This document shows, piece after piece, positions 1 to 64,000 of a stretch of DNA of 64,000 bases; position 1 is the first letter of the stretch; each line of letters starts with the position of its first letter. The position numbers and the translations under genes are program-made. Source of the DNA: Limihaloglobus sulfuriphilus (GTDB lineage: Bacteria > Planctomycetota > Phycisphaerae > Sedimentisphaerales > Sedimentisphaeraceae); the NCBI RefSeq assembly GCF_001999965.1, contig NZ_CP019646.1, positions 682,001 through 746,000 of the forward strand. Reading direction: 5' to 3'. The notes beneath the pieces are model-generated. The model was not told the origin of the DNA. It saw only the letters and a list, made by a program, of their open reading frames with translations, and did no database searches.

Positions 1-1
1 T

Positions 2-2500
2 CCGTTTATTATTGCCGATTACGTTGATCTTATGGAGTTTGCAGAGAATGAACAGCTTATTGGCGGATATTATCTCCTTGTCAGCGATATTGATCTTGGA
101 GGGATAGTATTTGATGATTCAGTCATTGACAGGTATTTTGCCGGTCAGTTCGATGGTGCATTTCATGATATTAAGAACATGAATGTCAAGACGGCAGATG
201 ATACCGTTGCCGCAGGTTTTTTTGCCGGGAACAATGGTCGTATCCAAAGGCTTGGTGTTGTTGATTATATGATAGATGCTTCAGGGATCAGAAGTTCTAA
301 AGACTCCGTTGGTGGACTTGCAGCCTGCAACAGTGGAGTTGTGCGTGAATGTTTTACAGATGGCAGCATCATCAATACTTTTGGAAGTACAGGGGGGCTG
401 TGTGGTTCTAATTTTGGTGAGATCGGATATTCGTATTCTGAAAGTATTATAGAGGGTAAGGCAGATATAGGGTGTTTTGTTGGAGTTGACGGAGGTTTTA
501 TACATGATTGCTACTCTGGCGGTTCTATAACTTTAGATAGTTTGTATCCGAACTCTTATAATGTAGGCGGTTTTTGTGGAAATAAAAGGGGTGGTAATTT
601 TATAAGAGATTGTTATTCAACCGCTGCCGTAATTAATTTTGATAAACCATCTTATGTTGGGTTTATTGGTGATGATGATTGGGTCTTTGATTCTTTCTGG
701 GACGTTGAGACTTCCGGTGTTGGTGAGGCAGGGGATATATATGGTGGTTTAATCGGTCTTTCAACTGAGCAGATGCAGACACAGAGCAGCTTTGAACCTG
801 CATTTGAATTCGCAGATTTTAATACCGGTAAGATTGGCTGGTACATGCCCGAGGATAGTTATCCGCTTCTGTACTGGCAGAATTCTGAAGCCTCATTGAT
901 GCCGGATGTATCTGGGATTAATATTGACGATGCTCAAGTTGTTTTGCAAGGAACTGGTTTTATAATTGGGGAAGTGAAATACGTGGACAGCATGACAGTT
1001 CCAGTTGATGCAGTTGCAGGTATATCTGTCATAATGGGCGGGTACGTAGACAGGGCAGTGCCAATAGACCTTTTTGTTTCAACAGGTATTACAGGAAAAG
1101 GTACAGAGACAGAGCCGTTTGCTGTTGCCTGCAGGGCTGATCTGGATATGGTCAATAGAGATTTAACAGCAAATTATATTCAGACTGCTGATATTATTAT
1201 AGAGAATGGTTTCATATATAGGCATACAGTAATTGCTATATGTGAAGATGAGGAAGATGTTGGGTTTTCAGGAAAATATGACGGCAGAGACTGTGTAATT
1301 TATAACCTCATTATCAACGGTGATAAATTTGCCGGTTTATTTGGTAAGGTTGATGTTGGTGGGTATGTTTGCAATCTCAATCTTACAAATGCATCGATTG
1401 ATAATTTGAATGTCAGTTCCAGTCGTGATGTCTGTGGCAGTATTGTGGGATTGAATTATGGGAGTATTGTCGATTGTTCTTTTGATGGTTTAATGCCCGG
1501 TTCTTTTAATTGCGGAGGTATATGCGGTACCAATTATGGACTTATTTTGTCCTGTCACGCACGTGGAATTATTTCGTCACGTTATTCAACCGGTGGTGTG
1601 TGTGCTCAAAATGCAGGAACCATACTTACGAGTTCTGCAGAATGTGAGGTTCATGGTGAGGAAGAAGTTGGCGGCTTCTGTGGATATAATGCTGGTGATA
1701 TTGATAGTTGTTGTTCAAATAGTAAGGTAAAGGCACAACGGGGAAGCGGTGGCGGTTTTTGTGGAAGGAATCAAGGTAATATCACCAACAGTTATTCTCT
1801 GGGGGCCGTTGAAGGAGAAAGTACTATTGGAGGTTTCTGCGGGGAAAATGATGGATATATTAGCCAGAGTTATTCCGCAACTTCAGCACCAGGTGAAGAT
1901 GATAGTGACATGGGTGGTTTTACAGGCTCTGGTCATGAAGTTATGTCATGTTTTTGGGATATCGAAGTTTCAGGGATTGAGACCAGTGATAGTGGTGATG
2001 GTAAGACAACCGCCCAGATGCAGAATACAGGAACATTCCTTGATGCCGGGTGGGACTATGTTGGCGAATCGGGTAACGGGGAGTTTGATGTGTGGTATCA
2101 GCGGGCGGGTGATTACCCCCGATTGCACTGGCAGGCGCGGGGCGGCGATTTGAATTGTGACGGCTTCTTAAACGATGATGATTACTCGCTTTTCCTCCGC
2201 GACTGGGGAGTTTCCTCTACGGCGACCTTCCGCAGTTACAGCGATTTGAATTATGACGGCGTATCCGATAATCAGGATCTGGCTATCCTGTCGCGGAGCT
2301 GGACGCAGTGGAGCACGCCGCTGTCGGATATCAACGGCGATGGAATCATAGATATTGAGGATTTCTGGCTGTTGACGGACAACTGGCTTGCTGTTTTCAG
2401 CGGCGGGGAAGCGTTAGCCGCCGACATAAACGGTGACGGGTTTGTTGATATGGCAGATCTGGGTATGTTCGCCAATGCCTGGCGCGATATGATTGAATAG
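2..2500 (+). CDS. GLUG-repeat surface protein with C-terminal dockerin repeats (5' end missing)
   Basis: The frame is open from base 2, and the first residues read like the start of a GLUG-family beta-helix (a PFIIA...LIGGYYLLVSDIDLGG-like block), so the true start lies upstream. Two blocks of GLUG repeats, with motifs such as GGFCG-N-G-I-SYS, occupy roughly 50-230 and 430-640 and are typical of adhesin-like or exported beta-helical proteins. Each block is followed by an SCFWD/SFWD-W-YPLLYWQ element. The last 110 residues hold four EF-hand-like D-x-N-x-D-G segments followed by LxxW, the pattern of type I dockerin repeats. The protein is probably exported and surface-attached. No enzymatic motif is visible. 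The link between dockerins and a cell-surface partner is inference, because no cohesin gene is seen here. Confidence 0.8.
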   Translation, partial: PFIIADYVDLMEFAENEQLIGGYYLLVSDIDLGGIVFDDSVIDRYFAGQFDGAFHDIKNMNVKTADDTVAAGFFAGNNGRIQRLGVVDYMIDASGIRSSKDSVGGLAACNSGVVRECFTDGSIINTFGSTGGLCGSNFGEIGYSYSESIIEGKADIGCFVGVDGGFIHDCYSGGSITLDSLYPNSYNVGGFCGNKRGGNFIRDCYSTAAVINFDKPSYVGFIGDDDWVFDSFWDVETSGVGEAGDIYGGLIGLSTEQMQTQSSFEPAFEFADFNTGKIGWYMPEDSYPLLYWQNSEASLMPDVSGINIDDAQVVLQGTGFIIGEVKYVDSMTVPVDAVAGISVIMGGYVDRAVPIDLFVSTGITGKGTETEPFAVACRADLDMVNRDLTANYIQTADIIIENGFIYRHTVIAICEDEEDVGFSGKYDGRDCVIYNLIINGDKFAGLFGKVDVGGYVCNLNLTNASIDNLNVSSSRDVCGSIVGLNYGSIVDCSFDGLMPGSFNCGGICGTNYGLILSCHARGIISSRYSTGGVCAQNAGTILTSSAECEVHGEEEVGGFCGYNAGDIDSCCSNSKVKAQRGSGGGFCGRNQGNITNSYSLGAVEGESTIGGFCGENDGYISQSYSATSAPGEDDSDMGGFTGSGHEVMSCFWDIEVSGIETSDSGDGKTTAQMQNTGTFLDAGWDYVGESGNGEFDVWYQRAGDYPRLHWQARGGDLNCDGFLNDDDYSLFLRDWGVSSTATFRSYSDLNYDGVSDNQDLAILSRSWTQWSTPLSDINGDGIIDIEDFWLLTDNWLAVFSGGEALAADINGDGFVDMADLGMFANAWRDMIE

Positions 2501-2551
2501 CATATCCCAAAACAGTGTTTAAGTTAAATTTGATGGAAAAATTTGACAATC

Positions 2552-2572
2552 AACCACTGAGTGGTTATTTTT
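2552..2572 (+). terminator. Small hairpin with T-tract after the GLUG gene
   Basis: An inverted repeat AACCAC-TGA-GTGGTT is followed directly by ATTTTT. It lies 51 bases past the stop of the GLUG gene. A second pair of arms, AACCATT and AATGGTG, follows at 2574-2588 and could pair with the first. A simple intrinsic terminator is the most economical reading. Confidence 0.45.
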
Positions 2573-2715
2573 CAACCATTTAATGGTGGAATGTCACGCC
2601 TGAAATTTGTGGGTGTGTACTTGTTTTGAGTTACTTTTTTGTAAATCATAAACGTTACACATGATCTATGAGGCTTTCTCATAAAAATGGTGAATTATAT
2701 TTCGGGGGCTGTATA

Positions 2716-3645
2716 ATGAGCCTTATGATTCAGGTAGAGAACATACAAAAGCTGCCGGCAAGGGCTGATGAGGCTTATAAGAATCAGTTCGGCAGGGTGC
2801 TGATTGTCGGCGGCAGTGTCGGCATGAGCGGCGCGGCGGTGCTTGCCGGCAGGGCAGCGCTTCGCAGCGGTGCGGGGCTGGTGAATCTGGCGGTTCCCGA
2901 AAGGGTTTATATCCCGGTAGCGGCGTCTGAGCCGTGTTATATGGTATCGCCCATGAGCTCAACTCCCGATGGTAAATTTGACAGGTCTTCTCTGGCTGAA
3001 ATAGTATCTATGGCCCGAAAGGCCGACGTAACGGCCCTGGGCCCGGGCATAGGCGTAAGCGATGATGTGCGAGTTGTTGTTGCTAACTTGATAGCTGAAA
3101 AGGGTTTAAGGTTGCTTCTGGACGCGGACGGGCTCAACTGCCTCTGCCGCATATATAACTGGCATAAGCTGCTTAAATGCGAGCTTATACTAACGCCGCA
3201 CCCCGGCGAAATGAAACGGCTGTGGAAAAGCCAGTTCCGCGAGGCCATGCCCGACGACAGGCTTGAGACGGTTTCAAAATTCGTATCGCATGTAAACACT
3301 ACAGACATGGGTACCTGTTCTGTGCACGAATTTCCAGAACATGCAAACTCTGTGCTTGTACTCAAAGGACATAAAACGATAGTCGCCGGCCGCGAGAAAT
3401 ATTTCATTAACAACACCGGCAATCCGGGCATGTCAACAGGCGGCTCGGGTGATGTCCTTACCGGAATGACCGCGGCACTGTGGGCGCAGTTCTCGCAGGC
3501 CGGCAGCAAAGACGCGGCATTCAACGCGGCGGCACTGGCAGTAAACCTGCACGGCAAAGCCGGCGACCTTGCGGCGGAAAATATGGGCCAGGTGTCTATG
3601 ACGCCGGTAGATATGATAAATCACCTGTCGGAGGTTTTTAAATAA
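2716..3645 (+). CDS. nnrD: ADP-dependent NAD(P)H-hydrate dehydratase
   Basis: This is a ribokinase-fold NAD(P)HX dehydratase, the C-terminal domain of the YjeF family. It repairs hydrated NADH/NADPH using ADP (or ATP). Family motifs are visible: VLIVGGSVGMSGAA near residue 25, the ALGPGIG block, LTPHPGEMKRL, and the nucleotide-site NTGNPGMSTGGSGDVLTGM block near residue 240. The epimerase half (NnrE) is absent, so the gene encodes only the dehydratase. I place the start at ATG 2716 because GGGGG lies just upstream and the homology begins soon after; an upstream in-frame ATG at 2668 and a downstream one at 2725 are alternatives. It stands alone, with tex following after 112 bases. Confidence 0.9.
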   Translation: MSLMIQVENIQKLPARADEAYKNQFGRVLIVGGSVGMSGAAVLAGRAALRSGAGLVNLAVPERVYIPVAASEPCYMVSPMSSTPDGKFDRSSLAEIVSMARKADVTALGPGIGVSDDVRVVVANLIAEKGLRLLLDADGLNCLCRIYNWHKLLKCELILTPHPGEMKRLWKSQFREAMPDDRLETVSKFVSHVNTTDMGTCSVHEFPEHANSVLVLKGHKTIVAGREKYFINNTGNPGMSTGGSGDVLTGMTAALWAQFSQAGSKDAAFNAAALAVNLHGKAGDLAAENMGQVSMTPVDMINHLSEVFK

Positions 3646-3682
3646 ATCCGCACTTTACCCGGCATTCTTAATCTGAATTTAC

Positions 3683-3710
3683 TTGCAATAATCCCGCCGG
3701 TATGTATATT
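3683..3710 (+). promoter_or_regulatory. Candidate sigma70 promoter of tex
   Basis: TTGCAA at 3683-3688 and TATATT at 3705-3710 are separated by 16 bases, in the gap between nnrD and tex. The predicted start is near 3717, about 40 bases before the tex ATG. The same TATATT box recurs upstream of pyrF and of the GntR gene. Confidence 0.4.
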
Positions 3711-3757
3711 AACCCTAAATTGATAAAACGATGTAAAATTAGTGTTTAAGGTAATAT

Positions 3758-6073
3758 ATGATAGCAAAATATGTTGAGCTGATTTCAGGTGAACTCAATA
3801 TCAGCAGCCGCGGCACAGAAGCGGTTATAGCACTCCTGGCGGACGGGGCTACTGTTCCGTTTATCTCCCGATACCGTAAAGAAGCCACCGGCAGCCTTGA
3901 TGAGGTGCAGGTTACGGGGATTCGTGACCGGTTAGAGCAGCTTGTTGAGATGGACAAGCGGCGTGAGACGATTCTGAAAACCATCGACGAGCAGGGCAAG
4001 CTCACTCCAGAGCTGAAGGCGAATATCCAGGCGGCTATGACAATGACTGCCCTTGAGGACATCTACCTTCCATATAAGCCCAAACGCCGGACACGTGCCA
4101 CTATCGCCAAGGAAAAGGGCCTCGAGCCGCTGGCGAAGATGATATTCGAGCAGGGCGATTTCAACGTCCATCTGGAAGCGGGCAAATATATAAACGCCGA
4201 AAAGGAAGTGGCCAACACGGACGAAGCTCTCGGCGGCGCACGCGATATTATTGCAGAATGGATATCAGAAGATGCCCCCGCCCGTGAGAAGATCAGGGAG
4301 CTCTACCGTAAGGAAGGCATGTTCCATACCAAGGTGCTCAAGGACAAGGAAGAGGAGGGTGCCAAGTTCAAGGATTACTTCGAATGGAATGAGCCGGTCA
4401 AGTCCGCTCCTTCGCACAGAGTGCTTGCGATGCGCCGCGGAGCCGCGGAGAAAATCCTCAGTTTCAAGATAGATGTTCCCGAAGAGCCTGCAATATCGAT
4501 ACTTAACGGGATGTTCCTCAAAGCCGCCAATGAGGCCTCCCTCCAGGTTACACTGGCGATTGAGGATTGTTTTAAACGTCTTTTATCATTGTCGATTGAG
4601 ACAGAAATCCGCCTTGAAACCAAGGAAAAGGCCGATGACGAGGCGATTCGGGTATTCGCGGAAAATCTGCGTGAGCTTCTGCTGACTCCGCCGATGGGGC
4701 AGAAGACGACACTTGCACTTGATCCGGGTTTCAGGACAGGATGCAAGCTGGTTGTTCTTGACGAACAGGGTAAACTGCTTTTTAATGACACGGTTTATCC
4801 GCATACATCCCAGCACAAGGCCGTAGAGGATGGCGAAAAAATACGAAAACTCTGCGATCATTTTGGTGTAAAGGCTGTCGCTATCGGTAACGGCACTGCC
4901 GGCAGAGAAACGGAAAAATACATCCGCTCACTGGGCCTGTCCGGCGATATTTCTGTTGTGATGGTAAATGAAAGCGGGGCAAGTATTTATTCCGCTTCCG
5001 AAGCCGCCAGGGAAGAATTTCCAGATCATGACCTTACCGTACGCGGGGCGGTCTCAATAGGACGGCGGCTAATGGACCCGCTCGCCGAGCTGGTTAAGAT
5101 AGACCCCAAATCAATCGGTGTTGGCCAGTATCAGCACGATGTTGACCAGAAAAAGCTAAAAGCCAGTCTCGATGATGTTGTTATAAGCTGTGTAAACAGT
5201 GTGGGTGTAGAGCTCAATACCGCCAGCAAACAGCTATTGACTTATGTTTCAGGTGTAGGCCCGAGCCTCGCCGCGAAAATCCTCGAGCACCGTAACACGT
5301 CGGGCAAGTTCTCCGAACGTGAAGAGCTTATGAATGTATCCGGTCTTGGAGCAAAGGCTTATGAGCAGTGTGCCGGCTTTTTACGGATACAGGGCGGTAT
5401 CAATCCGCTTGATGCCAGTGCCGTGCATCCGGAGTCTTATGGAATCGTGCATCAGATGGCAATAGACCTTTCATGCAGTGTAACTGATCTGATGAAAGAC
5501 AGTAAGCTGCGGGAAAGTATAGACTTAAAGAAGTATGTAACCGATAAGGTTGGTATGCCGACTCTGACGGATATCAAGGCGGAGCTGAGCAAGCCCGGCC
5601 GCGACCCGCGTAGGGAGTTTAAGACTTTCAACTTTAAGGAAGGCATAAACGAGGTAACGGATCTTGAGGTTGGAATGAAGCTGCCCGGAATTGTGACCAA
5701 TGTTACGAACTTCGGGGCGTTTGTCGATATCGGCGTCCATCAGGATGGCCTTGTTCATATCAGCCAGATATCTGACAGTTTCGTAAGCAACCCGGCAGAA
5801 GTGCTCAAAGTCCAACAGCAGGTTGAGGTTACGGTAACTGAAATTGATATTCCCCGCAAACGCATATCCCTGAGTATGCGGAAAGACGCCGACAAAACAG
5901 AAACCAAGGGCAAAATAACAAATACCGCAGGGGATAAGAATTCGCATCGCGGAACGCCAAAAAACAGAAAATCATCAGGGAACCGCCGCGGCGGTAATGA
6001 CAGGCCAAGAGAGAACAAAAAAGGCGGTCAGGGTACTTTTGGTGAGTCACTTGGATTGCAGTTAAAGTTTTAG
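3758..6073 (+). CDS. tex: Tex-like RNA-binding transcription accessory protein
   Basis: At 771 residues this matches the usual length of bacterial Tex (about 770-790). The N-terminal Tex helical domain contains the FISRYRKEATGSLDEVQ block. A YqgF/RuvC-like fold follows at about 320-450 (LALDPGFRTGCKLVVLD), then helix-hairpin-helix segments (SGVGPSLAAKILEHR), and an S1 RNA-binding domain near 645-715 (GIVTNVTNFGAFVDIGVHQDG). The C-terminal 50 residues are basic and low-complexity. Tex is a conserved cytoplasmic nucleic-acid-binding factor linked to transcription. AAGG six bases before the ATG supports the start. It is probably monocistronic. Confidence 0.95.
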   Translation: MIAKYVELISGELNISSRGTEAVIALLADGATVPFISRYRKEATGSLDEVQVTGIRDRLEQLVEMDKRRETILKTIDEQGKLTPELKANIQAAMTMTALEDIYLPYKPKRRTRATIAKEKGLEPLAKMIFEQGDFNVHLEAGKYINAEKEVANTDEALGGARDIIAEWISEDAPAREKIRELYRKEGMFHTKVLKDKEEEGAKFKDYFEWNEPVKSAPSHRVLAMRRGAAEKILSFKIDVPEEPAISILNGMFLKAANEASLQVTLAIEDCFKRLLSLSIETEIRLETKEKADDEAIRVFAENLRELLLTPPMGQKTTLALDPGFRTGCKLVVLDEQGKLLFNDTVYPHTSQHKAVEDGEKIRKLCDHFGVKAVAIGNGTAGRETEKYIRSLGLSGDISVVMVNESGASIYSASEAAREEFPDHDLTVRGAVSIGRRLMDPLAELVKIDPKSIGVGQYQHDVDQKKLKASLDDVVISCVNSVGVELNTASKQLLTYVSGVGPSLAAKILEHRNTSGKFSEREELMNVSGLGAKAYEQCAGFLRIQGGINPLDASAVHPESYGIVHQMAIDLSCSVTDLMKDSKLRESIDLKKYVTDKVGMPTLTDIKAELSKPGRDPRREFKTFNFKEGINEVTDLEVGMKLPGIVTNVTNFGAFVDIGVHQDGLVHISQISDSFVSNPAEVLKVQQQVEVTVTEIDIPRKRISLSMRKDADKTETKGKITNTAGDKNSHRGTPKNRKSSGNRRGGNDRPRENKKGGQGTFGESLGLQLKF

Positions 6074-6138
6074 CTTCTTGAGGTTTAGCTGAAATACTCA
6101 TTCTCTTGAGCTATGAAATCCGATGTCCTTATAAAGAG

Positions 6139-6183
6139 TTGAGGGCCACGAAATGTCTTTTCTTTACATCACGCGGCCCTTAA
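6139..6183 (+). terminator. Hairpin downstream of tex
   Basis: TTGAGGGCC at 6139-6147 pairs with GGCCCTTAA at 6175-6183: nine pairs with one G-U wobble, plus inner ATGT/ACAT pairing. There is no strong T-tract, so it could be a processing or stability hairpin rather than a terminator. It lies within the 316-base convergent gap 6074-6389, which otherwise holds only AT-rich sequence and the terminator at 6334-6365. Confidence 0.35.
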
Positions 6184-6333
6184 TCAACCTTTATACTGTA
6201 GTCACTCAATGTTAGCATAATTCAGCCACGCAGTCCAGATAAAATAGCAAAAAAAATATAAGTCGTTTTTTTGTAAAACTTTATATTGTGCTATTATTTG
6301 GTGTTTTATGATTTTTAAGCATTTTTAAATTAA

Positions 6334-6365
6334 AAAAGGCCCCGCCGGTTAAAGCAGGGCCTTTT
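6334..6365 (-). terminator. Intrinsic terminator of the pilM operon
   Basis: AAAAGGCCC at 6334-6342 and GGGCCTTTT at 6357-6365 form a nine-pair stem with a 14-base loop. Read on the minus strand it is followed by a run of six Ts, so it fits as the terminator of the minus-strand operon ending at 6390. It could also act weakly on plus-strand transcripts. Confidence 0.75.
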
Positions 6366-6389
6366 GTGTATATTCGTGTTAAAAAAGGG

Positions 6390-8351
6390 TTAGAACATAC
6401 CCGGCATTCCCATGCCCGGCATACCCATATCACCGGGCATACCCATATCTCCCGGCATTCCACCCGGCATTCCGCCTGGGGCGGCACCCGGAGTTCTGAA
6501 ATCGCGTCCTGCTCCGGACCTGTTTTTGATAATCGTTACCGGTTCGCGTACACCCTGTTTAACAGATTTGTAGGCAGAGCTGAGATCTTCGCTCCAGTTT
6601 CTCTCGCCTACAGGCACCCGCTGCTCGGTTCCATCCTCAAACTCGAATACTGCTATAAGGGCATTTGCTTCCCTTTCTCTGCCGCCGACTTTGATGGTTA
6701 TAGTTCCTTTAACGAGCTCTTTGAGCGTTGCACCAACACGGTAGTCAATCTCAACCGTTTCTGGTGCGTCGCCTCTTCTGGTTCTGCTGGTAGATCTGCT
6801 GGTTCGGCTGTCCTGTTCGTCAGCCTGAACTTCTTCAATGACCAGGTCTCCGACTATACTGCCTACCGGTGTGTCAAACTGACGCATTTTCCAGTTGCCT
6901 TCAATGAATTTGGCAACCTCTACCATTACGCCGTCGCCGGCATTGTTGCGGTCAGTGGGGAAGAGGTACTGCATTTTAATTGTTTCAACGGCTTTACTCG
7001 GCTCTGTATAATCGCTCCAGAGAATCACCTGGTCTTTGTATTGCTCGTATCCTTCTTTGGCCCAGTCTTTGCCGGCAATCGGGTTGAAGAAACCGATTTT
7101 CATTCTATATCGGTATGTCTTTCCGGGTTCGATTTTATCGTCAAATGTCCAGATTATTTCTTCTTCTGTAAGTTCAGAAAAGTTTTGTACCGAATCCATC
7201 CGGATGTAACTGTATTCTTCGGGGATGTTTCTTTCTTCACGCTGGGGACGTTCTTCATCTCTGTCGCGTGATCTGTCTCTGCGGTCTCGTGTTGTTGTGC
7301 TTGGGCCGCCCATATCCATACCGGGCATTCCCATGCCGCCCATACCGCCCATACCTCCTGCACCGCCGCCGACTGCGGGGGTTGTTCTGGTAGTTGGCCG
7401 TTCACGGGTAGGCCGCTCACGGGTTCTTTGATCCTGTGCCTGTTCACGTTCTTCACGCAGCCTCTGAGCTTCGGCGGCTTTGACCTGTCTTTGGTATTCC
7501 TCGTAAAGCTCTGGCGGATACCAGGTAATGTCTGTCTGGGCGATATCGTAGGTACTGGGCTGAAGTATGTTTAGCCATATATCCTTGTTTTCAAACTTGA
7601 GCATCTTTATCTCAAGCTCTTCGTCAAGCTGATCTACAGTTTCCGGCATGTTAAGCATAGAAGCCACGGGGTCTGTCTCAGGCCGTTCCATCGGCTGCCA
7701 CTGGCTCCACTGATCCGGTCCAGTAAGTTCCTGTCGCTCAAGGCGAACATCTGCTACAACCGGCCTGGCGAGATTAGGGTCACGCAGATCGATAGGCACG
7801 TCTGTACCGCTGAAAGTTTCGCGGAAATTGTCACGAAGCTGTTTAAAATCAAACTGAGCCTGCACGCTGACCAGGTCGATACTGTCAAGTTTCGTCTGTG
7901 CAGATTCGTAGGGTACTTCAAGAGTAACTTCTTCAACGGGGACAAAGGCCGCAGTACGAATATGTGAAACTTCAATCTTTGCCAGGCTTCCAATAGAAGG
8001 TATTGCGTATTCGCGGTCTTCTTCGTCGCTTTCAAGCCGTCCGGGAAGTTCGATCCAGTCATCAATAACTCCTCCAAGGGGGTCGGCGATGAGTTGGGAG
8101 AACTGTTCATATTTTTCTTCATATGGACCTTTAGGTTCAGCCGGGTCGTCGAGACGTTCTTCAAGCCTTTGGGCCTGATCGTTTATTTCCCGATCGAGCT
8201 CACCGGGGCCGTATGTGCTTCCATCGAACTCAACAGCGTTAGGGCTCTTTAGGACATATAAGTAGAGAAGTGCCGCGGAGATCAACGCGGCAACGCCGAT
8301 GATTATAAAGTGGATGTTCTTTTCTATTATGTTTTGCCTGATTCTGCTCAT
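6390..8351 (-). CDS. Membrane-anchored protein of the pilM operon with Met/Gly/Pro-rich repeats
   Basis: This 653-residue protein is not from a family I can name. A single N-terminal membrane segment sits at about 15-34 (IIIGVAALISAALLYLYVL) after a short basic cytoplasmic tail. The rest is presumably periplasmic, with a charged helical part, an R/E-rich stretch, and two low-complexity blocks made of GM, GMP and MGG units near 325-350 and at the extreme C-terminus (about 625-653, ending PGMF). It is the last of three genes behind the pilM-like gene, 35 bases after the middle gene. By position it may serve the PilO/PilP role of an inner-membrane pilus or secretion platform; this is inference. 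AAGGA precedes the ATG. Confidence 0.75.
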   Translation of the reverse strand: MSRIRQNIIEKNIHFIIIGVAALISAALLYLYVLKSPNAVEFDGSTYGPGELDREINDQAQRLEERLDDPAEPKGPYEEKYEQFSQLIADPLGGVIDDWIELPGRLESDEEDREYAIPSIGSLAKIEVSHIRTAAFVPVEEVTLEVPYESAQTKLDSIDLVSVQAQFDFKQLRDNFRETFSGTDVPIDLRDPNLARPVVADVRLERQELTGPDQWSQWQPMERPETDPVASMLNMPETVDQLDEELEIKMLKFENKDIWLNILQPSTYDIAQTDITWYPPELYEEYQRQVKAAEAQRLREEREQAQDQRTRERPTRERPTTRTTPAVGGGAGGMGGMGGMGMPGMDMGGPSTTTRDRRDRSRDRDEERPQREERNIPEEYSYIRMDSVQNFSELTEEEIIWTFDDKIEPGKTYRYRMKIGFFNPIAGKDWAKEGYEQYKDQVILWSDYTEPSKAVETIKMQYLFPTDRNNAGDGVMVEVAKFIEGNWKMRQFDTPVGSIVGDLVIEEVQADEQDSRTSRSTSRTRRGDAPETVEIDYRVGATLKELVKGTITIKVGGREREANALIAVFEFEDGTEQRVPVGERNWSEDLSSAYKSVKQGVREPVTIIKNRSGAGRDFRTPGAAPGGMPGGMPGDMGMPGDMGMPGMGMPGMF

Positions 8352-8386
8352 TTATATTATCCTTGTGGATGTTTGCAAATTATGAT

Positions 8387-9598
8387 TTAGTCTTCCTCTT
8401 GTAACTCAGCAGTAATAGCTTCCGGTATTATTTCCGCATAGGCTTCCTTGCGAAGTACATATTCACATACACCGCTCCACTGCACCACGGCACTGGCACC
8501 GTATCTGTAATTTTTATGTACAGGCGACTCACGGTCAACCGGTTCGATTTTAGAATTGAGTATCGTTATCTGGTTATGCATTCCGTTTACAGGTTCAGAT
8601 TTTCCGTCCCAGCCCCTGAATACATGTTCCTTGGCACTGCAGAGCTCACGCATGAAGTCCGGCACTTTGTCAACTTCCACTATAACCGAAATTGAGAAAT
8701 GGAACACATCGCGTTCTTCGTCTCCAACCCTTCCCGTCCAGCTGTCCTCTACAAGAATCGGAGGCCTTTGGTCTGTTATCATATAAGGGACATCTTTTTG
8801 GGCTGTGGCCTTTGATTTATCCATTGTTTGCAGGTTTATCGCAGAAAGTGAACGGAAGCTCACCCTGCCGAGCCTTTTCACCGGCGATGCAAGGAGAGAA
8901 TTGTGGTCACCTTTGAGCGTTATTATCGTATCCATTACATCTTGATAAACCCAGAAAGCTATTTGTGAATACCAGCAGTCGTATATTGCGGAGGCTCTTC
9001 CGGAGTACTGGTACTGGCTCCAGTAGTTGTACCAGTCAAACACCTGTGGGCGTGCGTAAAGCCCGATTGACCTTGCGCGTGCTTTGCATCTGGCATCGAT
9101 GATCTTCTGTGTATTTTCATCGACATTCCTCATGTTTCGCGTGTTAGCGGCTCCTGCCAAATCCGCCTGGAGTTCGTTTTCAGAAGGTGCGTCTCCGGCA
9201 TTGACCTCATTGAACATTTCCGTTACCGCTTCGATATATTTTTTCGCGTAGTTGTCGAAGATGTATCTGGATCTGTCTGTAGGTTCAGGGAAAATATTGT
9301 AAGCGATCAGCTCACGCTGCGTTGTCAGATGCACAAGCTGCTGTACCCTTTCGGCGTCTGTCTTATGTTTCTGCTGGTAAGCCAGTTCTGCTTCCGCTTC
9401 TTCAGCCGAGGGTGCGTTTCGCAAAAACCTGCTGACGGCCTCACCGGTATTAAGGCTCGATGCGACAGATTCCTGCACTCCGGAATTGATGCCTTTTGTA
9501 ACAAAAAAGACAATAACCGCGGCCAGCAGAAGACCTACAGGCAATGCTAATGAAGAATAGTGTTTAATAAAGTCTTTTATAATTCTGAGATATTTCAT
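8387..9598 (-). CDS. Single-pass membrane protein of the pilM operon (possible PilN/PilO counterpart)
   Basis: The gene encodes 403 residues with a basic N-terminus, one membrane segment at about 16-37 (SLALPVGLLLAAVIVFFVT) and a long soluble part expected in the periplasm. I do not recognise a named domain. The topology, a short cytoplasmic tail plus one transmembrane helix plus a helical then alpha/beta-like periplasmic part, is that of PilN/PilO-type platform proteins. Its place between the pilM fusion and the repeat-rich protein supports that reading. AGAGG nine bases upstream of the ATG fixes the start. The stop is 35 bases before the next gene. Confidence 0.75.
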   Translation of the reverse strand: MKYLRIIKDFIKHYSSLALPVGLLLAAVIVFFVTKGINSGVQESVASSLNTGEAVSRFLRNAPSAEEAEAELAYQQKHKTDAERVQQLVHLTTQRELIAYNIFPEPTDRSRYIFDNYAKKYIEAVTEMFNEVNAGDAPSENELQADLAGAANTRNMRNVDENTQKIIDARCKARARSIGLYARPQVFDWYNYWSQYQYSGRASAIYDCWYSQIAFWVYQDVMDTIITLKGDHNSLLASPVKRLGRVSFRSLSAINLQTMDKSKATAQKDVPYMITDQRPPILVEDSWTGRVGDEERDVFHFSISVIVEVDKVPDFMRELCSAKEHVFRGWDGKSEPVNGMHNQITILNSKIEPVDRESPVHKNYRYGASAVVQWSGVCEYVLRKEAYAEIIPEAITAELQEED

Positions 9599-9640
9599 TT
9601 GAGTTAGCCTCTGTTATGATATTTGCTGCGTTTTCACTTT

Positions 9641-11908
9641 TTAATCTTCTTCCTCGGATCCTTCATTAAGGGCGTCATTCCAGAGGAATTTTGCTTTGAT
9701 CCTGAACCAGTGGTCGCGGACGATGAATTTTTCTTCGCCGTTATTGTCAAACCGGATCTCACCGTTAGGGCCCAGGTCGTAAGTTTTGCTGATCTCTTCA
9801 CCCGTCATCGGGTCAACAAGCACCTCTTCAGCGAATACCTGATTTCGGCTTTTGTGTGTACCGGTTCTTCGTGAAGATTTTTCATCTTCAGCCGTTTCTA
9901 CACGTGTTACAACCTTTTTTTCGCCGATACCCGCGGGCATATTTTTGTCCTCGAGGTCAACCACGCCGGTTTCATAGCTGAAGTGTGAAACACTTTCCTT
10001 GCGAAATATTTCAAGTCCGGTTTCTTCGTACAGCTGGTCGATATTAACCAGCCGTGTGATAAAGCCCCATTTAGACTTGTCGTCTCCGACGCCCAGGGGG
10101 TCCATCAGCTCGGCAATGTTTTCGTAAGGTGTGTATCCCTCGATCACGACCACAAATCCAGGGCCGTCATCCTGGTCGAATTCATCTTCTACGCCGCCGC
10201 CTTCATATCCGGGCATTCCAAATCCGCCCATGTCGCCGCCGGGCATCCCCATTCCAGGCATCCCCATCCCGGGCATACCCATTCCGGGCATCCCCATATC
10301 CATGCCCATACCCATGCCGCCGGCACCGCCGCCGGTAGATACGTCACGTACCTGCGTCTCTGCAAAAGAGGCGCTGGCAAGGCTCTGGGCATATCTGACA
10401 TCAAAGGAGGTTACAAAGAACTGTTTCCGCTGGTCTCGCGGAATTTCAGTTACCGCGGCTACGTCGCCTTGTTCAAAACTTTCATAAAGCTGAGCCTGCT
10501 CAGGGTTGTTCTGGGGATTTGGCATACATGCCACAATGATATCCATAACCCGCAGGATAGCGGTGCGGTCTTCAAATACCTTGAGCTGCTCTTCAATCAG
10601 CCGTGAGTATTCATCCTGCATACTTTGAGCCTCACTTAATTTTGAACTTGCTTCGTTGGCCTGGTTCTGTACGGTTTTTATTTCCCGCCGGATGTCCTCA
10701 TTCATTGCGTAGGCGGCTTTGTCTTTTAATGCTCTGCCAAGGCAAAGCAGTGTAGCCACCAGGAGTATAGAAGCGGCGATTGTGATGAATTTTGATTTCT
10801 GCTGCCATGCCATAGACCTGGCCATTCTTCGCGGCAGAAGGTTGCTCTGAATCGTTGATAAATCCAGTCCTTGTACCGCCAGTCCGTAAACCACGCCCAA
10901 ATCGGGCACTGCCTCGTTGAGTTTGGGCAGGGATATATCCGCCGCGGGTTTTGCCCTGCGGAATGTATCGGGCCGTATTACCGACATGCCCAGGCTTTGC
11001 TGTAGATATCTGGTCAGGCCCTGGAGTTTCATGCCGCCGCCCATGCATATCATGCCGGCGTATTCAACATTGTTGCTGCCGCTGTAATAGCTTATTGACC
11101 GCTGGATTTCCTCGCCAAGACGGGCAAAAACAGGCTTCATTGCCTGGAAAAGCTGGCGTGAGTGTTTGCTGACGGGGGCGTTTTTCTTGAGTTTTTCCGC
11201 TTTTTCAAAACTTACGTTAAAGGTGTCCTCGATGGCCTCGGTAAAATCATTGCCGCCCATCTGGAAAGACCTCTGCCAGACACGGTTGGCCGAGCAGATT
11301 ACAAGGTGAGTATTGTTTGTGCCAATATCAAGCAGTACCGTAGCCTTGCGGTCGCTGCCGCCAAAACCGTTAAACTCGTAGTGAGCATAGTTGTATAGGG
11401 CCATCGGGGATGTCTGTACGCAGGTAACATTCATGTTGAGCTCTGCGTATTTCTTAAGTATGGAGACGATAATCTCGTTTTTAATCGCGAAGATTCCAAC
11501 GCTGGTTTCCGGCTCGTCGGTCTCGGGCATGAGCTGGTAGTCCCATTCAACCTCGTTGATGTCAAAGGGAATCTGCTGGACAGCCTCGAACTGGACTACC
11601 TTTGGCAGGGTCTTGGCCTCTACGGGGGGAAGTTTGATGAACCTCACAAAACTTGCCTGGCCGGCAACACCAAGCGAGACATCAGTATTACCTACCTCGT
11701 GGGTGTCGGTAAATTTCTTGAGGGACTCGGCCATCAGTGTACTGGCCTCTTCTTCGGTAACCCCTTCGCCGCTAAGTATTTTTGAATGTTCTATAATGTC
11801 GAAATCGACGACCTCGAGGTTGCCGTCATCTCCGACCTGAAGTTTCAGGGCTTTAAGTGTAGCACTGCCAAGGTCGATTGCCCAGACAGCTTGAGCTTTT
11901 GAAGCCAT
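9641..11908 (-). CDS. pilM: PilM-type ATPase fused to a PilN-like membrane segment
   Basis: Residues 1-350 match PilM, the actin/FtsA-like cytoplasmic protein of type IV pilus and type II secretion platforms. Visible motifs are AIDLGSATLKALKL at the start, the phosphate-loop-like LLDIGTNNTHLVI, and MGGGMKLQGL. Unlike ordinary PilM (about 350 residues) the chain continues into a membrane helix at about 371-392, a coiled coil, a Met/Gly/Pro-rich linker near 520-570 and a C-terminal soluble domain, as if PilM and a PilN-like protein were fused. I chose ATG 11908 because GGAG lies seven bases upstream and the PilM fold begins right after; an upstream in-frame ATG at 11941 is less likely. It is the first gene of a three-gene operon. 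Confidence 0.85.
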   Translation of the reverse strand: MASKAQAVWAIDLGSATLKALKLQVGDDGNLEVVDFDIIEHSKILSGEGVTEEEASTLMAESLKKFTDTHEVGNTDVSLGVAGQASFVRFIKLPPVEAKTLPKVVQFEAVQQIPFDINEVEWDYQLMPETDEPETSVGIFAIKNEIIVSILKKYAELNMNVTCVQTSPMALYNYAHYEFNGFGGSDRKATVLLDIGTNNTHLVICSANRVWQRSFQMGGNDFTEAIEDTFNVSFEKAEKLKKNAPVSKHSRQLFQAMKPVFARLGEEIQRSISYYSGSNNVEYAGMICMGGGMKLQGLTRYLQQSLGMSVIRPDTFRRAKPAADISLPKLNEAVPDLGVVYGLAVQGLDLSTIQSNLLPRRMARSMAWQQKSKFITIAASILLVATLLCLGRALKDKAAYAMNEDIRREIKTVQNQANEASSKLSEAQSMQDEYSRLIEEQLKVFEDRTAILRVMDIIVACMPNPQNNPEQAQLYESFEQGDVAAVTEIPRDQRKQFFVTSFDVRYAQSLASASFAETQVRDVSTGGGAGGMGMGMDMGMPGMGMPGMGMPGMGMPGGDMGGFGMPGYEGGGVEDEFDQDDGPGFVVVIEGYTPYENIAELMDPLGVGDDKSKWGFITRLVNIDQLYEETGLEIFRKESVSHFSYETGVVDLEDKNMPAGIGEKKVVTRVETAEDEKSSRRTGTHKSRNQVFAEEVLVDPMTGEEISKTYDLGPNGEIRFDNNGEEKFIVRDHWFRIKAKFLWNDALNEGSEEED

Positions 11909-11949
11909 ATCATATCTCCGGTTTTTTTTTAATAATTCCATTTCCGGGC

Positions 11950-11978
11950 TTGAAATACCGGCCCGGTAATAATATCTT
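11950..11978 (+). promoter_or_regulatory. Candidate promoter of mtaB (possible leaderless transcript)
   Basis: TTGAAA at 11950-11955 and TATCTT at 11973-11978 are spaced by 17 bases. Transcription would begin near 11985, only a few bases before the mtaB ATG at 11989, and no Shine-Dalgarno sequence is present there. An inverted repeat CCGGGC/GCCCGG (11944-11949 and 11961-11966) overlaps the promoter in this divergent region. Confidence 0.4.
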
Positions 11979-11988
11979 TATCAGTTAA

Positions 11989-13371
11989 ATGAATACATAT
12001 TATGTTACAACACTTGGCTGTAAAGTCAATCAATACGAAAGCCGACAGATAGCACAGCTGTTATCTAATTACGGCTTAAAGCCTGTAAAGTTCGTACAGT
12101 CGCCCGATATCGCGGTAATTCATACCTGCTGCGTTACCCATACCGCCTCATCAAAGAGCCGGCAGCTTATAAGAAAGATTAAACGCCAAAATCCCGATTG
12201 CACAGTTATAGTCACGGGCTGCCTTACAAGTGTCGATACCGGCGAGGCAGACAACATCGGTGACGGCATAATCATGCTCGACAGATCGGTTAATCTTCCA
12301 GATTACCTGGAAAAACTGCTAAAAAATAAAAAAAATCAGGCAGATTCTTCCAATCCCGTAAGTAAAACCGCAAACGACGATAAAATCAAGGATAAAGACG
12401 ATAAAATCACAGATAAAAATGATGATTTTCATCTTGATGACCCGCTGGGTCTGGGCTCTGTCACAACTTTTGGCTCCCACTCCAGGGCTTTTCTTAAGAT
12501 TCAGGACGGCTGCGACGGGTTCTGCAGTTACTGTATAATACCGCATATACGCAAAAAATTGTGGTCAAATCCGCCGGAAATGGTTGAAAAAGAAGCCAGG
12601 GCCATGGTCGCGGCGGGGCATAAGGAAATTGTCTTAACCGGAATATACTTAAGTGCTTACATGCAGGAAACCGTTAAACGAAAACGCTGGGACACTTCGC
12701 GGAGCCTGGAGCTGGTTTCACTTATCGAGAGGCTTGTGCGGATAGATGGGCTGATGCGGCTTAGGCTAAGCTCGCTTGAGCCGGGAGACATAACAGAGCC
12801 TATGATAGAATGTTTCGTGAAATATCCAAATCTCGTCCCGCATCTGCATCTTTCACTTCAGTCGGGCTCGGATCGCATTTTAAGGCGAATGAACCGCCAA
12901 TACAGGACAGATGAGTTCTTAGAGACGGTTGAACGGCTCAACAATGCTCTTGACCGGCCGGCAATAACAACTGATTTAATTGTCGGTTTTCCTGGTGAGA
13001 CGGAATTTGACTTTGACCAGTCAATGGAAATATCGCGGCAGGCGGGCTTTGCCAAGATTCATGTTTTCGGTTTCTCAAAACGCAGAGGCACGCCGGCAGC
13101 AAAGATGCAAGACCAGATAGAGACACATGTTATAAAAGAACGAGTTCGCCGGCTAAGCGAGCTTGACAAAGAGCTGCAGCAGAAATTCCGGCGTCAGTTC
13201 GCGGGCGAGGAAATAAACATTATTGTGGAAAATACCAAAAAACAGACCGGTCGCTGTGAAAGGTATTTTGAAGTGAATTACCACACAAAACACCATCAGC
13301 TCCCGCCAAAAAAAGGTGATTTTCTGCGTCTGCGGCTGAAAAATAACTGTATAGATGCCGAGATTCTGTAA
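11989..13371 (+). CDS. mtaB: tRNA t6A37 methylthiotransferase (MtaB family)
   Basis: This radical-SAM methylthiotransferase converts t6A37 of tRNA to ms2t6A. The N-terminal MTTase domain begins with YVTTLGCKVNQYES and carries Cys11 and further Cys in the HTCCVTHTA and VTGCLT blocks, which bind the auxiliary [4Fe-4S] cluster. The radical-SAM cluster motif CDGFCSYC is at Cys175, Cys179 and Cys182. A C-terminal TRAM-like region follows. The length (460) is slightly above the usual 430-450 because of a Lys/Asp-rich insertion at about 110-150 between the two domains. It diverges from the pilM operon and appears to be transcribed alone. Confidence 0.9.
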   Translation: MNTYYVTTLGCKVNQYESRQIAQLLSNYGLKPVKFVQSPDIAVIHTCCVTHTASSKSRQLIRKIKRQNPDCTVIVTGCLTSVDTGEADNIGDGIIMLDRSVNLPDYLEKLLKNKKNQADSSNPVSKTANDDKIKDKDDKITDKNDDFHLDDPLGLGSVTTFGSHSRAFLKIQDGCDGFCSYCIIPHIRKKLWSNPPEMVEKEARAMVAAGHKEIVLTGIYLSAYMQETVKRKRWDTSRSLELVSLIERLVRIDGLMRLRLSSLEPGDITEPMIECFVKYPNLVPHLHLSLQSGSDRILRRMNRQYRTDEFLETVERLNNALDRPAITTDLIVGFPGETEFDFDQSMEISRQAGFAKIHVFGFSKRRGTPAAKMQDQIETHVIKERVRRLSELDKELQQKFRRQFAGEEINIIVENTKKQTGRCERYFEVNYHTKHHQLPPKKGDFLRLRLKNNCIDAEIL

Positions 13372-13615
13372 AATGTGTTCCCTTGCAAAAACGCAGCTTG
13401 TATTTTGAATTTGCAACGGGCGATGTTTACCCTTTCTGTACTGAAAACCAGGTGTCTAAGTACAAGTGTTCAATTTTTATATATCTATCAATAATAGCAA
13501 CTTAGCGTGTTTGCTTTGTTTTTATTTACTGACGGGTGCGTATATATAAGTGTCGGCGTGTGTTTTTATTCTATACGGCGGCACAATAATATCAGCAAAA
13601 CCGACCAGGACAATA

Positions 13616-15436
13616 TTGGACAATCTTTCTCGTGACAACTTAAAAGAGCGTATAAGAAACGCCCCGGGTAACGACATTGTAAGTGTCATCTCGGAGCATC
13701 TTGACCTGCAGCGCAAAGGTTCTACCTACGTGGGCCTTTGTCCGTTCCACCCCGATACGCATCCGAGCATGTCAGTCAACCCGAATATGCAAATCTTCAA
13801 GTGTTTTGCGTGCGGGGCGGGCGGCGATGTCTTTAAGTTCCTTCAGATGCGTGAAAATCTCACCTTTCCACAGGCACTCGAGCGGCTTGGGCTTCGGGCT
13901 GGAATTGAGGTTAATTTCCGCCCTAAAAGAGAGCCGCGAACAGCTGCTTCTGACCCTAATATGCTTTTACGGGTTAACAACTGGGCGCAGCGATATTTCC
14001 GTCAGAAATTCCTTGATAAAACCCTCGGTGAAACGGCAAGAGAGTATTGCCGCCAGAGAGAGCTGGGCGATGAGCTTATTGAGCAGTGGGGCCTTGGCTA
14101 CTGCCCGGACAGCTGGGACGATATGAGCAAAGCGGCGATGAAAGCGGGTATCAGTGAAAATCTGCTCATAGAGTCGGGTATTTCGGTCAAGACCAAAAAC
14201 GGCACTTTAATGGATAACTACAAGCACAGGCTGATTTTCCCTATTATCGATACTATGGGTAATTACATTGGTTTCGGCGGCAGGACTCTCGGCGATGACA
14301 AGCGTAAATACGTAAATTCACCCGCCAACGCCATATTTGATAAATCGAATTGCGTTTATGGTCTCGACAAGGCCCGCCACGCGGTTGTCAGAGACAAGTT
14401 CGCGGTGCTGGTTGAAGGCTACACAGATGTTATCATGTCTCATCATTTCGGGTTTGATAACGTTGTGGCGGCGCTTGGCACCAGCGTTACAGACGGTCAG
14501 ATCCGGCTTATAAAACGTTTCGCCGGGCAGGTTGTGATGCTGCTCGACAGCGACATTGCAGGGCGTGCCGCGGCGGACAGGGCGTTGAGCGTGTGCATAC
14601 GCCAGGGGGTTGATGTAAAGGCGGCTTTTGTCCCCGACGGCAAGGATCCGTGTGAATTTCTGCTCTCGGCGGGCGAAGATGCCATGCGTGATGTGATCGA
14701 CGGGGCGGTTGACGTGTTCGATTTTAAGTGGCGGCATTTAAAAGAGGAGATAGAAGCGGACGGTTCAACCGTTGAGAAACATTCCAGCACGGTTGACTTT
14801 CTCAGGTTTGTCGCTGAGGCTCTGGCAGCGGGAAGTATTGACGACATCTCCCGAGGGCTGCTTGTTCGAAGACTTGCCGGTTTGACCGGAATGAGTGTTG
14901 AACAGATCAATACGCGTCTTGAGCGGCTCAGCGGCAATGCAGGGCGAAACATGGTTCAGGCCAGTGAAAACCGGCAGGTGAAGAGTTTTAAACCCGGAAA
15001 CTCTGCGATGGAAAAGGCCGTCTGGGAAATAGTTGAGGTTATTATCAATGCGCCGTCGAACATAGATAGCATCAGAGAGTATATAGAGCCTGGGAAATTA
15101 GACGATATTTATTTGAAGGAAGTGACAGCAGCTTTGTTAAAACTTTACGATGCAAAGGGTTGCGATTTTACGCTTGCCGATCTGCTGGCAGAGATTGAAG
15201 AGACAGAGCTTGCTTCTTTTTTAGTAAAACTTGCTGATGAGGGCGAAAAGAAACAGTTCTACACCGAAAGGATACACTCGGCAGTAGAGCTTATTAAATA
15301 TAACAGAAAAGCAGAGGCAATAAAATCAGCCCAGGCCTCTGATTCAGACCAGTTTATGCAGGCGATCAAAGAGCTTAAGGATCTGCATAAGAGTAATGGA
15401 AAGAATCTAAGGCTTGATACACTTGATAAATGGTAA
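13616..15436 (+). CDS. dnaG: DNA primase
   Basis: DnaG synthesises RNA primers at the replication fork. The CHC2 zinc-binding domain is intact (Cys42, His45 and a C-x2-C pair about 20 residues later). It is followed by the DnaG catalytic core with the Toprim signature VEGYTDVI and the acidic LLDSDIAGRAAADRA block, and a C-terminal helicase-interaction region. I chose TTG 13616, with AGGA five bases upstream, because the family N-terminus (an ...IVSVISEHLDLQRKG-like block) starts shortly after. An in-frame GTG at 13550 would add 22 residues with no family resemblance. dnaG followed by rpoD 112 bases later recalls the macromolecular-synthesis gene order of many bacteria. Confidence 0.93.
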   Translation: MDNLSRDNLKERIRNAPGNDIVSVISEHLDLQRKGSTYVGLCPFHPDTHPSMSVNPNMQIFKCFACGAGGDVFKFLQMRENLTFPQALERLGLRAGIEVNFRPKREPRTAASDPNMLLRVNNWAQRYFRQKFLDKTLGETAREYCRQRELGDELIEQWGLGYCPDSWDDMSKAAMKAGISENLLIESGISVKTKNGTLMDNYKHRLIFPIIDTMGNYIGFGGRTLGDDKRKYVNSPANAIFDKSNCVYGLDKARHAVVRDKFAVLVEGYTDVIMSHHFGFDNVVAALGTSVTDGQIRLIKRFAGQVVMLLDSDIAGRAAADRALSVCIRQGVDVKAAFVPDGKDPCEFLLSAGEDAMRDVIDGAVDVFDFKWRHLKEEIEADGSTVEKHSSTVDFLRFVAEALAAGSIDDISRGLLVRRLAGLTGMSVEQINTRLERLSGNAGRNMVQASENRQVKSFKPGNSAMEKAVWEIVEVIINAPSNIDSIREYIEPGKLDDIYLKEVTAALLKLYDAKGCDFTLADLLAEIEETELASFLVKLADEGEKKQFYTERIHSAVELIKYNRKAEAIKSAQASDSDQFMQAIKELKDLHKSNGKNLRLDTLDKW

Positions 15437-15548
15437 ACGGAAAATAGAATCGGGAATTGAGCGGACATGATTTTAGAAGGCAGCAAAATTGTTATTGTCG
15501 TGGCCGTTCTCGATAGCCTAATTTATTATTAAACAGGAAAAACAAAAA

Positions 15549-17666
15549 ATGGCGAAAAAGTCTGAAACCAGTAAAAAGACAACACCAAAAAAGACAGCTT
15601 CAAAGAAAGAGGAAGTAAAGAAAACAGCTGCAAAAAAAACCGCTCCCAAAAAAGCGGCGGATAAGAAGTCTGCAACAAAGACTTCAGCGGCAAAGAAACC
15701 CGCTGCTAAAACAGCCCGGAAGAAGTCGTCTAAAAAATTAACCGCCGAGGATATCGCAAAGATGACGCCGGAGGAAATAGCAGCACTCTCGCCCGAACAG
15801 CTTAGTTCGATAGCGGATGATATGATTTCCGATGACAAGAAAAAACCCGCTAAGGATTCAGAGGACTCCAATGAGCAGGAGCCGGATGAATTCGATGAAG
15901 ACTATGAAGATTTCGACGAAGAAGATCTTCTGCTGCTCGATGATGAGGAAGAGGAAAGTGAAGAAGAGGAAGAAGAACCCGAGCTCACACCTAAGGAGCT
16001 TGAGCTGATAATAGAACAGAAGCTCAAAGAGCTTATAGCAAAAGGCAAGAAAAAAGGCTTTTTGACATACGAGGAGCTCAATGATGAGCTGCCCGATGAG
16101 GTTGTCTCTCCGGACAGGCTTGACAGTCTTTTGATGAGTCTCGATGAGATGGGCATTCAGCTCGTTGACGAGTCAGATATGACTGGAAAAGACGTTTTTG
16201 AGCTAAAAGACGACGATGAAGATTTCGATGCGGTAGAAGAGGAAGAGGTCGATGAAGACCAGCTTTATCAGCAGTCGCTGATGGAGGCAGACGCCAAGAG
16301 AATCGATGATCCGGTAAGGATGTATCTGACGCAGATGGGAGAAATTCCGCTGCTGGCAAGAGAGGATGAAATAAGTCTTGCCCGTAAGATAGAGCTGACG
16401 AGGATGGCTTTTCGCCGCAAGATTCTTGAAAACGATTATTGTGCCGGTGAAGCGATAAAGATACTTCAGCTTGTAAGCGACGGCGAGCTGCCGTTTGACA
16501 GGACTATGAAGATGAGCACTGCTGAGAACCTTATCCGCTCTGTTGTAAAGATGCGTCTCCCGCAGAATCTCAAAACTGCACGGCTGTTGCTTGAGCAGAA
16601 CCTTATGCTTTTCGAGAAATGGAGTACGCTCGAAGACGGTTCACAAAAGAACAAAGCACTTGTTCAGCTTCGCCGCAACAGGCGTAAAGTGGCAACACTG
16701 CTTGAGGAGCTCAGCCTGCGAACAAGCCGCGTGCAGCCGCTGATGGGCAAGCTGGCAAGTATGCTGCGAAAAATACGCAACCTTGAAAGGCTGATTGCCC
16801 GCGGTCCGCAGGGCGAGATATACGAAGATGACATTGAAGCCATGCAGATGGAGCATGACGGGCTGATCGACATGATCAAAGAGAGCCCCGAACAGCTCGA
16901 AAAGCGTCTTAAACAGCTTGGAATTGTATTCAGAGAGTATGAAGACGCCAAGCAGAAGCTCTCCGGCGGCAATCTGCGTCTGGTAGTCTCGATCGCGAAA
17001 AAATACCGCAACCGCGGCCTGAGCTTTTTGGATATTATCCAGGAGGGCAACACCGGCCTTATGAGAGCGGTGGATAAATATGAATACCGCCGCGGCTACA
17101 AATTCAGCACATATGCCACATGGTGGATCCGCCAGGCAATAACGCGTGCCATAGCCGACCATTCGCGTACTATCCGTATTCCCGTTCACATGATAGAGAC
17201 AATGAACAAGCTGCGAACCGCCAGCAAGAACCTGCATCAGAAACTCGGCCGCGAGGCAAGCATTGAAGAGATCGCCGAAGAAGCGGATATGAATCTTGAC
17301 GAAGCAAAACGCGTTCTCAAAATATCCAAGCACCCAATCAGTCTTGACAGGCCGATCGGCGACAGCGAAGACAGCTATTTCGGCGACTTTATCGAAGATG
17401 ACCGCATCGCCTCTCCCGTCCATTCTGCGACACGTGAGATGCTCAAAGACAGAATTGATAATGTGCTTAAGAGCCTGACATACCGTGAACGCGAGATTAT
17501 CAAGCTGCGGTACGGCATCGGCGACGGCCACACATACACGCTCGAGGAAGTCGGCAAAATCTTCAACGTAACCCGTGAGCGCGTTCGCCAGGTGGAGGCC
17601 AAGGCAATCCGCAAACTTCAGCACCCTGTCCGCTCGAGAAAACTTGAGGGGTTCATGGATTTATAG
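15549..17666 (+). CDS. rpoD: Primary sigma factor (RpoD/SigA) with a basic N-terminal tail
   Basis: This is the housekeeping sigma70 factor. The C-terminal two thirds carry regions 1.2 ([21 protein letters not shown]), 2 (the [27 protein letters not shown] block and [16 protein letters not shown]), 3, and 4 with the helix-turn-helix ([24 protein letters not shown]). A non-conserved spacer between 1.2 and 2.1 is present. Region 1.1-like sequence lies at about 150-215. Residues 1-60 are a Lys/Ala-rich (AKK/PKK) tail resembling histone H1, followed by a strongly acidic tract of Asp/Glu at about 110-150; both are unusual for RpoD and explain the 705-residue length. AGGA lies upstream of the ATG. 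Confidence 0.95.
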
Positions 17667-17710
17667 CCGCCAGGCAGTTTTATTAGATTTAATTACCGGC
17701 AGCCGCAAAT

Positions 17711-19924
17711 ATGTTTGAAAAACTTTATAAACCGATTTTTTCCCGTCTTATCCTGCTACTGGTCCGCGTCTTTTACAGAGTGCGGCGGGGCGGTGAGACG
17801 GGTTTTTCTTCTGCGCGAGGTCGGTTGATAATAATAAACCATGTTTCGATCATTGATTTTTTGTTTGTCGCGGCCTGCTGCCGGGAGCCTGTTTATTTCG
17901 CAGCGAGTGAAAGTATCAGGGACCACTTTTTGAGCCGTCTGCTGAGCAGGTTTTTCCTTTTTGTGCCCGGCGTACTCGGCGAAGAAGAAATCAGCGAATC
18001 GGCGGCCGGAGAAATTCGCTCACTGCTCAAACAGAACAGAACAGTTTGTGTTTTTGCCGAGGGCTCAATAACGGCTATGGGTTCCCTGCGACGGTTCAAT
18101 CCAGATATAATTGAACTGCTTGACGGGACTTGTTCTGTAATTGTTCCGGCGAATATCGGCGGCATCTGGGGCAGTATGTTCAGCCACCGGAGAGGCTCGC
18201 CGGGTATCAAAATGCCGCGAGGGTTAAGGCGAAAAGTCAGTGTGTTTTTCGGCCCGGAGCTGCCGGCTGATGCGCCGTTGTCTCTTATCAGACAAAAGGT
18301 AATGGAGCTTTCATGCCTGTATTGGGACGAGAAGAAACAGTGCCGGCGGCCGCTGGGAGAGATGTTTGTCCGTTCGGCAAGACACCGCCGGCGTTCGTTT
18401 GCCATGGTTGATACTACCGGCAAAGAGCTTAACTGGGGGCGGGTGCTTACGGCTTCGATACTTCTGGGCGACAAAATCGAATCAATGACAAAAGAGCAGG
18501 ATAAGATTGCAATATTCATGCCTACAAGTATCGGCGGGGCTCTGGCGAATCTTGCCGTTTCATTACAGGGCAAAGTGCCGGTAAACCTTAATTATACAGC
18601 ATCGTACCACGCCCGGCAGGTAGCAATAGAGGAATGCGGGATAAAAACAATCCTGACATCAAAATTGTTCATAAGAAAACTCGGCGATAATTTCCAGCCT
18701 CATGACGGAATGGTTTTTCTTGAAGATATAATGGCTTCGATCAGTGTCGTTGATAAATTGAAGGCCCTCTTAAAATCATATTTCAAGCCGGCGAGAAGTT
18801 TTGGCGGCTGGGGCAGTGATTTCAGCGGCGATGCAACCGCCGCGGTTATATATTCCTCCGGCAGCAGCGGTACCGCAAAGGGTGTTATGCTGTCTCACCA
18901 CAACGTTATATCTAACATCGAATCTTTTACATCTGTTTTTAACATTTATCCTGCTGACAAACTGCTGGGAATGCTGCCGTTTTTCCATTCGTTTGGCTTT
19001 ACCTGCCTCGTCTGGCTGCCGGCGATCAAGGCAGCTCCGGTTGTGTATGTCGCAAATCCCTTTGATGCCGGCGAAGTGGGCAGATACACCCGCGATTACA
19101 AGGCAACCGTGCTGATAACCCTGCCGACGTTCCTGCTGAATTATTCACGGAGAATACCGGCCGACGATTTCAAATCTCTGCGTTATACCGTAGGAGGGGC
19201 AGAGAAACTGAAAAAAACCGTATCAGATGTCTTTGAGAAGAAATTCGGTTCGCGTCCATTTGAAGGCTACGGCGCAACAGAGCTTTCACCCGTGGCGACC
19301 CTGAATCTGCCGCATACAAAAGAGACCGGAGATTCGCAGCAATGCAGCAAAGAGGGTACGATCGGCCGCCTGATTCCGGGGCTTGCGGTGAAGTTTACCG
19401 ACATTGAAACAGGCGGCCGGCTCGGTTTCGGTGAGGCGGGGGTAATGCATATCAAGGGCCCCAGCGTAATGAAGGGTTATCTGAACAGGTCTGAGGAGAC
19501 AAAAGAGGTGCTGGATGACGGGTGGTATAACACCGGCGATGTGGGAAAGATAGACGAAGACGGTTTTATCACGCTTACTGACAGGCTTTCCAGATTCAGC
19601 AAAATCGGCGGCGAGATGTTGCCGCACGTCGTTATAGAGGATATGTTAAATGAGTCTATAGGAGAGAACGTAAGCTCTGTGGCGGTTACAAGCGTACCAG
19701 ACGATAGAAAAGGTGAGCAGCTGGTGGTATTCTATGAGCGGGGCGAGGTTATGCCGGATAGCTTGAAGAAGATTTTGAATCAGTCGCAGATTCCTAATCT
19801 GTGGAAGCCGCATTCTGACAATTATTTCGCAGTAGAAACTATTCCCCGCTTAGGCTCGGGTAAGGTTGATTTGCTCAAACTGCGGCGAATGGCACTTGAG
19901 AAAGTTGAGGATCTCCGTTCTTAG
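17711..19924 (+). CDS. aas: Bifunctional acyltransferase / acyl-ACP synthetase (Aas type)
   Basis: An N-terminal PlsC-type acyltransferase domain (about 1-210) shows the HX4D motif at His44-Asp49 and the EGS variant of the second motif (FAEGSITAMGSLRRF). An AMP-binding adenylation domain (about 225-730) shows the P-loop YSSGSSGTAKGV and the YGATELSP motif. This two-domain order is that of Aas, which re-acylates lysophospholipids at the membrane using fatty acids activated by its own synthetase domain. Broader use in phospholipid recycling is inferred. It follows rpoD by 44 bases with no visible ribosome-binding site. Confidence 0.88.
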   Translation: MFEKLYKPIFSRLILLLVRVFYRVRRGGETGFSSARGRLIIINHVSIIDFLFVAACCREPVYFAASESIRDHFLSRLLSRFFLFVPGVLGEEEISESAAGEIRSLLKQNRTVCVFAEGSITAMGSLRRFNPDIIELLDGTCSVIVPANIGGIWGSMFSHRRGSPGIKMPRGLRRKVSVFFGPELPADAPLSLIRQKVMELSCLYWDEKKQCRRPLGEMFVRSARHRRRSFAMVDTTGKELNWGRVLTASILLGDKIESMTKEQDKIAIFMPTSIGGALANLAVSLQGKVPVNLNYTASYHARQVAIEECGIKTILTSKLFIRKLGDNFQPHDGMVFLEDIMASISVVDKLKALLKSYFKPARSFGGWGSDFSGDATAAVIYSSGSSGTAKGVMLSHHNVISNIESFTSVFNIYPADKLLGMLPFFHSFGFTCLVWLPAIKAAPVVYVANPFDAGEVGRYTRDYKATVLITLPTFLLNYSRRIPADDFKSLRYTVGGAEKLKKTVSDVFEKKFGSRPFEGYGATELSPVATLNLPHTKETGDSQQCSKEGTIGRLIPGLAVKFTDIETGGRLGFGEAGVMHIKGPSVMKGYLNRSEETKEVLDDGWYNTGDVGKIDEDGFITLTDRLSRFSKIGGEMLPHVVIEDMLNESIGENVSSVAVTSVPDDRKGEQLVVFYERGEVMPDSLKKILNQSQIPNLWKPHSDNYFAVETIPRLGSGKVDLLKLRRMALEKVEDLRS

Positions 19925-19989
19925 CGGCGGCTTGATTTTGCGGCTGTTTTTGATAAAATGGATTTTTGTGATAGAACAAGGGACAATAA

Positions 19990-20787
19990 ATGAGAAAACC
20001 TGAACAGCAGCTTGAACTGCTCGAACTTGACGCGGAACTGATAAAAAAATGGTACCTCGAAACACGAAAACTCATAGAAGATACTGTATGCCCCGATGGG
20101 CAGGCCGACATGGTTTGCGCTGCGGCGCTGGCGGTGGGGGGCAATTACAGTAAATCGGTGATTGAACTTCTTCGCCTGGGGCATCAGCTGCCAGCAAAGG
20201 CACTGCTGCGGATTCTGTGTGAGCTTACTGCGAAACTCGCCTGGGTCATCGTTGCCCCCAGGTCCAAGAAGAAAAATAAAAAGGAGGAGTTTGAAAAGAA
20301 GCTCAACCAGTGGCACAGGGCAACACTTCACAAGAGGATAAACATTCTCGAAGAGTTCAGAAGTATTGTACCTGAAGAACAGCGGGATTATCTGGAAAAA
20401 GCGATAGTAAACGCCAAGGCCCAGTTCAAGAGACTGCACGGGCCGAGAATGCCTAAGACGATAGAGATATTTTCCAAACTTTCGCCAAAATGGAGAAAAG
20501 GGATGTACCCGCGAGGCTTTTTGCAGTTTAATGACGCTGTTCATATTGATTTGGGCAGTCTGGCGCATCGGTTCAGCACCGAAGGCGAGGTCGCCAATGT
20601 CGATCCGGACAGCAATGACGATGTCTCTGAGCTGAGCGGCTACTGTTTATGTTTTATTTATCAGATTATTTACATTGTTCGGAGCCATTTTGGTATGGAT
20701 ACAGAGCAAATGGCGGCAGAGTTTCATGATAACGGGCGAGATATTTTCAGCCCGCAGGAAACAGATAAATTAAAGAATATAGGATAG
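19990..20787 (+). CDS. DUF5677-like hypothetical protein
   Basis: A 265-residue soluble, helical protein. The stretch ALLRILCELTAKLAW near residue 70 and the late block with a conserved-looking His (NDAVHIDLGSLAHR) resemble DUF5677, a family of unknown role that I recall as HEPN-like. The middle is basic (KKKNKKEEFEKK). No signal peptide or membrane helix is visible. AAGGG seven bases before the ATG supports the start. The neighbours are aas upstream and nrnA downstream, which do not hint at a function. The family assignment is from memory of the motif and is uncertain. Confidence 0.65.
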   Translation: MRKPEQQLELLELDAELIKKWYLETRKLIEDTVCPDGQADMVCAAALAVGGNYSKSVIELLRLGHQLPAKALLRILCELTAKLAWVIVAPRSKKKNKKEEFEKKLNQWHRATLHKRINILEEFRSIVPEEQRDYLEKAIVNAKAQFKRLHGPRMPKTIEIFSKLSPKWRKGMYPRGFLQFNDAVHIDLGSLAHRFSTEGEVANVDPDSNDDVSELSGYCLCFIYQIIYIVRSHFGMDTEQMAAEFHDNGRDIFSPQETDKLKNIG

Positions 20788-20859
20788 ATTAAGGCCTTTT
20801 CCAGAGGCATATTTTTTATGCATTCTGAAAAGGTTTATTTGTACAGAAGGATTTTATAT

Positions 20860-21888
20860 ATGGCTAATGTTGACGATTTTGCACAGGCACTGGAATTGAT
20901 AGAGACCTCAAAAAAGGCCGCCGTAACAACGCATGTCCGGCCCGACGGCGACGCGTGCGGCAGTCTCAAGGCGATATGCACATTTATTGAATCATGCGAG
21001 AAACAGGCACAGCCGTTTTTCCTGTCACCAATACGTAAATGGCACGAGTTTCTCTTTGAAGATGCTCCCGTTCTCGGGCGTGATTTTGATATAGATGATT
21101 TGGCTTGCGGCAAAGGGCGGTTTGAAGGTGTCGATCTTATAGTCATCTGTGATACAAACAGCTATACCCAGCTGCCCGGACTTGCGGAGTTTCTCCAGAA
21201 CACCGATATCCCGATAATCGTCTTTGATCATCATATAACAAACTCCAACATCGGCACTGTCAACGTAATAGACCGCGGCTCATCCTCTGCTGCGGAGATA
21301 GTGTATGACTTTGTTATATTCGCCGGCATGAAAATACTTCCCGGTCTGGCAACAGCCCTGTTTCTCGGAATCGCTTCGGACAGCGGCTGGTTCCGCTTTA
21401 CCGGCGGCAAAGGGGACGTGTACCGCAGAGCCGGCTCTCTAATTGACCTGGGCGCAAATCCAAGGCTGGTTTACAGTACCATATACGAAAGCCTCACGCC
21501 CGGCCGGCTGAAACTCCAGAAAGTTGTGATTGACAACATTGAGCTCTTTTGCGGTGACAGGCTGGCGATTTCAATGGTCAGTCAAAAGGATTTTGAGCAG
21601 TACGGATGCCGCTCAAATGAAACAGAAGGGCTTATAGATATTCCCAGACAGCTTGCATCAGTGATAGTTACCGCGCTTTTTATTGAGATGGAGAACGGCA
21701 CATACCGCTGCTCAATCAGAAGCAAACGCGGGGTTAAGGTCAGAATCCTGGCGCAGGAGCTCGGCGGCGGCGGACATGACATGGCGGCGGGAATCCGCTT
21801 TGAGACTGATTTTCAAACCGCGAAAAATCAGATTGTTGAGAAAGTTGAAAAACTTTTCCACGATTATGAACAAAGGAATTCAGATTAG
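20860..21888 (+). CDS. nrnA: DHH-family oligoribonuclease / pAp phosphatase (NrnA-like)
   Basis: The DHH-DHHA1 architecture is complete. The N-terminal metal site contains THVRPDGDACGS, an ICDTN block and the name-giving DHH in VFDHHITNSN. The C-terminal DHHA1 domain contains GGGGHDMAAG. Such proteins degrade nano-RNAs to mononucleotides and dephosphorylate 3'-phosphoadenosine 5'-phosphate in the cytoplasm. The length fits the family (about 320-350). I chose ATG 20860 because AGAAGG lies nine bases upstream; the in-frame ATG at 20818 would add 14 residues. Confidence 0.9.
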   Translation: MANVDDFAQALELIETSKKAAVTTHVRPDGDACGSLKAICTFIESCEKQAQPFFLSPIRKWHEFLFEDAPVLGRDFDIDDLACGKGRFEGVDLIVICDTNSYTQLPGLAEFLQNTDIPIIVFDHHITNSNIGTVNVIDRGSSSAAEIVYDFVIFAGMKILPGLATALFLGIASDSGWFRFTGGKGDVYRRAGSLIDLGANPRLVYSTIYESLTPGRLKLQKVVIDNIELFCGDRLAISMVSQKDFEQYGCRSNETEGLIDIPRQLASVIVTALFIEMENGTYRCSIRSKRGVKVRILAQELGGGGHDMAAGIRFETDFQTAKNQIVEKVEKLFHDYEQRNSD

Positions 21889-21925
21889 AAACTGGTGTAT
21901 TTTTGTGTACAATTAACACAAAATA

Positions 21926-21954
21926 TTGGAATCGTTCCGCGTTTATGTTATATT
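21926..21954 (+). promoter_or_regulatory. Candidate sigma70 promoter of pyrF
   Basis: TTGGAA at 21926-21931 and TATATT at 21949-21954 are spaced by exactly 17 bases, in the 138-base gap before pyrF. The predicted transcription start is near 21961, giving a leader of about 65 bases. Confidence 0.5.
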
Positions 21955-22026
21955 AACCATTCGTTGCCGCAGTTTAGCGGCTTAATATTGTAATTATAAC
22001 TCAGTTATCTGAGACGAAAGGTTAAA

Positions 22027-22968
22027 ATGACAAAACATTTCTGTGACAGGCTTTGCGAAAGCGTCAAAGCGAAAAACAGCCCGCTGGCAGTAGGGCTTGA
22101 CCCTGTATTTTCACGGCTTCCAGAGGACATACGTTCCAAAGGCAGCCAGACTGATGAGGATTTTGTTATTGATGCGGTCTTTCAATTCGGTTGTGAAGTA
22201 ATAAAAGCCGTCGCTCAGCATGTGCCGGCAATAAAGCTGAATATAGCGTTTTTTGAACGTTACGGTTATGAGGGTATTGAGTGTTTTCACTCGCTCGTTA
22301 CCGAAGCCAAGGAACAGCAGCTCGAGGTTATCGGCGATGTTAAACGCGGCGATATCGGCCATACATGCCTGGCCTACGCCGATGCGTATCTCTCCGAGCA
22401 CACTTTCAGGACGCTGGGACTCAAACCGTCCGATGCGATAACGATTAACGGTTTTGCCGGCAGTGAAGGCATTGAACCGTTCGCCGAGAGAGCCGGAGAA
22501 AACGGTAAGGGCGTTTTTGTCTGGGTCAGGGCAAGCAATTCCAGCGCCGCCAGGCTGCAGGATGCTGTAACTGCCGATGGACAAATGTTCTATGAGATTC
22601 TCGCGGACATAACGGCAGAAATAGCCTCAATGCCCAAATATATCGGTGAGAGCGGATACAGCTGTGTCGGAATGGTTGTCGGCGGCACATCGCCGGAACA
22701 CACCACAAAGCTGCGAGAAAAATATCCCAATATCTGGTTCCTCGTTCCCGGCTTCGGCTCACAGGGCGGAGAGGCGGTTGACTGCGTTAGATTCTGCAAG
22801 CCCGACGGCACAGGAGCATTGATAAACTCTTCACGCGGAATTATTTACGCCTACGAAGAACACAAATACAAATCGGCCTTTGCCGACGACTGGCGCAAAT
22901 GTATAGAACAGGCCGCGATTGACGCCAATAAAGTGCTCAAAGACTCGTTTGATAAGATTTATAAATAA
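22027..22968 (+). CDS. pyrF: Orotidine 5'-phosphate decarboxylase
   Basis: This TIM-barrel enzyme converts OMP to UMP, the last step of de novo pyrimidine synthesis. Residues for substrate binding and catalysis are visible: VGLDPVFSRLP near residue 23, KLNIAFFERYG, and the catalytic block IGDVKRGDIGHT with the Asp-Lys-Asp arrangement. At 313 residues and with the FERYG block it belongs to the longer type 2 group (about 270-310) rather than the short E. coli type. AAAGG lies five bases before the ATG. murD follows after 35 bases and may be co-transcribed. Confidence 0.93.
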   Translation: MTKHFCDRLCESVKAKNSPLAVGLDPVFSRLPEDIRSKGSQTDEDFVIDAVFQFGCEVIKAVAQHVPAIKLNIAFFERYGYEGIECFHSLVTEAKEQQLEVIGDVKRGDIGHTCLAYADAYLSEHTFRTLGLKPSDAITINGFAGSEGIEPFAERAGENGKGVFVWVRASNSSAARLQDAVTADGQMFYEILADITAEIASMPKYIGESGYSCVGMVVGGTSPEHTTKLREKYPNIWFLVPGFGSQGGEAVDCVRFCKPDGTGALINSSRGIIYAYEEHKYKSAFADDWRKCIEQAAIDANKVLKDSFDKIYK

Positions 22969-23003
22969 ATCATCTGTATAGCGTAACAGGAAAATCTGGG
23001 GCA

Positions 23004-24404
23004 ATGAATTCTAATCTGCTTACGGGCAAAAAGGTTGTGGTTCAGGGGCTTGGCCGGTTTGGCGGCGGGCTTGACGCGGCGGTTTTTGCCTCGTCCAGCG
23101 GCGCTTCCGATGTTATCGTAACAGACCTTGCCTCGGCGGAGGTTCTCGCGGCGTATGTATCAGAGCTTAAACCTCTGGAGAATATAACCCTGCGGCTGGG
23201 AGAGCATAAGAGAGATGACTTTACCAGTGCAGATGTGGTTATCGTAAATCCGGCTGTTGCGCCTGATAACGAATATGTCAGGGCGGCACGAGACGGTGGT
23301 GCGGTAATAACCTCGCAGATCGAGATTTTCTTTAAACTCTGCCCGTGTGAGATTGTCGCTGTTACCGGCTCCAACGGCAAGAGTACAACTACGTCGCTGA
23401 CGGCTCATCTGCTCAGCGGGGCATTGGAATATCAAAATAATCTGCCGTATAAAAATGTTATTCTTGGAGGCAATATTGGTAACCGGCCGCTGCTTTCAGA
23501 GCTTGAAAACCTCACCGATAAAGATATCGCGGTACTTGAGATATCGAGTTTTCAGGCCGAACAGCTAGCCCGCGGCGAAACCGACGGAGGACCGTTGGCT
23601 CCGCAAGTCTGTGTTATAACAAATCTTAGCCCTAATCACCTTGACAGACACGGTACGTTTGAAAATTACTGCGATGCCAAGGAATCACTCTTTGCCAACC
23701 AGAAACCCGACGCCCGCGGGCCCGTATTAAGTGTGTTTAACCTCGAGGATGCACTGACCGCCGGTTGGTTAGAAAAATACACCCGGCCAGGCAGAATATG
23801 CAAAGGGTTTAAGGCTTCTCAAGCATATAAATACCGCGATGTTACACCGCTTGCCGGCGAGATGAACCTGTCAAACCTCGCGGCGGCTGCTTGTGCCGCG
23901 GAGCATTTCGGTGTGACAGAAGATTCGATACGCAAATCACTGCCGTCTTTCAAATCTCTGCCGCACAGGCTGGAGTTTGTCCGTGAGCTGGACGGCGTGC
24001 GATGGTACAACGATTCAATCGCCACCACGCCCGAGAGCGTAATCGCGGCGTTGACTTCTTTCAGCGAGCCGATGGTTCTTATCGCCGGCGGATATGACAA
24101 GAACATCCCCTTTGACGAGCTTGGTATTGCCGCGGCGGGCAGGCTTCGCGGGGCTGTTCTTATTGGAAAGACGAGGGGAAAAATAAAGGCCGCCATCGAA
24201 GCCGGCTGCCGCAGTGCCTCCGGCAATATCAGTGAGCCGGTAATAAAGGTAGTAGATTCCCTTGAACAGGCCGTCCTGGCTGCAAGGGAAATCGCGGTAT
24301 CAGGCGATATTGTCGCCATGAGCCCGGCATGTGCCAGCTATGATATGTTCACAAACTTTCAGCAGCGGGGCGAAATGTTCCGCACTCTGGTAGCAGGACT
24401 GTAA
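23004..24404 (+). CDS. murD: UDP-N-acetylmuramoylalanine--D-glutamate ligase
   Basis: MurD adds D-glutamate to UDP-MurNAc-L-Ala in the cytoplasmic steps of peptidoglycan synthesis. The ATP-binding loop VTGSNGKSTTTSL lies near residue 118, the central-domain ISSFQAEQL and NLSPNHLDRHGT motifs follow, and the C-terminal domain has WYNDSIATTPES and IAGGYDKNIPF. The length of 466 is normal. Its presence fits the evidence that planctomycetes do make peptidoglycan. It lies apart from any mur/fts cluster and converges with rdgB, 57 bases on. Confidence 0.95.
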   Translation: MNSNLLTGKKVVVQGLGRFGGGLDAAVFASSSGASDVIVTDLASAEVLAAYVSELKPLENITLRLGEHKRDDFTSADVVIVNPAVAPDNEYVRAARDGGAVITSQIEIFFKLCPCEIVAVTGSNGKSTTTSLTAHLLSGALEYQNNLPYKNVILGGNIGNRPLLSELENLTDKDIAVLEISSFQAEQLARGETDGGPLAPQVCVITNLSPNHLDRHGTFENYCDAKESLFANQKPDARGPVLSVFNLEDALTAGWLEKYTRPGRICKGFKASQAYKYRDVTPLAGEMNLSNLAAAACAAEHFGVTEDSIRKSLPSFKSLPHRLEFVRELDGVRWYNDSIATTPESVIAALTSFSEPMVLIAGGYDKNIPFDELGIAAAGRLRGAVLIGKTRGKIKAAIEAGCRSASGNISEPVIKVVDSLEQAVLAAREIAVSGDIVAMSPACASYDMFTNFQQRGEMFRTLVAGL

Positions 24405-24461
24405 AAAACAGCCGCATTTTCTCATGCTGACACCTGACTGCGTTGCTTGTGTTCGCCGGTT

Positions 24462-25079
24462 TTACTTTCGTAACATTTTCTCCAGAATGGGTTTAAGTTT
24501 CATTACCGCTTTGGCGCGGTGGCTGATGGAGTTTTTCTCATAGCTTTGCATCTGTGCCACGGTTTTGCCTTTTTCCGGTATATACAGAATCGGGTCGTAG
24601 CCGAAACCGTTTGTGCCGCGTTTTTCGGTGCTTATGATTCCCTCAAAAACCCCATCAGTCTGAGCCAGCACTTCGTCGGGGCTCGCCAGGCACAGACAGC
24701 AGCGGAATCTGGCGGTTCTTTTTTCGTTAGGTACGCCTTCGAGCAGGGCCAGTGCCTTTTCAGTGTTCTCATGGTCAATTAACTGTTTGTCATCGTGTAC
24801 TTTATGTGTTCCGGAAAACCTTGCGCTGTGGATCCCCGGCGCTCCATCAAGAGCGTCTATTTCAAGCCCCGAATCGTCGGCTACTGTCCATAGGCCGGTT
24901 TGTTTCGCGTATCCGCAGGCCTTGATCGATGCGTTCTCGGCGAAAGTGTTACCGGTTTCTTCGACTTCTTGAAATTCCGGCAGGTCTGAAAGGCTGAGCC
25001 ATTCCACTTCCGGTATGTTGAGCAGTGCCTGGAATTCTCTTTTTTTCCCTGAGTTTGTTGTCGCAACGAGTATTTTCAT
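24462..25079 (-). CDS. rdgB: XTP/dITP diphosphatase (RdgB/HAM1 family)
   Basis: This house-cleaning enzyme hydrolyses deaminated purine nucleotides (dITP, XTP) to monophosphates. The start VATTNSGKKREFQALL carries the phosphate-binding TTNSGK-type motif. The catalytic acidic block DDSGLEIDALDGAPGIHSARFSG is intact, as are FGYDPILYIPE and SHRAKA near the C-terminus. The length (205) is typical. It is transcribed alone on the minus strand and converges with murD. Confidence 0.95.
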   Translation of the reverse strand: MKILVATTNSGKKREFQALLNIPEVEWLSLSDLPEFQEVEETGNTFAENASIKACGYAKQTGLWTVADDSGLEIDALDGAPGIHSARFSGTHKVHDDKQLIDHENTEKALALLEGVPNEKRTARFRCCLCLASPDEVLAQTDGVFEGIISTEKRGTNGFGYDPILYIPEKGKTVAQMQSYEKNSISHRAKAVMKLKPILEKMLRK

Positions 25080-25199
25080 TTTATGTATCCTGTTAAAATT
25101 GTTATCTCTTTATAAACATTTTACAAAAAAAATCGCTGCTGACAAGAAACTCGCCGGATATTGGCTGGTATTTTGTAATATACTTATTGAAAAGGACTT

Positions 25200-25325
25200 A
25201 TGTGTATGAATAAATTTTGTCAGCGGCAGTTTTTATTTGTTTTGGTCGGTGGTCTCTGGTTTTTACCAAATATAAACCTAAAAAGCCTTGATATGCCGCG
25301 GCCCGATGTTATAATAATCATTTAA
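25200..25325 (+). CDS. Possible 41-residue hydrophobic peptide upstream of lexA
   Basis: A short frame begins at ATG 25200 (or ATG 25206) after AAAGGA. It encodes a peptide with a hydrophobic stretch (FLFVLVGGLWFLP) and ends with four isoleucines. It overlaps the predicted lexA promoter, which argues against it being a conserved gene. No homologue is recognised. It lies in the 281-base divergent gap between rdgB and the lexA region, which contains nothing else recognisable apart from that promoter. Confidence 0.15.
   Translation: MCMNKFCQRQFLFVLVGGLWFLPNINLKSLDMPRPDVIIII
25288..25315 (+). promoter_or_regulatory. Candidate promoter of the lexA transcript
   Basis: TTGATA at 25288-25293 and a perfect TATAAT at 25310-25315 are spaced by 16 bases. 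Transcription would start near 25322, about 40 bases before the ATG at 25361. No GAAC-N4-GTTC or CTGT-N8-ACAG type LexA box was seen, so any autoregulatory site must differ from the classical ones. Confidence 0.55.
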
Positions 25326-25360
25326 AGTAATGTTTAAGAAGCTATTTTGAGGGAAGTTAA

Positions 25361-25780
25361 ATGGCGGCAAAAGAGAGTCCAATTTGTATATTCGGCCCGG
25401 GCGGAGATTATAAGAAAGAATATACTCCCGAACCCGAGGCAGAAAAAGACGGTCTGCTCAAGAAGGCCATATCGTGTGTCGCAGATTCGCTGATAAGTGA
25501 TGGCGAAGAATCAGAAAATTCCAGTCAGGAGCAGAAAAGTGAATACAGCAAAACGGAAAAAAAGAAACTCGCTAACACCCAAAAAAGTCGAGATACTAAG
25601 ATTCATAAGACAGTATCAGCTTCAAAATCTCTATCTGCCGACGATTCGGGAGCTGGCAGAACACCTTCAAAGAAGCATCACAACCGTGTTCGAACACTGC
25701 GAAAACCTGCGAAACGACGGTTTTCTGTTGTCGTCGGGGAGGAAGGTTCGCTCTTTGGAGCTGACGAAAAAGGGGATTGA
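25361..25780 (+). CDS. Overlapping reading frame 5' of lexA (possible upstream protein)
   Basis: The ATG has a strong ribosome-binding site (GAGGG six bases upstream) and is the first start after the predicted promoter. Residues 1-65 are a hydrophilic, acidic-then-charged sequence with no known domain (begins MAAKESPICIFGPGGDYKK). From 25539 on the frame runs inside lexA in a different frame, so the last 80 residues, rich in Ser/Lys/Arg, may have no selected meaning. It may be a real small protein translationally coupled to lexA. Alternatively it is an upstream regulatory frame, or the N-terminus of a longer LexA joined by a +1 shift near the A7 run at 25557-25563. Confidence 0.35.
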   Translation: MAAKESPICIFGPGGDYKKEYTPEPEAEKDGLLKKAISCVADSLISDGEESENSSQEQKSEYSKTEKKKLANTQKSRDTKIHKTVSASKSLSADDSGAGRTPSKKHHNRVRTLRKPAKRRFSVVVGEEGSLFGADEKGD

Positions 25781-26204
25781 GACCTTAGACAAAATTGACG
25801 GCAATGTTGAGCAGGACGATCAAAGCGGCCCGGACGAAGACGGGATACCCTTTGCCGGCAGCGTCGCGGCTGGTTTTCCGGTTGATGCGGCTCAATTTGA
25901 CGGCCGGCTCACTCTTCACGGCGAGTTCGGCAGGGATAACATCTTCGCTTTGGAGGTCTCCGGCGACAGCATGATAGAGGACAATATCTTCCCGGGTGAC
26001 AGGGTAATCTGCCGCAGACCGGAAAGCGTCCAGAACGGCGATATCGTTGTGGCTCTTGTGGATGATGTAGAGGTAACTCTTAAGCGGTTTTACAACAACC
26101 GCGGCAAGATATGCCTTCAGCCTGCCAATAAGAACTACAAACCGATCTTTACGGATAACTGTCAGGTACAGGGGGTTGTTGTGGGCTTGATAAGGAATAT
26201 GTAA
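25539..26204 (+). CDS. lexA: LexA-type SOS repressor
   Basis: An N-terminal winged-helix DNA-binding domain (SLTPKKVEILRFIRQYQ, then LPTIRELAEHLQRSITTVFEHCENLRNDGF) is followed by the S24 peptidase domain. The self-cleavage site VAAG-F-P lies at about 109-114, with catalytic Ser144 (GDSM) and Lys182 (VTLKRFY). The spacing matches LexA, so RecA-stimulated autocleavage is expected to de-repress DNA-repair genes. I place the start at GTG 25539, seven bases after AGGAG; a GTG at 25497 would add 14 basic residues. A stop codon at 25494 closes the frame upstream. The 5' end overlaps the frame at 25361-25780. Confidence 0.92.
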   Translation: MNTAKRKKRNSLTPKKVEILRFIRQYQLQNLYLPTIRELAEHLQRSITTVFEHCENLRNDGFLLSSGRKVRSLELTKKGIETLDKIDGNVEQDDQSGPDEDGIPFAGSVAAGFPVDAAQFDGRLTLHGEFGRDNIFALEVSGDSMIEDNIFPGDRVICRRPESVQNGDIVVALVDDVEVTLKRFYNNRGKICLQPANKNYKPIFTDNCQVQGVVVGLIRNM

Positions 26205-26260
26205 GTCTCTTTGCGTCATTTTACGTTCTTGTTTAGTTTGCGCCTGGAGGTGGAAATAAA

Positions 26261-26509
26261 ATGAAAAGGTCTTTTTGTCAAAGTTGCGGTATGCCGCTAA
26301 AAAAGGACAAAGGCGGCGGAACAAATGCTGATAAATCCCTGAATCCTGATTATTGCAGTTATTGTTATCAGGAAGGTAAATTCACCTTTGAGGGTGAATT
26401 CAGTGAGTTTCAGGAATTCTGTAAACGAAGAATGATTGAAAATGGCCATTCCAGGTTGACGGCGTGGTTAATGACGCGAGGTATAAAACGGCTGAAAAGA
26501 TGGCAGTAG
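26261..26509 (+). CDS. Small putative zinc-ribbon protein
   Basis: This 82-residue protein begins with FCQSCGMPL and continues with GGGTNADKSLNPDYCSYCYQEGKF, the pattern of the putative zinc-ribbon family PF12674 (two C-x2-C pairs). The C-terminal half is basic and helical. The family's role is unknown; it is common as a small stand-alone cytoplasmic protein. GGAGG lies about ten bases before the ATG. It follows lexA by 56 bases and may be co-transcribed. Its stop lies only four bases from the stop of the convergent DUF3137 gene. Confidence 0.85.
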   Translation: MKRSFCQSCGMPLKKDKGGGTNADKSLNPDYCSYCYQEGKFTFEGEFSEFQEFCKRRMIENGHSRLTAWLMTRGIKRLKRWQ

Positions 26510-26513
26510 CCGC

Positions 26514-27479
26514 TTATCTTTTGCTCCAAATCCTGGTGTTGAGGTTCAGGTCTTCTACAATCCCGATTGCCATCGCCAGGTCTTCGTAGTATTCACGTAT
26601 AGGGGCAAAATTCAGCAGGGTGGTAAAAATTTTCGGCTCAAAGAGGTTTTTGTTGTACTTTATAGCCACAAAGATACTTTCAAACCTGAATGAGATAAAA
26701 ATCTCCCTGCCGGTACGCTGTTTGAAATCGGTTATACGCTTCATCAGGCTCGTTGAGAGTATGTAGCGGGCCTCGATCTGGTCAGTGGAATGAACCGCAA
26801 AATGCCGTTCAAATTCCGGGTCTTCGAGTTTTACCAGCTCATCACGTGTAAAATTCATGGATTGTAGTCTCTGGCCCAGCCTGCCGAAAAGTTTCTGGGC
26901 AGTATCGGGCAGTACCAGCGTTTTGCCCTCAAAGTGTTTGTTGAATTCGGCAACAAAAAAGAGCCCCCTGAATATCGTGTGGTGCTGTTTGCGGTTTTTG
27001 TGGCGGGTTATATATTCGGTATGCAGCTCAGAAAAGCTCATCGGAGTCTTGCCGACAGTCCCCTCTACGAGGTCTTCGCCTTTGTACTCATCATAACGAG
27101 TTTGAAAAATATCCGACGCATCATATACGTGTGAAGGGATACATGCGTAGGGCTCGAAGTGAAGCTGCGGGTCAATAAATTTGATTATGCGGTTGATAAC
27201 CGTATTCTTGAAATCGGCGACATAAGACTTTGAAAAGAATTTCAGGGCAAAGCTGCATATTACAAATGTGATAACCACAGGAAAGACTATTATACCCAAT
27301 CCCGGCGTTGTCCCGCCGCCAAAAACTATTGCGGCAACTCCGCCAAATACTATAACGGCCGTAACCGCGGCGGTGATTAACAGGTTCCGCAGGACTTTTT
27401 TCCTTTGGTCTTCCAGCAGAACCAGCTCAGGTTCAAGCTCTTTGCTGTAAAAGTCTTTCAGCTCCTCGATTGTTTTCAT
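26514..27479 (-). CDS. DUF3137-family membrane protein
   Basis: A 321-residue protein with a charged N-terminal helix and two closely spaced membrane segments at about 30-80 (LLITAAVTAVIVFGGVAAIVFGG and LGIIVFPVVITFVICSFAL), then a soluble domain. The MSFSELHTEY and FRGLFFVAEFNKHF blocks are typical of DUF3137. The family is often encoded beside lemA, as here, 19 bases downstream of it on the same strand. The function is not established. The pairing suggests a shared membrane-associated role. Confidence 0.85.
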   Translation of the reverse strand: MKTIEELKDFYSKELEPELVLLEDQRKKVLRNLLITAAVTAVIVFGGVAAIVFGGGTTPGLGIIVFPVVITFVICSFALKFFSKSYVADFKNTVINRIIKFIDPQLHFEPYACIPSHVYDASDIFQTRYDEYKGEDLVEGTVGKTPMSFSELHTEYITRHKNRKQHHTIFRGLFFVAEFNKHFEGKTLVLPDTAQKLFGRLGQRLQSMNFTRDELVKLEDPEFERHFAVHSTDQIEARYILSTSLMKRITDFKQRTGREIFISFRFESIFVAIKYNKNLFEPKIFTTLLNFAPIREYYEDLAMAIGIVEDLNLNTRIWSKR

Positions 27480-27498
27480 AATTCAACTTATCGTTTCT

Positions 27499-28071
27499 CT
27501 AGTTTTCCTTTGCAAAGAGTCCGCCGATGTTTGGATTCTGCCTTTCCAGCTCGGAAGTTTCGAATACCTGTTTACGGGTATAGTTCATCATGCCCGCCAC
27601 GACGTTGGTCGGGAACATTTCAACTGCGTTGTTGTAGTCGGTTACAGCAGAGTTGAACGCCCGCCTTGCGGCGGATATCTGCTCTTCAATCTCATTTAGA
27701 GAGGCCTGAAGATGCATGAAATTCTCGTTTGCCTTTAGCTGGGGGTAGTTTTCCACAGCTACCATGATACCGCCCAGTGTCTTTGAGATCATATTATCCA
27801 GGTTGACCCTTTCATCGCTGCTCATTCCGCCTTTCATCGCGGAAGCTCTCAGGCGGGTTACATCTGTCAGCAGCTCCTTTTCGTGGGTCATGTACTGCTT
27901 GACCGTGGCGACAAGGTTGGGAATCAGGTCGTAGCGTTTTTTCAGCATCACATCAATTGTGGAGAATACCCGTTCGACCTCGTTTTTTTTACCGACAAGA
28001 CTGTTTCGGATCAGAATAAAAACAATCAGCAGAAAAACTGCAATTCCAATCCCGATATACAAAGGAACCAT
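27499..28071 (-). CDS. lemA: LemA family protein
   Basis: The 190 residues match LemA in length and layout: a single N-terminal membrane helix (LYIGIGIAVFLLIVFILIRNSLV) followed by a long helical domain with the signature blocks KNEVERVFSTIDVMLKKRYDLIPNLV, KANENFMHLQASLNEIEEQI and ISAARRAFNSAVTDYNNAVE. The biochemical role of LemA is unknown; it is expected at the cell envelope with the helical domain outside the cytoplasm. AGGAG seven bases before the ATG supports the start. It probably forms an operon with the DUF3137 gene. Confidence 0.93.
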   Translation of the reverse strand: MVPLYIGIGIAVFLLIVFILIRNSLVGKKNEVERVFSTIDVMLKKRYDLIPNLVATVKQYMTHEKELLTDVTRLRASAMKGGMSSDERVNLDNMISKTLGGIMVAVENYPQLKANENFMHLQASLNEIEEQISAARRAFNSAVTDYNNAVEMFPTNVVAGMMNYTRKQVFETSELERQNPNIGGLFAKEN

Positions 28072-28149
28072 TTGTTGTCTCCTAATAAAGGTTTATTTCA
28101 TTTTTCATCAATCATTATAAATAATAGCCGTCCAATTAAAAGGTAAAAA

Positions 28150-30165
28150 TCAGGCTTTTTGGGGTTCTTCTTCGGGGTAGAAATTAGTCTCGGGCAGTTG
28201 TTTGTACCAAAGGAAGTACATTCCAATAAGGCATACGACATGTACCAGCAGCGTAATCAAGAGCGAGTTCCACGACTTGACGATTGCCTGCATCGGCAGC
28301 AGAAACAAAGTTATCTGCCAGCCAAGCGCAAACGGCAGCGCCGCCAGGTCAAACGTCCACTCCCTGCGCATCTTCTTCTGTTCTTCTTTGCTGAACATGT
28401 TTATCATGCCGTTCCACAGTCCCCACGGCCGTGTTTTGCGGTAGAAGTTTTCCAGGATATGCGATTCAGCGGGTTTGCCCATATACGTTCCGATAATTGA
28501 GCCGATAAGGCCTATAATACTCATCAAAACGAATTGCCAGCGTTCGTCGAGAAACAGCGATGTGTTCTCTTCTATGGCCGAGCCAAGCATACCGCTTGTT
28601 GCCGCTCTCATAACAATGGCTCCTATCAGTCCGAATACTGTGCCGACAGCGAAGCCCGCGCCGTTAAACCGCCACCAGTAAAGCCGCAGGATACCCGGCA
28701 TCATCAGGCCGCCGCCCAGGCCCATGATTATCCAGCCCCAGATGTCGTTTATGCTCTTAACCGAGACCGCCATCAGGAAACCGACCACGACAACGGCAAT
28801 AACAAACATCCAGTTCACAAACATCAGCTCGAAGTTTTTCGCCTTGGGCCGCAGGTATGCCTGGTAGATATCACGTGTAAAGAAACCGTTTGCCATGTTT
28901 ACTGTTGTGTCAAAGGTTGACATGGACGCCGCGATCAGGGCTATCAGTATCATTCCGCGAAAACCTGCCGGTACCATATAAAGGACAACTGCCGGCAGAA
29001 TCCGTTCTGGGTTTACCGTACCAGAGAAGCTGACGAGATTGAGCTTTTGAGCGTAGTCGGATCCAAGAATATCCGTAAGTCCCGCTATAAGCTCGGGCGG
29101 GCAGAGATTCGGTTTGTTTATGACTGTGCTCAGGACGTCGTTCCAGGTGTTTTCACCTGTGTTTGGATAGAAGCTCTTTATCAGCTCGCTGCTTTGTAAT
29201 ATAACATTCTGATCGGGGAAGAGGTCTCCGACCAGAAACAACCCCAGCACGGCAAAAGAAATCATTAAAGGCCAGCGGAACATGATGCATGATACCGTCA
29301 TGGCAGTGAGCGTACCGCATTCGCGGTCATTTTTCGCGCCGAAATATTTTGGTTCTGCTCCCATGCCCAGCCCGCCGAAAACGTTGCGGAGAAGATAGAA
29401 AAACGCGAACCAGAACAGGTTTCTGTAAACTTCGTAGCCTGCGGGCATTTCTGTGTCAAAGTGGGGTGCAGAGGTTATCCACTGGCTGTTGCCGGTTATT
29501 TCCTGGGCGTATTCTGCCAGTGAATCTATGCTTGCTACCTTTATTATTGCCATTGAGCTTATAAATATTACACCTGTGATAACAATGCCCGCCTGAAAAA
29601 CGTCTGTAAATACTACGCCGTAAAAGCCGGACATCATCGTGTAGATTGCCGCGATAAAAATCAGTCCCATCGCGCATTGTACCGGAGTAAAGGGAAGGAA
29701 CATTGAGAGGAACATCCCCACACCCTTTATCATGTAAGCCAGCATACCCACAGTTGTGAATATTGCCGCTACGGCTGAGGCGATACGGGCGAATTTGCCG
29801 CCGAAGCCCTCGCCGAACCTGAACTTCATCCATTCTGCTCCGGTAATACACTGACTTCTGCGGTGCCATTTACCCAGCCATAAAAGGCAAAGGGCGGCTA
29901 TAAGTACGGCTCCTCCTCGAAATTCGATGAACAGTCCGCGAGGGCCAAGAAGAAAAAGAAACGATGTAACTACCATAGTGCCGGTAACATCGAGCCAGGA
30001 AGCCATGCCCGAGATTCCGAGCGCCCACCAGGGAAGCGATCGGCCGCCGAGGAAATAATCTTCCATACTCGATGACGCTTTTCGTTGAAGATAAACTCCC
30101 AACCCTACAAGGATTGAAAAATATACAACTATTATTGTATAATCAATAGAGTTCAGGTAGCTCAT
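28150..30165 (-). CDS. Sodium:solute symporter (SSS family)
   Basis: A 671-residue polytopic membrane protein with about 13-15 hydrophobic helices. The N-terminus (DYTIIVVYFSILVGLGVYLQRKASSSMEDYFLGGRSLPWW) is the typical SSS opening, and GMASWLDVTGTM lies in the region that lines the sodium site in this family. Such carriers import sugars, organic acids or amino acids with sodium; the substrate cannot be read from sequence. Large loops between helices 8 and 9 and an extra C-terminal helix pair are typical of planctomycete members. It lies upstream of lemA on the same strand (78-base gap). AAGGA precedes the ATG. Confidence 0.9.
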   Translation of the reverse strand: MSYLNSIDYTIIVVYFSILVGLGVYLQRKASSSMEDYFLGGRSLPWWALGISGMASWLDVTGTMVVTSFLFLLGPRGLFIEFRGGAVLIAALCLLWLGKWHRRSQCITGAEWMKFRFGEGFGGKFARIASAVAAIFTTVGMLAYMIKGVGMFLSMFLPFTPVQCAMGLIFIAAIYTMMSGFYGVVFTDVFQAGIVITGVIFISSMAIIKVASIDSLAEYAQEITGNSQWITSAPHFDTEMPAGYEVYRNLFWFAFFYLLRNVFGGLGMGAEPKYFGAKNDRECGTLTAMTVSCIMFRWPLMISFAVLGLFLVGDLFPDQNVILQSSELIKSFYPNTGENTWNDVLSTVINKPNLCPPELIAGLTDILGSDYAQKLNLVSFSGTVNPERILPAVVLYMVPAGFRGMILIALIAASMSTFDTTVNMANGFFTRDIYQAYLRPKAKNFELMFVNWMFVIAVVVVGFLMAVSVKSINDIWGWIIMGLGGGLMMPGILRLYWWRFNGAGFAVGTVFGLIGAIVMRAATSGMLGSAIEENTSLFLDERWQFVLMSIIGLIGSIIGTYMGKPAESHILENFYRKTRPWGLWNGMINMFSKEEQKKMRREWTFDLAALPFALGWQITLFLLPMQAIVKSWNSLLITLLVHVVCLIGMYFLWYKQLPETNFYPEEEPQKA

Positions 30166-30400
30166 AACAAACGTTCCTTGATGTAAATAATATGTTAATT
30201 TTTAGTTTGAGATAATAATACTGCCAAAAATAAATAATTCAACTTCTATTCACTGACAAAAATGCGTAATAGTTAGACGGGAGCAAACACTGGAATTTGT
30301 TACGGATTTGCGGCTCAGTAACAAAAAACTGTGATTAAGTACAAAGTATTGCTGTAAAGTGTTTTACGTATTGGATCAGGGCTTGTCTTTCAGGGGTAGT

Positions 30401-32377
30401 TTATGAGCGGATCTGCTCAACGGTGCATTCGGGGATTGCCTTTAGGAACAATCTGCCGTAATATTTTGTAATTATTCTGCTGTCCAGGATTGCCACGATA
30501 CCCTTATCGCTTTTTTTACGGATCAACCGGCCGAAGCCCTGTTTAAACTTTATAATCGCTGATGGCAGCTGAAATTCATTGAATGGATTGCCGCCTTTTT
30601 TGCGTATTTGCTCAATCTTACCCTGAATCAGGGGCCGGCTGGGTACGGCGAAAGGCAGTTTTACGATAATCACATTAGAGAGTGACTCGCCGGGCACATC
30701 GACTCCCTGCCAGAAACTTTCCGTGCCGAAAAGCACGCTTTGAGTGTCGTTTACAAATTCCTTGAGTAGTGTTGTCCTGTCAATACTTGAGCCCTGGCAA
30801 AGAAGCTGTATCCCCATATCTTCAAGAGGGCCGCGAAGTTTGTCGGCAAACTCATCGAGCATCCTGTAGCTGGTGAAGAGTACAAACGCTCTGCCCTGGG
30901 TCATTTTTATGTACTGAAGTGTTTTATCTGCCGCGGCTTTTGTGAATTCAAAGCTGTTCGGTTCTGGAAGGGCCGTTTCTATATAGACCTTTACCTGGTT
31001 CTTGTAGTCAAAATGTGAGTCAAGCTGAATAGAATCGTAATCGTTCAAGCCGATACGGCCGGCAAGGTAATCAAACCCCTTTTCTCCGCCGCAGCTTAGC
31101 GTTGCGCTTGTAGCTATAATTGAGGGGAAGGGTTTGTAAAGGAAATCCTGAAGGTGGGGGCCGACTTCCAGCGGTGCGCTTCGCAGGTTTATGCGTGCAA
31201 AACGGCCGGCCTTGTATTCAAGCCAGTAGATAAAACCGTCGTCCTCGGCGGGTCTTTTTATAAAGCTGCTGACGGCATCTTCATAGTCTTTCAGGATTTC
31301 CACATACCGGCCAAGCTCAAAACGGTTGTCGTCTTCTTCGTCAAGTTTGCCGGCCTGGGAATTTAGTTTGATCCTCAGCGCCCGCAGTGCCGGGCTTAGT
31401 GTGTCCTCAATGAAATTTGCAGGGCATCTGCCGCTGAAACTCTGCCCCTGTTGTTTTATCCAGTCTTCTGCTGATTGAAAGAAAAGCTCGCTTGATTTCC
31501 TGCAATCATCAACGAGAGGGCATAATTCGCTCTGGCCGGTTATTTTGAGCAGTCCTGTGTTTTTGCCGGAATTGAACAAGCCGTTCAGGGTATAGGCTAT
31601 TCGGGAGGACGAGAGGTTTATGCCGATATGCTGCTCTGCAACCTGTTCTATGTTGTGTGCCTCATCGACAATGATGTATGCGTAATCGGGTATAATGCCC
31701 ATGCCGTTTTGTTTTTTCAGCACGAGATCGCTAAAGAGCAGAGCGTGATTTGCGACAATGATATTTGACGTTTCAAGTGAGCGGCGGGCCTTCATGTAAA
31801 AACATTCGCGAAACGAAGGGCATTTTCGGCCTTTGCAGTTTCCGTGCTCACTCTGCACCGCCTCCCAGGTCTTTGGCGAGGGGACAAACGGAATTGAGCT
31901 GAGCGAACCGTCGTCAGTGGTCTTTACCCATTTTGCCAGAAGCTGCATCTCGGAATTTTCTCCGTCAAAGAGGGTTGCTCCGGCGTCTTTGGCAAATTTG
32001 AACCGTCTCAGGCATATATAGTTGCTGCGGCCCTTGGCGATATTTGCGTTAAACTCCCAGGGCAGCACCTTTGCCAGGAATGGCAGATCCTTGTTTATGA
32101 GCTGCTCCTGGAGGTTTATGGTATGTGTGCTGACAAGAACGCGGCAGTTGTTTTCGATAGCCTTGAAAATGGCGCATGTCAGATAGGCGAAACTTTTGCC
32201 TGTACCTGTACCGGCTTCGGCCAGCAGGTGGCGAGAAGTCTCAAAAGATCTCATTATTGCCTGAGACATTGCTACCTGCCCGGGCCGGTGCTCATAGTCT
32301 CTCATTCCTGAGGCGACAAGTCCGTCCGGGCCGAGTATGTGATCTACGTCAAATACCTGGGTTTCAAACGATATCAA
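30401..32377 (-). CDS. dinG: DinG/XPD-like ATP-dependent DNA helicase
   Basis: A superfamily 2 helicase of the XPD/DinG group. The Walker A loop AGTGTGKSFAYL is at residues 56-62 and the DEAH box occurs in IIVDEAHNIEQV. Between them, Cys residues in GNCKGRKCPSFREC are candidates for the [4Fe-4S] cluster of this group. The C-terminal motifs FGTESFWQGVDVPG and QGFGRLIR are present. It should act on DNA or R-loop structures in repair and replication. Its start overlaps the end of the TPR gene by four bases (ATGA), so it is the last gene of the ispA-dxs-nadK operon. Confidence 0.9.
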   Translation of the reverse strand: MISFETQVFDVDHILGPDGLVASGMRDYEHRPGQVAMSQAIMRSFETSRHLLAEAGTGTGKSFAYLTCAIFKAIENNCRVLVSTHTINLQEQLINKDLPFLAKVLPWEFNANIAKGRSNYICLRRFKFAKDAGATLFDGENSEMQLLAKWVKTTDDGSLSSIPFVPSPKTWEAVQSEHGNCKGRKCPSFRECFYMKARRSLETSNIIVANHALLFSDLVLKKQNGMGIIPDYAYIIVDEAHNIEQVAEQHIGINLSSSRIAYTLNGLFNSGKNTGLLKITGQSELCPLVDDCRKSSELFFQSAEDWIKQQGQSFSGRCPANFIEDTLSPALRALRIKLNSQAGKLDEEDDNRFELGRYVEILKDYEDAVSSFIKRPAEDDGFIYWLEYKAGRFARINLRSAPLEVGPHLQDFLYKPFPSIIATSATLSCGGEKGFDYLAGRIGLNDYDSIQLDSHFDYKNQVKVYIETALPEPNSFEFTKAAADKTLQYIKMTQGRAFVLFTSYRMLDEFADKLRGPLEDMGIQLLCQGSSIDRTTLLKEFVNDTQSVLFGTESFWQGVDVPGESLSNVIIVKLPFAVPSRPLIQGKIEQIRKKGGNPFNEFQLPSAIIKFKQGFGRLIRKKSDKGIVAILDSRIITKYYGRLFLKAIPECTVEQIRS

Positions 32378-34032
32378 TTCTCTGATGAACCTTCAGTTTT
32401 GGACTGTTCTTTTACATGCGGTTTGATAACTGCTTCAAGCCGTTTTATTGATTGCTCATAAGGCATCTGTATAGAGGCTTCCTGAATATTCTCATAAGCC
32501 TGCTGGTAGTTCTCCAGCTGGAGGTTTATATATGCCAGCAGGAACATGAGCTCGCCGGCCTGGCTTCTTTCATACCAGCGTTTGATGTCGGAAATTCTTT
32601 TCTCTATCTGTTCCATACTGCCGGTGATATGTGCCAGATCAACTTTCGTACGCGGATAATCCGGATAGAGCAGTATTGCTCTGTTCAAAGCATACGAGCT
32701 TGAGAGGTATTCACCCGAGCATAGCAGAGCCAGCGATTTTCCGGCGTAGGGCAGGGGGTCTTCGGGCTTGAACACAGATGCCAGCTCGTACGAATCCACA
32801 GCGGTATTGTATTTGCCGACCTGCATAAATTCTTCTGCCGCTTTCATGTACATGTTGAACTTTGTATCCACCAATGCGGCGAAAGTTTTATGCTTTTTGA
32901 TTGTATCACGTGCTTTTTTACGTTCTTCTTCGGTGAGCTCTATACCCTCAATTTCGGGCATGTATTCCTCTCCGACAGTTTCAATGCCTTCGAGTTTTGC
33001 TTTTTTACGCAATTCTGTCTGTTCAGATTCTTCTTGCCGGGCTTCGCCGCCGGATTCTTCTGTTTCTCTGCCTTCGGGATACATCATTTGCTCACGCAGC
33101 CTCTTTAGATTCTCATCGCGCATCTGCTCAAAGAGATCCCGCTGATCGGTTTTTTCCCGTTTTTCCTTGAGCATTTGCTGATATTGCTTCATGTTGTCCG
33201 GCCGGCTTTCTGTGTCGATGTCCTGCTGCTGATCAAGCTCATCTCTTGGGATGTCGATCCTGTCCTGCGGCTGATCAGGCTGCTGTTCCATATCCAGTGA
33301 ACGGTCTCTATCCATGAGCTTCATAAGCTGCTGGTCAAGCGGGTCCTGAGCGTCCAGAGGTTTGTCTTTAAGCTGTTTCTGGTACTCCAGTTGAATTTTA
33401 TCCTCAAGTTTGCTGTACTGGTAACTTTGCGGGTCAGTCCTTAGGTAGCTGTCTGGTATCGTAGGGAATTTCATTGACGAATTAGGGCTTCTGCCTCTTA
33501 TTTCAAGACGTTTTCCAGCCGTTCCGCGGCCTTTGGTATAATCAGAATTAGACATCATGTTCGATTGCTGTTTTCTCAAATACAGCGTGTTGTAAGATGC
33601 CGTGCTCCTCGATGGAAAGTAGTAAGGCCGGGCTCCTGTAATTCCGCCTGAGCCGGGCACAGAGTGGGCAGTGTCACGGAGGAAATAATCAAGCTGTGAG
33701 CTGCCGAGGTTTCCCATAAAATCGCCCGCCGTGCGGTACGGGACTGAGCCTCTGAAATGCCTGCCTTGGGTTATGTTTCCGGTGACAATGTTGTTTGAGG
33801 TGTTCAAAGACGGTGTGCTTGGCACGGTATAATTGTACGGAGAGGACCTTCTCGGCTGACTGTACGAGCTGGCAGGAGTTGTAGCCGGTGAGTTCGTACG
33901 GAAATTTGAGCGGCCGGTGGTTATCGGCCCTGAGGATGTAACCGGAGAAGATGCCGGGTTTGCCGCATGTGAGGGCAGACAGAAAACTGCCGCCGATATT
34001 ATCGTAACTAACGTTGTATATGTCTTATTCAT
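32374..34032 (-). CDS. Exported TPR-like protein of unknown role
   Basis: The 552 residues begin with a Sec signal peptide (TTLVTIISAAVFCLPSHAA). Next come a Ser/Thr/Pro/Tyr-rich unstructured region (about 25-200), a highly charged Glu/Gln/Arg helical part (about 200-370), and then tetratricopeptide-like repeats at about 385-520 (AAEEFMQVGKYNTAVDSYELASVFKPEDPLPYAG). No enzymatic motif is visible. TPRs suggest a protein-interaction scaffold in the periplasm. It sits inside a housekeeping operon between nadK and dinG, overlapping dinG by four bases. GAAAGG lies seven bases before the ATG. Confidence 0.75.
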   Translation of the reverse strand: MNKTYTTLVTIISAAVFCLPSHAANPASSPVTSSGPITTGRSNFRTNSPATTPASSYSQPRRSSPYNYTVPSTPSLNTSNNIVTGNITQGRHFRGSVPYRTAGDFMGNLGSSQLDYFLRDTAHSVPGSGGITGARPYYFPSRSTASYNTLYLRKQQSNMMSNSDYTKGRGTAGKRLEIRGRSPNSSMKFPTIPDSYLRTDPQSYQYSKLEDKIQLEYQKQLKDKPLDAQDPLDQQLMKLMDRDRSLDMEQQPDQPQDRIDIPRDELDQQQDIDTESRPDNMKQYQQMLKEKREKTDQRDLFEQMRDENLKRLREQMMYPEGRETEESGGEARQEESEQTELRKKAKLEGIETVGEEYMPEIEGIELTEEERKKARDTIKKHKTFAALVDTKFNMYMKAAEEFMQVGKYNTAVDSYELASVFKPEDPLPYAGKSLALLCSGEYLSSSYALNRAILLYPDYPRTKVDLAHITGSMEQIEKRISDIKRWYERSQAGELMFLLAYINLQLENYQQAYENIQEASIQMPYEQSIKRLEAVIKPHVKEQSKTEGSSEN

Positions 34033-34050
34033 TGTAAAACCTTTCGTTTA

Positions 34051-34902
34051 TCAAGTGGTTTCTGAGTATCTGGGTTTCTTGGCCCAGTGAAGTTTGTCAG
34101 AAAGGGTGTTCCAGTATGTTCTCATTGGGTTGCTCACAACATTAAAGGTGCTTTTGGCACGTGTTACTTCAATGCAGTCATGCTTCTTAATGCTGCAAGA
34201 TGCCTGCCCGTCGAGAGTTACCCAGGTACCCCGGTTGATTTTCATCGGAAGTATGCAGACTCTGTAGTCCGGAGGTATTACCACAGGCCGGAAACTCAGC
34301 GATTGGCAGCTTACAGGAGTTATAACCATAGCCTCGAGTGCAGAGCTAAGAATCGGACCTCCTGCTGAAAGGTTGTAAGCCGTTGAACCGGTAGGCGTTG
34401 AGATGATGAGTCCGTCGCTTCTGGGGTCGGCGAGAAACTCGCCTTCTACCTCTATCAGCAACTCTATCATTCTAAAAGGTTTACCGGCCATAACGGCAAC
34501 CTCATTTACTGCCAGACGGTTGAATTTTTCGAGGCCTTTTGAGTAAACCTTGCACCGCAGAAGCATACGTTTTTCTATAGGCAGTTTTTTCTCAAGCACA
34601 TCATCGAAAAACGTTTCAATCTCTTCAATGCTGAACTCGGCCAAAAATCCCAGACGCCCTGCGTTTACCCCGACAACCGGTATTCCCAACGAAGAAAGGT
34701 GCGATGCAGCGCTGAGAAGCGTTCCGTCGCCTCCGAAAGTAAAGGCGATATCAGCATCCGGCAGCAACCCGTCTATAGAGCTTCCGCCAAAACTGTCGAA
34801 AACAATGTCGACCCTGTCGGAAGAAAAACCGCGAAAGTACTTGACAGCCTCCGCCGCGTTTTTCTTGTCTGGATCACCGAATATTATCGCCCGGGGTTTC
34901 AA
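34051..34902 (-). CDS. nadK: NAD kinase
   Basis: NadK phosphorylates NAD to NADP. The GGDGT motif is at residues 57-61, followed by GVNAGRLGFLAEF and the NAD-binding block DGLIISTPTGSTAYNLSAGGPI. The length of 283 is normal. The start is a TTG codon at 34902 with AAAGGA about eight bases upstream. It lies 12 bases after dxs; Dxs and the downstream isoprenoid pathway need NADPH, which may explain the operon. Confidence 0.93.
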   Translation of the reverse strand: MKPRAIIFGDPDKKNAAEAVKYFRGFSSDRVDIVFDSFGGSSIDGLLPDADIAFTFGGDGTLLSAASHLSSLGIPVVGVNAGRLGFLAEFSIEEIETFFDDVLEKKLPIEKRMLLRCKVYSKGLEKFNRLAVNEVAVMAGKPFRMIELLIEVEGEFLADPRSDGLIISTPTGSTAYNLSAGGPILSSALEAMVITPVSCQSLSFRPVVIPPDYRVCILPMKINRGTWVTLDGQASCSIKKHDCIEVTRAKSTFNVVSNPMRTYWNTLSDKLHWAKKPRYSETT

Positions 34903-34914
34903 TCAACTGGTCCT

Positions 34915-36825
34915 TTATGACATATTATTCAATTTTGTAACTGTACTTATTATACTCTCTGAATCGACTCCGAGTTCTTTTAGCTGGTTATTTCGGGTAT
35001 TTTTATCAATAAATCTGTCCGGACCGCCGATTATCACTATTTTGCCGAGACTGGAAGTCTGGCTGTTCATATCAACCTCATTCCTGCCGCAGCACGCTTC
35101 CAGCAGTGCCGAACCAAAACCGCATGTCAAAGAGTGTTCCTCTACAGTTACTATAGTTTTACCAACTTTATACAACTCTATTATATCAGAATCCAGCGGT
35201 TTTGCAAACCTTGCGTTGATCAGTTTTACCTCAATACCCCGTTTTTTGAGTTCAATTGCCGCCTCATAGGCGTTTTTAAGGCAGGAGCCATAACTGACAA
35301 TCACAATTTTTGAGTCGTTATCAAGAATTGTAACCGATTTTCCGGTTACAAAATCGGAATCGCATGCCTCGAGCCCGTCATTTTGGGGGGCATAATCTCT
35401 GGGATAGCGGATAGCACACGGAGAATCAAGATTAAGTGCGTATCTGCACGCGTTTTGAGCTTCTGCGGCAGTGGCGGGGGCAAGTACTGTCATATTCGGC
35501 AGTGACCGCAGGAATGCCAGGTCCAGCATACCGTGATGTGTTGGGCCGTCATCGCCGACAACTCCCGCACGGTCGATACAGAAAATTACCGGCAGATTCT
35601 GAAGCGCGACTTCGTGAGCAATCTGGTCAAAGCCTCTCTGAAGGAATGTCGAGTAAATACATACAAACGGCCTTAGTCCCATTTTCGCCTGGCCGGCGGC
35701 TATATCAACCGCTGCGCTTTCGGCTATCCCGACGTCGAAACATCTGTCCGGAAAGCTCGTTTTGAACCGGCGAAGCCCTGTTCCGTCGGGCATGGCGGCT
35801 GTGACAGTTGTTACTCTGGAGTCTTCTTTGGCAAGATCAGTTATTGTGTCTCCAATAATGCTTGTAAAGGTTTCTCCGCTGCCGGCCTTAATATGGGTTA
35901 TTTTGCCGTTATCATTAGTAAAGGGGCCGGTAGAGTGGAAAGATCTCGGGTCATCGCCTGCGGGGTGAAAACCTTTGCCCTTGTTTGTATAGGTATGCAG
36001 CACAACCGGATAGTCAATGTCTTTTATCCCGTTAAAAAGCTGAATAAGAGAGCGTATGTCATGGCCGTCAACGGGACCGAAATAAGCAATATTCAGGCTC
36101 TCAAAAAGCCTTGATGCGGGCAGCGACATCTTGATGGTTTTCTTGAAATTCGCGATGGCGTTATCCATCTTCCTGCCGATAAGCGGGATGTGGTCGAGGA
36201 TGTTTCTTGTGGTTTTATTGATTTCATCGTAGGTGTGGCTTAGTCTTACCCTCGACAGCATGGTCGCGATAGCCCCTTGTGTTACGTCAATCGCCATTGA
36301 ATTATCGTTTAAGACAATCAAAAACTGCCTTTTCAGGTCCTGGAGGTAGTTTAACGCTTCCAGCGAGAGCCCGTTGACTATACTTGCATCGCCTACAAAA
36401 GAGACAATGTGGTCTTTTTTGCCCAGTTTCTTTGCCGCGATTCCCATTCCGATGCCCGTGGGTATGGAGGTGCCTGCATGGCCGACGGTGAATCTGTCGT
36501 ACTCGCTCTCCTGGGGTGAGGGGAAGCCGCTGACGCCGTCTTTTTGGCGGAGATTTTTGAAAAGTTCTTTGCGGCCTGTTATGAGTTTATGGGTATAGCA
36601 TTGATGTCCGACATCCCACAGAAGATGGTCTGTTTTGAAGTCAAACACATAATGCATTGCCAGGGTCAGCTCAACGTTTCCCAGGTTGCTTGCCAGATGG
36701 CCGCCGGTTCGGCCGACGGTTTCAATGATTTCCTGGCGTATTTCTCCGGCCAGCTTTTCGAGCTGTTCGATCTTGAGTTTTTTTATATCTTGCGGACTGT
36801 CTATTGTTTCAAGTATTTTTGTCAT
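34915..36825 (-). CDS. dxs: 1-deoxy-D-xylulose-5-phosphate synthase
   Basis: Dxs condenses pyruvate and glyceraldehyde 3-phosphate to DXP, the first step of the MEP isoprenoid pathway, using thiamine diphosphate. Visible features are the N-terminal GGHLASNLGNVELTLAMHYVF and HQCYTHKLITGR blocks, the TPP motif beginning GDA and ending in an NDNSMAI block, and the transketolase central domain with DVGIAESAAVDIAAG and GDDGPTHHGMLDL. The first residues of the TPP motif read GDA rather than GDG. The length (636) is typical. The preceding ispA gene is 83 bases away on the same strand, so the two isoprenoid genes are probably co-transcribed. Confidence 0.95.
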   Translation of the reverse strand: MTKILETIDSPQDIKKLKIEQLEKLAGEIRQEIIETVGRTGGHLASNLGNVELTLAMHYVFDFKTDHLLWDVGHQCYTHKLITGRKELFKNLRQKDGVSGFPSPQESEYDRFTVGHAGTSIPTGIGMGIAAKKLGKKDHIVSFVGDASIVNGLSLEALNYLQDLKRQFLIVLNDNSMAIDVTQGAIATMLSRVRLSHTYDEINKTTRNILDHIPLIGRKMDNAIANFKKTIKMSLPASRLFESLNIAYFGPVDGHDIRSLIQLFNGIKDIDYPVVLHTYTNKGKGFHPAGDDPRSFHSTGPFTNDNGKITHIKAGSGETFTSIIGDTITDLAKEDSRVTTVTAAMPDGTGLRRFKTSFPDRCFDVGIAESAAVDIAAGQAKMGLRPFVCIYSTFLQRGFDQIAHEVALQNLPVIFCIDRAGVVGDDGPTHHGMLDLAFLRSLPNMTVLAPATAAEAQNACRYALNLDSPCAIRYPRDYAPQNDGLEACDSDFVTGKSVTILDNDSKIVIVSYGSCLKNAYEAAIELKKRGIEVKLINARFAKPLDSDIIELYKVGKTIVTVEEHSLTCGFGSALLEACCGRNEVDMNSQTSSLGKIVIIGGPDRFIDKNTRNNQLKELGVDSESIISTVTKLNNMS

Positions 36826-36908
36826 GATTTAATTGTGACTAATTGGCGTTAGTCTTTTTATTTTAGACTCTTATGTGTATTTTATGTTTTGTGTAATATT
36901 AGTTTGGT

Positions 36909-37811
36909 TTATTTTGTGCGGTTTAACAGGCTTCGGGTGAGATATTTGAGGATTTTTATGTCTCCGGGTATCTCATCGAGAATGTTTTCGGCTTCTTGTG
37001 TTAGATTTTCAGCTATTTGTTTTGATTCTGTCAGCCCTTTGATTGCAGGGTAGGTCAGTTTTCCTGCTGAGGCATCTTTACCAGTTGTCTTTCCGAGGGT
37101 TGCGGGGTTCGAGGTTATATCGAGAATGTCGTCGGCTATCTGAAAACACAGGCCGAGTTTTACACCGTATTGGGCAAACTGAGAACGTATCGCCGGCGAG
37201 GCCTTGCCGGTTAGTGCCCCCATGGTTGTCGCCGCGAAAAACATCATGGCGGTCTTGTTGTAGTGAATATATTCGAGCATATCCAGTGTCGGCTCTTTCT
37301 TTTCACCCAGAATATCAGCCATTTGTCCCGCGATCATGCCTGCGGGTCCGGCAGCGCCGGCAAGAATCCCAACAAGTTTTACTGCAAGCTGCGGGTCGCC
37401 GCACTTGTCAACCAGCACTTCAAATGCCAGCGTCAGAAGTGCATCGCCTGTAAGTATAGCTGTGGGGACATCATACTTAACATGGACAGTTGGCCGGCCC
37501 CGCCGCAGGTCATCATTGTCCATCGCCGGCAGGTCATCGTGAACAAGCGAATATGTATGCACCATTTCTATGGCACAGGCCGCGGCAAGACTGTCGGGCG
37601 TAACCTCTCCGCGGAGAATTTCGCATATCCACATCACAAGGGCAGCGCGGATTCTTTTTCCGCCGGACAACAGAGTGTACCGCATCGCCTCGCGGAGGGT
37701 TGGTTCAATTTCGCTCTGCTCGTCCATAATACGGGTAAGGCCGGAATTGACAAGCTGTATCTTTTCCTCGAGTGCCGCCGTAAAATCTTTTTTAGTAATA
37801 GTTTCAGTCAT
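36909..37811 (-). CDS. ispA: Farnesyl/polyprenyl diphosphate synthase
   Basis: This all-helical prenyltransferase joins DMAPP or GPP with IPP to make short-chain prenyl diphosphates. The first aspartate-rich motif, DDLPAMD, is at residues 92-98 with the two-residue insertion usual for bacterial FPP synthases. The second is DDILD. GGKRIRAALV provides the IPP-binding basic residues. The length of 300 fits. It is the first recognised gene of the minus-strand operon. In many bacteria xseB lies directly upstream; here only a very short frame is found. No clear ribosome-binding site is seen before the ATG. Confidence 0.93.
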   Translation of the reverse strand: MTETITKKDFTAALEEKIQLVNSGLTRIMDEQSEIEPTLREAMRYTLLSGGKRIRAALVMWICEILRGEVTPDSLAAACAIEMVHTYSLVHDDLPAMDNDDLRRGRPTVHVKYDVPTAILTGDALLTLAFEVLVDKCGDPQLAVKLVGILAGAAGPAGMIAGQMADILGEKKEPTLDMLEYIHYNKTAMMFFAATTMGALTGKASPAIRSQFAQYGVKLGLCFQIADDILDITSNPATLGKTTGKDASAGKLTYPAIKGLTESKQIAENLTQEAENILDEIPGDIKILKYLTRSLLNRTK

Positions 37812-37979
37812 TTAAGTTTTTTATTTAATTCTCAGCCGCAAGCTGTTTCGCCCGTTGCGAAAGCATCAGCCTGCTACGCTGCAATATCCTTTGAGCTCTC
37901 TTGTCTATTGCCTTATTCAAAATCTCCAATATAATCAATTATAAAAGAAAATCCAGATTTACAGAAATTAAATAATTAT

Positions 37980-38909
37980 ATGTCTGATAAAATGATAATG
38001 ATAATAGGCGTTACGGGAAGCGGGAAAAGCAGGCTTGCCTATGACCTGGCTGTCTCGCTTGAGGCTGAAATTGTAAGTATCGATTCCATGAAGGTTTATC
38101 GCGGCATGGATATCGGCACCGCAAAACCGCCCATAGAGAGGCGGCGGCAGGTAAAGTATCACCTGATAGATGTTGTAGATCCCTGGGAGTCTTTCAGCGT
38201 CAGCCGTTTTCTTGAATTGAGCGAGGCGGCAATAGCCGATATTAAATCCCGCGGCAGGTCAGTAGTCGGTGCAGGCGGAACGGCAATGTATGTCAAAAAC
38301 ATGCTTTACGGGCTTTTTGAAGGCCCGGGCAGTGACCATGAGCTTCGAAATCAGCTCAAGGACAGGTACAATACGGAGGGCGGGCTTGCTATGCACAAAG
38401 AGCTTGAGTCGGTTGACCCCGAAGCGGCGGCGAGGATTCACCCAAACGATCAGCGGCGGATTGTGCGTGCTTTGGAGGTGTTTCGGCTTAGCGGAAAGCC
38501 GATATCCAGTTTTCAGACGCAGTTTTCAGCTCCCCAGCCCGATCCCCGCTGGCATGTTATCGGAGTACGCAGGGCAAAGGAAGTTGAAAGCCGCCGCATA
38601 AACTCGCGTGTCAAAAAAATGATAGAGCTGGGGCTTGTTGATGAAGCACGCCGGCTTTATGAACTCGAAAAGCCGCTGAGTAAACAGGCCTCTGTCGCAA
38701 TAGGCTACGCCGAGCTGTTCGAGCATTTTGAGGGTAAGCTAAGTCTTGAAAAGGCGATAGAAAAGATAAAAATAAATACGCGGCGGCTTGCCAAGTCGCA
38801 GAGAACCTGGTTTAAAACCTTCAAGAACGTTCATTGGATTGAACTCGAAGAATCTGAGTCACCCGAGCAGGTATTAAGCAAAACACTTGAACATCTTCGG
38901 CTGTTTTGA
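37980..38909 (+). CDS. miaA: tRNA dimethylallyltransferase
   Basis: MiaA transfers a dimethylallyl group to A37 of tRNAs reading UNN codons. The P-loop GVTGSGKS is at residues 10-17. SIDSMKVYRGMDIGTAKP and HLIDVVDPWESFSVSRF are the DMAPP and tRNA-binding blocks. The late KINTRRLAKSQRTWFK motif is present. The length of 309 is normal. The gene diverges from ispA, whose pathway supplies its DMAPP substrate. No Shine-Dalgarno sequence is visible; the ATG chosen is the first in frame, and in-frame ATGs also occur at 37992 and 37998. Confidence 0.95.
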   Translation: MSDKMIMIIGVTGSGKSRLAYDLAVSLEAEIVSIDSMKVYRGMDIGTAKPPIERRRQVKYHLIDVVDPWESFSVSRFLELSEAAIADIKSRGRSVVGAGGTAMYVKNMLYGLFEGPGSDHELRNQLKDRYNTEGGLAMHKELESVDPEAAARIHPNDQRRIVRALEVFRLSGKPISSFQTQFSAPQPDPRWHVIGVRRAKEVESRRINSRVKKMIELGLVDEARRLYELEKPLSKQASVAIGYAELFEHFEGKLSLEKAIEKIKINTRRLAKSQRTWFKTFKNVHWIELEESESPEQVLSKTLEHLRLF

Positions 38910-39160
38910 TTATCTATGAGTATCATCCAGGCGTTACAGTCGTTGTCAAATTTTAAGTTAATTTAACTTTTATCGAGGCGGGTATTATCAATGATCAGTT
39001 CAAAAGTTGTTTTTTTACGATAAATACATACCCGGTTTGTGTGTCTCAACAGATTTTACGTTGTTTTCTTATGTTTTCTTCATTTCTACCTGCCTTACTA
39101 TAATGACGCATATAAACATATATTCTGTAAGGTGTTGTTTCATACAGTTTTATAAAATTG

Positions 39161-39177
39161 ACTAATTGTCGGTTAGT
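39161..39177. promoter_or_regulatory. Inverted repeat, possible regulator operator
   Basis: ACTAA-TTGTCGG-TTAGT lies about 130 bases upstream of the predicted promoter of the GntR/LacI-type gene. The arms are short (5 bases), so this could be chance. A role as an operator is inferred only from position. Confidence 0.2.
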
Positions 39178-39304
39178 GTTGTTGCCGCGAGTTTGCCAGT
39201 GATTTGTTTTATCTAATTCTGTTGAAGGTCGAAGCGAAAATTGTCTTTGTGTTAGTTCAAAATTAAAAAAAAGTTATTTTGAGCTATATAAAATAAAAAT
39301 TATC

Positions 39305-39332
39305 TTGATTAAGTAAAATATTTTTATATATT
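39305..39332 (+). promoter_or_regulatory. Candidate promoter of the GntR regulator gene
   Basis: TTGATT at 39305-39310 and TATATT at 39327-39332 are spaced by 16 bases, about 50 bases before the ATG. The box is the same as those before tex and pyrF. Confidence 0.45.
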
Positions 39333-39380
39333 AGTAATTGTTAATTTAAATATGCTGTTAAATCAGCTGAGGGCTTTTTT

Positions 39381-40565
39381 ATGATAGAAATACTTGAAAA
39401 CTTAGAAATAGACTCGGGACGCGGCAAGGGTAGGCCTATTTACGAGCAGGTTGCCGACCATATAAGAGAGAAGATTTGTTCTTCTAATATTTCTGCGGGT
39501 GTAAGACTGCCCGCCATTTCCCAGATGATGCGGGAGTGGAATTTAGCTTACCCGACAATCAAGTCCGCTCTGGAGATTCTCGAGAGTGAAAACATACTTC
39601 GATGTGAACAGGGCCGCGGCAAGGGCCCGCTTATACTCAAACCGGTTGAGAAAAAGAGTTATCGCTTTGCCTTTCACAGGTGGAAAAACGAGGCTCAGTT
39701 TATCAATCTGGAAAAAGGAATCAAGGCCTTTGTCGAACAGAATAACCATGAATTGAAAGTTATAGATGCTTACATTGCTAATTCCTGTATGCCGGATGTA
39801 CTTACATCGGAATCAGAGAATTTTGACGGGTTGATTGTCTATCCTATTGCCACTGAAGAATATATCAAGGCTATCAAAGATATTCAGGCTCTGGGTGTAA
39901 AGGTTGTTTTTGTAGATAGGTTTATTGAAGGGCTGTCAATCGGCTCTGCAAGTGCGGATAATTTTTCTGGCGGCTATACGGCCACTACTCATCTTATCGA
40001 AACTCATAACTGTCCGGTCTATTATTTTGGTAATACCCTTCAGCCTACATCCGCGCAAATGCGTTATCAAGGCTGGTATCAGGCCATGAAAGAGCATTTT
40101 ACGCACCTTGATTTTAACAGTGATTATCTCTGGGAGATTTTCGCAGATGAAAGCCGGTACAACTGGTGTGATACCAACGACTGGGAGCAGCCGGCGTATG
40201 AAATGGCTCTAAAGTCTCTGAGTAAAGTCGATTCTGAAAAGTGCTGCGTCTTCTGTTCGAATGATGATGCCGCCAGGATCATGACCGAAGCGGCAAAGGA
40301 TAATAACCGCGTGCCCGGCGTTGATTTTTTCGTGATTGGTTTTGGAGATAAACCCTTCTGCGAGAGGCTTGATGTGCCTTTGAGCAGTGTTGCCCAGTTT
40401 GACCAGGAGGTGGGATACGCCGCCGCTGAATTGCTTGAAAGTATTATCGAGAGACCCTCACTTTCTAATCGAATGATAAAGAGGATAGTGCCGGTTGAGC
40501 TTAAGATAAGAGCCAGCAGTATCAAAAAAGTTGGCAGTGAGGAGCTGTCATTAAAAAGTATTTAG
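39381..40565 (+). CDS. GntR-type regulator with a LacI-like sugar-binding domain
   Basis: Residues 1-80 form a GntR winged helix (GRPIYEQVADHIREKI...AGVRLPAISQMMREWNLAYPTIKSALEILESENILRCEQGRG). Residues 95-390 resemble the periplasmic-binding-protein-like sensor domain of LacI-family regulators (FDGLIVYPI, VVFVDRFIEGLSIGSASADNFSGGYTATTHLIE, CVFCSNDDAARIMTEAA, plus a VIGFGD-like end). The combination is common in planctomycete and lentisphaeral sugar-locus regulators. GAGGG lies before the ATG. It heads the accessory locus and is followed after 23 bases by the first exported protein gene, so it probably controls this locus in response to a sugar released from the target polysaccharide (inference). 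Confidence 0.88.
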   Translation: MIEILENLEIDSGRGKGRPIYEQVADHIREKICSSNISAGVRLPAISQMMREWNLAYPTIKSALEILESENILRCEQGRGKGPLILKPVEKKSYRFAFHRWKNEAQFINLEKGIKAFVEQNNHELKVIDAYIANSCMPDVLTSESENFDGLIVYPIATEEYIKAIKDIQALGVKVVFVDRFIEGLSIGSASADNFSGGYTATTHLIETHNCPVYYFGNTLQPTSAQMRYQGWYQAMKEHFTHLDFNSDYLWEIFADESRYNWCDTNDWEQPAYEMALKSLSKVDSEKCCVFCSNDDAARIMTEAAKDNNRVPGVDFFVIGFGDKPFCERLDVPLSSVAQFDQEVGYAAAELLESIIERPSLSNRMIKRIVPVELKIRASSIKKVGSEELSLKSI

Positions 40566-40588
40566 TTTAAAAGTTGGTGAAACTAACC

Positions 40589-42637
40589 ATGAAGCAATTT
40601 TATTTGTTCAGCAGTGTTTTAATAATTATTTCTACAACCCTCTGTTCCGGGGTGGAGTTTGCTAACGGTGACTTTGAAAACGGGAACCTGTCCGGCTGGC
40701 GTACATATTTCAACGGTGTTGCAGAGGGCAGTTACCAGATATCCCAGGACAGCTATCAGGGCTCTTACGCCGTTCATATGGATATCACAAATGCCGGAGT
40801 TAATAACTCCCAGGGTAATTCTGCTCTGGATACCTGGAGTTCTCCGATTGAGCTTTATGGAGCTAAAGAGGTTTTACTAACCTTTGCCGCCAAGAATCTC
40901 TCTTCAGACAGCTCCCGTCTGCATGTAAAGATGCTGGAATTCAGTGCCGCTAATACCAATTTAGGGGCAACCCGGGAGTGGTTTTTCACGCCGTCGGGCA
41001 ACTATCAGCAATACAGCTGTTTTTATTCGTTAAAGAATTCTCAAGCCAGCAAAATTGTTATCAGCTTTCGCGTTGCCGGCCCAGACAGCATAAACCTTGC
41101 CGTCGGCAGTTATATGCTCGACGCCGTAAGTTTGGATAATTGCGAAAGAATCTACAACGGCGGGTTTGAAGACGGGCTGCGTTTTTGGAGATGGTACGCG
41201 GTTTCCGGCGCAGAAGGCAGTGCGACGGTATCGCCCGATGCTTTCAGCGGCAGCAGTGCGGCAAGGCTGCAAGTTACCGCGGGCGGGGGCAATCACGGTT
41301 TGGACAGAGAGGAGTTTAAGGTTCCCGTATATTCTGGTGAGACAATAATTTTAGAATTCGCTGCCAAGAAGATTTCTTCCGGCAGTGAGCAGCTTCGGGT
41401 GACATTTTCCGAGCATAACGGCAGCAATACCCAGGATTTTCTCGGTGTTCAGGGGCACAGGTACTTTGATGTGGGCGAAGAATATTCTAAATATATTTGC
41501 AGCTACACGGCAGCCGACAGCGATGCCGCGGCGCTGAACATCATATTTAAGTCGTGGGACGATACAGCCTCAACGGGTGAGTTTTTGATAGACGATGTGA
41601 GAATTGTTACTGATATTCTGCCTAACAGCGGCTTTGAAAGCGATTTAGAGCTGTGGAGATGTTATTCTACAGCCGGCAGCACAGCCGATTGCTCGATAGA
41701 GACTGCTGATGTTGTTGAAGGGCAGAAGGCGGCAAGGTTTGAGGTTACGCAGGCCTCAAACGATAGCGATCACGGGCTGGACAGGTTTGACTATATGCCG
41801 AAGGTTCAGTACGGCGACAAGATTCTTTTTAGCTTTTATGCTAAAGAGCCTGTTGCACAGCAGAGAAGTTTGATGCTCAGTGTAACAGAATTCGATTCGC
41901 AGGGTAATGCCGTTGAAAATGGACATGAATTTTTTAGTCCTGAAAGCTCTTACCGCCAATTTACATACTACTATGATGTTAAGGGCTTTGATACCCGCAG
42001 TGTAAATCTCTGTTTTAAGATTTATACCGAAGACGGCATCGAGAAAGCCGACGGAGTGTTTTTGATAGACGGTGTAAATATGAGTTTTGGCAATGGAAAA
42101 GAGCTCTCCGATTTGAATTATGACGGGATTACCGACCAGGCTGATTTAAGGCTTTTTGTCGAAAAATGGACTGACAGAGAAGAAACCTCCCTTACTCTGG
42201 CTCTCTCTGATGTTGATGATTCTATTGCAAACCAGGCAAGCTGCAGCCTTGATGGAAGTTTCGATTTGAGCGGGTTTGACGGTTTGAATATTGGGTTGGC
42301 GGCTTCGAGTTCCGCTGAAGGTTTACTTGTAATGGCACTAAAAGAGCAGGATGCGGTCCTGGTTGAATACGAGTTTAACATGGCAGATTTTGACGCGGCG
42401 GCCGGTTTAGTCTATGCCGATTTGCATAACCTTCTATTGGGCAGCAGAGAAGTCTTAGTAAATGTTGATAATATACTATTCGAGCTTTTCCCCGAGACAA
42501 GCTCACAGGTTTATCTTGATGTCAACAGTATTGAGGCTGTTGTGTGCGAGTGTCAACAGATCAGAGGCGATTTCAATTTAGATTATCGGGTGGATCTTCT
42601 GGATTTAAAAATAATAGCAGAGCATTGGGTTAAATAA
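40589..42637 (+). CDS. Exported protein with three CBM-like modules and dockerin-like repeats
   Basis: An N-terminal signal peptide (MKQFYLFSSVLIIISTTLCSG) is followed by three copies of a roughly 155-residue module at about 21-185, 187-335 and 340-500. Each begins with a NGGFE-type block and W-R-Y, and copies 2 and 3 carry HGLDR. Copy 1 has a diverged LDTW at that place. The fold is probably a beta-sandwich of the CBM4/9 kind, from the alternating beta pattern and the final FLIDDV strand. A DLNYDGITDQADLRLFVEKW repeat, a short beta domain and a second GDFNLDYRVDLLDLKIIAEHW repeat end the chain; these are dockerin-like EF-hand units. No catalytic domain is visible. The start is ATG 40589; an upstream in-frame TTG at 40574 lacks a signal peptide look. 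Confidence 0.8.
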   Translation: MKQFYLFSSVLIIISTTLCSGVEFANGDFENGNLSGWRTYFNGVAEGSYQISQDSYQGSYAVHMDITNAGVNNSQGNSALDTWSSPIELYGAKEVLLTFAAKNLSSDSSRLHVKMLEFSAANTNLGATREWFFTPSGNYQQYSCFYSLKNSQASKIVISFRVAGPDSINLAVGSYMLDAVSLDNCERIYNGGFEDGLRFWRWYAVSGAEGSATVSPDAFSGSSAARLQVTAGGGNHGLDREEFKVPVYSGETIILEFAAKKISSGSEQLRVTFSEHNGSNTQDFLGVQGHRYFDVGEEYSKYICSYTAADSDAAALNIIFKSWDDTASTGEFLIDDVRIVTDILPNSGFESDLELWRCYSTAGSTADCSIETADVVEGQKAARFEVTQASNDSDHGLDRFDYMPKVQYGDKILFSFYAKEPVAQQRSLMLSVTEFDSQGNAVENGHEFFSPESSYRQFTYYYDVKGFDTRSVNLCFKIYTEDGIEKADGVFLIDGVNMSFGNGKELSDLNYDGITDQADLRLFVEKWTDREETSLTLALSDVDDSIANQASCSLDGSFDLSGFDGLNIGLAASSSAEGLLVMALKEQDAVLVEYEFNMADFDAAAGLVYADLHNLLLGSREVLVNVDNILFELFPETSSQVYLDVNSIEAVVCECQQIRGDFNLDYRVDLLDLKIIAEHWVK

Positions 42638-42651
42638 CAGGAAGTTAAGAC

Positions 42652-44814
42652 ATGGAAAACTTATCAAGAAGAAAATTTATAAAATACAGCGGACTTGCAG
42701 GCGGAGCGTTTTTGGTCGGCGGCTGCGGGTTTGCCAGGGCGCAAACAAGCAAAGCTGCCTCTGGTGATGTTCTGAAGGGTTTTATAGTCTCTGACGCCCA
42801 TTTCGGGTGGGTGCACGATATGCAGCCCACGCATCAGCAGCAGCGTGATGCCATGAATGTTATTCTGACAAGATTTCCGGACCTGGACGTTTTCATAGAT
42901 ACCGGTGATGCCCACCACAGCGGCCTCAGCGGCAGCAGTGAGCTCGAGGCCAGGGGCGGCTGGACGGATATAATCGCCAACGGCAGCGGCAGGCTTCCAT
43001 TCTATTATGTGATGGGTAATCATGAGGCAATACCAAATCCCGGCTTGGATAGCGAGCAGAAAGTTCAGGAGTTTGGCAGTGTTACCTGCCGGCCGTATTA
43101 CAGCTTTGACATAAAAAACATTCACTTTGTGTCTTTGCCCGAGCTTGAAACGCCGGTGTTTGTAAATAAAGAATCGATTGACTGGCTCAAGCTCGATCTC
43201 GAACTGAATAAAGATAAGACCACAATACTGCTTTCCCACAATAACATTAAAGGCACAACTACTCTGCTCGGAGACCAGCCCGGTTACAGGGGCATAACCA
43301 ACAGTCAGCAGATTATGGATATTATATCCGGCTACCCTAATGTTATCTCCTGGATGCAGGGTCACAACCATACCTATGAAGTTGTCAAAAAGGATAACAT
43401 GCTGTTTGTCTCAAACGGACGTATAGGCGGGTTCATTCCCGGCGCAGTCTGGGGCCTTGGACACAGGGAACTGGGCGGCATCTATTTTGAGGTTCTCGGC
43501 GATAAATTTATAGTAAAAAGTTTCAGCGCGAGCTCCAATAGTTTCCATGAAGAGCTGGGCTTCGAGCTGGTTTCCGGTGAGTTAGAGAAACAGACAACGC
43601 TTGATTCTTCCGCGAAATCTGTATTTAGTTACGGTGTAGGCGATATGAACAACGGCCAGAAGATTCCCGTTTTCAGTCACCATACAGGTTTGGGTAAAAA
43701 AGAAATCTTTGCCGCGGCCGGCAGCGAAGAGATAAATGATGACCCTGAATTTACACTCTTCGAGCACCGCCATGATAACGATTCAAATCAGCAGTGGATG
43801 CTTATGGGGGCGTCGGTAGGTTATCCCCGCTACTTTGAGCCTGAGAATACTCTCTGGCAATGGGAAGATCCAGGTATAAGGCTTCTGGCGCAGGAGAGCC
43901 TTGCCCAGTCAACCGACATATCGGTCCCGGAATACGCCAGCGGCAGAAACGCCTATTATAAATGTTCGCCGGGCAGGAAGTATAAGACCGAAATTACAAT
44001 AAACAGCCCCAGCGGCGGTCAAAATATTGAGATGCTCCTCGAGGTCAGGGACAGCAACGGAAACTCACTTAACCAGGTTACAAGCGAGCAGGTCAGTGTA
44101 GAAGCCGGCACTAATAAGTACAGCCGTGAGTTTTACATTCCGCATCTGCCCGATACAGATAATATCTATTATGATAACAGCAGCGATACAACTGTTCAGG
44201 TACTGGCCAAGGCGAAAATCAGCAATCTCTTCGAAGATGTTGTTGTCAGCAAGTTCGCCCTTTACCACAGCGAACTGGCGGCGGCGGAAAATCCCAAGAT
44301 TACAGTAGATGGCAAACAGCATCTTCGCTGCGGCAAGTATGGCGCCGGTGAAGTTATAAGCCTGGGCAGCAGTGACAATAAAGAGGCAAGGGCGGTTGTT
44401 GAATGCAGCACCGGCGGCACCGGCAGGCTAAGCTGGCTGATCCGTCAGGATAACGTTGACTGGCAGTTTAGAAACGCGGCGGTCAGTGACCTTGGTCAGT
44501 ATCTTCAGGTAGATTCTGTGAGAAGCCCGTGGACTCCTGATAAAGAGGTTGTTATCGCTCCCTTTGGCGGCAGCAGCGGCGGGCCGTTTGTGCATAAGAC
44601 ACGAAAAATCAATCAATTCAACATCTACCCGCTTAACAGAGGCAACGAACTGCTGAAAATTGACGTTCAAAACTTTGACAGCGACGCAGACATTAAAATT
44701 ATTTGTTCAGCAAGCCCCGCAGCAGTAACCGGCTCAAGTCAATGGAGCTACGAAAGCGGTGTTTTAACTGTCAACGTTGAGTCTGAGGGTGTTATCACAG
44801 CAGACTGGGCCTGA
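42652..44814 (+). CDS. Tat-exported calcineurin-like metallophosphoesterase
   Basis: SRRKFIKYSGLAGGAFLVGGC is a twin-arginine signal with a possible lipobox Cys25. Residues 42-310 form a calcineurin-like phosphoesterase with the five metal-ligand motifs visible: SDAHFG, DTGDAHH, MGNHEA, LLSHNN and MQGHNHTYE. The remaining 400 residues are beta-rich and unassigned, perhaps carbohydrate-binding or sandwich domains. A phosphatase or phosphodiesterase acting outside the cytoplasm on phosphorylated glycans or released nucleotides is plausible. AGGA lies before the ATG, 14 bases after the preceding stop, so it is co-transcribed with the upstream genes. The next gene is separated by a leader hairpin. 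Confidence 0.85.
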   Translation: MENLSRRKFIKYSGLAGGAFLVGGCGFARAQTSKAASGDVLKGFIVSDAHFGWVHDMQPTHQQQRDAMNVILTRFPDLDVFIDTGDAHHSGLSGSSELEARGGWTDIIANGSGRLPFYYVMGNHEAIPNPGLDSEQKVQEFGSVTCRPYYSFDIKNIHFVSLPELETPVFVNKESIDWLKLDLELNKDKTTILLSHNNIKGTTTLLGDQPGYRGITNSQQIMDIISGYPNVISWMQGHNHTYEVVKKDNMLFVSNGRIGGFIPGAVWGLGHRELGGIYFEVLGDKFIVKSFSASSNSFHEELGFELVSGELEKQTTLDSSAKSVFSYGVGDMNNGQKIPVFSHHTGLGKKEIFAAAGSEEINDDPEFTLFEHRHDNDSNQQWMLMGASVGYPRYFEPENTLWQWEDPGIRLLAQESLAQSTDISVPEYASGRNAYYKCSPGRKYKTEITINSPSGGQNIEMLLEVRDSNGNSLNQVTSEQVSVEAGTNKYSREFYIPHLPDTDNIYYDNSSDTTVQVLAKAKISNLFEDVVVSKFALYHSELAAAENPKITVDGKQHLRCGKYGAGEVISLGSSDNKEARAVVECSTGGTGRLSWLIRQDNVDWQFRNAAVSDLGQYLQVDSVRSPWTPDKEVVIAPFGGSSGGPFVHKTRKINQFNIYPLNRGNELLKIDVQNFDSDADIKIICSASPAAVTGSSQWSYESGVLTVNVESEGVITADWA

Positions 44815-44827
44815 TATACGTTGCGAT

Positions 44828-44883
44828 ATGAATAAATGTTTTTTAAAAAGTTTTGCCGCACCGCGTTGGGCGGCAATTTTTAA
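44828..44883 (+). repeat. Leader hairpin repeat, copy 1 (encloses a 15-codon frame)
   Basis: TTGCCGC (44853-44859) and GCGGCAA (44870-44876) form a perfect seven-pair stem with loop ACCGCGTTGG. It is followed by five Ts, which could terminate transcription from the phosphoesterase gene. A short frame at 44836-44883 encodes MFFKKFCRTALGGNF. The element differs from copy 3 by one loop base over about 49 positions. It sits just upstream of the 44905 gene. Confidence 0.75.
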
Positions 44884-44904
44884 CAATGTTTAATGAAAGT
44901 TAGC

Positions 44905-47214
44905 ATGAGAATCAGTAGAGTAATACAGTTTTTAATTTTAACAACAGTATTTGCAGCGACCAGCGCCGTCGCTGTAGAATTAACTAATGGTGGTTTTGAA
45001 GATGGCGATACCGATTGGAGAGCTTACGCAGCAAACGGAGCAGTTGGAAACTTCGGTTTGACTACTGATTCTTATGAGGGCAGCAATGCGTTTTCATTTG
45101 AAATTACAGATTCTCCTGCCGGCTCAGACCATGGGCTGGATAGAATGGGCAGCCGTTTTTCGGCTTTTGCCGGCGATGATTTAGAGATATCGGCAGCGGT
45201 TAAGAAGGTTTCGAGCGATAATACAGTTCTCAGGGTGTATGTCAGCGAATGGGATGATGGCGGCAGCTATCTGGGTGTAAGCTCTTTCTATGCACTCGAT
45301 AGCGCAGAGGGCAACTATACGCTTAACACGTTTAATTATTCGGTAACAAACCCCGATACTACAGAATGCGATATAAAGTTCAAAATATTTGACGAAAATG
45401 GGCTAAAATCTTCCGGACATTATTATATAGACGCAGTTGATGTTCTCAATCAGGAACCGCCGGTATATACTGGCGAACTTTTGTACAACGGTATTCGTCT
45501 GCAGGAAGAATGGCCGCCTAATAATATTGACCCGAACGACGAGTCTCCTATGGCTGTACCGTATTTAATGTATCCGCCCGAAGTAATACCGATAGATATA
45601 GGCAGACAGCTGTTTTTTGACGATTTTTTAATTGAGAACACTGATTTGGTGCGAACATTCCACAAGCCTGAAAAATACAAAGGAAACCCCGTCTTAAAAC
45701 CGGAAACAGAGATTGAAATCAACGAGATAAGAACCAATTCTCTTGAGAACGGCGAGCTTGGCAATGCTGCCGCTGCTCCTAAAAGTGGTGGTGTATGGTG
45801 GGATCCAGACGACGAATTGTTCAAAATGTGGTATGAAGCGGGCTGGCTTGGAACAATAGCTTTGGCAACGAGTCAAGACGGGATTAACTGGGAACGTCCG
45901 CATTTTGACATAAATCCCGGCACAAATCAGGTCTTGCCGCTGGATTTAATCCCTGACTCATGGACGGTTGCCCGAAATTGGGACGCTCAAGACCCGCAGG
46001 AAAAATGGACTTTGTTTCTGAGTCCTCCTGCTCCAGTTGAGGGTGGGCCATGGTCTTTGACCTCTCCGGATGGGATACATTGGAATCAGCGGGTACAGAC
46101 CGGCCCGGCCGGAGACCGAAGCACACACTTTTACAATCCATTTAGAAAAAAATGGGTTTATAGTCTAAGAGCTGCTTTTGATGGCCGCGGCAGAGCAAGG
46201 CATTATTACGAATGCGATGATTTCATGCAAGACGCTCAATGGACCAACAGTGATAAGGTTGTCTGGCTTATGACTGATGAAGAAGACCCGTATGATTATC
46301 TTACACAATTCAAACCTCAGCTGTACAACTTTGATGCGGTAGCGTATGAAAGCATTATGTTGGGATTCGCCGAGATTTTACAAGGTCCGGCAAATCCAGA
46401 TTGTGCAAAAGTGGGGTTGCCGAAGATAACCGAGCTAATGTTCTCCTACAGCCGAGACGGTTTCCACTGGCATCGTCCTGACAGACGCGCGCATATCCAG
46501 GCCGAGAGAAGCGATGTCTGGGATAGAGGTTATGTGCAGTCGGCAGGTAATATCTGCCTTGTTCGCGGCGACAAGTTATGGTTCTATTATTCGGCTTTCC
46601 GCGGCAATGAGTCAAAAAAAGGTAACAGCTACGGACTTGTTAATAACGGTATGTACGATAACGGCTCCACAGGGGTAGCTTTTATGCGAAGAGACGGTTT
46701 TGCCTCTCTTGATGCAGGCAGCCAGGCGGGAAATTTGACGACTCGCAAAGTAGAGTTTTCGGGCAACTATCTGTTTGTAAACGTAGATACCCGCAATGGA
46801 AAAATCCGCGCTGAAATTCAGGACGTAGATGGCAGCCCGATAGAGCCGTTTACGTTGGAAAACAGTATTCCATTTACCGGTGACAGCACTATCGAGATGC
46901 TTAATTGGTCAGACGGCAGCGATTTATCTGAACTAGCCGGTACGCCCGTTAGACTTCATTTTGAACTTACAAACGGTTCTATTTATTCGTTCTGGATAAG
47001 CAAAGACTCCACAGGCAGAAGCGACGGTTACGTTGCAGGCGGCGGAGCGGGCTTTACCGGAGCGACGGATACCGTTGGCATCTCCGCTTATGAGGCTGAG
47101 TTAGATATAGCCGAAAATTCAGATTGGCAGAAGCCCAATGCTGACCTTAATGATGACGGTGAAGTGAATTTAATGGATTTTGCATTTTTAGCAGAACAAT
47201 GGTTAGTTAAGTAA
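44905..47214 (+). CDS. Exported five-bladed beta-propeller (GH32/43-like) protein with CBM-like module and dockerin-like end
   Basis: A signal peptide (VIQFLILTTVFAATSAVAV) precedes one module of the shared type at about 25-185 (NGGFEDGDTDWRAYA, GSDHGLDR). A domain of about 500 residues follows with propeller-like blade motifs such as WWDPDDELFKMWYEAGW and ATSQDGINWERP, typical of the GH32/GH43/GH117 beta-fructosidase-type superfamily. I cannot identify catalytic acids with certainty. The C-terminus has one EF-hand-like unit, DLNDDGEVNLMDFAFLAEQW. I place the start at ATG 44905 by comparison with the paralogues; an upstream in-frame ATG at 44893 adds four residues. Probable role: cleavage or binding of an anionic or sulfated glycan outside the cell. 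Confidence 0.82.
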   Translation: MRISRVIQFLILTTVFAATSAVAVELTNGGFEDGDTDWRAYAANGAVGNFGLTTDSYEGSNAFSFEITDSPAGSDHGLDRMGSRFSAFAGDDLEISAAVKKVSSDNTVLRVYVSEWDDGGSYLGVSSFYALDSAEGNYTLNTFNYSVTNPDTTECDIKFKIFDENGLKSSGHYYIDAVDVLNQEPPVYTGELLYNGIRLQEEWPPNNIDPNDESPMAVPYLMYPPEVIPIDIGRQLFFDDFLIENTDLVRTFHKPEKYKGNPVLKPETEIEINEIRTNSLENGELGNAAAAPKSGGVWWDPDDELFKMWYEAGWLGTIALATSQDGINWERPHFDINPGTNQVLPLDLIPDSWTVARNWDAQDPQEKWTLFLSPPAPVEGGPWSLTSPDGIHWNQRVQTGPAGDRSTHFYNPFRKKWVYSLRAAFDGRGRARHYYECDDFMQDAQWTNSDKVVWLMTDEEDPYDYLTQFKPQLYNFDAVAYESIMLGFAEILQGPANPDCAKVGLPKITELMFSYSRDGFHWHRPDRRAHIQAERSDVWDRGYVQSAGNICLVRGDKLWFYYSAFRGNESKKGNSYGLVNNGMYDNGSTGVAFMRRDGFASLDAGSQAGNLTTRKVEFSGNYLFVNVDTRNGKIRAEIQDVDGSPIEPFTLENSIPFTGDSTIEMLNWSDGSDLSELAGTPVRLHFELTNGSIYSFWISKDSTGRSDGYVAGGGAGFTGATDTVGISAYEAELDIAENSDWQKPNADLNDDGEVNLMDFAFLAEQWLVK

Positions 47215-47260
47215 CTAATTGAAGTATGTTTTATTATATAAATAAAAATCAAATTATAGG

Positions 47261-47308
47261 GAAATGTTTAAAAAGTTTTGCCGCACCGCGTTGGGCGGCA
47301 ATTGTTAA
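47261..47308 (+). repeat. Leader hairpin repeat, copy 2 (encloses a 14-codon frame)
   Basis: The same stem TTGCCGC (47278-47284) and GCGGCAA (47295-47301) with the same loop as copy 1. The short frame at 47264-47308 encodes MFKKFCRTALGGNC; one TTT codon is missing relative to the other copies, an in-frame difference. There is no T-run after the stem, so a terminator role is unlikely for this copy. Confidence 0.75.
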
Positions 47309-47332
47309 TATTGTTTTTTTATGGAGATTATC

Positions 47333-47938
47333 ATGAGATTGAATGGTGCAATGTATGTTTTTATTTTAACAGCAGTATCTTTAACGGCCGCTGTCGGCGC
47401 TGCCGAACTTACTAATGGCGGATTTGAAGATGGTGATACAGACTGGCGGGCTTATGCGGCAAACGGAGCTGTTGGAAACTTCGGTCTGACGACTGATGCT
47501 TATGAGGGTAATCATGCGTTTTCATTTGAAATTACAGCTTCTCCCGCCGGCTCAGACCATGGGCTGGATAGATGGAACAGCCGTTTTTCGGCTTTTACGG
47601 ATGATGTTTTAGAGATATCAGCAGCGATTAAGAAGGTTTCAAGCGATAATACAGTTCTCAGGGTGTATGTCAGCGAATGGGATTCTGACGGCTATTTGGG
47701 TGAAAGCTCTTTCTATACACTCGATAGCACAGAGGGCAGCTATACGCTTAACACGTTTAATTATTCTGTAATACACTCCGACACTACAGAATGCGACATA
47801 AAGTTCAAAATTTTTGACGAAAATGGTGAAAAGTCCACCGGACATTATTATATAGATGCAGTAACCGTCCCTGAGCCTGCAACGGCGATTATACTTATTG
47901 CCGGCTGCCTTACGGCTTTTTCTCGCCAAAAAAAGTAA
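47333..47938 (+). CDS. Single CBM-like module protein with PEP-CTERM tail
   Basis: Signal peptide (MYVFILTAVSLTAAVGAAE), one shared module (about 22-180: NGGFEDGDTDWRAYA, GSDHGLDRWNSRF, a KKVSSDNTVLRVYVSEWD block) and a PEP-CTERM sorting tail: VPEPATAIILIAGCLTAFSRQKK-type Pro-Glu-Pro, hydrophobic helix and basic end. PEP-CTERM tails are processed by an exosortase. The module is very close in nucleotide sequence to that of the preceding gene, so this looks like a partial copy that gained a different C-terminus. GGAG seven bases before ATG 47333 fixes the start. No catalytic domain is present, so it may be a surface-held glycan-binding protein. Confidence 0.85.
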   Translation: MRLNGAMYVFILTAVSLTAAVGAAELTNGGFEDGDTDWRAYAANGAVGNFGLTTDAYEGNHAFSFEITASPAGSDHGLDRWNSRFSAFTDDVLEISAAIKKVSSDNTVLRVYVSEWDSDGYLGESSFYTLDSTEGSYTLNTFNYSVIHSDTTECDIKFKIFDENGEKSTGHYYIDAVTVPEPATAIILIAGCLTAFSRQKK

Positions 47939-47947
47939 ATACCGGCT

Positions 47948-48003
47948 ATGAATAAATGTTTTTTAAAAAGTTTTGCCGCACAGCGTTGGGCGGCAATTGT
48001 TAA
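47948..48003 (+). repeat. Leader hairpin repeat, copy 3 (encloses a 15-codon frame)
   Basis: Stem TTGCCGC (47973-47979) and GCGGCAA (47990-47996), with loop ACAGCGTTGG. The short frame at 47956-48003 encodes MFFKKFCRTALGGNC. The only change from copy 1 within about 49 bases is one C-to-A, which falls in the loop and is synonymous (Thr) in the short frame. Confidence 0.75.
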
Positions 48004-48026
48004 CAGTGTTTTTTATGGAGGTTACC

Positions 48027-50300
48027 ATGAGAACCAGTAGAGTAATACAGTTTTTAATTTTAATCGCAGTATTTTTGGCAGGCGGTGCCGGTGCTGTAGA
48101 AATCACCAACGGTGATTTTGAGGACGGTTTTACCGATTGGCGGTATTTTGCCGGCAATGGAGCAGAAGCGAATTTTACAATTGTCAATGATGCCTATACA
48201 GGCAGCAGTGCTGCTTCAATCGAATTCACAGATGTTCTGCAGGGTGATGCCGGTTTGGACAGGTTTAATGCAGAGATACCAGTATCTACCGGAGATGTAT
48301 TGAAAGTCAGATTCGCCGCCAAGAAAATAGGTTCAGCAAACACCAGGCTGAAGGTTTCGGTGGTGAACAAAGACGCAAACAACAGCTTTTTCGGTGTTCA
48401 GGACAACTTTTTCTTCAGACCGGTAGAAGGCAGTTATACTGAATACGAGGCTTATGCATTTATTACAGATCCCCGGACAGAATTTATCAATCTTAGTTTC
48501 AGGATTGTTGATGATTGGGGTTTACTGTATGAAGGGCAATACTATATTGACAGTGTAAGTATTACTAAAGCAGACCTGGTGTATAACGGCGGTTTCGAAG
48601 AAGGTGATTTCGGCTGGCGGGCTTATGCAGCAGGCGGAGCGGAAGGAATCTTCGGCCTGACTACGGATGCTTATGAGGGCAGCAATGCCTTTTCATTTGA
48701 GATTACCGTAGGCGGCGGCGACCATGGGCTGGATAGATGGGACAGCCGTTTCCCGGGTTCTGCGGGCGATCTTTTAGAGATATCATCAGCGGTTAAGAAG
48801 GTCTCGAGCGATAATACGTTCCTAAGGCTTATTATCGCTGAGTTTGACGCAGACGGAGCTAGATGCGACTTTGCTCTATATGACCTTGATGTCGAAGAAG
48901 GCGTTTATAAGACAAACAAGATTTACCATCAGATAACCCATCCTGATACAGTCAAATGTAATCCAATCTTCAGGATATTTGACGAAACTGGACAAAAATC
49001 TGCCGGCCACTATCTTGTTGACGCGGTAGATGTTCAAAAGCCGTTGATGGGTTTCTTTAACGGCGGCTTTGAAGAAGACTGGACCGGCTGGCGTCACTAC
49101 GCCGCAACAGGTACAACGGCTGAATTCTCGATAAGCAGCGATGCCTACGAGGGAGATAAGGCTGCATTGATGGATATTACGAGCGTATCTGCCGGCAGTG
49201 ACCACGGTTTAGACCGTATCAACTCTAAACTTGCTGTTTCACCGGGAGATAAAATCAGGCTCTCTTTCGCTGCTAAGAACGTTTCCGGAGATGATACCCT
49301 GCTTATGCTGGCTATGCATGAAACAGATGAGGAGCAGAATTTCATATCCTATGCCAGAGAGACGGCTTTCTTTGATCCCGGCAGCAGTTACGGAGAGTTT
49401 GATTTCTACTACACAATTCAGGATCCATCGGCTGCCTACGTCAATATAGGGTTTACAATCTATAACGGCGACGGCTCGGTTAAATCAGCAGGAACCTATT
49501 TGATCGATGCTGTTAAGCTGTATCAAGGCAATGGGCTGAATCCGGTTGACCTGAATTATGACCTTTCAGTAAACGCTGATGATATGTATGTCTTTACAGA
49601 TGATTGGCTAAATGCTGATATAGCCGCTGAAGGCGAAGTAGTTACAGTCGATGATTTCGAAGGATATGCCGACCAGGCAGCTCTCGAATCAAAATGGCAG
49701 GAGTTCTACTGGGCCGGATTCAACGGCTCCAATACCAGCAGCACCGTAACACTGCTTACCGATCCTGTTGATGTTTATGAAGGCACCAGCGCCATGAGAT
49801 GGGACTACGATGCTGATGATACCAGCGGTAACGATCAGGATTACACAGATATCGTGCTTACGCTTGATGAAACTATGGATCTGACAAACGGCAGTGCCAT
49901 AAAGATTTATCTCAACCGTCACCCAGGCAACAGTGAAGAGAACCTTCTGTATATCAAGCTGTTTGAAGGCGCGGTTGACGTGAGCAACATTGTCGATCAA
50001 ATCTGGCTGGAACGTTCAGAGGGCTCAACCTACGCTCCTACAGGCTGGACTGAGTGGAATGCAAGCCTGGATAACCTTCATACAGGCGATAAATCTGCAC
50101 TGGATGCGGTTTCCGCTATTCTGATTGGATGCTGGAGCCCCGCGGCTGACGGTACCAGCGGAAGCGGCACTATAGATATCGACGGAATCAGAGTTAAATA
50201 CGAAGACACTTGCGGCACTGTCCACAGAGGAGACTTTAACGGGGATTGCGTCGTAGATATGCTCGACTTTGCCGGTTTTGCAGCCAGCTGGCTCGAATAA
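48027..50300 (+). CDS. Exported protein with three CBM-like modules, a beta-sandwich and two dockerin-like repeats
   Basis: Signal peptide (VIQFLILIAVFLAGGAGA), then three shared modules at about 24-180, 186-335 and 338-500. Copies 1-3 carry DAGLDR, DHGLDR and DHGLDR. A DLNYDLSVNADDMYVFTDDWL unit follows, then a domain of about 200 residues beginning VTVDDFEGYADQAALESKWQ that resembles CIA30/CBM-type beta-sandwiches, and a final GDFNGDCVVDMLDFAGFAASW dockerin-like unit. No catalytic residues are recognised. GGAGG lies before ATG 48027. The layout parallels the 40589 gene, so these may be paralogous scaffold or binding proteins of the same locus. Confidence 0.8.
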   Translation: MRTSRVIQFLILIAVFLAGGAGAVEITNGDFEDGFTDWRYFAGNGAEANFTIVNDAYTGSSAASIEFTDVLQGDAGLDRFNAEIPVSTGDVLKVRFAAKKIGSANTRLKVSVVNKDANNSFFGVQDNFFFRPVEGSYTEYEAYAFITDPRTEFINLSFRIVDDWGLLYEGQYYIDSVSITKADLVYNGGFEEGDFGWRAYAAGGAEGIFGLTTDAYEGSNAFSFEITVGGGDHGLDRWDSRFPGSAGDLLEISSAVKKVSSDNTFLRLIIAEFDADGARCDFALYDLDVEEGVYKTNKIYHQITHPDTVKCNPIFRIFDETGQKSAGHYLVDAVDVQKPLMGFFNGGFEEDWTGWRHYAATGTTAEFSISSDAYEGDKAALMDITSVSAGSDHGLDRINSKLAVSPGDKIRLSFAAKNVSGDDTLLMLAMHETDEEQNFISYARETAFFDPGSSYGEFDFYYTIQDPSAAYVNIGFTIYNGDGSVKSAGTYLIDAVKLYQGNGLNPVDLNYDLSVNADDMYVFTDDWLNADIAAEGEVVTVDDFEGYADQAALESKWQEFYWAGFNGSNTSSTVTLLTDPVDVYEGTSAMRWDYDADDTSGNDQDYTDIVLTLDETMDLTNGSAIKIYLNRHPGNSEENLLYIKLFEGAVDVSNIVDQIWLERSEGSTYAPTGWTEWNASLDNLHTGDKSALDAVSAILIGCWSPAADGTSGSGTIDIDGIRVKYEDTCGTVHRGDFNGDCVVDMLDFAGFAASWLE

Positions 50301-50324
50301 GCACTATAATTATAACGATTATCC

Positions 50325-50350
50325 GCCGGCGCCGCGGCAGCGGCGCCGGC
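50325..50350 (+). terminator. Strong GC hairpin after the CBM-like cluster
   Basis: GCCGGCGCCGC (50325-50335) and GCGGCGCCGGC (50340-50350) form a perfect 11-pair stem with a four-base loop, 25 bases after the stop. The following bases (ATCTAAATTTTATT) are only moderately T-rich, so termination may be partial. It separates the CBM-like genes from the GxGYxYP genes. Confidence 0.55.
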
Positions 50351-50403
50351 ATCTAAATTTTATTAAGACAGCATAAATATTTGAGCTGTTCTTTAACTAA
50401 GAA

Positions 50404-53400
50404 ATGTTGCTATATATGCTAAAAAAATACCAGGTTTTGATACTTATTCTCCTTTTTGCCGCTGTTACAGGTTTAAGTCAGCAGCGGCCAACTATTTATA
50501 AGTGGGATTTGCGTTTTGCCAATACCTGGTCAAGGGATTTGCAGTACGACCTGTTTCACTCCGCAGTTGCTCTGCAGGGGCTTGCAAACAGAGACGCACC
50601 CCGCGTGTTTCTCGTATTTGAAGAGGATGATCAGCTCTGGCTCGATCGGCTTGTAGAGCCGGGCGGGCTTTGTGAAGGCTGGAATATTGAGACGATTAAC
50701 AACATTTCCGAATATATCAATATGTTCGCAGGTTTGGCCCAGGGTGTTGTGCTTTATGACAGCTCGCCAGAGACGGGCGTTATATCAACCAGTCTCGTCG
50801 CGACCTCTGCCGCCGCGGCCCGGGACTGCATTGCGCTTAGAAATGACCCTGACAGCGGCGTTTATAAAATGTTTGTGACTAATTCCAGCGGTGCTCGGCT
50901 TCCGATAGTTCTGGATTTGAGCGGCAAATTCACCGGCAGCGGCACAATCTGGCAAACAAGCCGCGAATCTACTGGCAGCGCCAAGTGCGATGCCTATATC
51001 TGGCTGGTAGAGAATTACATCAAAACAGGGCTGTTAGATACTACTAACATCTCTTATACACTGGATTTATGGGGAATGAAAGACGAAGTGGCTCTCGACC
51101 ATACTCAGCTGCGCAACCTTGATTACGCATTCAAGAAAAAGGCCGTGTGTTTCGAGCTCTCGCCCTGGCCTGATGAAGTGCCAAACGACGACCCGACTCA
51201 ACCGCTGGGAACAGATTTTGAGACTTTTAAGACTATTCTCGATGAGTGCAATATACAGAATAACTACTCTGAGATGATAAAGTTCTGCGGTTTTACTAAC
51301 TGGGCATACAAATATACTGCCCGCGCGGGAGGAAGCCACGAAGGGGTTAGTACCGAATGGCAAACAGTGAGGCTTTTGTCAGCTTATAATACCTATATGG
51401 AGGCAGAAGCCCTGGGCCGTAATTTCATCAGCAACACATCTTTTTATAATGCTTTGAAACCTGCTCTTATGCAGAGGCGGTATATTCAGAATCCGCCGCC
51501 GTCATATCAGGAATTAGTTGATAAGGGGTTTATCGATTCGAGCGGCAATGTTGTAGAAAATAATTATGTAATGATATATATGGGTGACTATGATCAGGCC
51601 GCGTGGACACTTTACTGGCTTGCTGGAGACAGGTATGACGACCCTGCACGCGGCGTTGTTCCGTGCAGCTGGGCTCCTACGCCAAACACCTCCGACAGGA
51701 TCGGTGTAGCTTATGATTATATGTACCGCAATAAAAGCGATAAAGACTATTTCATTGCCGGCGATTCCGGAGCCGGTTATGTTAATCCAACCCAGCTTTA
51801 CGGCATAAGGTGGCCCTCTGGATACCCGGACGGGCGGGATATATGGAAAAAACACTGCCAAAAGTACTATCGTATGTTTGATTATTCGATAACAGGCTGG
51901 CTGCTTAATTCCGGCAGCGGTGATTTAAGCCTGACTGATGCTGATACTTATAAGCAATTCAGCGGCGACGGGATAGGCTTTAACAGAGATTTGGACGATC
52001 CTGTTTTGAGCGGCAATGTAGCCCTGATTGAGAGAAATGGGCCGGATCTTTACCGGGATACCATAGAAATTTCGAAATTGGGTTTACAGAGCGGCAGCGG
52101 CGTCAACTTTTCGTGGTACAGAGCAATAAATATTTACCCCCAGAATCTTAAAGACCTTGAAGAAGAGTGCCTTGAGCTTGGCTATGATTATAAATTTGTT
52201 GATGCTTATACGTTTTATTATTTGTTAAGGTATTATTTAGGCGGCAATAATAATCACCGAGTTTGCTGGAGGGGTGATGATATTCCAGATATTTTAGAAA
52301 CCTCTCAAAGCCGACAGGTTCAACTTACGGTCAGAAATGACGGCTGGGATATCTGGAGCCGTCAAGACGGTTATTCATTGGTATATGCGATTGTCCCGGG
52401 CGGGCAGGAGTTAACGGCTGATGATTATAATCTGGATAAGAGAGTTTCTTTGGGTGACTCGGAGGCTGTTTCAACCGGCCAGATCGCAAATTTTGAGGTT
52501 TCTCTGGATATGCCCGAGATCGAAGGCGAATACGATTTATATTTTGATATGATTAAATTCGCAGATGCCAACCTGCTGACGAATCCGAGCTTTGAATCAG
52601 ATTTTGCTGATTGGCGGACATTTGCCGTAAGCGGCTCAGAAGGAGAGTTCAGTATCAGCGGTGACAGCAGTGATGGAGATAAGGCAGTTTTGATGAATAT
52701 TACCAGCGGCTCTCAGGGCGACCATGCTTTAGATCGGGACAGAAACAGGATTGCAGTTGAGTATGGAAACGCATTTAGTGTTTCGTTTGACAGTAAAAAG
52801 GCCGCGGCAGGCGAAACAAAAATACGTCTCACTGTGTCAGAGTTCAATGCAAACGGTGACTATCTGGCTAAATACGGGGCCTTTGACTTCGATCCCGACC
52901 AGAGTCAATACATGCAATGCAATTGTGAATATGAAATTCAGGATGAAAATACTAAATACATCAATATAGGTTTCAGGGTCGTTAATTACAACGGGGCAAA
53001 AACCGCCGGCAGTTATTTGATAGATAGTGTCTCTATTACAGATTCAGATTTAGATAATTCCTGCCTTGCTTTCTCGTCATATAACAATCTGCCCTGGAAA
53101 ACAACTTTGCAGGTTGTCGATGATGTTTACAGCGTTGATACAGACAATGACGGTATCAGTGATGTTGTAGAGTTAGAACACGGTTTGCTGTCCTGGTATC
53201 CCCAAGACGGTGTCTGCGGAGATGTGGGATATCTACAGGCAGATACATCCGGAGATGCAGGGGTGCCGGACTGCTACGTAGATGTTAACGACTTGATAGA
53301 TCTGGCCTCAATGTGGCTTACGGGATCAGCGGGTTATGACGATTTCACTGTACTTGCCAGACAATGGCTCTGGTGTAATGACCCTCAGGCAATAGAGTGT

Positions 53401-53412
53401 TGGCAGAATTAG
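50404..53412 (+). CDS. GxGYxYP-family putative glycoside hydrolase, copy 1
   Basis: This 1002-residue exported protein has a signal peptide (YQVLILILLFAAVTGLSQQ). Its main part matches the GxGYxYP group, named for a motif that here reads GAGYVNP at 456-462. Other family blocks seen are SAVALQGLANRDAPRVFL, KCDAYIWLVENY and YMGDYDQAAWTLYWLAGDRY. The group is predicted to be glycosidase-like but I know of no proven reaction. One CBM-like module follows at about 722-880 (FESDFADWRTFAVSG, DHALDR), then a thrombospondin-3-like calcium motif (DTDNDGISDVVELEHG) near 912 and a dockerin-like end. It shares long nucleotide blocks with the next gene, 14 bases away. Confidence 0.85.
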   Translation: MLLYMLKKYQVLILILLFAAVTGLSQQRPTIYKWDLRFANTWSRDLQYDLFHSAVALQGLANRDAPRVFLVFEEDDQLWLDRLVEPGGLCEGWNIETINNISEYINMFAGLAQGVVLYDSSPETGVISTSLVATSAAAARDCIALRNDPDSGVYKMFVTNSSGARLPIVLDLSGKFTGSGTIWQTSRESTGSAKCDAYIWLVENYIKTGLLDTTNISYTLDLWGMKDEVALDHTQLRNLDYAFKKKAVCFELSPWPDEVPNDDPTQPLGTDFETFKTILDECNIQNNYSEMIKFCGFTNWAYKYTARAGGSHEGVSTEWQTVRLLSAYNTYMEAEALGRNFISNTSFYNALKPALMQRRYIQNPPPSYQELVDKGFIDSSGNVVENNYVMIYMGDYDQAAWTLYWLAGDRYDDPARGVVPCSWAPTPNTSDRIGVAYDYMYRNKSDKDYFIAGDSGAGYVNPTQLYGIRWPSGYPDGRDIWKKHCQKYYRMFDYSITGWLLNSGSGDLSLTDADTYKQFSGDGIGFNRDLDDPVLSGNVALIERNGPDLYRDTIEISKLGLQSGSGVNFSWYRAINIYPQNLKDLEEECLELGYDYKFVDAYTFYYLLRYYLGGNNNHRVCWRGDDIPDILETSQSRQVQLTVRNDGWDIWSRQDGYSLVYAIVPGGQELTADDYNLDKRVSLGDSEAVSTGQIANFEVSLDMPEIEGEYDLYFDMIKFADANLLTNPSFESDFADWRTFAVSGSEGEFSISGDSSDGDKAVLMNITSGSQGDHALDRDRNRIAVEYGNAFSVSFDSKKAAAGETKIRLTVSEFNANGDYLAKYGAFDFDPDQSQYMQCNCEYEIQDENTKYINIGFRVVNYNGAKTAGSYLIDSVSITDSDLDNSCLAFSSYNNLPWKTTLQVVDDVYSVDTDNDGISDVVELEHGLLSWYPQDGVCGDVGYLQADTSGDAGVPDCYVDVNDLIDLASMWLTGSAGYDDFTVLARQWLWCNDPQAIECWQN

Positions 53413-53426
53413 TATAAAAGGTAAAA

Positions 53427-56400
53427 ATGTACCGTAACAAACTGGTAAAATGCATATACATACTGTTTTTAGCTTTTTCTGCACAATTTTTGCAGGCTGC
53501 GGCTAAGCCGACTATTTATAAATGGGATATGAGTTTCTCAGATGGTTGGTCAAAATCTTTGCAGTATGACCTGTTTCATTCGGCAGTGGCGCTTCAGGGG
53601 CTTGCCAACAGGGAAGCACCGAGAGTTTTTCTGGTTTTTGACGAGAGAGACCAGCTCTGGCTTGATCGGCTTGTTGAACCGGGCGGGCTGTGTGAAGGCT
53701 GGAATATTGAGACGATCAACAATATATCCGAGTATATCGATATGTTCGCAGGTCTTGCCCGGGGAGTTGTGCTTTATGACAGCTCTCCTGAGACTGGAGT
53801 TATATCAACGAGTCTTGCCGCGACCTCTGCCGCCGCGGCCCGGGACTGCATTGCGCTTAGAAATGACCCGGACAGCGGCGTTTATAAGATGTTTGTGACT
53901 AATTCCAGCGGTGCCCGGCTGCCGATAGTTCTCGATTTGAGCGGCAAATTCACCGGCAGCGGCACAATCTGGCAGACCGGCCGCGAATCTACCGGCAGCG
54001 CCAAGTGTGATGCCTACATCTGGCTGGTAGAGAATTATATCAAGACAGGGATGTTAGACACCACTAACATCTCTTATACACTGGACTTGTGGGGTATGAA
54101 AGATGAAGTGGACATGAACCATACCCAGCTGCGGAACCTTGATTATGCGTTTAAGAAAAAGGCCGTATGTTTTGAGCTTTCGCCATGGGCTGATGAGGCG
54201 GCGACCGATGATCCGACTCAGCCGCTGGGAACTGACTTTGAGACTTTTAAGACTATTCTCGATGAGTGCAATATACAGAATAACTACTCTGAGATGATAA
54301 AGTTCTGCGGTTTCACTAACTGGGCCCGCAAATATACCGACAATGTGGGCGGGATTCATACCGGCGTTGAAACGGAATGGCAGCTTGTACGGCTACTCAG
54401 CGGATACAACTCGTATCAGGAAGCCGACGCGCCGGGGCTTAATTTCGTCAGTAACACATCTTTTTATAACGCGTTGAAGCCGGCACTCGAAGAGAGGGAG
54501 TATCTGCAGAATTCGCCGCCGTCTTATCAGGATTTGGTTGAGAGAGGTTTTATTGATTCGAGCGGCAATGTTGTGGATAATAACTATATCTTGATATATA
54601 TGGGTGATTACGATCAGGCTTCCTGGATGCTGTACTGGCTTGCAGGCGAGAGGTATGACGACTCGGCCCGCGGCGAAGTTCCGTGCTGCTGGGCTCCTAC
54701 ACCAAATACTTCCGACAGGATCAGCGTTGCTTATGACTATGTCTTTCGCAATAAGAGCGACAAGGACTATTTTGTCGGCGGCAACTCCGGCGCCGGATAT
54801 CTCCACCCCGGTCAGCTCTATGGTGAGAGATGGCCCTCTGGTTACGCAGACGCAAGGGATGTCTGGAAAAGGCACTGCCAAAAGTATTACCGCATGTTTG
54901 ACTATTCCATAAGTTCAAGAATTCAAAACGGCAGCAGCGGCGAACTCGAGCTTGTCGATTGTGAGGTTTATAAGAGTTTCAGCGGCGACGGCATGGCTGT
55001 CAATATGCGTGATAACATTGCGGCACCTATGCTGAGCACTAATATTCCAATAATTAAAACGACTCCGACAATTTTGTACACCGACACAATCAACGCTGCC
55101 AAGCTGGGCCTTACAAGCGGCAGCGGCGTGAATTTTTCGTTGTACAGAGCAATAAATATTTATCCCCAGGATCTCAAAGACCTTGAGGAAGAATGCCGCT
55201 TGCTTGGCAACGATTACAGATTTTTAGATGCTTATAGCTTTTACTATCTGTTAAGGCACCATCTGGGCGGCTATAATACATATAGAGCTTCCTGGGCAGG
55301 TTGTGATGTTCCTGGTATTTTAGAGACTTCTCAAAACCTTCAGGTACAGGTTGCCGTCAGAAATGACGGCTGGGATCTCTGGAGCCGCCAAGACGGTTAC
55401 GGCTTAATGTATGCTATTGTTCCCAGCGGAGAGGAAGTAACTGCTGATGATTTCAGGCTTGATAAAAGGGTGCTTTTGAGTTCATCAGAGACAGTAGCGA
55501 CAGGAGAAACGGCTGATTTTTCAATTTCAATTGAGATGCCGAATCTCGAGGGTGAATATGATTTGTATTTCGACATGGTAGGTTATTCTGAACAGAATCT
55601 GCTGACAAATCCCGGTTTTGAATCTGATTTTGAGGGTTGGCGCACATTCGCGGTAAACGGCTCGGAGGCAGAATTCAGCATAAGCAATGATAGTTATGAA
55701 GGAGACAAGGCGGCTTTAATGAACGTTTTGGCTGCCGCTGAAGGTGACCATGCGATTGACCGCTATATAGATAAGATCGATGCCGAGTACGGAAACAGTT
55801 ATGAAGTTTCTTTCGCAGCAAAAAAGGTTGGAATAAGTGATACCAGGCTTCGGCTTACAGTTTCAGAGCGTGATATAAACGGGGCGTTTTTAGGTAAATC
55901 TCAAACGTATGATTTTAATCCGAATCAAAGTGAATATGACTTGTTCAGTGTGGATTATGCGATTCAGGATTTAAACACAAAATACATCAATGCAGCTTTC
56001 AGAGTTGTTGACAGCAGCGGAGCCAAGACTGCGGGCAGCTGCTTAATAGATAATGTCGCTGTGATAAACTTAGATGAAATAAATAAATATACGTCTTTTA
56101 TGCAGCGAAACAATCTGCCGTACAAGATTGATTTGAAGGTCGTTGACGATGTTTACAGTGTTGATACAGACAACGACGGCATAAGCGATGTTGTAGAATT
56201 AGAGCACGGATTACTGCCCTGGTATCCTCATGACGGCGTTTGCGGAGATGTTGGATATCTCCAGGCTGATAAGTCGGGCAAAACAGGGGCTCCGGACTGC
56301 TTCGTAGATGTTTACGACTTGGCAGATTTAGCATCTAATTGGCTCAGCGTATCTGAGGATTATCGCGATTTCGCAATACTTGCCATGCAGTGGTTATGGT

Positions 56401-56432
56401 GCAACGATCCTCAGACAATAGAATGCTGGTAA
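53427..56432 (+). CDS. GxGYxYP-family putative glycoside hydrolase, copy 2
   Basis: Tandem paralogue of the preceding gene, 1001 residues with the same domain order: signal peptide (YILFLAFSAQFLQA), GxGYxYP region with GAGYLHP at 455-461, one CBM-like module at about 722-880 (DHAIDR), the DTDNDGISDVVELEHG calcium motif and a dockerin-like end. Long stretches are nearly identical in DNA to copy 1 (for example around 50930-51130 versus 53950-54150), while the parts near residues 490-560 differ, so substrate pockets may have diverged. AAAGG precedes the ATG. Confidence 0.85.
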   Translation: MYRNKLVKCIYILFLAFSAQFLQAAAKPTIYKWDMSFSDGWSKSLQYDLFHSAVALQGLANREAPRVFLVFDERDQLWLDRLVEPGGLCEGWNIETINNISEYIDMFAGLARGVVLYDSSPETGVISTSLAATSAAAARDCIALRNDPDSGVYKMFVTNSSGARLPIVLDLSGKFTGSGTIWQTGRESTGSAKCDAYIWLVENYIKTGMLDTTNISYTLDLWGMKDEVDMNHTQLRNLDYAFKKKAVCFELSPWADEAATDDPTQPLGTDFETFKTILDECNIQNNYSEMIKFCGFTNWARKYTDNVGGIHTGVETEWQLVRLLSGYNSYQEADAPGLNFVSNTSFYNALKPALEEREYLQNSPPSYQDLVERGFIDSSGNVVDNNYILIYMGDYDQASWMLYWLAGERYDDSARGEVPCCWAPTPNTSDRISVAYDYVFRNKSDKDYFVGGNSGAGYLHPGQLYGERWPSGYADARDVWKRHCQKYYRMFDYSISSRIQNGSSGELELVDCEVYKSFSGDGMAVNMRDNIAAPMLSTNIPIIKTTPTILYTDTINAAKLGLTSGSGVNFSLYRAINIYPQDLKDLEEECRLLGNDYRFLDAYSFYYLLRHHLGGYNTYRASWAGCDVPGILETSQNLQVQVAVRNDGWDLWSRQDGYGLMYAIVPSGEEVTADDFRLDKRVLLSSSETVATGETADFSISIEMPNLEGEYDLYFDMVGYSEQNLLTNPGFESDFEGWRTFAVNGSEAEFSISNDSYEGDKAALMNVLAAAEGDHAIDRYIDKIDAEYGNSYEVSFAAKKVGISDTRLRLTVSERDINGAFLGKSQTYDFNPNQSEYDLFSVDYAIQDLNTKYINAAFRVVDSSGAKTAGSCLIDNVAVINLDEINKYTSFMQRNNLPYKIDLKVVDDVYSVDTDNDGISDVVELEHGLLPWYPHDGVCGDVGYLQADKSGKTGAPDCFVDVYDLADLASNWLSVSEDYRDFAILAMQWLWCNDPQTIECW

Positions 56433-56464
56433 AATAAAACCTCTAACATAGAAAGGTAAAATTT

Positions 56465-58054
56465 ATGAGTTATACGAAAAACACAAGACGGGAATTTATA
56501 AAAAACAGCTCTCTTGCAACAATTGCCCTGGGTTTAGGCAATCAAATAGGCACGGCAGGTGCTGCACAGAGCCGCGGCAATAGTGATAAACCCAATATAC
56601 TATTTATTTTCACAGATCAGCACAGACTCTCAGCGGTCGGGGCTTACGGCGCGAAATACTGTAAAACCCCAAACATCGACAAGCTGGCAGCAAAGGGTAT
56701 GTTATTTAGAAATACCTATACCAGCTGTCCAATGTGCTCGCCGGCAAGAGGTACTATTATGACAGGCAGATACGTGCACAAGCACAATATCAACGCTAAT
56801 TGCGGCGAATACACCGGCAGGTTATGGGAGATTCCTGACAATAAGAATATCCTTTCCCGCAGGCTTGAATCTGCAGGTTACCAGTGCGGCTACACGGGCA
56901 AGTGGCATCTGGGTACGGACGCTAAAGACACAGCGCTGCCGACCAATCGCGGATTTATCGGCATGGACGTACCCGGTCACGGTGACGGCGGACACAGAAG
57001 CAAAGGCTACCAGGAATATCTCCGCAAGAATAACTACAAAAGAAACATGGTTCCCGGAGAGAGGCCGCATAAAATTACCGGCAGATACGGCGTAGAAAAG
57101 GGCGGCATCGAGAGCTGTGTTCCCCATTATCTCGCTGAGCACACAATTTCTCTGATAGACGATTTTTCAAAGAAAAACCAGCCGTTCTTTATATGGCACA
57201 ATTTCTGGGGCCCCCATGAGCCGTATTATCCGCCGCAGGAATTCATTGATATGTACAAAGATGTTCATATCCCCGAGTGGGAGAACTTTAACTGGAAGCC
57301 GGATAATGAATTCGGCCCGCACAGAATGAAACGCCACGCTCTTGGTTCGGTTTCGCCGTGGAGCGTTTGGGAAGAAGGCCTGAAGCATTATTACGCCTTT
57401 ACCACCTACATTGATTATGAAATCGGCAGACTGATGGAACATCTCGAGAACAAAGGCCTTGCGGATAATACTATTGTCATATTTTCCAGTGACCACGGCG
57501 AGACGCTTGGCAGCCATAACGGCATGGTTGACAAGGGCTGGAGCCATTTCGAGGAGATTCAGAGAGTGCCGCTGATAGTAAAAGATCCACGCATGGATAA
57601 GTCCCAGACGGGTAAAGAGGTGGATAAGCTCATTTCTCAGATCGATATTTATCCGACGATACTTGACTACGCCGGCGCTGATTATGATAAAAACATTGTT
57701 GACGGTGCATCAGTCAAACCCTTTGTCGATGGTAGAAAAGTCGAGTGGCGAGACAGCGTTATAGTTGAATTTTTCGGTATTGGCAACATGGCGACAAATA
57801 TGCTGACCTGCCGCTACGAAAATTACAAATACGGCTATACATGCAGCAACAAAGATGAGCTTTATGATCTGGAAAAAGATCCGCATGAGATGACTAACCT
57901 CATAGATGACGAAAATTATGCCGATGTTGTCGAGATGATGCGTAAAAGAATATACACTTTTATGTGCCGTACTCACTATCCGGGCAGAAATTATTTCCCC
58001 GGTACGAGACTGTTCGGATACAAAAACCACATGTTGGAAAACGCAAAATTTTAA
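56465..58054 (+). CDS. Cys-type sulfatase (CSPAR), Tat-exported
   Basis: Twin-arginine signal (NTRREFIKNSSLATIALGLG) and a sulfatase catalytic domain. The formylglycine motif is CSPAR with Cys91, preceded by the metal-binding FTDQH (Asp51). GKWHLG, and FSSDHGETLG with the second pair of metal ligands, are also visible. It hydrolyses a sulfate ester outside the cytoplasm; the glycan is unknown. Activation needs a formylglycine-generating enzyme or anSME, not seen in the window. It follows copy 2 of the GxGYxYP gene by 32 bases, so it is probably in the same operon. AAAGG lies before the ATG. Confidence 0.92.
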   Translation: MSYTKNTRREFIKNSSLATIALGLGNQIGTAGAAQSRGNSDKPNILFIFTDQHRLSAVGAYGAKYCKTPNIDKLAAKGMLFRNTYTSCPMCSPARGTIMTGRYVHKHNINANCGEYTGRLWEIPDNKNILSRRLESAGYQCGYTGKWHLGTDAKDTALPTNRGFIGMDVPGHGDGGHRSKGYQEYLRKNNYKRNMVPGERPHKITGRYGVEKGGIESCVPHYLAEHTISLIDDFSKKNQPFFIWHNFWGPHEPYYPPQEFIDMYKDVHIPEWENFNWKPDNEFGPHRMKRHALGSVSPWSVWEEGLKHYYAFTTYIDYEIGRLMEHLENKGLADNTIVIFSSDHGETLGSHNGMVDKGWSHFEEIQRVPLIVKDPRMDKSQTGKEVDKLISQIDIYPTILDYAGADYDKNIVDGASVKPFVDGRKVEWRDSVIVEFFGIGNMATNMLTCRYENYKYGYTCSNKDELYDLEKDPHEMTNLIDDENYADVVEMMRKRIYTFMCRTHYPGRNYFPGTRLFGYKNHMLENAKF

Positions 58055-58068
58055 TATAGAGGTGCCAA

Positions 58069-58917
58069 ATGAATAGAAAAAAAGCATTTACTCTGATCGA
58101 ACTTTTAGTTGTAATTTCGATAATAGCTCTTCTGATGTCAATCCTTATGCCTGCTCTGTCAAGAGTTCGAAAACAGGCCAAACGTACGGTCTGCGGTTCG
58201 AATCTGCATAACTGGGGGCTGGCAGTTAACGCTTATTATTCTGACAACGATTACAAAATACCATCGAGCCGAACATCCCGCGGCTCGAGAGGCGGGGCTG
58301 TCGAAGTGCCGTGCCACATGCTTGTATTCAGCGTTAAAGGCTCGCCGTGGGAGCATCAAATGAGTATGGAAAAGATGGATCCTTATCTTCCCGGATTTGA
58401 TGTCAATACGCGTGAGATGTCTCCGGCATGGATCTGTCCTGAGAGCCAGGTTGATACTTCTAAGGTATTCGATCAGTACAAACAGCTCCAGGATTTGGAG
58501 CCTGAACAGAGGACTCCCTACGCAAGGGCCTGGTTCCCCGTATGCTATTCCTATTTTGCCAGGGTAGATTTGTGGCGTGATAATACGACAGAGCCGGAGG
58601 AATTAACAGCCAGAAACCTCTCTGGAGATAAACTTCTTATGGCTGATGCGGTTTATCGCTGGCATAACGGCGGCGCATGGTGGTATAATCACAGTAAAGG
58701 GCGAAGCTCAGTTCATCAGGACAAGTGGGGCGATAACGTTGAAGTTGGAGTGCCGGATATTGCGGGCACAAACCAGCTCTTCGGCGATGGTTCCGTGATT
58801 TGGAAAAATGGCTCAGAGTTTGAGCCCGAGCTGATGAATGAGTGCAGTCCGGATGTAGCCCAGGTACATGCCAACAGTAATTCGCCTACAACAAGCAGGG
58901 ATACCGTCTTCTGGTAA
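58069..58917 (+). CDS. Prepilin-like protein with N-terminal methylation site
   Basis: The N-terminus NRKKAFTLIELLVVISIIALLMSILMPAL is a type IV prepilin / type II pseudopilin signal, with Ala instead of the more usual Gly before the cleaved Phe. The remaining 250 residues end with a TNQLFGDGSV segment and resemble the planctomycete prepilin-like proteins with an H-X9-DG type end, here with wider spacing between the His and the DG. Such genes are frequent among sulfatase and glycosidase clusters in this phylum; their function is unknown. It starts 14 bases after the first sulfatase, with GAGG upstream of the ATG. Confidence 0.85.
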   Translation: MNRKKAFTLIELLVVISIIALLMSILMPALSRVRKQAKRTVCGSNLHNWGLAVNAYYSDNDYKIPSSRTSRGSRGGAVEVPCHMLVFSVKGSPWEHQMSMEKMDPYLPGFDVNTREMSPAWICPESQVDTSKVFDQYKQLQDLEPEQRTPYARAWFPVCYSYFARVDLWRDNTTEPEELTARNLSGDKLLMADAVYRWHNGGAWWYNHSKGRSSVHQDKWGDNVEVGVPDIAGTNQLFGDGSVIWKNGSEFEPELMNECSPDVAQVHANSNSPTTSRDTVFW

Positions 58918-59002
58918 CAGCTCAACTGTGAGGCCGGCGGCAGTAAATCAGTTGAGCATTGCAGAGATTCTCTTTAAAACATATAGATTGAAAGGCTAAT
59001 CA

Positions 59003-60547
59003 ATGAGATATAATTATAAAAGCAGCGGTTTCTCCAGAAGGTCTTTTCTTAAAACCTTTACAGCGGCGGCTGTTGCGGCAGCAGCAGATTACAGTTTGGG
59101 CAGTGGTGTTCATAGTGTGATCGCAAATTCAATCGCCGCAAACGAAGGGCAAACCCCTAATATCGTGTTTATCCTTGCAGACGATCTGGGCTATTCAAGC
59201 ATAAATTGTTTCGGGGCTGACAAAGAGCTCGTTCGCACTCCGCACATAGATAAACTTGCGGAGTCTGGAATACGGTTTACTAACGCTTATACACCGGCTT
59301 CAATCTGCAGCCCGACACGTTACGGCTTCGTAACAGGCAGGTATCCGTGGCGGTCTTCTATGAAGTTTGGTGTTGTTGACCCAGGTGCACCGCTGCTGCC
59401 GGATCCGTCCAGAGTCACAATTGCCGATTGGCTGAAGAACCGAGGCTATGAGACCGCGGCAATCGGGAAATGGCACCTGGGTTACGGCAGTTCGGAAAAT
59501 GGCGAATTTGTTGATTTTACCGGAAAATTATCGCCGGGGCCGCTTGATCTTGGCTTTGATTATCATTTTGGTGTGCCTCAAAATCATGGTGATATGTACG
59601 GGGTATATGTCGAGAATGACGGTATTTACGGTTTGAGAAGCAGAGAGAGGCACCCGTATTCGAAGACCTTTTACGGATCTCAATACCGCGGCTACGATGC
59701 CCCGCAGAGGGTAAATAAAGACGTAATGGGTGATTTGACTGACAAGGCAGTCGAATGGCTGCGGGTGCGATCTGAAGATAAACCGTTTTTCCTTTATTTT
59801 AACCCTGTAGCCGTTCATCATCCTATCACCCCTTCAGACTATATGCGGGGGGTAAGTGACTGCGGCCCGTACGGCGACTTTATCCAGGATGTGGACTTGA
59901 GTGTTGGAAGGCTGGTTGAGGCACTTGAGTATATGAATCTTAAAGAAAATACTATCATAATATTTACCAGTGATAACGGCGGCGATATCCCCGGCGATCC
60001 TTCAAAGCCCGAGAGATACGCTCAAAGCTGCGGCCTTGAGATAAACGGTAAGCTCAAAGGCGATAAGCATACTATCTGGGAGGGCGGCTGCAAGGTGCCG
60101 TTCATCTTCTCATGGGATAAAATTAACAGAAAGGGCGCTCTGTCCAATGATATGATCAGCCTGATAGATGTTTTTGCAACTGTTTGCGAAATCACCGACG
60201 GCAAATTACCCGAATCTGAAGATACTGCTCCGGACAGCTTCAGTTTTCTCTCCTCTTTGAAAGGCCCTGCCGCCGGCTCCAGCCGCAAAGCCATGGTTAT
60301 TTCAGATGTTCACGGAAGGCAGGCACTGATTGCCGGCGGTTGGAAATATATAGACGATACGCTGCCCGAAGGGCTTGCAAAAGCCAGGTCTGGTGTTGTA
60401 AAGTCCTTTAAGAAAGAGCTTTATAATTTAAAGGATGATCCTTCAGAAAGCCGCAACATCTGTGATAAACATCCTGATATTGCTGAAAAGATGTTCAGCC
60501 GGCTTGAGAAAATACGTTCTGTAAATTCATCAAGGACAGTTAATTAA
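59003..60547 (+). CDS. Cys-type sulfatase (CSPTR), Tat-exported
   Basis: The signal region SRRSFLKTFTAAAVAAAA has the twin-arginine pattern. The sulfatase domain shows LADDLGYSS (Asp60-Asp61 metal ligands), the formylglycine motif CSPTR with Cys102, GKWHLGYGS, and FTSDNGGDIPG near residue 325. It belongs to the arylsulfatase A-like S1 family. The target is unknown. It is the second of three sulfatases in a row, which together suggest a densely or variously sulfated polysaccharide. It follows the prepilin-like gene after 85 bases. AAAGG lies before the ATG. Confidence 0.92.
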   Translation: MRYNYKSSGFSRRSFLKTFTAAAVAAAADYSLGSGVHSVIANSIAANEGQTPNIVFILADDLGYSSINCFGADKELVRTPHIDKLAESGIRFTNAYTPASICSPTRYGFVTGRYPWRSSMKFGVVDPGAPLLPDPSRVTIADWLKNRGYETAAIGKWHLGYGSSENGEFVDFTGKLSPGPLDLGFDYHFGVPQNHGDMYGVYVENDGIYGLRSRERHPYSKTFYGSQYRGYDAPQRVNKDVMGDLTDKAVEWLRVRSEDKPFFLYFNPVAVHHPITPSDYMRGVSDCGPYGDFIQDVDLSVGRLVEALEYMNLKENTIIIFTSDNGGDIPGDPSKPERYAQSCGLEINGKLKGDKHTIWEGGCKVPFIFSWDKINRKGALSNDMISLIDVFATVCEITDGKLPESEDTAPDSFSFLSSLKGPAAGSSRKAMVISDVHGRQALIAGGWKYIDDTLPEGLAKARSGVVKSFKKELYNLKDDPSESRNICDKHPDIAEKMFSRLEKIRSVNSSRTVN

Positions 60548-60578
60548 GGTTAGTAATTAAATTCGAGGAATATTTAGT

Positions 60579-62414
60579 ATGTATAGTAAGATTTCAAGAA
60601 GAGGTTTCTTAGCAGCCCTCGGCGCAGGCGCAGCAAGTCTTGCCGCGAACCCTGCATTCTCCGCTTTTTCTGTAAAAGAGAAAAAGAACAAACCGAATGT
60701 GATAATGATCTTTTCTGATGACCAGGGTTATGGAGACCTCTCGCTTACAGGCAACCCTTATCTAAAGACGCCGAATATAGATAAACTTTTCAAAGAAGGT
60801 GTAACACTCTCTGATTTCCATACTGCTCCGCTGTGTACGCCTACGCGGAGCCAGCTCTTCAGCGGACAGGATGCCTTGCGAAACGGGGGTTTCTGCTTCC
60901 AGTTTTCACGCGAGATGATCCGTCCGGATGTGCCGGTTATGCCGGAGATATTTAAGGCAAACGGATACAAAACAGCCCTTTTCGGAAAATGGCACCTTGG
61001 AGAGAATTACCCTTATCGCCCTCAAGACAGAGGCTTTGACGAAGTGGTAACCTTTGGCGGCGCTCACCTGGGGCAGACACCTAACTACTGGAATAACGAT
61101 TACTGGGATGATGTTTACAGCCATAACGGCGAGTATAAAAAGTATGATGGATATTGCGATGATGTGTGGTTCCGTCTGGGAAAGGATTTTATCGAAGAAT
61201 GCAGGCAGAAGGATGAGCCGTTTTTTGTGTGCCTGCCGACAAATCTGCCCCATGGCCCGACTTTTCCGCCGATGGAAGAGGCAGAACCATACGCTGATGA
61301 TGTCAAGTTTGGTCAATCCCTATTTTTCGGTATGATTGCCAGGCATGATAAGAACATTGGAGATCTGGATAAATACCTCAAAGATAAAGGACTCTACGAC
61401 AATACCATCGTTGTCTGGTTTGGCGACAATGGAAGCTGCGGCGGCCAGGGTGTATATAATGCGGGTTTGAGAGGTAACAAGGGCTCATACTACGAGGGCG
61501 GGCATAAATTGATATGTGCAATTCGTCACATCAAAGGGGGGCTCAGCGGCGGATATGTCGAAGAGGGGCTGACACAGGTTCAGGATTTGTTCCCGACTCT
61601 TATCGGAGCCTGCGGGCTTGGAGAATCACTTAAAACATACACTCATTTTGACGGGATGGACCTTTCTCCATTTCTCAAAGAGAGAAAGCCTCTGCCCGAG
61701 AGGATGCTCATTGTTCAATGCGCGACCAGTGTAGAGCCGAAAATGTGGCAAAGCACAGTGATGTGGAAAGAATGGAGGCTTGTTGAAGGCAAAGAACTGT
61801 ACAATCTTGCTTCTGATCCGGGCCAGCAAGACAACATTGCAGATAAGCACCCCGAAATTGTCAGGCGACTTAGAAATCACTATGAACAATGGTGGAAAGA
61901 GGTTCAGCCTTACACGACAGTTGAAAGCTCGCTGCCTATACATGTGGGCAGCCGGTATGAGAATCCCGTCTGGATCACCTGTTTTGACTGGTTTGGATGC
62001 ACCGGCCAGGGTTCTATAACTATGCAGCGGTCTGTCAGAAACGGCAATCCAATGTATGGATACTGGAATCTCTTTGCAGAGAGAACCGGCAGATACCGTA
62101 TTAAACTGCGCCGCTGGCCGCTGGAAGTTGACGCGGCACTCAGTGACGGTCTGCCCCGTTACGATTCGCCAAAGAACGCGCAGGCAAACAAAATCATTGA
62201 TCTATATCCCGAAGGCAAGGCTCTGCCGATCAAGACCGCCAGGATGAAGATTGGCGGGATAGAAAAGACTTTCGAGGTCAAAGACAAAGACAGGGAAGTG
62301 GTCTTTGAAACCAAACTGCCCAAGGGCAGGACAACCTTGCAGGGCTGGTTCCTCGACGAATCAGGCGAACAGCTGTGCGGAGCATATTACGCTCAGGTTG
62401 AGTTCCTGGGATAA
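60579..62414 (+). CDS. Cys-type sulfatase (CTPTR) with extended C-terminus
   Basis: SRRGFLAALGAGAASLA is a twin-arginine-like signal. The S1 sulfatase domain shows FSDDQGYGD (Asp47-Asp48), the formylglycine motif CTPTR with Cys86, GKWHLGENYP, and WFGDNGSCGGQG near residue 285. At 611 residues it is about 100 longer than its neighbours because of a C-terminal domain after about 440 that looks beta-rich (GRYRIKLRRWPLEVDAALSD). Such extensions occur in several planctomycete sulfatases. It starts 31 bases after the second sulfatase, and the third GxGYxYP gene follows after 73 bases. Confidence 0.92.
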   Translation: MYSKISRRGFLAALGAGAASLAANPAFSAFSVKEKKNKPNVIMIFSDDQGYGDLSLTGNPYLKTPNIDKLFKEGVTLSDFHTAPLCTPTRSQLFSGQDALRNGGFCFQFSREMIRPDVPVMPEIFKANGYKTALFGKWHLGENYPYRPQDRGFDEVVTFGGAHLGQTPNYWNNDYWDDVYSHNGEYKKYDGYCDDVWFRLGKDFIEECRQKDEPFFVCLPTNLPHGPTFPPMEEAEPYADDVKFGQSLFFGMIARHDKNIGDLDKYLKDKGLYDNTIVVWFGDNGSCGGQGVYNAGLRGNKGSYYEGGHKLICAIRHIKGGLSGGYVEEGLTQVQDLFPTLIGACGLGESLKTYTHFDGMDLSPFLKERKPLPERMLIVQCATSVEPKMWQSTVMWKEWRLVEGKELYNLASDPGQQDNIADKHPEIVRRLRNHYEQWWKEVQPYTTVESSLPIHVGSRYENPVWITCFDWFGCTGQGSITMQRSVRNGNPMYGYWNLFAERTGRYRIKLRRWPLEVDAALSDGLPRYDSPKNAQANKIIDLYPEGKALPIKTARMKIGGIEKTFEVKDKDREVVFETKLPKGRTTLQGWFLDESGEQLCGAYYAQVEFLG

Positions 62415-62487
62415 GAGCGGTTTATTCGCTGACTTGAACAAGTATAAAATATTCTGGATAAACACCAACACATGAAAGGTAAATTAT

Positions 62488-64000
62488 ATGTCGATTGGAA
62501 AATTTAACTATTCGTTCAAATATATCTTTGTAACAATTCTTCTATTGATACAGATTTCCGCGGCTGAAAGTGTCAAGATCTTTGATCTGCGATATACTCT
62601 CGATTGGGATTACAGTAAAGAAGATATCCGCAGCGATGTCTGGGACAACTGCCACAGTGTCGCGGCGTTACAGGGCATTTTGAATAGAGACAAGCCGACT
62701 TTGTATTTGCGGTATGTTGATTCGCGGCGTAAAGATATAAACATCGATAATTACTGGCTTGAAAAGGCAACAGCAGACGGCGGCTGGCTTGACGATGTCG
62801 AATTTGAACAGGTTGGTGATATAGAAGAGCTGTTTAGAATGTTTAAAAACAGGGTCAACGGTCTGGTTGTTTATGATGGAAATGTCGCGGCGACGAGCAA
62901 TGTCGCATCTTCTGTTGCCGGGGCAGATAATCTGATACCTGTCCGCTATGATAAATCTGAGGGCAGTCTGTACTCGGTTCTAACTGATAAGATCGGCTTT
63001 AAAGTTAAGGTATGGCTGGTCAAGCCCAACGGGGATTCTTTGTTTGACAAGCAAGGGCTTATTCCCGGAACAGACCGTTATACTACCGGTTCGGCGAAAT
63101 GTGATGCCTATATATGGCTCAAAGAACATTATCTCAAGACTGGAAAGCTCAATCCCGCTTTTGGAGCGTATTATATTGATTACTTCTGGACTAGCAAATT
63201 AGCCAGTATTCCCAAAAACCACCACAATCTGACTAATCATGACTATTTTGTGAGCAATAAAGCGTGGTTTTTTGATCTGAATGTCTGGGCAGATGAGGCT
63301 CCAAACGACGATCCCGGTCAAATTGAGGGCACAGACAGGCGGACGTTATGCGAGCTGCTGCTGCTCTGTAATCAGCTCCTTGATGAAAAAGAAATGATTT
63401 ATGTAGGCGGATTCCCGCCATGGGCTCATAAGTACACAAAGAGTGCCGGCTGCCGCCATGGCGATGTATCGACTGAATGGGAATACGCTTATATACTCAG
63501 CGGCTACAACGCATACAAGGATGCCGATGCCATCGGTTTTGGAGCTATGGCAAACGCCTCGTTCTGGCAGCATTACAACTTAAAAGACAAATATCCTCAG
63601 AAATGGGTATCGCATGAAGAGCTTCTGGAGAGAGGTTATCTCACGAAAGACGGCAGGGTGAACTTCGATGGGCGTGAATTTATTATATTTTATGTAGGCG
63701 ATTATGATGCCGCGTCATGGCTGTATCAGCGCACGGCTGATATCTGGGACGATGAAAACCGGGGCAAGGTGCCTATGATGTGGAGCATAAGTCCCGTTCT
63801 TGCCAGGCGAGCACCTATGGCAATGGAGTATCTGCGTGAAACAGCCACGGATAACGATTATTTCGTCGCGGCTGATAACGGTGCCGGTTATCTAAACCCG
63901 GGTGCATTGAAATATTCAAAATGGAATGCGGAGGGACGGCCTGTTTCGGGATTGAAAGACGGCACGGAACTCTGGCAGCAGCACTGTAAAAAGTATTACG
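62488..64000 (+). CDS. GxGYxYP-family putative glycoside hydrolase, copy 3 (3' end missing)
   Basis: The frame opens at ATG 62488 (AAAGG eight bases upstream) and runs past the window end without a stop; 504 codons are present. A signal peptide (YIFVTILLLIQISAAES) is followed by family blocks: SVAALQGILNRDKPTLYL, KCDAYIWLKEHYLKTGKL, NDDPGQIEGTD, FYVGDYDAASWLY and the GAGYLNP motif at 465-471. It is clearly more diverged from copies 1 and 2 than those are from each other. Whether it also ends with the CBM-like module and dockerin-like unit cannot be seen. Confidence 0.88.
   Translation, partial: MSIGKFNYSFKYIFVTILLLIQISAAESVKIFDLRYTLDWDYSKEDIRSDVWDNCHSVAALQGILNRDKPTLYLRYVDSRRKDINIDNYWLEKATADGGWLDDVEFEQVGDIEELFRMFKNRVNGLVVYDGNVAATSNVASSVAGADNLIPVRYDKSEGSLYSVLTDKIGFKVKVWLVKPNGDSLFDKQGLIPGTDRYTTGSAKCDAYIWLKEHYLKTGKLNPAFGAYYIDYFWTSKLASIPKNHHNLTNHDYFVSNKAWFFDLNVWADEAPNDDPGQIEGTDRRTLCELLLLCNQLLDEKEMIYVGGFPPWAHKYTKSAGCRHGDVSTEWEYAYILSGYNAYKDADAIGFGAMANASFWQHYNLKDKYPQKWVSHEELLERGYLTKDGRVNFDGREFIIFYVGDYDAASWLYQRTADIWDDENRGKVPMMWSISPVLARRAPMAMEYLRETATDNDYFVAADNGAGYLNPGALKYSKWNAEGRPVSGLKDGTELWQQHCKKYY

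Follow-up and report, generated by a model that had tools for sequence, protein, structure and literature searches.

GxGYxYP hydrolases are classed as glycoside hydrolases by structural prediction only in the available portion of a 2014 study (PMC4071793). According to the same portion, these putative enzymes associate with varied carbohydrate-binding domains, among them CBM6, CBM32 and others; it names no CBM4-type module, and the string 'Planctomyc' is absent from it (PMC4071793). The module described here occurs with such enzymes, and the closest described domain family is Pfam CBM_4_9 (PF02018). The two share the arrangement N-x-F-E ... W ... D-x-V, the length and a predicted jellyroll, whereas the module adds a W-R/D-x-x-L-D signature, has no aromatic residue in its beta-4 motif and leaves about half of its single copies above E 0.01. 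The kind of module is familiar. What is new is the subfamily and its unusual signature.

The window, which is the whole stretch of 64,000 nucleotides that was analysed, comprises positions 682001-746000 of the 3.87-Mb single-contig genome of Limihaloglobus sulfuriphilus. Its translation contains ten copies of one ~160-residue module in six secreted proteins, A-F (3+1+1+3+1+1), and the copies together span 40652-56099. All features given below lie on the + strand. Protein A (40574..42637; the 40589 gene of the sequence-only reading) has a signal peptide, three modules and two dockerin-like DxNxDG repeats ~110 residues apart. Its modules are A1 (40652..41146), A2 (41144..41611; the window's best Pfam CBM_4_9 match) and A3 (41609..42109). 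No catalytic domain was found in protein A, and a near-identical copy of it lies at L052:7979-10042. Protein B (44893..47214) consists of module B1 (44974..45465), a ~540-residue domain and a dockerin-like repeat. The ~540-residue domain had no Pfam match and no PDB sequence match, and its single-sequence AlphaFold model was uninformative (pLDDT 30). Protein C (47321..47938) has a signal peptide, module C1 (47402..47881), which is 83% identical to B1, and a PEP-CTERM (TIGR02595, 18.9 bits vs a cut-off of 16). Protein D (47973..50300, likely start 48027) carries modules D1 (48096..48575), D2 (48573..49049) and D3 (49047..49553), a dockerin-like repeat, a CBM11-like domain that was assigned by eye without a Pfam match, and a second dockerin-like repeat. 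Pfam identified no catalytic domain in C or D. Protein E (50404..53412) is a GxGYxYP putative glycoside hydrolase with module E1 (52561..53073) inserted in an Ig-like domain. Protein F (53427..56432) is a paralogue of E (76% identity) with the same insertion, module F1 (55587..56099). The tails of A, B and D scored 13.3, 15.8 and 10.6 bits against dockerin type I, below the cut-off of 22.9 bits; the score of a paralogous 5-module protein encoded elsewhere in the genome was 26.3 bits.

A regulator with a GntR-type HTH and a LacI-type sensor (39381..40565) lies upstream of these genes. Its counterpart opens the paralogous locus, and it is also present in related loci. Downstream are three sulfatases with intact formylglycine motifs (C-x-P-x-R) and an N_methyl pseudopilin-like gene (56465..62414), then the third GxGYxYP hydrolase of the cluster (62488..64000), which continues beyond the window end.

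Leave-one-protein-out profiles recovered each of the ten copies at 107-221 bits (E 1e-31 to 1e-65). The best of 200 composition shuffles per copy scored 11.1 bits, so chance similarity of the copies is ruled out. The sequence-only reading, which had proposed ten copies in six proteins, was thereby upheld. It had also described variants of a DHGLDR-like motif and a first copy in protein A that had lost it, and both descriptions were correct: DHGLDR occurs five times (A3, B1, C1, D2 and D3), with NHGLDR in A2, DAGLDR in D1, DHALDR in E1 and DHAIDR in F1, and A1 reads NSALDT while keeping WR. The KK-S-S-x-x-T-x-L-R-V block that it placed after the motif is full-length only in the B/C/D2-like copies, and only its first K is near-invariant.

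The alignment of the ten copies has 15 invariant columns, including N5, F8, E9, W15, R16, D32, G36, A39, D56, K77 and D153 (B1 numbering). A broader set of 28 strong modules was assembled from the window copies, others in the same genome and those of two distant genomes. All 28 have the W, the R and the D that ends LD, whereas the H of DHGLDR and its last R vary. The signature proper is W-R plus D-x-x-[LFVI]-D, not the whole of DHGLDR. Weaker sister modules in multi-module proteins of three genomes (G348, G339 and G247) retain W-R and D-x-x-[LFV]-D. CBM_4_9-like homologues whose W is not followed by R (L042 twice, L047, L049, L055, L043 and the phage domain L072) are also without that D. The arginine and the aspartate thus come and go as a pair, a pattern that points to direct contact or to one common site; the sequences compared are related, and the joint losses are not independent events. 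We infer a role for this R...D pair, which probably lies near the canonical cleft strands.

AlphaFold, run from the ten window copies, produced a ten-stranded model of B1 with a mean pLDDT of 94.8 and a pTM of 0.90. The predicted model has the jellyroll fold of CBM4/9/16/22. Structure searches (Foldseek E 1e-7 to 1e-6, VIA Z 14-17) retrieved CBM4, CBM16 (Z 15.3), CBM22 (14.8), CBM11 (14.3), a porphyran CBM and phage tailspike domains, and B1 is 8-18% identical in sequence to its best structural neighbours. Hyaluronan- and alginate-binding modules were also retrieved (Z 15.5 and 13.8). Among the individual neighbours, CBM4-2 of the Rhodothermus marinus xylanase (2y64, 2y6j) has a like fold (Z 16.8, rmsd 2.1 over 145 residues) at 14% identity, and the porphyran-binding CBM (8xmz), a sulfated-glycan binder, gave Z 15.9 over 132 residues at 15% identity. 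The top structural score, Z 17.0, belonged to the C-terminal domain of a Klebsiella phage K2-2-type depolymerase tailspike (8iqe), and related tail fibres gave 30% identity over 107 residues by tblastn (E 2e-4). The phage domain has the W but neither WR nor LD. It shares the superfamily and not the subfamily, and a special kinship to phage tailspikes was ruled out. The same jellyroll also occurs in non-CBM proteins such as meprin, Cry and Vip3 proteins and cyclases, so the fold alone is no proof of binding.

By sequence, protein A (58.5 bits) and the paralogous 5-module protein (80.2 bits) exceeded the PF02018 cut-off of 25.9 bits; E (24.0), F (22.2) and C (12.8) fell below it, and B and D had no listed PF02018 match in the Pfam search. 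The group belongs to PF02018 through protein A, not copy by copy, and 13/23 single modules matched at E<=0.01. Choice-of-anchor J of NCBIfam (NF038128, cut-off 30 bits) reached 27.5 bits in A and did not match the other proteins. A profile search of PDB chains returned nothing below E 0.05. Its best matches (E 0.05-0.06) were the CBM4 of laminarinase 16A and CBM11, the latter from Lic26A-Cel5E (1v0a, 6r3m; a non-significant E 0.06). The weak HMM alignment to CBM11 (E 0.056) sets WR-x-Y on W19-G-S-Y22 and DHGL on D51-G52-Y53-W54, so that DHGL of the module sits where CBM11 has D-G-Y-W; for the cleft this alignment is the sole guide at residue level. We take Y22 and Y53 of CBM11 to be cleft tyrosines. 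By its predicted fold, the module represents a divergent subfamily among CBM_4_9-type beta-jellyrolls. The earlier guess of a CBM4/9-type domain gains support from this fold, and weak to moderate support from Pfam CBM_4_9. In these sequence searches the copies fell to no CBM family of known ligand, and the assignment that would have removed the novelty first attributed to them did not occur.

The genome has at least 23 module copies in three loci, at least 13 of them in the two loci outside that of the window. Eleven further copies are strong: the near-identical copy of protein A has three, a single protein at 3.856 Mb has five, and another three lie at 3.11 Mb. In addition there are two PEP-CTERM copies that are more divergent, and two that are weak. 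Genome-wide, the partners of the module are GxGYxYP hydrolases, a sulfatase, dockerin-like tails and PEP-CTERM; in the other loci it is present in a sulfatase fusion, PEP-CTERM proteins and dockerin-like proteins.

Much of this reuse reflects gene duplication. B, C and D2 are young duplicates with a common leader and signal peptide. The two paralogous loci have a common gene order: regulator, multi-module protein, GxGYxYP, pseudopilin and sulfatase. In the module tree D1, D2 and D3 group, in the same order, with the first, second and fifth modules of the paralogous 5-module protein, D2 also with B1/C1 and D3 also with A3. The D2 and D3 groups had support of 96/96 and 92/92, and D1 with module 1 only 85/82, in a tree that has many weak forks and in which the A1/P1-P2 join was flagged as a possible long-branch artefact. 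The matching order, taken with this uneven support, rules out free module shuffling in D. E and F, at 76% identity, belong to the duplicates as well. Judged against a module-free paralogue in the second locus (M_gx) and the G348 orthologue (G348_gx), their module sits cleanly inserted in a hairpin of the Ig-like domain: YFDM-[module]-NNLPWK corresponds to YYDMVRDG-x-TWF..NNIEWK, and both reference proteins have DG-x-TWF at the site. Independent reuse of the module is real, as read from this alignment of hairpins. The sequence-only reading had seen repeated use across different catalytic partners and took it to suggest one common ligand. The first statement was too strong: a putative catalytic domain is present only in B, E and F of the window proteins, not in A, C and D. 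The second keeps the backing of independent reuse (the sulfatase fusion, the PEP-CTERM and dockerin-like proteins, and the E/F insertion) but loses that of the many copies made by gene duplication.

Taken together, this uncharacterised CBM_4_9-type subfamily is probably an accessory module for carbohydrate binding, through which the secreted proteins of one conserved locus for polysaccharide degradation would reach their substrate; the most plausible substrate is a sulfated glycan. What has been established is the set of copies, their predicted fold, the lineage, the E/F insertion and the gene-neighbourhood link given below. The module would target to the substrate the secreted proteins of a locus that encodes a GxGYxYP hydrolase, sulfatases, a regulator and a pseudopilin. 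Display at the cell surface would fall to the single copies with PEP-CTERM, avidity would come from the multi-module proteins with dockerin tails, and fusion to or insertion in enzymes would direct catalysis. A sulfated glycan is plausible because of the intact-motif sulfatases and the habitat described for sulfatase-rich relatives (PMC6388578).

A module for self-recognition or assembly would instead bind a surface polymer of the bacterium itself, a second module or some other protein, and would in this way tether the enzymes and the PEP-CTERM proteins to one another or to the cell. PEP-CTERM-type tails are found on module proteins in all loci that have strong copies, distant genomes included; 3/6 window proteins are without a catalytic domain; and the genome has at least 26 matches to dockerin and a single protein with two cohesins. 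The nearest structural neighbours of known function are, however, glycan binders, and the modules adjoin degradative enzymes and are inserted in them, so we regard self-recognition as unlikely. A ligand-free structural spacer of the CBM_4_9 or choice-of-anchor type, with R...D as a buried salt bridge that stabilises the fold, would accord with the joint invariance and joint loss of R16 and D56, as for a structural pair, and with the sub-threshold choice-of-anchor J match (27.5 of 30 bits), but it is quite improbable given that positional module classes are kept between paralogous loci and that selective reuse with one enzyme class would be unexpected.

We know of no substrate for the GxGYxYP hydrolases. 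The accessory carbohydrate-binding module proposed here co-occurs with one GxGYxYP subclade and is expressible alone, which makes it a practical glycan-array route to that substrate. The polysaccharide systems of anaerobic planctomycetes, about which little is known, also gain a probable CBM subfamily. A bolder proposal, which we put forward tentatively and consider somewhat doubtful, is that the W-R/D-x-x-L-D module, together with its sister types, makes up a new CBM family in which a coupled arginine-aspartate cleft site replaces the usual aromatic platform. Its ligand would be one particular charged glycan (sulfated or uronate), on which the GxGYxYP hydrolases would act. If true, this would give a handle on what these enzymes degrade.

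Among 397 sampled genomes of the class, strong modules were present only in the genome of the window, G348 and G339. A sample of 392 genomes across the phylum added no strong modules, and the order of G348 added only the sister type, in G247. A named genome collection was scanned with B1 and alignment A4 and yielded no confirmed relative by a conserved-peptide method that possibly excluded the genome of the window. Viral contigs and plasmids likewise yielded no confirmed relative, by a method that depends on conserved peptides and does not prove absence. In G348, a genome of a distant family, the modules lie within about 3 kb of an orthologous, 51%-identical GxGYxYP enzyme. The subclade of E-like GxGYxYP enzymes (>=47% identity; next best 39%) was found in 6/397 genomes. 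The module is present in 2/6 genomes with an E-like enzyme and 1/391 others (Fisher p = 6e-4), a test biased by the definition of the module from the genome of the window, without which the counts are 1/5 and 1/391. Since 4/6 genomes with an E-like enzyme are without the module, it is dispensable for the core function. The module is an accessory that joined a conserved locus in some lineages. Read by eye, the loci of G005 and G374, which have an E-like enzyme but no module, retain a pseudopilin and proteins with dockerin tails; that of G374 also retains the regulator and a PEP-CTERM protein.

Module protein A lies within a duplicated 4.3-kb segment, the two copies of which (window 40492-44815 and L052:7899-12217, the latter at 3.84 Mb in the same genome) are 89% identical in DNA sequence and contain A together with a TAT-signal metallophosphoesterase. 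An ISL3-family transposase gene (L052:5486-6532) is found close to the 3.84-Mb copy, which also has PEP-CTERM module genes on its flanks. On a smaller scale, a ~50-base leader with a GCCGC...GCGGC hairpin recurs immediately 5' of the starts of module proteins B, C and D (window 44827-44878, 47267-47305 and 47947-47998, respectively), and could represent an element for termination or RNA processing that was copied along.

Residues ~192-735 of B (window 44893-47214) form a ~540-residue domain with the motif IGRQLFFDDFLIEN. This domain had no match in Pfam or PDB; judged by eye, it is possibly a beta-propeller hydrolase. The loci of two other genomes with strong modules, G348 and G339, contain DUF5010/GH99-like enzymes (L064:12648-15557 and L066:1-2211, respectively, the G339 enzyme being assigned by eye), with sequence of the weaker, sister-type module within the same protein.

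In D (window 47973-50300), a CBM11-like domain separates the two dockerin-like EF-hand repeats. Genome G005 encodes a similar domain with a dockerin-like tail (L094:2-1825) next to a GxGYxYP gene like that of E, at a locus without the modules. Outside the window, the L. sulfuriphilus genome has a 2069-residue frame with two cohesin matches (G000:C1:1003495-1004697), and at least 26 dockerin matches were identified in the genome. Judging from these matches, the planctomycete could possess a small cellulosome-like system.
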